DNA of 23,090 nucleotides, from assembly GCA_900763035.1 (NCBI GenBank), contig CAAFIS010000256.1:1-23090 (forward strand), read 5' to 3'. The notes beneath the pieces were generated by a model. The model was not told the origin of the DNA, did not search any database, and saw nothing but the letters and a program-made list of their open reading frames with translations. The stretch is from Clostridia bacterium (GTDB lineage Bacteria > Bacillota > Clostridia > Oscillospirales > Acutalibacteraceae). Within the stretch, counting starts at the first letter, position 1. Each line of letters starts with the position of its first letter. This document shows positions 1 to 23,090 of this stretch, one piece after another. The position numbers and the translations under genes were made by a program.

Positions 1-80
1 CCGACCGATATCTGCCTGTAACGAGAAAAGCACTTGCCCGCGGGCAAGTGCTTTTCTCGTTACAGGCAGATATCGGTCGG
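1..80. repeat. Perfect 80-base palindrome at the window edge
   Basis: Bases 1-40 are the exact reverse complement of bases 41-80, with no mismatch and no spacer. Only the middle part (about 26-55) looks like an ordinary terminator; the outer arms add 25 further perfect pairs on each side. A perfect spacerless palindrome that starts at base 1 is what a fold-back (chimeric) contig end looks like, so the left arm may be an assembly artefact copied from the right arm. A genuine long inverted repeat cannot be excluded from the sequence alone. Confidence 0.9.
30..56. terminator. Rho-independent terminator-like hairpin, possibly bidirectional
   Basis: GCACTTGCC at 30-38 pairs with GGCAAGTGC at 43-51 around a CGCG loop. 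It is followed by TTTT at 52-55 and preceded by AAAA at 26-29, so it could terminate transcription from either side. This would separate the locus from whatever lies upstream. The caveat is that it sits at the centre of the 80-base palindrome: if the left arm is an assembly fold-back, part of the hairpin is not real. Confidence 0.5.
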
Positions 81-166
81 CGAAAAATGGTTGGAGGGAT
101 GAAATATCCATCTCTGATGTGTAAAATATATATCGATCATGCAACAGAGTTGTCCGAATAATATCA

Positions 167-195
167 AATACAATGTACGATGTCAACTGTATAAT
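167..195 (+). promoter_or_regulatory. Candidate sigma-A promoter for the AraC-type regulator gene
   Basis: A perfect TATAAT -10 box lies at 190-195. AATACA, which shares the ACA half of TTGACA, lies 17 bases upstream at 167-172. The surrounding leader (about 81-210) is distinctly AT-rich compared with the rest of the window. Transcription would start near base 202, about 60 bases before the start codon. The heptamer TATCGAT occurs on both sides, at 131-137 and 202-208, and could be a regulator site, but that is weak. The -35 is poor, which fits a promoter needing an activator. Confidence 0.5.
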
Positions 196-262
196 AAATA
201 CTATCGATGGACCGAGGGGCGTGCGTCCCGTCTGTCGACGGCATCACCGAGGAGGAAAAGCC

Positions 263-1138
263 ATGATCTCCAGCCAAAAACGCTTCCATTTCGACAATCG
301 GGATATGCAAAAGCAGCTCGGGCCGTACTGGCTGTACCAAATGGGTGATCTCAACTGCGTGGGGGACTATCATATCGAGCGGCACCGCCAGTTCGTGTAT
401 GAGGTCACCTATGTCGCGGTCGGGATGGGACACATCTGGGTAGATGACCGCGAGTATATCGGCAAAGCCGGAAACGTGTTCATCAACCGGATCGGCGACA
501 TCCACGAGCTGTACGGCGACCGTTCCGGCGAGTTCCGTTATTTTTATCTCGGCTTTGACTTCAAGGACGTGTCCGACCCGGCGATTCGGCGGATCCGGGA
601 GCTGTTCGACGATCCGAAAAATGTGATGGCGGAGTCTGCACCCGGCGTGCAGGAGGCATTTCTGCGGCTGTTCGGCGAGGCGATCCGGCAGGACCGTTTT
701 TCGGAGCTGTTGGTGGAGAGCTATATCAGCGATCTGTTGGTGCATATCCACCGGGCGTTCGATCGGCAGCGGTACGTCGTCTACCAGGCCGAGGAGGGCG
801 GCAGCGAAAAGCTGGTGTACGATCTGATCAATTATATCGATCTTAACGTCGGTCGCTTCAGTCGGCTGACGGAGCTTTGCGCGGTGTTCGGCTACAGTTA
901 TTCCCATTTGGCGAAGCAGTTCACGCGGGTGATGGGGGAATCGCTGCAAAGCTATTTCATGCGGCGGCGCTTCCGCATGGCCGAGGAGCACCTATGCGAG
1001 GGCATGAGCGTAACGGAAGTGGCCGAACGGATGGGCTATCAGTCGGTACACGCGTTCAGCCGGGCGTTCCATAAACAGGTCGGCATGGCACCGTCGGCCT
1101 ACCGCGAGCTGGCGGAAAACGGCCGACAGGAGCTGTGA
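263..1138 (+). CDS. AraC-family transcriptional regulator (cupin sensor plus AraC HTH)
   Basis: Predicted 291-residue cytoplasmic regulator, probably an activator of the downstream carbohydrate genes. An N-terminal AraC-type cupin-like ligand domain covers roughly residues 25-110, with the characteristic run RHRQFVYEVTYV followed by a GNVFINRIGDIHELYG strand-turn motif. The C-terminal double helix-turn-helix covers about 182-287: the first HTH is near 201-225, and the second (SVTEVAERMGYQSVHAFSRAF) near 249-268 is followed by the family signature ending in GMAPSAYR. I chose ATG 263 because GGAGG at 251-255 sits 7 bases upstream; the longer in-frame start at 173 has no ribosome binding site and overlaps the promoter candidate. 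It is the first gene of the co-directional run, and its stop lies 20 bases before the next gene, so it may be co-transcribed with its targets. The inducer is not evident. Confidence 0.93.
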   Translation: MISSQKRFHFDNRDMQKQLGPYWLYQMGDLNCVGDYHIERHRQFVYEVTYVAVGMGHIWVDDREYIGKAGNVFINRIGDIHELYGDRSGEFRYFYLGFDFKDVSDPAIRRIRELFDDPKNVMAESAPGVQEAFLRLFGEAIRQDRFSELLVESYISDLLVHIHRAFDRQRYVVYQAEEGGSEKLVYDLINYIDLNVGRFSRLTELCAVFGYSYSHLAKQFTRVMGESLQSYFMRRRFRMAEEHLCEGMSVTEVAERMGYQSVHAFSRAFHKQVGMAPSAYRELAENGRQEL

Positions 1139-1158
1139 CGGGAGAAAGGGATAGCGCG

Positions 1159-2535
1159 ATGAAAAACCGGCGGTGGGCAGGTCTTGCCCTGACGTGTGCG
1201 CTCTTGCTGCTGCTTGCCGGCTGCGGCGGCCGGCCGGCGGCGGGCATATCGGATCCGACGGGTGGCACACGGAAGACGGTGCCGGCGGCAGAAACGGCAT
1301 CAGCCGATGCGGGCGGCACGAACGGCACACGGCGGACGGAGGACAGAACGATGATCGTCAGCGATACCGAAAAGACCGGCGGGCAGACGCAGGGCGAACG
1401 GCAGAACACGGCGGACGAGCCGACGGCATCCGTAACGACGTCTGCGACGGCCGCACACGTGCCGGAAGACCCGGCCGTGCGGCTGCAAAGGTCGTGCCGG
1501 CTGCTCGGACGCTGCCTGTCCGACAGCCGCAGCGACGCCGTCTGGTTCAGCTTCACGGGCGCGGGGTTCGCGTTGGACTTCACCGGCTGCCGTCTGGAGG
1601 CGCGGCTGACGGCCGATGTCGAATCGGTGCGCGACGCCGACAGGCGTCCGTGGCTGTGCATCTATCTGGATGATGAAGAAACGCCCGCACAGACCGTGTG
1701 CATCGACCGGCGGGAGATGACGGTGACGCTGTTCTCCGCCGACGGTCCGCGGCACGTGCGCATCCGGGCAGTCAAGCGCTCCGAGGCATCGGCAAGCTCG
1801 TTCGGGCTGCGGGAGCTCGTCTGCGACAGCGGCGGCACGATGCGGCCCACACAGCCGTCCGCACGGCGGATCCTGTTCCTCGGCGATTCCTTCACCTGCG
1901 GCTATGGCAACGAGGGTGCTCCCGGCGAGCCGTTCTCCACGGCGACGGAAAACGGCTGCGAGACCTTTGCCGCGCGCACGGCGCGCGCCCTTGCGGCGGA
2001 CACGCAGATGGTCTGCTGGTCGGGGATCGGGGTCTATTCTTCCTACACGACGACGGCGGAGCCGAACCGTACGCTGTGCATGGCCGACCTGTACGCCCGG
2101 CAGGACTACGGCGGCTGCCGCCGCCTGATCCTGCCGCAGCAGGCGGCAGATCCCGCGGGGTTTTCACCGCAGGCGATCGTGATCGACTTAGGGACGAACG
2201 ACGCCTCCTACACCGTCCGCGCGGGCGATGCGGGGCGCAGGCAGTTCATCGCGGCGTACGCCGCCCTGCTCGATACCCTGCGGCGGGATGCTCCGCAGGC
2301 ATGGATCTTCTGCACGCTCGGTCCGCTGACGGAGGAGAGCGGGCGGCTGTTCGCCCTGATCCGGGAACTGACAGACGCACGGCGTGCGGCCGGGGACGCG
2401 CGGATCTGCGCGTTGTCCTTCCCGGCGGCGACGGCCGAGGAGGGGCTGGGGACGGACGATCATCCCTCCCGCAAAACACACGAGCGTATGGCGCTGGCGC
2501 TGACCGAGGAGATCCGCATGCGGCTTTGCCGGTGA
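1159..2535 (+). CDS. CE2-like SGNH carbohydrate esterase, lipoprotein
   Basis: Predicted 458-residue surface lipoprotein that probably removes O-acetyl groups from polysaccharide outside the cell. A lipoprotein signal peptide ends in the lipobox LAGC (C22). A low-complexity T/G/A/D-rich linker follows to about residue 103. Residues about 104-225 fit the N-terminal beta-sandwich of carbohydrate esterase family 2, and about 236-458 is an SGNH hydrolase domain. SGNH blocks seen are GDSFTCGYGNEG with S244, LGTND at 344-348, and DDHP with H435 as the predicted catalytic histidine. The GDS-x-TCGYGNE sequence is what CE2 acetylxylan esterases such as the C-terminal domain of Clostridium thermocellum Cel5C carry. 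ATG 1159 was chosen because GGGAGAAAGGG lies just upstream and the signal peptide starts there; an earlier GTG at 1135 would add eight residues. Acetyl-ester specificity is inferred from the family. Confidence 0.87.
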   Translation: MKNRRWAGLALTCALLLLLAGCGGRPAAGISDPTGGTRKTVPAAETASADAGGTNGTRRTEDRTMIVSDTEKTGGQTQGERQNTADEPTASVTTSATAAHVPEDPAVRLQRSCRLLGRCLSDSRSDAVWFSFTGAGFALDFTGCRLEARLTADVESVRDADRRPWLCIYLDDEETPAQTVCIDRREMTVTLFSADGPRHVRIRAVKRSEASASSFGLRELVCDSGGTMRPTQPSARRILFLGDSFTCGYGNEGAPGEPFSTATENGCETFAARTARALAADTQMVCWSGIGVYSSYTTTAEPNRTLCMADLYARQDYGGCRRLILPQQAADPAGFSPQAIVIDLGTNDASYTVRAGDAGRRQFIAAYAALLDTLRRDAPQAWIFCTLGPLTEESGRLFALIRELTDARRAAGDARICALSFPAATAEEGLGTDDHPSRKTHERMALALTEEIRMRLCR

Positions 2536-2559
2536 CGGCGGGCGATAAAGGCTCGATCC

Positions 2560-2581
2560 GGATACGCAGGACGCCGTATCC
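2560..2581. promoter_or_regulatory. Inverted repeat just upstream of an internal promoter candidate (operator-like)
   Basis: GGATACG at 2560-2566 and CGTATCC at 2575-2581 form a perfect 7-base inverted repeat around an 8-base centre. It ends six bases before the candidate -35 box at 2587, the position expected of an activator site. No T-run follows, so it is not a normal terminator. It could be a regulator site or a small RNA hairpin; the regulator is unknown. Confidence 0.35.
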
Positions 2582-2586
2582 CGTCA

Positions 2587-2615
2587 AATACAGCATTCGG
2601 ACGCGGTGATATACT
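2587..2615 (+). promoter_or_regulatory. Candidate internal promoter in front of the GH127-type gene
   Basis: TATACT at 2610-2615 is preceded by TG one base upstream (extended -10, TGATATACT from 2607). AATACA lies 17 bases upstream at 2587-2592. The nine bases TCAAATACA (2584-2592) are identical to 164-172 in front of the AraC gene, and the distance to the -10 box is the same. It lies in the 110-base gap between the esterase and glycosidase genes, one of the three gaps over 100 bases in the window. It would let the enzyme and transport genes be transcribed separately from the regulator. Confidence 0.45.
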
Positions 2616-2645
2616 CAAAGGGAAGGAAACGGACGGAGGGATCGG

Positions 2646-4454
2646 ATGATACAGGAAAGCTTGCGGCGGCTGCATCTCGGCGGTTATCTCGGCCGGCGGT
2701 TGTTGAACAATGAAAAAGTGTGGCTCGACCGGGTGCTGGAGGACGATCCGGCGCTGTTTACGGTGTTTCGCGAACGGGATACGCAGCCGCGCTGCATCGT
2801 GCCGTGGTTTGGCGAATACCCCGGCAAGTTGCTGACCGGCATGGCGTATTTCTATCGGATGAACGGCAGAAAGGAAACGAAGGCGGCCGGGGACGCGATG
2901 GTCGCGGCGCTTTCGGACGTGCAGGATGCGGACGGCTATCTGGGGCCGCATCCGCGTGCGCAGCGGCTGCACGGGCATATGCATCCGGATGCGGTAAGCG
3001 TATTCGGCTGGTATAACGATCCGCCGCTGTGGGACGTTTGGGGGCATTACCACTGCATCTACGGCCTGCTTGCGTGGTACCGCGCCACAGGCGGGGCGCA
3101 GGCGCTTCACACGGCCTGTCGGGCCGCCGATGCGGTGTGCGATCATTTTCTCGGGAGCGGGAGGTCGTTCTCGTCGGCCGGGGAGGCCGACAAGAACCTG
3201 GCGATCGGCCATGCGCTCGTGTTGCTGTATCGGGAAACGGGACAGCGCCGGTATCTTGAGGCGGCGATCGCCACGGTGGAGGAACAGAAAAAGGACGGCT
3301 GCGGCGGTTGGCTGGACGCGGCGCTGCAGGGGCAGGCATTTTGGCAGATGCCGCTGCACCGCTGGGAGGCGCTGCACGCGATCGAAACGCTGGCTGAGCT
3401 GTATCGGGAGACCGGGGACGAGCGATACGCTCGGGGCTTCACACGGCTTTGGCAGAGCATCCGCGACTTCGACCGGCATAACGACGGCGGGTTTTCTAAC
3501 GGCGAGGGTGCCGTGGGCGATCCGTATCGCCTCGGCGCGGTGGAGACGTGCTGCACCGTGGCGTGGATGGCACTGTGCGTCGATCGCTGGCGCATGGCGC
3601 ACGAGCCTGCCGTGCTCGACGAGTTGGAGCTGTCGTTCTTCAACGCCGCCATGGGCAGCCTGATGCCGGACGACCGGATCTTCACCTATGACGTGCCGAT
3701 GAACGGGCTGCGGCAGGGCGCGGATACCGTGCTCGCTTGGCAGACCGTGGAGGGTGGCCGCGACCTGAGCTGTTGCCAGGCCAACGGCAGCCGCGGGCTG
3801 GGGCAGGTCGTCGAATGGGCGGCCGGCCATCTCGGCGAGGACGTGTTCATCGGTTTTTACGGGCCTTGCCGGATGGAACTGACCGGCCCCGTCGGACAGC
3901 ATCTGACGGTCGAGCAACAGACGGATTACCCGGTCGGCGGGGACGTTCGGATCGTGCTGGAACCGGACGAGCCGCGCCGCTTCACACTGCGGCTGCGGAT
4001 CCCCGGCTGGTCGGCACACACGAAGGTGCGTGTCTGCGGCGGCGAGCCGTGCGCGGCCGAAAGCGGCTTTTTCGCTGTGACGCGGCTGTGGCGGCCCGGC
4101 GATACGGTGGAGCTGCAGCTCGACATGACGCCGCACTTCTGGCCGGGGCGCGAGGAGATGGCGGGCAAGACCTCCGTGTATCACGGCCCGGTGCTGCTCG
4201 TGCTCGATACCGGGGCCTCCGGGGTCGACATAGACACCTGCGTTTTTTCGCGCGCGGCGCTTGAACGGATGACGGTGGAGCCGGGCCGGGACGGCCGCTG
4301 GCTCGCGGCGCATACCGAAGATACGTCCGGAAGATCCGTGACGCTGTGCGCCTTTGCCGACGGCGGCCGCGACGGCGCATGGTACATCTCTTGGCTGACG
4401 GTACAAGATCCCCCGCAGCCGCCGCAAGATCGGCCGCTGTGGGCGGCTCGATGA
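2646..4454 (+). CDS. GH127/DUF1680-type glycoside hydrolase (beta-L-arabinofuranosidase-like)
   Basis: Predicted 602-residue cytoplasmic exo-glycosidase; there is no signal peptide. The N-terminal two-thirds matches the alpha/alpha-barrel of the DUF1680/GH127 family and the C-terminal third is beta-sandwich-like. The metal and catalytic set of GH127 is visible: E300-T-C302 corresponds to the zinc-binding Glu-x-Cys of HypBA1, and C376-C377 to its Cys-Cys pair, of which the first is the nucleophile. E287 in NGEG is the likely acid/base, although the spacing to E300 is 13 residues rather than the 16 of HypBA1. C303 is an extra neighbouring cysteine. Known members release beta-L-arabinofuranose, and at least one releases aceric acid from pectin RG-II, so the exact sugar is open. 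ATG 2646 follows GGAGGG at 2635-2640. An intracellular position implies that it acts on imported oligosaccharides. Confidence 0.88.
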   Translation: MIQESLRRLHLGGYLGRRLLNNEKVWLDRVLEDDPALFTVFRERDTQPRCIVPWFGEYPGKLLTGMAYFYRMNGRKETKAAGDAMVAALSDVQDADGYLGPHPRAQRLHGHMHPDAVSVFGWYNDPPLWDVWGHYHCIYGLLAWYRATGGAQALHTACRAADAVCDHFLGSGRSFSSAGEADKNLAIGHALVLLYRETGQRRYLEAAIATVEEQKKDGCGGWLDAALQGQAFWQMPLHRWEALHAIETLAELYRETGDERYARGFTRLWQSIRDFDRHNDGGFSNGEGAVGDPYRLGAVETCCTVAWMALCVDRWRMAHEPAVLDELELSFFNAAMGSLMPDDRIFTYDVPMNGLRQGADTVLAWQTVEGGRDLSCCQANGSRGLGQVVEWAAGHLGEDVFIGFYGPCRMELTGPVGQHLTVEQQTDYPVGGDVRIVLEPDEPRRFTLRLRIPGWSAHTKVRVCGGEPCAAESGFFAVTRLWRPGDTVELQLDMTPHFWPGREEMAGKTSVYHGPVLLVLDTGASGVDIDTCVFSRAALERMTVEPGRDGRWLAAHTEDTSGRSVTLCAFADGGRDGAWYISWLTVQDPPQPPQDRPLWAAR

Positions 4455-4470
4455 AGAAGGAGGCATCGCC

Positions 4471-5097
4471 GTGAGACAGACGAAAAAGCTGGTGATCGCC
4501 TGCGTGGGTGATAGCATCACTGAGGGCATCGGCGCCTGCCCGATGGATACGTGCAGCTATCCGGCCGTGCTGCAGCAGCTGCTCGGCGACGGCTGCACGG
4601 TGAAGAACTTCGGCGCCAGTGGGATGACGCTGCTGCGCGAGGGTGACTATCCGTATTGTCGGGAGCCGCGCTGCGCGGCGAGCTTCGCCGGTGCGCCGGA
4701 CGTCGTGCTGCTGATGATGGGCACGAACGACGCAAAACCGCAGAATTGGCGCTTTCGCGAGGCGTATTCCGCAGAGCTCACGGAGATGATCCGCCGCTAT
4801 CAGGCGCTGCCGACGCGGCCGCAGGTGTTCGTTTCCACCTGTGCCACGGTGCATCGCCCGCTCGACGGCATCACCGATGCCGTCGTCAGCGGAGAATTGG
4901 CCGATCGGCAGCGGCGTGCGGCGGCCGAGACCGGCTGCGTACTGCTTGAGGTCGGACAGTTCACCCGGCGGCATCCGGAGTGGTCGTGCGACGGAGTGCA
5001 TCCGAACAACGAGGGCTATCGGCAGCTCGCCGCGTTTTTCGCGGCGGCGCTGCGGCAAAGGATCCCCGCTCTGCGCGGCGGGGGAGAACAGGAGTGA
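4471..5097 (+). CDS. Cytoplasmic SGNH/GDSL hydrolase (putative acetyl esterase)
   Basis: Predicted 208-residue single-domain SGNH hydrolase without signal peptide. Block I is VGDSITEG with S15, block III is MGTND at 83-87, and block V is D174-G-V-H177 followed by PN. The probable job is hydrolysis of ester groups, likely O-acetyl, on imported sugars; the substrate is not shown by the sequence. It starts at GTG 4471, with AAGGAGG at 4457-4463 seven bases upstream, and lies 16 bases after the GH127-type gene, so both are likely translated from one message. It is a clear paralogue of the next gene, sharing CVGDS-x-TEGIG, SYPAVLQ-x-LLGD, MxDGITDAVVSG-like LDGITDAVVSG and the AAAET-x-C stretch, but it lacks that gene's export and anchor regions. 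Confidence 0.9.
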   Translation: MRQTKKLVIACVGDSITEGIGACPMDTCSYPAVLQQLLGDGCTVKNFGASGMTLLREGDYPYCREPRCAASFAGAPDVVLLMMGTNDAKPQNWRFREAYSAELTEMIRRYQALPTRPQVFVSTCATVHRPLDGITDAVVSGELADRQRRAAAETGCVLLEVGQFTRRHPEWSCDGVHPNNEGYRQLAAFFAAALRQRIPALRGGGEQE

Positions 5098-5101
5098 GAG
5101 C

Positions 5102-6283
5102 ATGAGCAAGGGCAGAACTTGGTGCGCTCTGCTGCTGACGGCGGCGCTGCTGCTGACGGCGGCCGCGTTGCCGGCCGCAGCGGAGGATGAGGCAGGACGG
5201 ATCGTGATCGCCTGTGTGGGCGACAGCTTGACCGAAGGCATCGGCAGCACGAATGCGGCGGCACGCAGTTATCCGGCGGTGCTGCAAACACTGCTCGGCG
5301 ACCGCTATCGGGTAGTCAACTGCGGGGCGGCGGGGACCACGCTGCTCTCCGACAACGGCGCGCCGTGCTATCGCCGGCAGAGCCGTTTTCGCGACAGCCG
5401 CCAATGCAGCCCGGATGCCGTGATCGTCATGCTGGGGACGAACGATGCGAAGCCGGCCTATCAGGCCTATCACGACCGGTTCGTTGCGCAGATGACAGAT
5501 CTCATCGGTGTGTATCGCGGCCTTTCATCCGCGCCGAAGGTCTATATCGCGACCTCCCCGGCCGTGACGGAGACGCTCGACGGCATCACCGATGCCGTCG
5601 TTTCCGGCAAGATCGTGCCGCTGCAGCGGCAGGCCGCCGCCGAGACCGACTGCCCGGTCATCGATATCAACGCGGCGACAGCAGGGAAAAGCGCCTGGTC
5701 GTTCGACGGGGTGCACCTGACCGATGAAGGCTACCGGCAGATCGCCGCCGTGTTCGCGGATGCTCTGTCGGCCGAGTTCGATCCGGCGATCGTGCGGCAG
5801 GCGGCGCAGCTGATCGATCGGCTGCCGCAAAAGCCGGACGTTTCCGATGCCGACCGTGTGGCGGATATCCGCTTCATCGTCGACAGCTTTACCGCGCGCC
5901 AGAAGGCGCTGCTGACCGCAGAGCAGCTGTCGCGGCTCGCCGCGGCCGAGCAGGCGGTGGCCGCGGCAAAAACGGCACCGACCGCTGCGGCGGGTACGAC
6001 GGCCCCGCCGCAAACGGCTCCGGCTCCGTCGCGCGGCGAAGTGACTGCAGGCCGGGAAACGTCGGCCACGCTGCCGGAAACGACCGCGGCAGGGTCTGTG
6101 CCCACGGCACGACCGTCTGCCGATCCGGACATGACGGCCGCATCGCCCCCGACGTCCTCGGCCGCACAGCCCGAGCCGCACGGCAGCGCCGTCCCGTGGG
6201 CGGCTGCGGGAGCTGCAGTCGTGCTTGCGGCGGCCGGTGCCGGCATTTATCTGTTCATCAAAAAGAAACGCGGCGGCCGGTGA
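5102..6283 (+). CDS. Exported, membrane-anchored SGNH/GDSL hydrolase
   Basis: Predicted 393-residue cell-surface esterase. Order: signal peptide about 1-27; SGNH domain about 33-226 with S42 in GDSLTEG, LGTND at 111-115 and D202-G-V-H205; a small helical module about 231-287 of the type common in clostridial surface proteins (IDRLPQ, then a segment with LTAEQLSRLAAAEQAV); a long T/A/P/S-rich linker to about 362; a transmembrane helix about 364-386; and a positively charged tail KKKRGGR. The enzyme domain would therefore be held outside the membrane on a flexible stalk. ATG 5102 follows AGGAG at 5090-5094 and is 4 bases after the previous stop, implying translational coupling. The longer reading frame starting at 4841 is rejected because it overlaps the previous gene and would hide the signal peptide. 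A hairpin spans its stop codon. The substrate is inferred to be an acetylated glycan. Confidence 0.9.
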   Translation: MSKGRTWCALLLTAALLLTAAALPAAAEDEAGRIVIACVGDSLTEGIGSTNAAARSYPAVLQTLLGDRYRVVNCGAAGTTLLSDNGAPCYRRQSRFRDSRQCSPDAVIVMLGTNDAKPAYQAYHDRFVAQMTDLIGVYRGLSSAPKVYIATSPAVTETLDGITDAVVSGKIVPLQRQAAAETDCPVIDINAATAGKSAWSFDGVHLTDEGYRQIAAVFADALSAEFDPAIVRQAAQLIDRLPQKPDVSDADRVADIRFIVDSFTARQKALLTAEQLSRLAAAEQAVAAAKTAPTAAAGTTAPPQTAPAPSRGEVTAGRETSATLPETTAAGSVPTARPSADPDMTAASPPTSSAAQPEPHGSAVPWAAAGAAVVLAAAGAGIYLFIKKKRGGR

Positions 6284-6296
6284 CGGCCGGCCGCCG
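6271..6296 (+). promoter_or_regulatory. Strong RNA hairpin spanning the stop codon of the surface esterase gene
   Basis: CGGCGGCCGG at 6271-6280 pairs perfectly with CCGGCCGCCG at 6287-6296 around the six-base loop TGACGG, which holds the stop codon. All stem pairs are G-C. No T-run follows, so it is not a classical terminator. It sits at the start of a 103-base gap before the large repeat protein and could protect the 3' end of processed upstream mRNA or cause partial attenuation. I see no convincing promoter in the rest of the gap. Confidence 0.5.
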
Positions 6297-6386
6297 GACA
6301 GAAGGGAGGAGAACGGAAAGAGAAGAGAACGGTACCCGGTGACAGTCAGCTTTTCCGAAAATGAAAAAAGGAAGGGATCGACAGAG

Positions 6387-9300
6387 ATGAAGACCATGAC
6401 CAAACGGTGCGGGATGCTTTTGCTCTCGCTGCTGCTGCTCTTTTCGGCGGCGGCCCCGGCGATGACCTCGGCCGACGAAGGAACGCCGCCGGCCTACGGC
6501 GCAGACACCTTCGCACAGATGGATATCGTGGACGATTGCAGCAGCGGCAAAGATCTGCTCAGCGTCAAATACAGCGACGGTATGACCTATGCGGCCATGA
6601 GCAACGGCGATACGGCGCTGTTTTTCTCCGAGGCGACCTATGCGCTCCAAAACGAGCTGACGTGGGAGATCCGCCCGGAAGCGCGCGTGGCGCTCAGCGC
6701 TTATTACTATCACGGACAGATCGCCGACGGTGCGCCGACGGCGGAGAATATGCCGACGTTTTTCGTCAGCGAGGATCGGGTCAGCTGGACGCCGGTCGCA
6801 CAGACGAAGATGGAATATGTCGAATGGCTGCCGTATCAGGATAAGATCATCCACTGGATCGACAGCACGCCTGTCGGCGCGCGTTACCTGAAGGTGAGCT
6901 TTTCCGCGACCGGGATCACGGCATTCGGCGACCTGCGCATGAGCGGCGGCACCGGCAAGGTGAAGTACGAGACGGTGTTCGAGGACGGCGCGGGCGCGAC
7001 GGCGCTGTGCCGCGCTTACGCGACGAGCGGTGACGTCTACGGCAAGGATAACGATTATATCGGGCAGCTCGAACGGGCGGACATGACCGAGGACGGACAC
7101 AATAACGTGCTGGCGACCTATTGGCCGGTCGAAGCGAGCCATTCCTTCGTGGCGTACAACGGCATCGCGTCCGGCGGCAAGGTGATCGCCGAGGCTTACA
7201 TCCATTCAATGATCTGGGGCAAGAATGCGGCCGGTCTGACCGAGCCGGGCAAACTGCGCGATGATGTCGGCGGGCGGTTCTTCCGCCTGTCCACCTCGGC
7301 TGACGGACAGAGCTGGACGGTGGCGGAGGATACGCAGATCGCGGTCTATCCCGGCCCGCGGGGCACCGCGGAGAACGGTCAGTATCCGATCCGGGCGTGG
7401 GACAAGGTGATCTTGGGGCTGGAGGCTATGCCGGAGGGACACACCTACCTGCGTGTGGAGCTGCCGAGCTATAAGGACGTGCCGGATCTGGCCGGTGCGA
7501 CGTGGATGATGTTCGTGCAGTCGGTGCGGGTGCAGACGGAGATCCCGGCGGAGGAGACCGTCACGGAAGATACTGAGGCGCTTGCCGCTTTCGATGCGCT
7601 CACGTCCGTCGACGAGTTCGATGACGTCAGCCGGATCGCCGGCGTGCTGTACAAGGACGGGTTCACCGTGACGCCCGCCGCGGAGCAGGCGGTGCGCACG
7701 CGCACCGGGGATGCGGTGCTCTCGTTCGCCGAGGCGACCTATGCGCATAAAAACGAGATGAGCTGGGCGTTCTCGGCCGGGCAGCAGCCGGTGCTCGGGC
7801 TGTATTATCCCAAGGCGCTGCTCGATGAGGACGGCACCGTCCCGCAGCAGCTCCGCCCGGTGTTCTATACGAGCGGCGACCGCTTCACTTGGACGAAGCT
7901 CGATACCGCAGACGTGCAGACGCTCGGCTCGTACATCGGGCAAAAGCTGCTCGCGTTCCGCGGGGCGGCCGCGCCGCACGGCACAGCCTATCTGAAGGTC
8001 GTTTGGCAGACCGGCAGCAAGATCTCGTTCTCGGCGCTGCGCGCCGCAGGTACGGCTGACGGCACGCCCGCTTACGACCGGGTGTTCGAGGATCCGATGG
8101 ACTATGGCATCCGGCCGGCGGACAAATGCGACGTGATCTTTTTCAACGAAGAATACGGTCTGTTTACGGCCGGACAAGGTGAGGTGAAGGACTTCCGCCG
8201 CACGGACGGCAAAATGGGCGTGCTGCGCACCTACTGGCCGGAGGATAAAGATAAGGAGCTTTGGGTGGACTACAAGGTGCCGCTCGGCTCGCGTGTGACG
8301 GTGGAGGCCTATCTGCAAAACATCGTTTGGAAGCGCGGCGAGGACGGCGTGGTGCTGTCCGGTGAGCTGGCCGACGAGGTGAAGGCGCTCGGCAAATTCA
8401 AGCTCTACACCTCGGCCGACGGCAAAACGTGGGCCCCGGCCGAGGCGGTCGAGGCGGTGTATCCCGGCTTCGGTCAGATGGACGGGCATTGGGTCGCCCG
8501 CGACTTTGACAAAATCGTTTACGGCATCGAGCAGATGCCGCAGGGACATTCTCTCGTGCGCATCGTGCTGCCGAACTATCTGTCGGCCGAAGAGGTCAAC
8601 GGCGTGCGCATCCGCAAAGATCCCGAAAACCCGGACACGACCTATGACTGGATCTGGATCCCGTCGCTCAAATCCGTGCGGGCCGACCTGCCCGCCTCCG
8701 GGCTGCCGGAGGCAGAGCCGGTCGATGAGAAAGATCTTGCCGATCTGCCCATGCTCGATCCCTGTGACGATCTGAGCTTGGCGGAGCCGACCTCTTACGA
8801 GAACATTCGCGTGCAGCTGCCGAACGGCGTGTCCTTCGGGCAAACAGATCCGGGCGATGCGGCGCTCGTGCGTCTGCACGGCGATGTGCAGACCGCGCTG
8901 AGCTGGCGCGTCGGCGCACAGGCCAAGGTGGCGGTCATCGCCTATCAGCACGCCTCGACGATCGACGGCGACAGCGTGCGCGCCGATGCGGCACTGGCCC
9001 TGCTGACCGGACAGGATCGTTTCACGCTCAAGGCGGCCGCGCCGCAGGTGCGGGTGCTCGGACGCGTGGGGCAGAGCGAGTATTATAAAGTCGCCTATGT
9101 GATCGACCGTGTGCCGGACTATGATACCGTGCTGCGTGCCGTGTTCCCCAAAACGGCAAAGGCGACCGACATCGCCGTCGCTGCGGTGCGGGCGACGGCC
9201 GGTGTGCAGCAGACCGATCCGCAGTGGAAGACCACGTTCCGCGACACCTGCGCGGACGACACGTATGTGGATAGCTTCGAGGGCGGAACGCAGTTCGTTT

Positions 9301-9962
9301 ACGATGTGGTGGTGCGCGACGGCATCTTCGCCAACGACGGCACCTGCCTGCCCGACGGCGACCTCGAGCGGGTGTTCCCGGCCGTGGCGCGTATGGACAA
9401 TGCGATCGTGTGGAAGGTCGCGCCCGGTTCGCGCGTGACGTTCAAGGTCGGCTATATGTCCTATATGTTCGCGAACGATAAAAACGGCCTGACCGACTAC
9501 ACGGCGCTGACCGCGGATCGCGCCGCCGCCGGCCACGAGTTCATGCCGAAGCTGTACACCTCTGTGGACAACATGATCTGGGACGAGGTCGAGGATTTCC
9601 GCTTCGAATTCGTGCCGACCTACCACATCGACGAAAAGGCCGGGATCTCGGCGCACGGTTTCGATTTTGGCTATTTCCGGATCGACGTGCCGAACGATGC
9701 CCACTATGCGATCTTCGAGTTCCCCGGGATGTATGCCCATAACTGGGAGATCAAGCTGCACGACGTGCTGGCCGAGGAGCCGGTCGGCGGGATCGTGCCC
9801 GACGTGCCGGAGAAGCCCGACGTGCCGGACGGCGGCGGTAAGGAGACGGATGATGCGCCGGTGACCGGTGTGCGTCTGCCGGCGCTGCTGCCGGTCGCCA
9901 CATTTGCTGCGGCTGCGCTGATCGCCGCCCTCGCCGCGGCAAAACGCCGCCGCGCACGCTGA
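6387..9962 (+). CDS. Large membrane-anchored surface protein with three diverged tandem repeats
   Basis: I do not recognise a named family. Predicted 1191 residues: signal peptide about 1-29, three related segments of roughly 345-390 residues (about 42-390, 400-775, 778-1135), a P/D/G-rich stalk (about 1136-1160), a transmembrane helix (about 1163-1185) and the tail KRRRAR. Repeats 1 and 2 align clearly: EATYALQNELTW with EATYAHKNEMSW, VLATYWPVE with VLRTYWPED, AEAYIHSMIWGK with VEAYLQNIVWKR, and STSADGQSW with YTSADGKTW. Repeat 3 is more diverged but keeps a YTSVDNMIWDE segment. Each repeat looks like two beta-rich halves, and the S-x-DG-x-x-W motif is typical of discoidin-like sugar-binding sandwiches. 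A role in holding glycan at the cell surface is inference. ATG 6387 follows AGGAAGGGA at 6369-6377; ATG 6396 is an alternative. No catalytic motif was recognised. Confidence 0.85.
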   Translation: MKTMTKRCGMLLLSLLLLFSAAAPAMTSADEGTPPAYGADTFAQMDIVDDCSSGKDLLSVKYSDGMTYAAMSNGDTALFFSEATYALQNELTWEIRPEARVALSAYYYHGQIADGAPTAENMPTFFVSEDRVSWTPVAQTKMEYVEWLPYQDKIIHWIDSTPVGARYLKVSFSATGITAFGDLRMSGGTGKVKYETVFEDGAGATALCRAYATSGDVYGKDNDYIGQLERADMTEDGHNNVLATYWPVEASHSFVAYNGIASGGKVIAEAYIHSMIWGKNAAGLTEPGKLRDDVGGRFFRLSTSADGQSWTVAEDTQIAVYPGPRGTAENGQYPIRAWDKVILGLEAMPEGHTYLRVELPSYKDVPDLAGATWMMFVQSVRVQTEIPAEETVTEDTEALAAFDALTSVDEFDDVSRIAGVLYKDGFTVTPAAEQAVRTRTGDAVLSFAEATYAHKNEMSWAFSAGQQPVLGLYYPKALLDEDGTVPQQLRPVFYTSGDRFTWTKLDTADVQTLGSYIGQKLLAFRGAAAPHGTAYLKVVWQTGSKISFSALRAAGTADGTPAYDRVFEDPMDYGIRPADKCDVIFFNEEYGLFTAGQGEVKDFRRTDGKMGVLRTYWPEDKDKELWVDYKVPLGSRVTVEAYLQNIVWKRGEDGVVLSGELADEVKALGKFKLYTSADGKTWAPAEAVEAVYPGFGQMDGHWVARDFDKIVYGIEQMPQGHSLVRIVLPNYLSAEEVNGVRIRKDPENPDTTYDWIWIPSLKSVRADLPASGLPEAEPVDEKDLADLPMLDPCDDLSLAEPTSYENIRVQLPNGVSFGQTDPGDAALVRLHGDVQTALSWRVGAQAKVAVIAYQHASTIDGDSVRADAALALLTGQDRFTLKAAAPQVRVLGRVGQSEYYKVAYVIDRVPDYDTVLRAVFPKTAKATDIAVAAVRATAGVQQTDPQWKTTFRDTCADDTYVDSFEGGTQFVYDVVVRDGIFANDGTCLPDGDLERVFPAVARMDNAIVWKVAPGSRVTFKVGYMSYMFANDKNGLTDYTALTADRAAAGHEFMPKLYTSVDNMIWDEVEDFRFEFVPTYHIDEKAGISAHGFDFGYFRIDVPNDAHYAIFEFPGMYAHNWEIKLHDVLAEEPVGGIVPDVPEKPDVPDGGGKETDDAPVTGVRLPALLPVATFAAAALIAALAAAKRRRAR

Positions 9963-10028
9963 CGCCTTTTGACAGAGATACCGCCGCGGCAAAGCGAACT
10001 TCACCCTGCCCGGCGGCGTGCGCCGACT

Positions 10029-10060
10029 GCCCGGTGACCGGATATCGACCGGCACCGGGC
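10029..10060 (+). promoter_or_regulatory. Strong 5' hairpin just ahead of the solute-binding lipoprotein gene
   Basis: GCCCGGTG at 10029-10036 pairs with CACCGGGC at 10053-10060. After one bulged A (10037), CCGG at 10038-10041 pairs with CCGG at 10049-10052. The loop is ATATCGA (10042-10048). The stem ends 12 bases before the GGAGG at 10073-10077 and no T-run follows. Such a hairpin could stabilise the 5' end of a processed message, allowing extra solute-binding protein to be made from within an operon. A TTGACA at 9969-9974 in the same gap has no acceptable -10 partner. Confidence 0.5.
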
Positions 10061-10083
10061 GGCCGGCAGAACGGAGGATGACG

Positions 10084-11559
10084 ATGAAACGACTGATAGC
10101 CCTGCTCACCGCGCTGCTGCTGTGTTTGTCGGCAGTCGCCTGCGGGGGCAAGCCTGCCGACACACCGGAAAGCAGCGGCGCATCGCTGCCGGAGCCGTCG
10201 GCACCGGAGCAAAGCGAGAGCCTTCCTTCCCCGACGGACACGTCGGATGCGGCGACGACGGCCGGGACGACCGCCGCCCGCACGACGGTATCCGGCGGCA
10301 AGACGTCGCCGACGAAAAGCGCGGGCGGCGGCACGTCGCCGACGGAAACGCCCGTCGTCCATGCGACGCTGCCGAAATTCAACATCCGGGGGAAAACGGT
10401 CGAGCTGCTGACGCACGACAGCCCGGAGACCGAGGAATCCAAAAAGATCATCGCCCGCTTCAAGGACGCTTACGGCGCGACGCTGAAGATGACGTCCGTT
10501 TCGTGGTCGGACATGGCGACGAAGCTCAATTCCCGCGTCATGTCGAACGATCCGCCGGATGCGGTGGTCGTGCGCAATGCCGATATCTACACCTATCAGC
10601 TCAACGGCATCCTCAAGGACATCAGCGGGATGCTCGATCTTGATTCTGTACTGTGGCGGGACATCAAGGCGCGCAACAGCGATCTGATGCTGGGCGATAA
10701 GCAGTACGTCGCCGTGATCCAAAACTGGGTGAGCTGGTATCTGTGGTATAACAAAACGCTCATGCGCAACAACGGCGTGACCGATACGCCGGATAAACTG
10801 TATGAACGCGGCGAGTGGACGGTATCTGCCATGCAGCGGCTGGCCAAGGAACTGACCCTGCGCGACGGCGAAGCCGTGACGCAGTACGGCCTCGGTGCGA
10901 ACTACGACACGCTGGCCAATTGCCTGATGGCTGCCCGCGGCACGGCGCTGGTCACGCGTGACGGCAGCACGTTCAAAAACAACATCACCGCCACGCAGAT
11001 GGCCGACGCGTACAACCTGCTGTTCGATCTTTACGCCGCCGATAAGTGCATGGCGCCGATCGATCAGCACAGCAATATGTTTGCCAAGGGCCGGTGCGCG
11101 ATGCTCGTCGAGGGAAGCTGGCTGACCGACCAGCGTTCCATGCGCGCGCTCAAGGACAAAGGCTCCATCGAACTCGTGCCGTTCCCGAAGTGGGACGGCG
11201 AGCCGGAGCGTCAGATGGCCGAGATGACCTGCACGGGCATCCCGCGCAATGCGAAGAACACCGACCTCGGCCTTGCGTATATCAATTTCCAGCGCTATAA
11301 CGCGATCGACTACGATCAGCGAAAGCTCGACCGGGAGCAGCAGAAAAAGACCCGCCTGCTGACTGACAGCGAGCTCGACCGTATGGCGCAGGTGGAAAAA
11401 TATGCCGTGCCGGCCTCCGGCCTCGGCATCCCGAACACGCAGCAATACATGATCTCGATGATGGTGGCCTACGGTAACGCCTGGTCACTGGCCGTGGAAA
11501 AATATGCGCCCGAGGTGCAGAAGGCTGTTGACGAGCTGAATGCATCTGCCAAGGGATAA
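10084..11559 (+). CDS. Extracellular solute-binding protein, family 1 (sugar ABC importer lipoprotein)
   Basis: Predicted 491-residue lipoprotein that would capture an oligosaccharide outside the membrane and deliver it to a MalF/MalG-type permease pair. The signal peptide ends at SAVAC (C20); alanine at -3 is a less common lipobox residue. A T/S/G/A/P-rich tether runs to about residue 93. The binding domain (about 99-491) opens with a strand like VELLTHDSPE and contains WYNKTLMRNNGV-like and FAKGRCAMLVEGSW segments that are typical of family 1 sugar-binding proteins. ATG 10084 is preferred over ATG 10078 because GGAGG at 10073-10077 leaves a normal 6-base spacing only for the former. It is the first gene of the transport section, preceded by a strong hairpin and followed 18 bases later by the DUF4127 gene. 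The ligand cannot be deduced. Confidence 0.9.
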   Translation: MKRLIALLTALLLCLSAVACGGKPADTPESSGASLPEPSAPEQSESLPSPTDTSDAATTAGTTAARTTVSGGKTSPTKSAGGGTSPTETPVVHATLPKFNIRGKTVELLTHDSPETEESKKIIARFKDAYGATLKMTSVSWSDMATKLNSRVMSNDPPDAVVVRNADIYTYQLNGILKDISGMLDLDSVLWRDIKARNSDLMLGDKQYVAVIQNWVSWYLWYNKTLMRNNGVTDTPDKLYERGEWTVSAMQRLAKELTLRDGEAVTQYGLGANYDTLANCLMAARGTALVTRDGSTFKNNITATQMADAYNLLFDLYAADKCMAPIDQHSNMFAKGRCAMLVEGSWLTDQRSMRALKDKGSIELVPFPKWDGEPERQMAEMTCTGIPRNAKNTDLGLAYINFQRYNAIDYDQRKLDREQQKKTRLLTDSELDRMAQVEKYAVPASGLGIPNTQQYMISMMVAYGNAWSLAVEKYAPEVQKAVDELNASAKG

Positions 11560-11577
11560 GAAAGGCGATCAGACCGC

Positions 11578-13098
11578 ATGAAGAAAAAGATCCTACTGCT
11601 GCCGATAGACGAGCGGCCGTGCAATTACCTTTTCCCGCAGATGATGACCGAGGGCTCGGAATACGAGGTGATCTGCCCGCCGCTCTCCGTCATGCCGCAC
11701 CAAAAAAAGTCTGGCGACTGCGATCGGCTGTTCGCCTTTCTGCAGGAGCATATGGCCACGGCCGATGCCGTGCTGCTCTCGCTCAACACGCTGATCTACG
11801 GCGGTCTCGTCCCCTCGCGGCTGCATGAGGAGAGCCTCGAAACGCTGCTCTCCCGCCTTGCCCGTTTCGGCACGCTGCGCAGACGGTATCCGCAGGTGCG
11901 CGTGTACGCCTACACGCTCATCATGCGCTGCAACCGGGGCTGCTCCAGCGCCGAGGAGCCGGATTATTGGGCCGAATACGGCTATCGCATCTTCCGCATC
12001 GGCTATTTGAGCGATAGGAAACGGCAGACCGCGCTCTCCGCGCAGGAGAGCGACGAGCTGTCGCGTCTGCTGCAGGAGGTGCCGGCCGATATCCTGCACG
12101 ACTACACGGCCAGGCGAAAGATAAACCATGCGGTCAATCTCGCCTGCCTCGAGGCCCTGCGGGACGGCCTGTTCGATTTTCTGGCCATCCCGCAGGACGA
12201 TGCGGCGAAATACGGCTTTATGTGCGATGAACAAAAAGAGATCCGCCGCCGCATCGCCGAGCTGAAGATCGGCACGCGCTGCTATCTGTATCCCGGCGCG
12301 GACGAGGCGGGCAACACCATGCTCGCCCGGGCGATCAATGCCGACCGCGGCGAGCGGCCGCGCGTGTACATCCGTTTCGACAGCTGTGCCGCACCGACGG
12401 TGCGCCCGCTGTACGAGGACCGCTTCATCGGCGAATCGGTCAAATACATGGTGCTCGCGGCCGGCGGGCTGCCGGTGTATGCGCTGGCGGACGCCGACAT
12501 GGTGCTGCTGGTCAATTGCCCGGCCGGGGAGATGGAACACGCCGTGCTGCCGGATCGGCGCTACAGCGTCGACCGCACGGTGGTCGAGCTGGTGGAATAC
12601 GCGGCCTACTGCGTGGAGCGGGGGATCCCGGTAACGATCGGCGACTGCGCGGCTGCGAACGCCGGCGACGTCGAGATGGTCGAGCTGCTGCGCCAGAAGG
12701 GGATCTTGTTCCGGCTGGCCGGCTATGCCGGCTGGAACACCTCGGACAACACGCTGGGCACGGCCGTGCCGATGGGTATGCTCTATCGCCTGCTGGGCGA
12801 CCGGCCGGCCCACCGCGATTTCCTCTCGCTGCGCTATGTGGAGGACGTCGGCTATGCTACGCTCGTGCGCAGCGGGATCGACGAGCAGTTCTCCCGCCCG
12901 GCGGCGGGCAACTGCCGCGCCCTGCCGATGCGCGGCGAAGCCGCCGACTGCGCGAAGCATCGGCTGCAGGTCTTCGCCGACGGACTGACGGAAGGCGAGG
13001 ATGCGCATATCGTGGTCGATGACTGTTGGTTCCCGTGGGAGCGGGCGTTCGAGGTGGGGCTGCGCGTGCGTGCGACGCCCGCGCAGTCAGACCGATGA
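11578..13098 (+). CDS. DUF4127 family protein (function unknown, enzyme-like)
   Basis: Predicted 506-residue protein without signal peptide or membrane helix. The family-defining motifs are present: LLPIDERPCN at 7-16, LSLNTLIYGGL from 67, PQDDAAKYG at 205-213, YPGADEAGN at 238-246, IGDCAAANAGD at 354-364 and AGWNTSDNTLGT at 384-395. Their conserved acidic and asparagine residues at several separate sites look like an active centre, but no activity is established to my knowledge. The position between two solute-binding proteins suggests a part in metabolism of the imported sugar. The ribosome binding site is weak and distant (AAAGG at 11561-11565, 12 bases before the ATG), unlike the strong sites of its neighbours, which may mean low expression. 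The cytoplasmic location is inferred only from the lack of a signal peptide. Confidence 0.87.
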   Translation: MKKKILLLPIDERPCNYLFPQMMTEGSEYEVICPPLSVMPHQKKSGDCDRLFAFLQEHMATADAVLLSLNTLIYGGLVPSRLHEESLETLLSRLARFGTLRRRYPQVRVYAYTLIMRCNRGCSSAEEPDYWAEYGYRIFRIGYLSDRKRQTALSAQESDELSRLLQEVPADILHDYTARRKINHAVNLACLEALRDGLFDFLAIPQDDAAKYGFMCDEQKEIRRRIAELKIGTRCYLYPGADEAGNTMLARAINADRGERPRVYIRFDSCAAPTVRPLYEDRFIGESVKYMVLAAGGLPVYALADADMVLLVNCPAGEMEHAVLPDRRYSVDRTVVELVEYAAYCVERGIPVTIGDCAAANAGDVEMVELLRQKGILFRLAGYAGWNTSDNTLGTAVPMGMLYRLLGDRPAHRDFLSLRYVEDVGYATLVRSGIDEQFSRPAAGNCRALPMRGEAADCAKHRLQVFADGLTEGEDAHIVVDDCWFPWERAFEVGLRVRATPAQSDR

Positions 13099-13124
13099 CG
13101 GATGGGAAAGGAGACCGTGCGAAG

Positions 13125-15890
13125 ATGAGGCGACGGATGACGATCGGCAGGCGCGCCGCGGCATGGGCTGCGGCGGCGCTGCTCGCCGCAGGCGGCGTAC
13201 CGGCAGCAGCTGCGCCGATGACGGACGCGGCGGCCGAGATCTGCCTGACGGCGGATGCGCTGCTGCCTGCCGGCGGCACGGTCGAGCGGACGGTGCTCGA
13301 CGGGCGGGAGGCGCTGCTGCTTTCGGCGGATGCCGCCGTGCAGGCGGCTTTCACCGTAGAGCAGGCAGGAGATTACTGGGTAGAGATCGAATACCGGCCG
13401 CTGGAGAGCACGATCCGCGACCTTGGCTGCCGCCTGCTGATCGACGGTGCGCTGCCCTGCGCGCAGGCGGCCGATCTGCACCTGCCGAAGCGGTATGTCG
13501 CCGAAGCGGTGCGGCAGGACAGCCGTGGCAACGACCTGCGGCCGGAAACGACGGTGGACCGCGTGTGGAGCACCCACACGCTGACCGAGGACACCGGCGT
13601 GTCGGGGGAGATATCTCTCGCCCTCACGGCCGGCGAGCATCGGCTGACGCTGACGGCGCTCGACGAGCATTTTGCGGTCTCCGCGGTGCGGTTCTACCGG
13701 CCGCAGGCGGCGCCGGACTATGCCGTTTATCGCCGCCTGCACGGTGATACCGCACCGGCGGGCTATGCCCAAACGGTGGAGGCGGAGAGCGCCGCCTACC
13801 GCTCGAGCGCGGTCATCGCCCTGAACACGGACCGCTCCGGCCCGCAGGTATCGCCGAACGACCCGGCGCGGCTGCGGGTGAACACGCTCGGCGGCAGCGG
13901 CTGGGCGCGCTACGGGCAATATGCCGTGTGGTGCGTGACGGTACCGCACAGCGGCTATTACCGCCTGTCCGTGCGTTACCGGCAGAACAGCGCACGGGGG
14001 AGAAAGACGTACCGGCGGCTGACGGTCAACGGCAGCGTGCCGTTCGCCGAGGCCGAGGCGCTGCCGTTCTCCTTCTCCGACGCTTGGCAGACGGACGACC
14101 TTTTTGCCGGGGATATCTATCTGACGGCGGGTGAGAACGAACTGCGGCTCGAGGCGGTACTCGGTCCTTACGCTGCGGTGGTCCGCGCGGCGGACGAAAC
14201 GGCGCGCCGGCTGGGCGCGCTGTACCGCGAGATCATGATGATCACGGGCAGCGATCCGGACAGCAGCCGCGACTATATGCTCGCCGACGAGCTGCCGGAT
14301 CTGCCCGAAAAGCTGCAAGCTCTGCGGGAAGACCTGTCCGGCATAGAGCAGAGCTTGCTCTCCGTCGACGAACGAAGCCTGACCGACGATGCCGCGATCG
14401 TGCGCACGCTGCTCGTGCAGCTCGACGGGTTCCTGCGCGACACCGAGCAGATCCCGATGCGGCTGAGCAGCTTCCAAACGAACATCAGCTCCTTCGGCGA
14501 CCTCGTGGCGGGGCTGAAGAAGCAGCCGCTCGAGCTCGATGCCTTCGGTATCGTATCGGCCGGGGAGAACAGCGTTCTGACCGTGCCCAGTCTCGCCGCG
14601 CGTCTGCGCTATGCCGCGGCGGCCTTCGCCGCGTCGTTCTCCGGTGATTACACGAGCGTTGGCGACGTGGCCGAGGGCGGATCGACGGTGGAGCTGTGGA
14701 TCAACAGCAGCGGTACGGTCGGGCGCGAACAGGCCGAGATCATCAAGCAGGCGCTCGACAGCCGCTTCACGCGCGACACCGGGATCGGTGTCGACCTCAA
14801 GCTCGTTTCGCAGGCGCTGGCACCGGCGATCTTCTCCGGCCGCGGGCCGGATGCGGCGCTGTATGTGTCCGCCGGTGAGCCGGTGGATCTTGCCGCACGC
14901 GGCGGCCTGCAGGATCTGCGCGGGATGGAGGGCTTCTCGCAGCTCGCCGCCGGGCTGACGGAGGACGCGTTCCTGCCGTACACCTATAACGGCGGCGTAT
15001 ACGCCGTGCCGTTCACGGAGGATCTGCCGGTGATGTTCTGTCGCACGGATATCCTGCAGGAGCTGGGCGTCGAACCGCCGGACACGTGGGACGAGTTCTA
15101 CCGCGTGCTGTCCGTCATCCAGAAGAACAATATGACCGTGGGGATCCCGAACGTCCGCGGCACGCAGATGAGCATCGACACGACGGTCTATGCCATGCTG
15201 CTGTATCAGCGCGGCGGGCAGTACTATTCGGCGGCACAGGACGAGACGGCGTTCGACAGCGAGGCAGCGCACGATGCCTTCCGCCAATGGACGGATCTGT
15301 ATAAAAACTACAGTCTGCCGGTGCAGTACAGCTTTTATCAGCGTTTCCGGCTGGGCGATATGCCGCTGGGGATCGAGGGCTGCTCGATGGCGACGCTGCT
15401 CGAGAGCGCCGCGCCGGAGATCGACGGGCTGTGGGCCATGGCGCCGCTGCCGGGCACGCGGCGCAGCGACGGGACGGTGAGCCGCACGGCGATCGCCTCC
15501 GGCGCGTGCAGCGTCATGCTCAAAAGCGCGCGTGACAAGGCGGCGACGTGGCAGGTGATGCGTTGGCTCTCCGGCACGCAGGCGCAAACGGCGATCGGCC
15601 TCGGGATAGAATCGGCGCTGGGCGCGGCCGGGCGGTTCATGGCGGCCGATCACACGGCGTTCGAAGCCCTGCCGTGGGACCGTGCACAGGCGGCGGCGAT
15701 CCGCACGCAGCGCCGCGAGGTGACGTTTTTGCCGCAGGTGCCGGGCGGATATTACGTGGAGCGCGGATTGACCAACGCGTTCCGGCGCACGGTGTTCTAC
15801 GGCCGCAATTACCGCGAGGCACTGACCGAATATAAACGGGAGATGGATCTGGAGATCGCACGCAAGCGGCGGGAATTCGGGCTTGCGTGA
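13125..15890 (+). CDS. Exported solute-binding protein fused to N-terminal beta-rich domains
   Basis: Predicted 921 residues, about twice the usual size of a family 1 sugar-binding protein. Order: signal peptide about 1-30; two beta-sandwich-like domains about 35-210 and 215-350, each with a Y-x-(V/L)-x-(I/V)-x-YR strand (GDYWVEIEYR, GYYRLSVRYR) as in carbohydrate-binding modules; a helical connector about 355-470; then the solute-binding domain from about 519, starting VELWINSSGT and including PVMFCRTDILQELGVEPPDTWDEF-type sequence. There is no lipobox cysteine and no C-terminal membrane helix, so the way it stays at the cell surface is unclear. ATG 13125 follows AAAGGAG at 13107-13113; ATG 13137 and ATG 13095 (overlapping the previous stop) are alternatives. 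It lies 40 bases before the first permease gene and probably serves it. Sugar binding by the extra domains is inference. Confidence 0.86.
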   Translation: MRRRMTIGRRAAAWAAAALLAAGGVPAAAAPMTDAAAEICLTADALLPAGGTVERTVLDGREALLLSADAAVQAAFTVEQAGDYWVEIEYRPLESTIRDLGCRLLIDGALPCAQAADLHLPKRYVAEAVRQDSRGNDLRPETTVDRVWSTHTLTEDTGVSGEISLALTAGEHRLTLTALDEHFAVSAVRFYRPQAAPDYAVYRRLHGDTAPAGYAQTVEAESAAYRSSAVIALNTDRSGPQVSPNDPARLRVNTLGGSGWARYGQYAVWCVTVPHSGYYRLSVRYRQNSARGRKTYRRLTVNGSVPFAEAEALPFSFSDAWQTDDLFAGDIYLTAGENELRLEAVLGPYAAVVRAADETARRLGALYREIMMITGSDPDSSRDYMLADELPDLPEKLQALREDLSGIEQSLLSVDERSLTDDAAIVRTLLVQLDGFLRDTEQIPMRLSSFQTNISSFGDLVAGLKKQPLELDAFGIVSAGENSVLTVPSLAARLRYAAAAFAASFSGDYTSVGDVAEGGSTVELWINSSGTVGREQAEIIKQALDSRFTRDTGIGVDLKLVSQALAPAIFSGRGPDAALYVSAGEPVDLAARGGLQDLRGMEGFSQLAAGLTEDAFLPYTYNGGVYAVPFTEDLPVMFCRTDILQELGVEPPDTWDEFYRVLSVIQKNNMTVGIPNVRGTQMSIDTTVYAMLLYQRGGQYYSAAQDETAFDSEAAHDAFRQWTDLYKNYSLPVQYSFYQRFRLGDMPLGIEGCSMATLLESAAPEIDGLWAMAPLPGTRRSDGTVSRTAIASGACSVMLKSARDKAATWQVMRWLSGTQAQTAIGLGIESALGAAGRFMAADHTAFEALPWDRAQAAAIRTQRREVTFLPQVPGGYYVERGLTNAFRRTVFYGRNYREALTEYKREMDLEIARKRREFGLA

Positions 15891-15930
15891 GAGGCCCGGT
15901 CCCGGCTGGGAAAGGCAAGGGAGATCTTTT

Positions 15931-16869
15931 ATGCATAGACCGGCTGCTCTGCGGCGGCCCGGACGAAGGACCGGGCGCGGCTTTTGGCGGACGTGCGTGC
16001 GCGACCGCGGCAAATATGCCATGATGCTGCCGTTTTTCCTTCTGTACGGAACGTTCACGCTCGCGCCGATCGTCTGCTCGATCGTGCTGAGTCTGACGGA
16101 TTTCGATATGCTGTCGGCGCCGCATTTCGTGTGGCTCGAGAATTATCGCAAGATGCTGCTCGAGGACAGCGTTTTCTCCACCGTGGTGAAGAACACGCTG
16201 CTGTTCGCCGTCGTGACCGGGCCGATCAGCTATTTTTTGTGCCTGATCGTGGCATGGCTCGTCAACGAATTGCGGCCGGCCGTGCGCGCCGGGATGACGT
16301 TTTTGTTCTATGCACCGAACATCGCCGGGAACCTGTACGTGATCTGGAGCATGATCTTCAGCGGCGATATGTACGGCTGGGCCAACGGGCTGCTGATGAG
16401 CCTCGGCGTGATCGACGAGCCGGTGCAGTGGCTCTCCACGCCGGGGACGAACCTGACGATCATCATGCTCGTTCAGCTTTGGATGAGCATGGGCGCGGGC
16501 TTTTTGACCTTCATCGCCGGCCTGCAGGGCGTCGACCGTGCGCTGTACGAGGCGGCGGCCATCGACGGGATCCGTGACCGCTGGCAGGAGTTCATCTACG
16601 TGACGATCCCGACCATGGGGCCGCAGCTCCTGTTCGGGGCGGTCATGCAGATCAGCGCCTCGTTCTCGGCCGGGCGGATCTGCATCGAACTGGCCGGGAA
16701 CCCGAGCACGGACTATTCGGCCAGCACCATGATCACGCATATCATCGACTACGGCACGCAGCGCTACGAGATGGGCTATGCCTCGGCGCTCGCCACCGTG
16801 CTTTTTGCGGCGATGCTGCTGTTCGACCGGCTGATCCGCCGGATACTGCGCGACCGCACGCAGGGCTAG
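15931..16869 (+). CDS. Sugar ABC transporter permease, MalF type (first pair)
   Basis: Predicted 312-residue integral membrane protein forming half of the channel of a carbohydrate uptake ABC importer. About six membrane helices are visible, starting near residue 31 after a basic N-terminus. The cytoplasmic EAA loop that docks the ATPase is intact at 207-227: EAAAIDGIRDRW, then IPT. ATG 15931 follows AAGGGAG at 15917-15923; the longer frame from 15883 is rejected because it overlaps the previous gene. Its partner follows after 21 bases. No ATPase gene is nearby, so a shared MsmK-type ATPase is likely. The length is normal for the family. Confidence 0.94.
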   Translation: MHRPAALRRPGRRTGRGFWRTCVRDRGKYAMMLPFFLLYGTFTLAPIVCSIVLSLTDFDMLSAPHFVWLENYRKMLLEDSVFSTVVKNTLLFAVVTGPISYFLCLIVAWLVNELRPAVRAGMTFLFYAPNIAGNLYVIWSMIFSGDMYGWANGLLMSLGVIDEPVQWLSTPGTNLTIIMLVQLWMSMGAGFLTFIAGLQGVDRALYEAAAIDGIRDRWQEFIYVTIPTMGPQLLFGAVMQISASFSAGRICIELAGNPSTDYSASTMITHIIDYGTQRYEMGYASALATVLFAAMLLFDRLIRRILRDRTQG

Positions 16870-16890
16870 GCCGGGAGGAGGAAAACCGAT

Positions 16891-17748
16891 ATGTCGAAAC
16901 GCAAACGCGCCCGTGTCAGCCGTTCGCGGGCGGGCGACCTGCTCGTGTTCCTGCTTCTGGCCGTGTTCGGCTGCTTCACGGCGATCCCGTTTTTGTTCTC
17001 GCTCGTGCAGTCGATCAAGCCGATGAACGAACTGTTCATCTACCCGCCGCGCCTGACCGTCAACAGCCCCACGGCAGATAATTTTGCCGTGCTGTTCCAG
17101 CTGACCGGGAACACATGGGTGCCGCTGACGCGCTATCTGTTCAATAGCCTTGCCCTGACGCTGCTCGGCACCGTGGGCAACGTGCTGATCTGCTCCGCGG
17201 CGGCTTATCCGCTGGCAAAGCTGCGCTTCCACGGCCGCACGGTGCTGTTCGAGCTGGTGGTCGTCTCGCTGCTGTTCACCTATGAGGTCACGGCCATCCC
17301 GAACTACGTCATCTTGGCGCGGCTGCATCTGCTCGATACGTTTTGGGCGCTGCTGCTGCCGGCGCTCGCCACGCCGATGGGGCTGTTTTTGATGAAACAG
17401 TTCATGGAGCAGATCCCCGACCCGATCATCGAGAGCGCCCGCGTCGACGGCGCGGGGATACTGACGGTCTACGGACGCATCATCATGCCGCAGGTCAAGC
17501 CGGCGTGGCTGACGCTGACGATCTTCAGCTTTCAGGCGCTGTGGAACCGCGAAGGGCTGGAATACATCTTCAGCGAGGAGCTGAAGATGTTCCCCACGAT
17601 CCTCAAGCAAGTCGCTTCGGCCGGTGCGGCACGTGCGGGCGCGGCCGCGGCGGCGGCCGTGATCTTGATGATCCCGCCCGTGCTCGTTTTCCTCGTTTCG
17701 CAGTCGAACGTTCTCGAAACGATGGCCAGCTCCGGCATCAAGGAATAA
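16891..17748 (+). CDS. Sugar ABC transporter permease, MalG type (first pair)
   Basis: Predicted 285-residue integral membrane protein, the second half of the first importer channel. It has a basic N-terminus (SKRKRARVSRSR), a first helix at about 17-38, about six helices in all, and an intact EAA loop at 181-200 (ESARVDGAG, then RIIMP). The sequence SIKPMNELFIYPP after helix 1 is typical of MalG-type permeases. GGGAGGAGG upstream gives a strong ribosome binding site. A run of alanines near 246-256 lies at the start of the last helix. It is followed 12 bases later by the NHL/Yip1 gene, implying one message. Confidence 0.94.
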   Translation: MSKRKRARVSRSRAGDLLVFLLLAVFGCFTAIPFLFSLVQSIKPMNELFIYPPRLTVNSPTADNFAVLFQLTGNTWVPLTRYLFNSLALTLLGTVGNVLICSAAAYPLAKLRFHGRTVLFELVVVSLLFTYEVTAIPNYVILARLHLLDTFWALLLPALATPMGLFLMKQFMEQIPDPIIESARVDGAGILTVYGRIIMPQVKPAWLTLTIFSFQALWNREGLEYIFSEELKMFPTILKQVASAGAARAGAAAAAAVILMIPPVLVFLVSQSNVLETMASSGIKE

Positions 17749-17760
17749 GGAGGTAGCCGC

Positions 17761-19860
17761 ATGAAACGTTTCATCCGCGCCGCAGCGGCCGTGCTGCTGC
17801 TCATACCGCTGCTGGCCGTCCCGGCGCTCGCGTTCACGCCGTACACCGCTTATTCCTATGATATCTACGGCCACAGCACGCCGTCGGCGAACGGTTATGA
17901 GGTGGCGGCGGCCTATGCCGTGCGCGAGTTCGGCCTGACCGGCACGCCGCGCGACCTGCATCATGCCGACGGGCGGCTGTACATCTTGGCCGATGATGGC
18001 ATGGCGATCCTTGACGAGCAGCTGCGGCCGGTCTCGGTGCTGCGGACGCTCACCTACGGTGACGAGGTGCTGACGCTCGATCGGCCGCGCGGCATCTTCG
18101 CAGCGGACAGCGAGCATATCCTGATCGCCGACACCGAGGCGCACCGTGTGCTGGAATGCACCTCCGCCGGCCGCGTGACCCGCATCCTGCAAAAGCCGAC
18201 ACGGGCCGGGCAGGAGGAAGGCGGGTATTTGGACAAGCTGGATTTCCGTCCGGTCAAGGTGCTGTACGGGGCCGACGGCGACGTGTTCGTGCTGGTGGAG
18301 AACTGCTACCTCGGCATCCTGCGTTATGATGCTGCGGGGACGTTTCGCGGCTTTTTCGCCGCCCAGAAGGTCACGGCCTCGCTCAGCCAGATGATCGATA
18401 AGCTGTGGAAGCGGCTGCTGACGAAAAAGCAGCGCTCATACATCGCGAACTATGTACCGGTCGACCTGACGTCGTTCGATATCGATGCGGAAGGCTTCAT
18501 CTATACGACGACCAGCCGCAGCAACTCGACCGTCGACGAGATCCAAAGGCTCAACGCCGTGGGCAAGAACATCCTGCGCGCCGACGTGCAGTACGACACG
18601 CTCGGCCGCGGCGACTACGGCGACCGGGAAAAGCTCGTCTACCGGCAGCGGTCAGTGGATTCGAAGCTGATCGACGTGACGGTGGCCGAAAACGGCGTGT
18701 TCGCCGCACTCGACCTGCAGCGCAGCCGGGTGTTCGTGTATGACGGCGATTCGGAGCTGCTGTTCATTTTCGGCGGCAGTGGGGAACAGCGGGGCCTGTT
18801 TCGCCACGTGGCGGCGATCGAGAGCATCGGCGACCGCCTGATCGTGCTCGATGACGAAAAGGGAACGGTGACGGCGTTCTCGCCCACGCCGTTCGGCCGG
18901 CTCGTGCTGACGGCGGCCGAGGCGAACGCCCGCGGCCGCTACGAGGAGGCGCTCGCGCCGTGGCAGGAAGTGCTGCGGCTGGATGCGGGCAGCGCATTGG
19001 CCTGCCGCGGCATCGGCAAGGCGTATGTTTCTTTGGAGCGCTATGCCGAGGCGATGCCCTATCTGCGCCGCGGCGGCGACCGGGAGAATTATTCGAAGGC
19101 CCTGCGCGTCGTGCGCAGCGACCGGCTGCAGGCGGCGTTCTATCCGCTCTTGGGCGCGGTCGCCGTGCTGGCTGTGCTGATCGTCTGCCGCCGCCGTCTG
19201 CCCCTGCGCCGGGCGGCCGACCGATGGCTCGCGGCACACGTGCCGCCGGAGGAGCGCCCGACTTATCCGATGCGCCACCTGATCGTCGGCTTCGACGGGC
19301 TGCGCCGTTCACGCTCGCGCGTGTCGCTGATCACGGCGGCGGGGCTGGTGGTGCTGCTGTTTTTCTCGTCGCTGCTCATGCAGCGCTGCACGGGCTTCGT
19401 CTTCCGTCTGGACGACCCGCGCAAATTCAACGTCCTGTTCATCGCCGCGCGCAGCCTTGGGCTGTTCTTGCTGTGGTGCCTGTCGTCCGCCGGCGTCAGC
19501 TCCATGCTGGAGGGGGAGGGCAGCGCCCGCCGGATCTTCGTGGTGTCCGCTTATGCCCTTTTGCCGATGATCTTGGCGCGCCTTTTCTATGTGCTGCTGT
19601 CTAACGCGGCGATCTATGATGAGGGCGCGCTGCTGCAGGCGATGCTGTATGCCGGATATCTTTGGACGGCGTGGCTGCTGTTCTATGCGATCAAAGAGGC
19701 TCACCAGTTCACGGTGTCCCGCACGCTGCTCGCCGTCGTGATGACGGTGGTGGGGATGCTGATGTGCGGGCTGATCCTCGTGCTGGTCTATGGGCTGATG
19801 CAGCAGCTCATCACCTTCGTCATGACCGTCGTCAACGAGCTTTTGCTGCGCACGGTGTGA
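17761..19860 (+). CDS. NHL-type beta-propeller / TPR / Yip1-domain membrane protein
   Basis: Predicted 699 residues. Order: signal peptide about 1-24; NHL-like propeller about 55-375 with repeated blades such as LDRPRGIFAADSEHILIADTEAHRV, whose pattern (a P-x-G-(I/V) followed by (I/V)-AD-x-x-x-x-R(I/V)) marks NHL repeats; a TPR-like segment about 385-440 (NARGRYEEALAPWQEVLRLD, then SLERYAEAMPYL); a membrane helix about 459-476; a basic stretch CRRRLPLRRAADR; then a Yip1-type domain about 505-699 with about five helices. By the positive-inside rule the propeller and TPR would be extracellular and the basic linker cytoplasmic. ATG 17761 follows AAGGAGG at 17748-17754. Its place between two permease pairs suggests an accessory or sensing role for the importers, but no function is established. 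Confidence 0.86.
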   Translation: MKRFIRAAAAVLLLIPLLAVPALAFTPYTAYSYDIYGHSTPSANGYEVAAAYAVREFGLTGTPRDLHHADGRLYILADDGMAILDEQLRPVSVLRTLTYGDEVLTLDRPRGIFAADSEHILIADTEAHRVLECTSAGRVTRILQKPTRAGQEEGGYLDKLDFRPVKVLYGADGDVFVLVENCYLGILRYDAAGTFRGFFAAQKVTASLSQMIDKLWKRLLTKKQRSYIANYVPVDLTSFDIDAEGFIYTTTSRSNSTVDEIQRLNAVGKNILRADVQYDTLGRGDYGDREKLVYRQRSVDSKLIDVTVAENGVFAALDLQRSRVFVYDGDSELLFIFGGSGEQRGLFRHVAAIESIGDRLIVLDDEKGTVTAFSPTPFGRLVLTAAEANARGRYEEALAPWQEVLRLDAGSALACRGIGKAYVSLERYAEAMPYLRRGGDRENYSKALRVVRSDRLQAAFYPLLGAVAVLAVLIVCRRRLPLRRAADRWLAAHVPPEERPTYPMRHLIVGFDGLRRSRSRVSLITAAGLVVLLFFSSLLMQRCTGFVFRLDDPRKFNVLFIAARSLGLFLLWCLSSAGVSSMLEGEGSARRIFVVSAYALLPMILARLFYVLLSNAAIYDEGALLQAMLYAGYLWTAWLLFYAIKEAHQFTVSRTLLAVVMTVVGMLMCGLILVLVYGLMQQLITFVMTVVNELLLRTV

Positions 19861-19881
19861 ACCGATAAAGGAGGAACGACT

Positions 19882-22101
19882 GTGGAACGAGTTGCCAGAT
19901 CCGCCGTCCGGCGCGCAGCCGCGATCGCGGCCGCGGCCGTGCTCGCCCTGTTGCCATGTGCCGGGGCGGCTGCGGGGCAGCCGCCGGCAGAGGAGGTCAG
20001 TTACCGGCAGCAGGAGGGCCGCCTGACGGCGGAGAACGCACAGCTCTCGCTTGCCGTGGACACGGGGACGGGCGAGTTTTGTGTGACCGATAAAGGAAGC
20101 GGCAAGCGCTGGTACAGCGGCCCGGAGCAAAAGGACGACACGGCGCAGGGGACGCGCCGTTTCATCCAATATTCTCCGCTGACCGTGACGGTGATCGACC
20201 GGGAAACGCACGAGCCGACCACCGAGCTGTCCTACACCGGATCCGTGCTGTGCGACGGGCTGACGGTCGACCGGATCGACGGGGGCGTGCGCCTGACGTT
20301 CTCGTTTCCGGACCGTCAGATCGTCGTCCCGCTCGATCTGCTGCTCGACGACGGTGTGCTGCGCGCGCGTGTGGAAACGGCGCTGATCCGGGAGGACGGC
20401 GGGTATCTGGTGGAGAGCCTGACGCTGCTGCCGTGCTTTGGCTGCGGCGACAGCGGTGACGACGGCTATTTGTTCGTGCCGGACGGCAGTGGTGCACTGA
20501 TCGACTTCGCCGTCGATCGCAGCGGCTATCGGACCTACGAGCAGCCGGTGTACGGCAGCGACCCGGCCTATGCCGGGGATATGGCGGTCAGCCGCAAGAC
20601 GCCGATCCGTCTGCCGGTGTTCGGGATCGAGAAAAACGGCCAAACGTTCTTGGCCGAGATCTCCGCCGGCGCGGAGAGCGCCTGGATCAAGGCTGCCGCT
20701 CCGGGGACGGACGGCCGCATCGGCACGGTATGTGCATCGTTCTCCGTTATCGGCTCCGGACTGGTGACGATCGGCGAGAGCAGTCAGGGCGCGGTGAAGG
20801 AAACGCGGCTGTATCAGACCGGTACGCGCCTGATCGATGCCGCGCAGGTCGATCTGCACTTGCTGACGGACGGCGGCGGCTACAACGCCATGGCGGCCTG
20901 CTATCGGGAGCTGCTGCGCTCGCGCGGGGTAGGGGCGCAGGCGGCCGCGCCTGCGGCGTTGTATTGTGAATTCGTCGGCGGCGTGCTGCGCGAGGAGAGC
21001 GTTTTCGGCTTCTATGTCCGGCGGGAAAAGGCGCTGACGACGGCAGAACAGCTGCACGGGGCCGTGCAGGCGCTGGATATCTCCGGGATGCGCGTGGTGT
21101 ATTCCGATTGGACGCGTCAGCAGATCCGCGGCACGCTGCAAACGGATGCCCGGCTGTCCGGACGTCTCGGACGCTCGGCGGAACTGACGGCGCTGTCGCG
21201 GGAACTCGGCGACGGTGGGCTGCTGCTGTCGTGCGATCCGCTGACGACGGAAAAAGCCTCGCTGCGCTTCCTGCCGGCCTTCGACGGGGCAAAGCGCATC
21301 GGCGGCGAGACGAACCGCCTGTACCGCTATCGGCCAAGTACGCTGTATATCGACCGGGACGACCCGGTGACCTACCTGCTGCGCCCGGCGCGCTTCGGGC
21401 GGACGTTCACGCCGTTTTTGCGCTCGCTTTCCCGGCGGTATCCGCAGGCGCAGCCGTACAGTGCGACGCTCGGCAACACCCTGTATGCCGATTTCGACAA
21501 AAAGCATTTTTCCACCCGCACGCAGACGGCGGCGCAGATCGTCGCGGCCATGGCGGCGGGCGGCCGGGCGTGGACGCTCGGCGAGCCGAACGCCTATGCG
21601 CTGCCCTACGCGCAGGCCGTGACGGAGCTGCCCGATTCTTCGTCCGGCTTCGATCTGTTCACGTGCGACGTGCCGTTTTATGCCTTGGCGGTGGATGGCC
21701 TGCTGGAAAAGACCGTGCCGTGCGTCGACGCGGCCGACGACGGGACGCGGATGCTGCTCAAGGCGCTGGAGACGAACAGTCGGCTGTATTTCCGCTTCAT
21801 CTGCGGCGATCCGGAGGATCTGACCTACACCGACCGCGATGATCTGTATTATGCGGTGTTCTCCGCCCGGCTGGAGGAAACGCGCACCCTGTATGCGGCC
21901 TATGCTGCGGCGGCCGAACCGCTGCGCGGGGCGACGGTCGCCGAGCATCGCCGGGTGACGGATACGGTGTTCGAAACGGTGTATACGAACGGCGCGCACG
22001 TCCTCGTCAATTACGGGACACAGGCGTTCACCGCCGACGGACACACGGCGGAGGCCGGCGGCTATGCCGTTTGGCAGCAACGACAGGAGGACGACCGATG
22101 A
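19882..22101 (+). CDS. Exported DUF5696 family protein (putative glycosidase-like)
   Basis: Predicted 739 residues with a signal peptide of about 1-32 (AAIAAAAVLALLPCAGAAAG) and no clear C-terminal anchor. The N-terminal half (about 45-330) is beta-rich and contains the family motif YLFVPDGSGALIDF at about 196-209. The second half (about 350-670) alternates helices and strands and resembles a barrel, with acidic residues in segments such as VVYSDWT near 405-411 and LGNTLYADFDKK near 530-541; a short beta tail ends the protein. This plan resembles glycosidases with a mutarotase-like sandwich and a TIM barrel, but catalytic residues cannot be assigned. It starts at GTG 19882 behind AAAGGAGG at 19867-19874. 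Its last four bases overlap the next start codon, indicating coupling to the second permease pair. Confidence 0.83.
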   Translation: MERVARSAVRRAAAIAAAAVLALLPCAGAAAGQPPAEEVSYRQQEGRLTAENAQLSLAVDTGTGEFCVTDKGSGKRWYSGPEQKDDTAQGTRRFIQYSPLTVTVIDRETHEPTTELSYTGSVLCDGLTVDRIDGGVRLTFSFPDRQIVVPLDLLLDDGVLRARVETALIREDGGYLVESLTLLPCFGCGDSGDDGYLFVPDGSGALIDFAVDRSGYRTYEQPVYGSDPAYAGDMAVSRKTPIRLPVFGIEKNGQTFLAEISAGAESAWIKAAAPGTDGRIGTVCASFSVIGSGLVTIGESSQGAVKETRLYQTGTRLIDAAQVDLHLLTDGGGYNAMAACYRELLRSRGVGAQAAAPAALYCEFVGGVLREESVFGFYVRREKALTTAEQLHGAVQALDISGMRVVYSDWTRQQIRGTLQTDARLSGRLGRSAELTALSRELGDGGLLLSCDPLTTEKASLRFLPAFDGAKRIGGETNRLYRYRPSTLYIDRDDPVTYLLRPARFGRTFTPFLRSLSRRYPQAQPYSATLGNTLYADFDKKHFSTRTQTAAQIVAAMAAGGRAWTLGEPNAYALPYAQAVTELPDSSSGFDLFTCDVPFYALAVDGLLEKTVPCVDAADDGTRMLLKALETNSRLYFRFICGDPEDLTYTDRDDLYYAVFSARLEETRTLYAAYAAAAEPLRGATVAEHRRVTDTVFETVYTNGAHVLVNYGTQAFTADGHTAEAGGYAVWQQRQEDDR

Positions 22102-23015
22102 AACATCCGCTGCGGCGCCGCCCGCTGTCTTACGAGACGAAAAAACGCTATTACGCCTACGGCTTCATCGCGCTGTGGCTCGTCGGGCTGGTGTTCTATT
22201 TCTTCCGGCCGCTGATCGCGATGCTGCGCTATACCGTCAGCGATATCGAGTTCACCGAAACGGGCTATCGGCTGGTGAACGTCGGCTTTCGGGAGTTCGA
22301 CCGGGCGCTGCGCACGGACAATAAGTTCGTGCAGCAGCTCGTCGGCAGCATCGGTACGATGCTGTATCAGGTGCCGATCATCCTGTTTTTCAGCTTGGCC
22401 GTGGCGCTGCTGCTCAACAGGCCGTTTCGCGGCCGGACGGTCGCACGCGCCGTGTTCTTCATCCCGGTCATCGTGACGAGCGGCGCCGTGCTGAGCGTGC
22501 TCAACGGCAGCGGCACATCCGGGGAAAACTCTCTGCTGCAAACGCAGACGAACAATATGTTCTCGGTCACGGGCAGCAGCGAGATCCTGTACGAGCTTGG
22601 TCTGCCGCAGCAGGTGACGGAGCTGTTGGTGGACACGGCCAACGATATCTTCGGCCTGTCGTGGCGCTCCGGCGTGCAGATCCTGATCCTGCTCGCGGCG
22701 CTGCAAACGGTCGCGCCGCAGCTTTACGAGGCGGCGCGTGTCGAGGGCGCGACCGGATGGGACACGTTTTGGAAACTGACGGTCCCGTCGATCTCACCGA
22801 TGCTGCTGCTGTGTCTGGTTTACAGCGTGATCGACAGCTTCGTCGATAGCGATAACGTCCTTATCCGCTATATCCGGTCGTACATGGGGCAGCTCGACGT
22901 GGAATACAGCTCGACGATGGTGCTGCTGTATTCCGTGGTCGTGTTCGCGATCGTCGGGCTGGTGTTCCTGCTGACGCGCCGTCTGGTGTTCTACGCCGAC
23001 GAGCGCGGCGCATAA
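22098..23015 (+). CDS. Sugar ABC transporter permease, MalF type (second pair)
   Basis: Predicted 305-residue integral membrane protein. A basic N-terminus with SYETKKRYYAYGF precedes the first helix (about 22-44), about six helices are visible, and the EAA loop is intact at 211-230 (EAARVEGATGWDTFWKLTVP). It differs clearly from the first MalF-type protein: it has a longer loop at about 136-180 with many polar residues (NGSGTSGENSLLQTQTNN). The start ATG 22098 overlaps the DUF5696 stop as ATGA, and CAGGAGG at 22084-22090 is its ribosome binding site; the longer frame from 22071 is rejected. It forms a second importer channel in the same operon, probably with the truncated gene that follows. 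Confidence 0.93.
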   Translation: MKHPLRRRPLSYETKKRYYAYGFIALWLVGLVFYFFRPLIAMLRYTVSDIEFTETGYRLVNVGFREFDRALRTDNKFVQQLVGSIGTMLYQVPIILFFSLAVALLLNRPFRGRTVARAVFFIPVIVTSGAVLSVLNGSGTSGENSLLQTQTNNMFSVTGSSEILYELGLPQQVTELLVDTANDIFGLSWRSGVQILILLAALQTVAPQLYEAARVEGATGWDTFWKLTVPSISPMLLLCLVYSVIDSFVDSDNVLIRYIRSYMGQLDVEYSSTMVLLYSVVVFAIVGLVFLLTRRLVFYADERGA

Positions 23016-23027
23016 GGGGGTACCGAG

Positions 23028-23090
23028 ATGAATGATGCTTACCGGCAGGCAAGGCTCGCCCGCCGTCGCCGCCGCGCCCTTGCGGGCGCG
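23028..23090 (+). CDS. Start of a gene, probably the MalG-type partner permease (cut by window end)
   Basis: ATG 23028 follows AAGGGGG at 23014-23020 and lies 12 bases after the previous stop. Only 21 codons are present, encoding MNDAYRQARLARRRRRALAG and one more alanine. The strongly basic start resembles the cytoplasmic N-terminus of the first MalG-type permease in this locus. The identity rests on this and on position after a MalF-type gene; no membrane helix is yet visible. Confidence 0.6.
   Translation, partial: MNDAYRQARLARRRRRALAGA

Follow-up and report, generated by a model that had tools for sequence, protein, structure and literature searches.

ABC importers of the CUT1 type (MalFGK, UgpAEC and those served by MsmX) are the described systems closest to the locus reported here. 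They resemble it in their BPD_transp_1 permease pairs with EAA motifs, in binding proteins of the SBP_bac_1 and SBP_bac_8 families and in the MalK-type ATPases present in the carrier genomes. The locus differs from them in having permease pairs of two lineages, a giant binding protein that mostly lacks a lipobox, and two constant partners, an NHL-TPR-Yip1 membrane protein and a DUF5696 protein. The Gram-positive PULs (gpPULs) likewise combine a regulator, degrading enzymes and an ABC importer in one locus, with several loci per genome, according to the accessible part of their description, the main text of which lacks the words Yip1, NHL and DUF5696 (PMC5320581). A Yip1 family protein working with an ABC transporter is found in Bacillus, where the membrane protein YknW modulates the assembly of YknXYZ; YknYZ, however, is an exporter resembling MacB and comes with a membrane fusion protein, and the available part of that report names no NHL, DUF5696 or CUT1 component (PMC4887032). 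The permeases of the present locus belong to BPD_transp_1, and neither a membrane fusion protein nor a SusC or SusD homologue was found among the Pfam matches of its 14 proteins. The block is grouped with CUT1 importers and gpPUL loci, not with SusCD or YknWXYZ. Each component belongs to a familiar kind; the combined module, how widely it occurs and the missing predicted catalytic acids of DUF5696 are, as far as seen, undescribed. The literature searched, with most subscription papers outside its scope, yielded no paper naming DUF5696 and no description of the block.

The window (the whole stretch of DNA analysed, 23,090 nucleotides) carries the locus on the forward strand. It is headed by an AraC-type regulator (173..1138; Pfam HTH_18 and AraC_binding), followed by a GH127-like glycoside hydrolase (2646..4454; PF07944, 137.9 bits), SGNH proteins, a large F5/8C-like protein, the lipoprotein-type solute-binding protein SBP1 (10090..11559, start picked within the ORF 10018-11559; SBP_bac_1/SBP_bac_8), a DUF4127 protein and the giant solute-binding protein SBP2 (13137..15890, start picked within the ORF 13026-15890; Pfam), all on the same strand as the block. 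As in gpPULs, a GH127-like enzyme, permeases and an AraC regulator are present in one locus. The SBP2 of the window has an N-terminal extension of about 500 residues with weak CBM-like matches, and a C-terminal tail like EIxRKRxEFGL. The block begins with permeases A1 (MalF-like, 15931..16869) and A2 (MalG-like, 16891..17748), continues with the NHL propeller, TPR and Yip1 membrane protein (17761..19860; Pfam and alignments) and an exported DUF5696 protein (19882..22101; Pfam and fold comparison), and ends with permeases B1 (MalF-like, 22098..23015) and B2 (MalG-like, 23028..23090), the latter assigned by position, as in relatives, from the 21 codons that lie within the window. Spacing from A1 to the start of B2 comprises gaps of 21, 12, 21 and 12 bases and one 4-base overlap (DUF5696/B1), so that the order and tight one-directional packing given in the first-pass annotation are indeed seen. 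BPD_transp_1 was over cut-off in three window permeases, and the Yip1 family (PF04893) was over cut-off in the membrane protein (44.3 versus 28.6 bits). An Rfam scan of the window gave no match at gathering scores, and plasmid records gave short matches only, covering 1-2% of the query in 8 records.

Genome contigs were scanned with an alignment of the Yip1 protein, which gave at least 588 pattern stretches and at least 370 relatives; the best 80 of 370 loci were kept, 79 of them from Bacillota and one without assigned lineage. Among loci with room on both sides, the six-gene order A1-A2-Yip1-DUF5696-B1-B2 was present in 56 of 63 and at least four permeases were nearby in 62 of 63. Other filters gave 54/63, or 47/64 at a 300-base limit, both affected by overlap filters and cut domain envelopes; the count of 56/63 is used here. 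The Yip1 gene adjoins DUF5696 in 75 of 76 loci, and median intergenic gaps range from -4 to 16 bases, with -4 at the DUF5696/B1 junction, as in the window. The Yip1 half is either fused to NHL-TPR or encoded by a separate adjacent gene, two ORFs being found in 45 of the 80 loci. Carriers include gut and rumen MAGs of Lachnospiraceae and Oscillospiraceae as well as Paenibacillaceae and Bacillaceae.

Since this set had been picked by Yip1 similarity, an independent set was drawn: 398 genomes, taken evenly from the phylum of the Bacillota MAG G002, were searched with Pfam DUF5696, the best 2-5 candidates per genome being scored. Among the matches listed, 46 genomes had a match at E 0.001 and 39 were over the cut-off, 37 with a full-length protein and two with partial matches (26.5 and 25.7 bits). 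The Yip1 alignment matched 183 of the same genomes at E 0.001, mostly in the NHL part and at no more than 70 bits among the matches listed, and strong NHL/Yip1 matches (at least 376 bits) were obtained in exactly the 37 genomes with full-length DUF5696; the sole case outside these 37 was G253, whose partial match of 205 bits lies at the end of a contig. Four of eleven fetched proteins with weak DUF5696 matches elsewhere were scanned and proved to be DUF6259 proteins (three) and an alpha-amylase (one). Loci were fetched from 36 of the 37 carriers, one per genome, with G002 handled separately, and the stretch Yip1-DUF5696-B1-B2 was intact in 36 of 36. The inseparable core in this set is the NHL-TPR-Yip1 protein, DUF5696 and the second permease pair. 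The first-pass annotation had called for conservation far beyond close relatives and had named two contrary outcomes, an order unique to the contig and Yip1 and DUF5696 genes usually apart from double permease pairs; the block is kept together in both Bacilli and Clostridia, and thus neither outcome occurred. Chance synteny, a local arrangement and a degenerate second pair were considered and dropped.

Pair A is less firmly placed. Among the 32 independent loci with room, it stands directly before the core, giving the exact six-gene order, in 23, and at least four permeases lie within the fetched stretch in 28. In five of the 32 it is on the other side, in the order Yip1-DUF5696-B1-B2-SBP2-A1-A2, and in four (L237, L240, L245, L257) it was unseen beside the core, L245 having another MalF-like match at the far end of the locus. 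In five loci that lack pair A ahead of the Yip1 gene, the gene immediately before it encodes no hidden permease: the products are a LacI regulator, PHP-like, lectin-like and beta-helix proteins, and an unmatched protein. In L134 the gene between pair A and the Yip1 gene encodes a GH5 enzyme, not a permease.

Several genomes carry many copies. The Candidatus Avimonas caecicola MAG G002 (L003; 3.2 Mb) has 20 DUF5696 matches, with the six-gene order in 10 and four permeases in 14 of 15 loci with room, and Paenibacillus baekrokdamisoli (G001; L001) has nine full-length DUF5696 genes and one fragment, with the six-gene order in 9 of 9. The same order was present in 7 of 7 further loci of G003, G005, G006 and G007. 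A Halanaerobiaceae MAG (G004; L024) has ten DUF5696 matches, and pair A was absent beside the module in all four loci with room; the best A1 match in this whole, possibly incomplete MAG reached 66 bits, so two channels are not obligatory. Conversely, A1-type permeases (at least 229 bits) without DUF5696 were present in six of the 398 genomes among the matches listed. Two of these (G090, G164) have cut contigs with SBP2, as does G114 with a 151-bit fragment. In the other four (G017, G064, G103, G137), A1-A2 occur without the Yip1/DUF5696 core on longer contigs and adjoin secreted proteins that share the CBM-like region with SBP2; Pfam also showed a CBM35 match and two MalK-type ATPases in G137 (L222). 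Pair A can therefore exist independently, and the module unites two units. The two middle proteins are not there solely to serve two channels, since pair A may be relocated, unseen beside the core or, in the Halanaerobiaceae MAG, unmatched; none of the results favours sensing or a choice between the channels.

The permeases A1, A2, B1 and B2 each form one clade (SH-aLRT 100) when compared with 17 further CUT1 permeases from the genomes concerned, in quick trees with 28 rows per class and 68 of 73 rows distinct in each. G001 has 115 matches to A1, and its A1-type permeases are confined to the nine modules (205-375 bits; next 122), as are the B1-type permeases (122-211 bits; next 58). Among rows longer than 250 residues, the EAA motif has E or D in 95/95 A1, 96/97 A2, 144/144 B1 and 99/100 B2, and G in 95/95, 96/97, 144/144 and 100/100, respectively. 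A stricter pattern fits 94/97 A1, 94/101 A2, 84/149 B1 and 85/140 B2, the lower fit arising because the A positions vary in B1. As the motif is present in all four classes, neither pair looks dead; judged from their sequences, each pair is a dedicated lineage distinct from the other and carries ATPase-coupling motifs.

The reading preferred here, with a probability of roughly 0.5 for the full proposal, is a conserved dual-importer glycan-uptake module of Bacillota scaffolded by the NHL-TPR-Yip1 protein. Its constituents, as identified from sequence, are two CUT1-type permease pairs, NHL-TPR-Yip1, an exported DUF5696 protein, SBP2, which goes with pair A, and, often, SBP1. The Yip1 protein, DUF5696 and pair B would form the core, which pair A and SBP2 would usually join as a second importer. 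In the membrane, the Yip1 half would lie next to the permeases, and the propeller/TPR half, on the extracellular side, would dock DUF5696 and SBP2; SBP2 and SBP1 would pass different oligosaccharides to pairs A and B, and both pairs would be powered by a MalK-type ATPase, often a shared one. The composite uptake machine of the first-pass annotation is supported at the genomic level, by the core in 36/36 and four permeases in 28/32 loci; its physical assembly we infer, and co-transcription accounts equally well for the gene order. Alternatively, two separate CUT1 importers, each for one of two products of a single polysaccharide, could be merely co-transcribed, SBP2 serving pair A and SBP1 pair B, with DUF5696 binding or trimming the glycan, the Yip1 protein acting as a general membrane factor and no joint complex being formed. 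This account, held to be rather unlikely, fits the separability of pair A and core in both directions and the swapped module order, and leaves unexplained that DUF5696 and Yip1 stay with pair B in every one of the 36 loci. Evolutionary distances bear on both. Among the six parts, pairwise distances show correlations of 0.77-0.90, partly through common descent, and with SBP2 included the values within single genomes are 0.57-0.91 in G002 (10 loci) and 0.69-0.95 in G001 (9 loci). In G002, SBP2 tracks pair A (r 0.91, 0.87) above B1 and B2 (0.62, 0.77), as independent importers would have it, but in G001 it tracks B1 and B2 nearly as well (0.83, 0.83) as pair A (0.89, 0.90).

Mean identity over 40 loci is 0.51 for A1, 0.47 for A2, 0.38 for B2, 0.37 for B1, 0.30 for the Yip1 protein and 0.27 for DUF5696. 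That pair A is the most conserved part would suit a role of pair A and SBP2 as a surface sensor or in envelope work and not as a nutrient importer, with the propeller relaying the state; one pair-A variant stands beside two ATPases and CBM35-like proteins, with no recognised binding-protein domain in the stretches scanned. Such a role is nevertheless very improbable: SBP2 matches SBP_bac_1 in 28 of 29 proteins, A1 and A2 keep EAA motifs as importers should, and no signalling domain was matched by Pfam in the Yip1 protein.

The matched part of SBP2 is about 870 residues long (n=94). Its C-terminal tail follows the strict pattern EIxRKRxEFGL in 46 of 94 SBP2 and in 0 of 67 SBP1, and E906 and K910 are invariant in 29 aligned proteins. 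A lipobox-like motif was found in 5 of 90 SBP2 and 14 of 114 DUF5696 proteins, versus 50 of 66 for SBP1 as a control, and a hydrophobic N-terminus in 65/90, 108/114 and 62/66, respectively; no C-terminal membrane segment was detected in any of the three sets. These counts were obtained by regular expression and hydropathy on guessed starts, and an uncleaved signal peptide would anchor SBP2 and DUF5696. Two mostly anchorless exported proteins beside a propeller/TPR membrane protein suggest docking, and the Yip1 protein is the likeliest dock because both the giant binding protein and DUF5696 mostly have no lipobox.

Along its entire length DUF5696 shows a GH129-like fold by comparison with NagBb and Zobellia DagB (5wzn, 5opq), at 14% identity. 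In the window protein the predicted catalytic positions are T529 (L534 by hhalign) and G567, neither acidic, although E568 adjoins G567 and the alignment is thus somewhat doubtful. Among 157 DUF5696 rows, which are not independent (some genes appear twice, from overlapping loci such as L088 and L120), 21 keep both predicted acids. The earlier description of this protein as glycosidase-like therefore stands for the fold and fails for most of the predicted catalytic acids, and binding is for that reason rated above processing: DUF5696 would be a mainly non-catalytic, glycan-holding partner. A glycosidase-fold ectodomain that serves a transporter without catalysis is known from the 4F2hc-type heavy chains, which are eukaryotic, GH13-like and belong to amino acid exchangers. 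The comparison is a works-like analogy without claim of kinship, weak 4F2hc rows having E 0.64 or worse.

The protein might instead be an active exo-glycosidase that uses a shifted or otherwise different pair of catalytic residues (e.g. D537 with D594 or D596) and trims oligosaccharides ahead of their import. This would also agree with the fold, with the 21 rows that keep both acids and with the conservation of D537 (140 of 157 rows), R546 (155), N570 (140), N616 (151) and E630 (141). Of the NagBb catalytic residues, the second has no conserved equivalent in the Zobellia enzyme according to the accessible part of its description, so that a missing acid does not prove inactivity (PMC5698469). 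The same source reports that change of Asp486, Glu517, Glu531 or Asp202 inactivates the Zobellia enzyme (PMC5698469), and the positions of the first three are acidic in only 82, 53 and 4 of the 157 rows and, by reading of the alignment, in none of the three cases in the window protein. An active enzyme is accordingly regarded as improbable. The GH129 Pfam profile gave no match in 199 genomes of the phylum, an uninformative result as the control was unmatched too; a stretch of the Zobellia enzyme used as query did find GH129-like proteins.

A bolder form of the preferred reading is put forward tentatively, as somewhat less probable than the module itself. In it, the NHL-TPR-Yip1 scaffold would gather two unlike CUT1 importers, a pseudo-glycosidase (DUF5696) and the giant binding protein into one surface complex, a Firmicute counterpart of SusCD present in many copies per genome for different polysaccharides, and would represent an undescribed class of Gram-positive machine. 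The module bears on the way in which fragments of polysaccharide are retained at a single membrane by Firmicutes in the absence of SusCD-like proteins. By linking DUF5696, a family without known function, to a Yip1 membrane protein and two lineages of importer, it offers a single unit open to experiment, and it can serve as a genomic marker for glycan uptake loci.

No MalK-type ATPase was matched among the 14 window proteins; all 7 carrier genomes searched have PF17912 over cut-off. G002 has one such ATPase and G001 has six, four of them located on the strand of a DUF5696 gene, about 7.5-8 kb upstream of it. Of 266 neighbouring proteins collected, 72 were scanned, with 25 of 75 families among the matches listed. 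These included CBM65 (11), GH26 (9), CBM35 (9), Peripla_BP_3 with GntR or LacI (9), GH38 (4), GH95, GH76 and GH5 (2 each) and GH113 (1). From these glycoside hydrolase and CBM families, mannan-type glycans appear to be common substrates in the neighbour sample; substrates probably vary, and the window itself has a GH127-like enzyme.

The giant solute-binding protein SBP2 (window 13137-15890) and its relatives share a conserved C-terminal tail, EIxRKRxEFGL. In its strict form the pattern is present in 46 of 94 SBP2 sequences and in 0 of 67 sequences of the lipoprotein-type SBP1, and the tail is possibly a docking peptide. Between SBP1 and SBP2 lies a DUF4127 gene (window 11578-13098, 483 bits), whose product had no phmmer match in any other of the first 80 loci. 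The 1188-residue protein at window 6396-9962 has an F5/8C match below threshold and ends in a hydrophobic stretch followed by basic residues.

Upstream of the module, a GH26 protein with CBM35 is encoded at L022, L028 and L035, and downstream a protein with three CBM65 stretches at L022 and L065. These neighbours suggest mannan use; the four loci come from Lachnospiraceae and Clostridiales MAGs. DUF6259 proteins of L210, L211 and L218 show a weak likeness to DUF5696 in the barrel region; the two families may be distant kin. The 3.2 Mb chicken MAG of Candidatus Avimonas caecicola (G002, L120-L139) contains 20 DUF5696 and 43 permease A1 matches, yet a single match to a MalK-type ATPase.

At L221-L224 (genomes G017, G137, G064 and G103), pair A-type permeases lie near secreted proteins that carry the CBM-like stretch of SBP2. 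No NHL-Yip1, DUF5696 or recognised binding-protein domain was detected at these loci, where Pfam covered eight L222 proteins only. Among those eight, two MalK-type ATPases are encoded 3' of the permeases, and DUF58 and DUF4129 were matched upstream.
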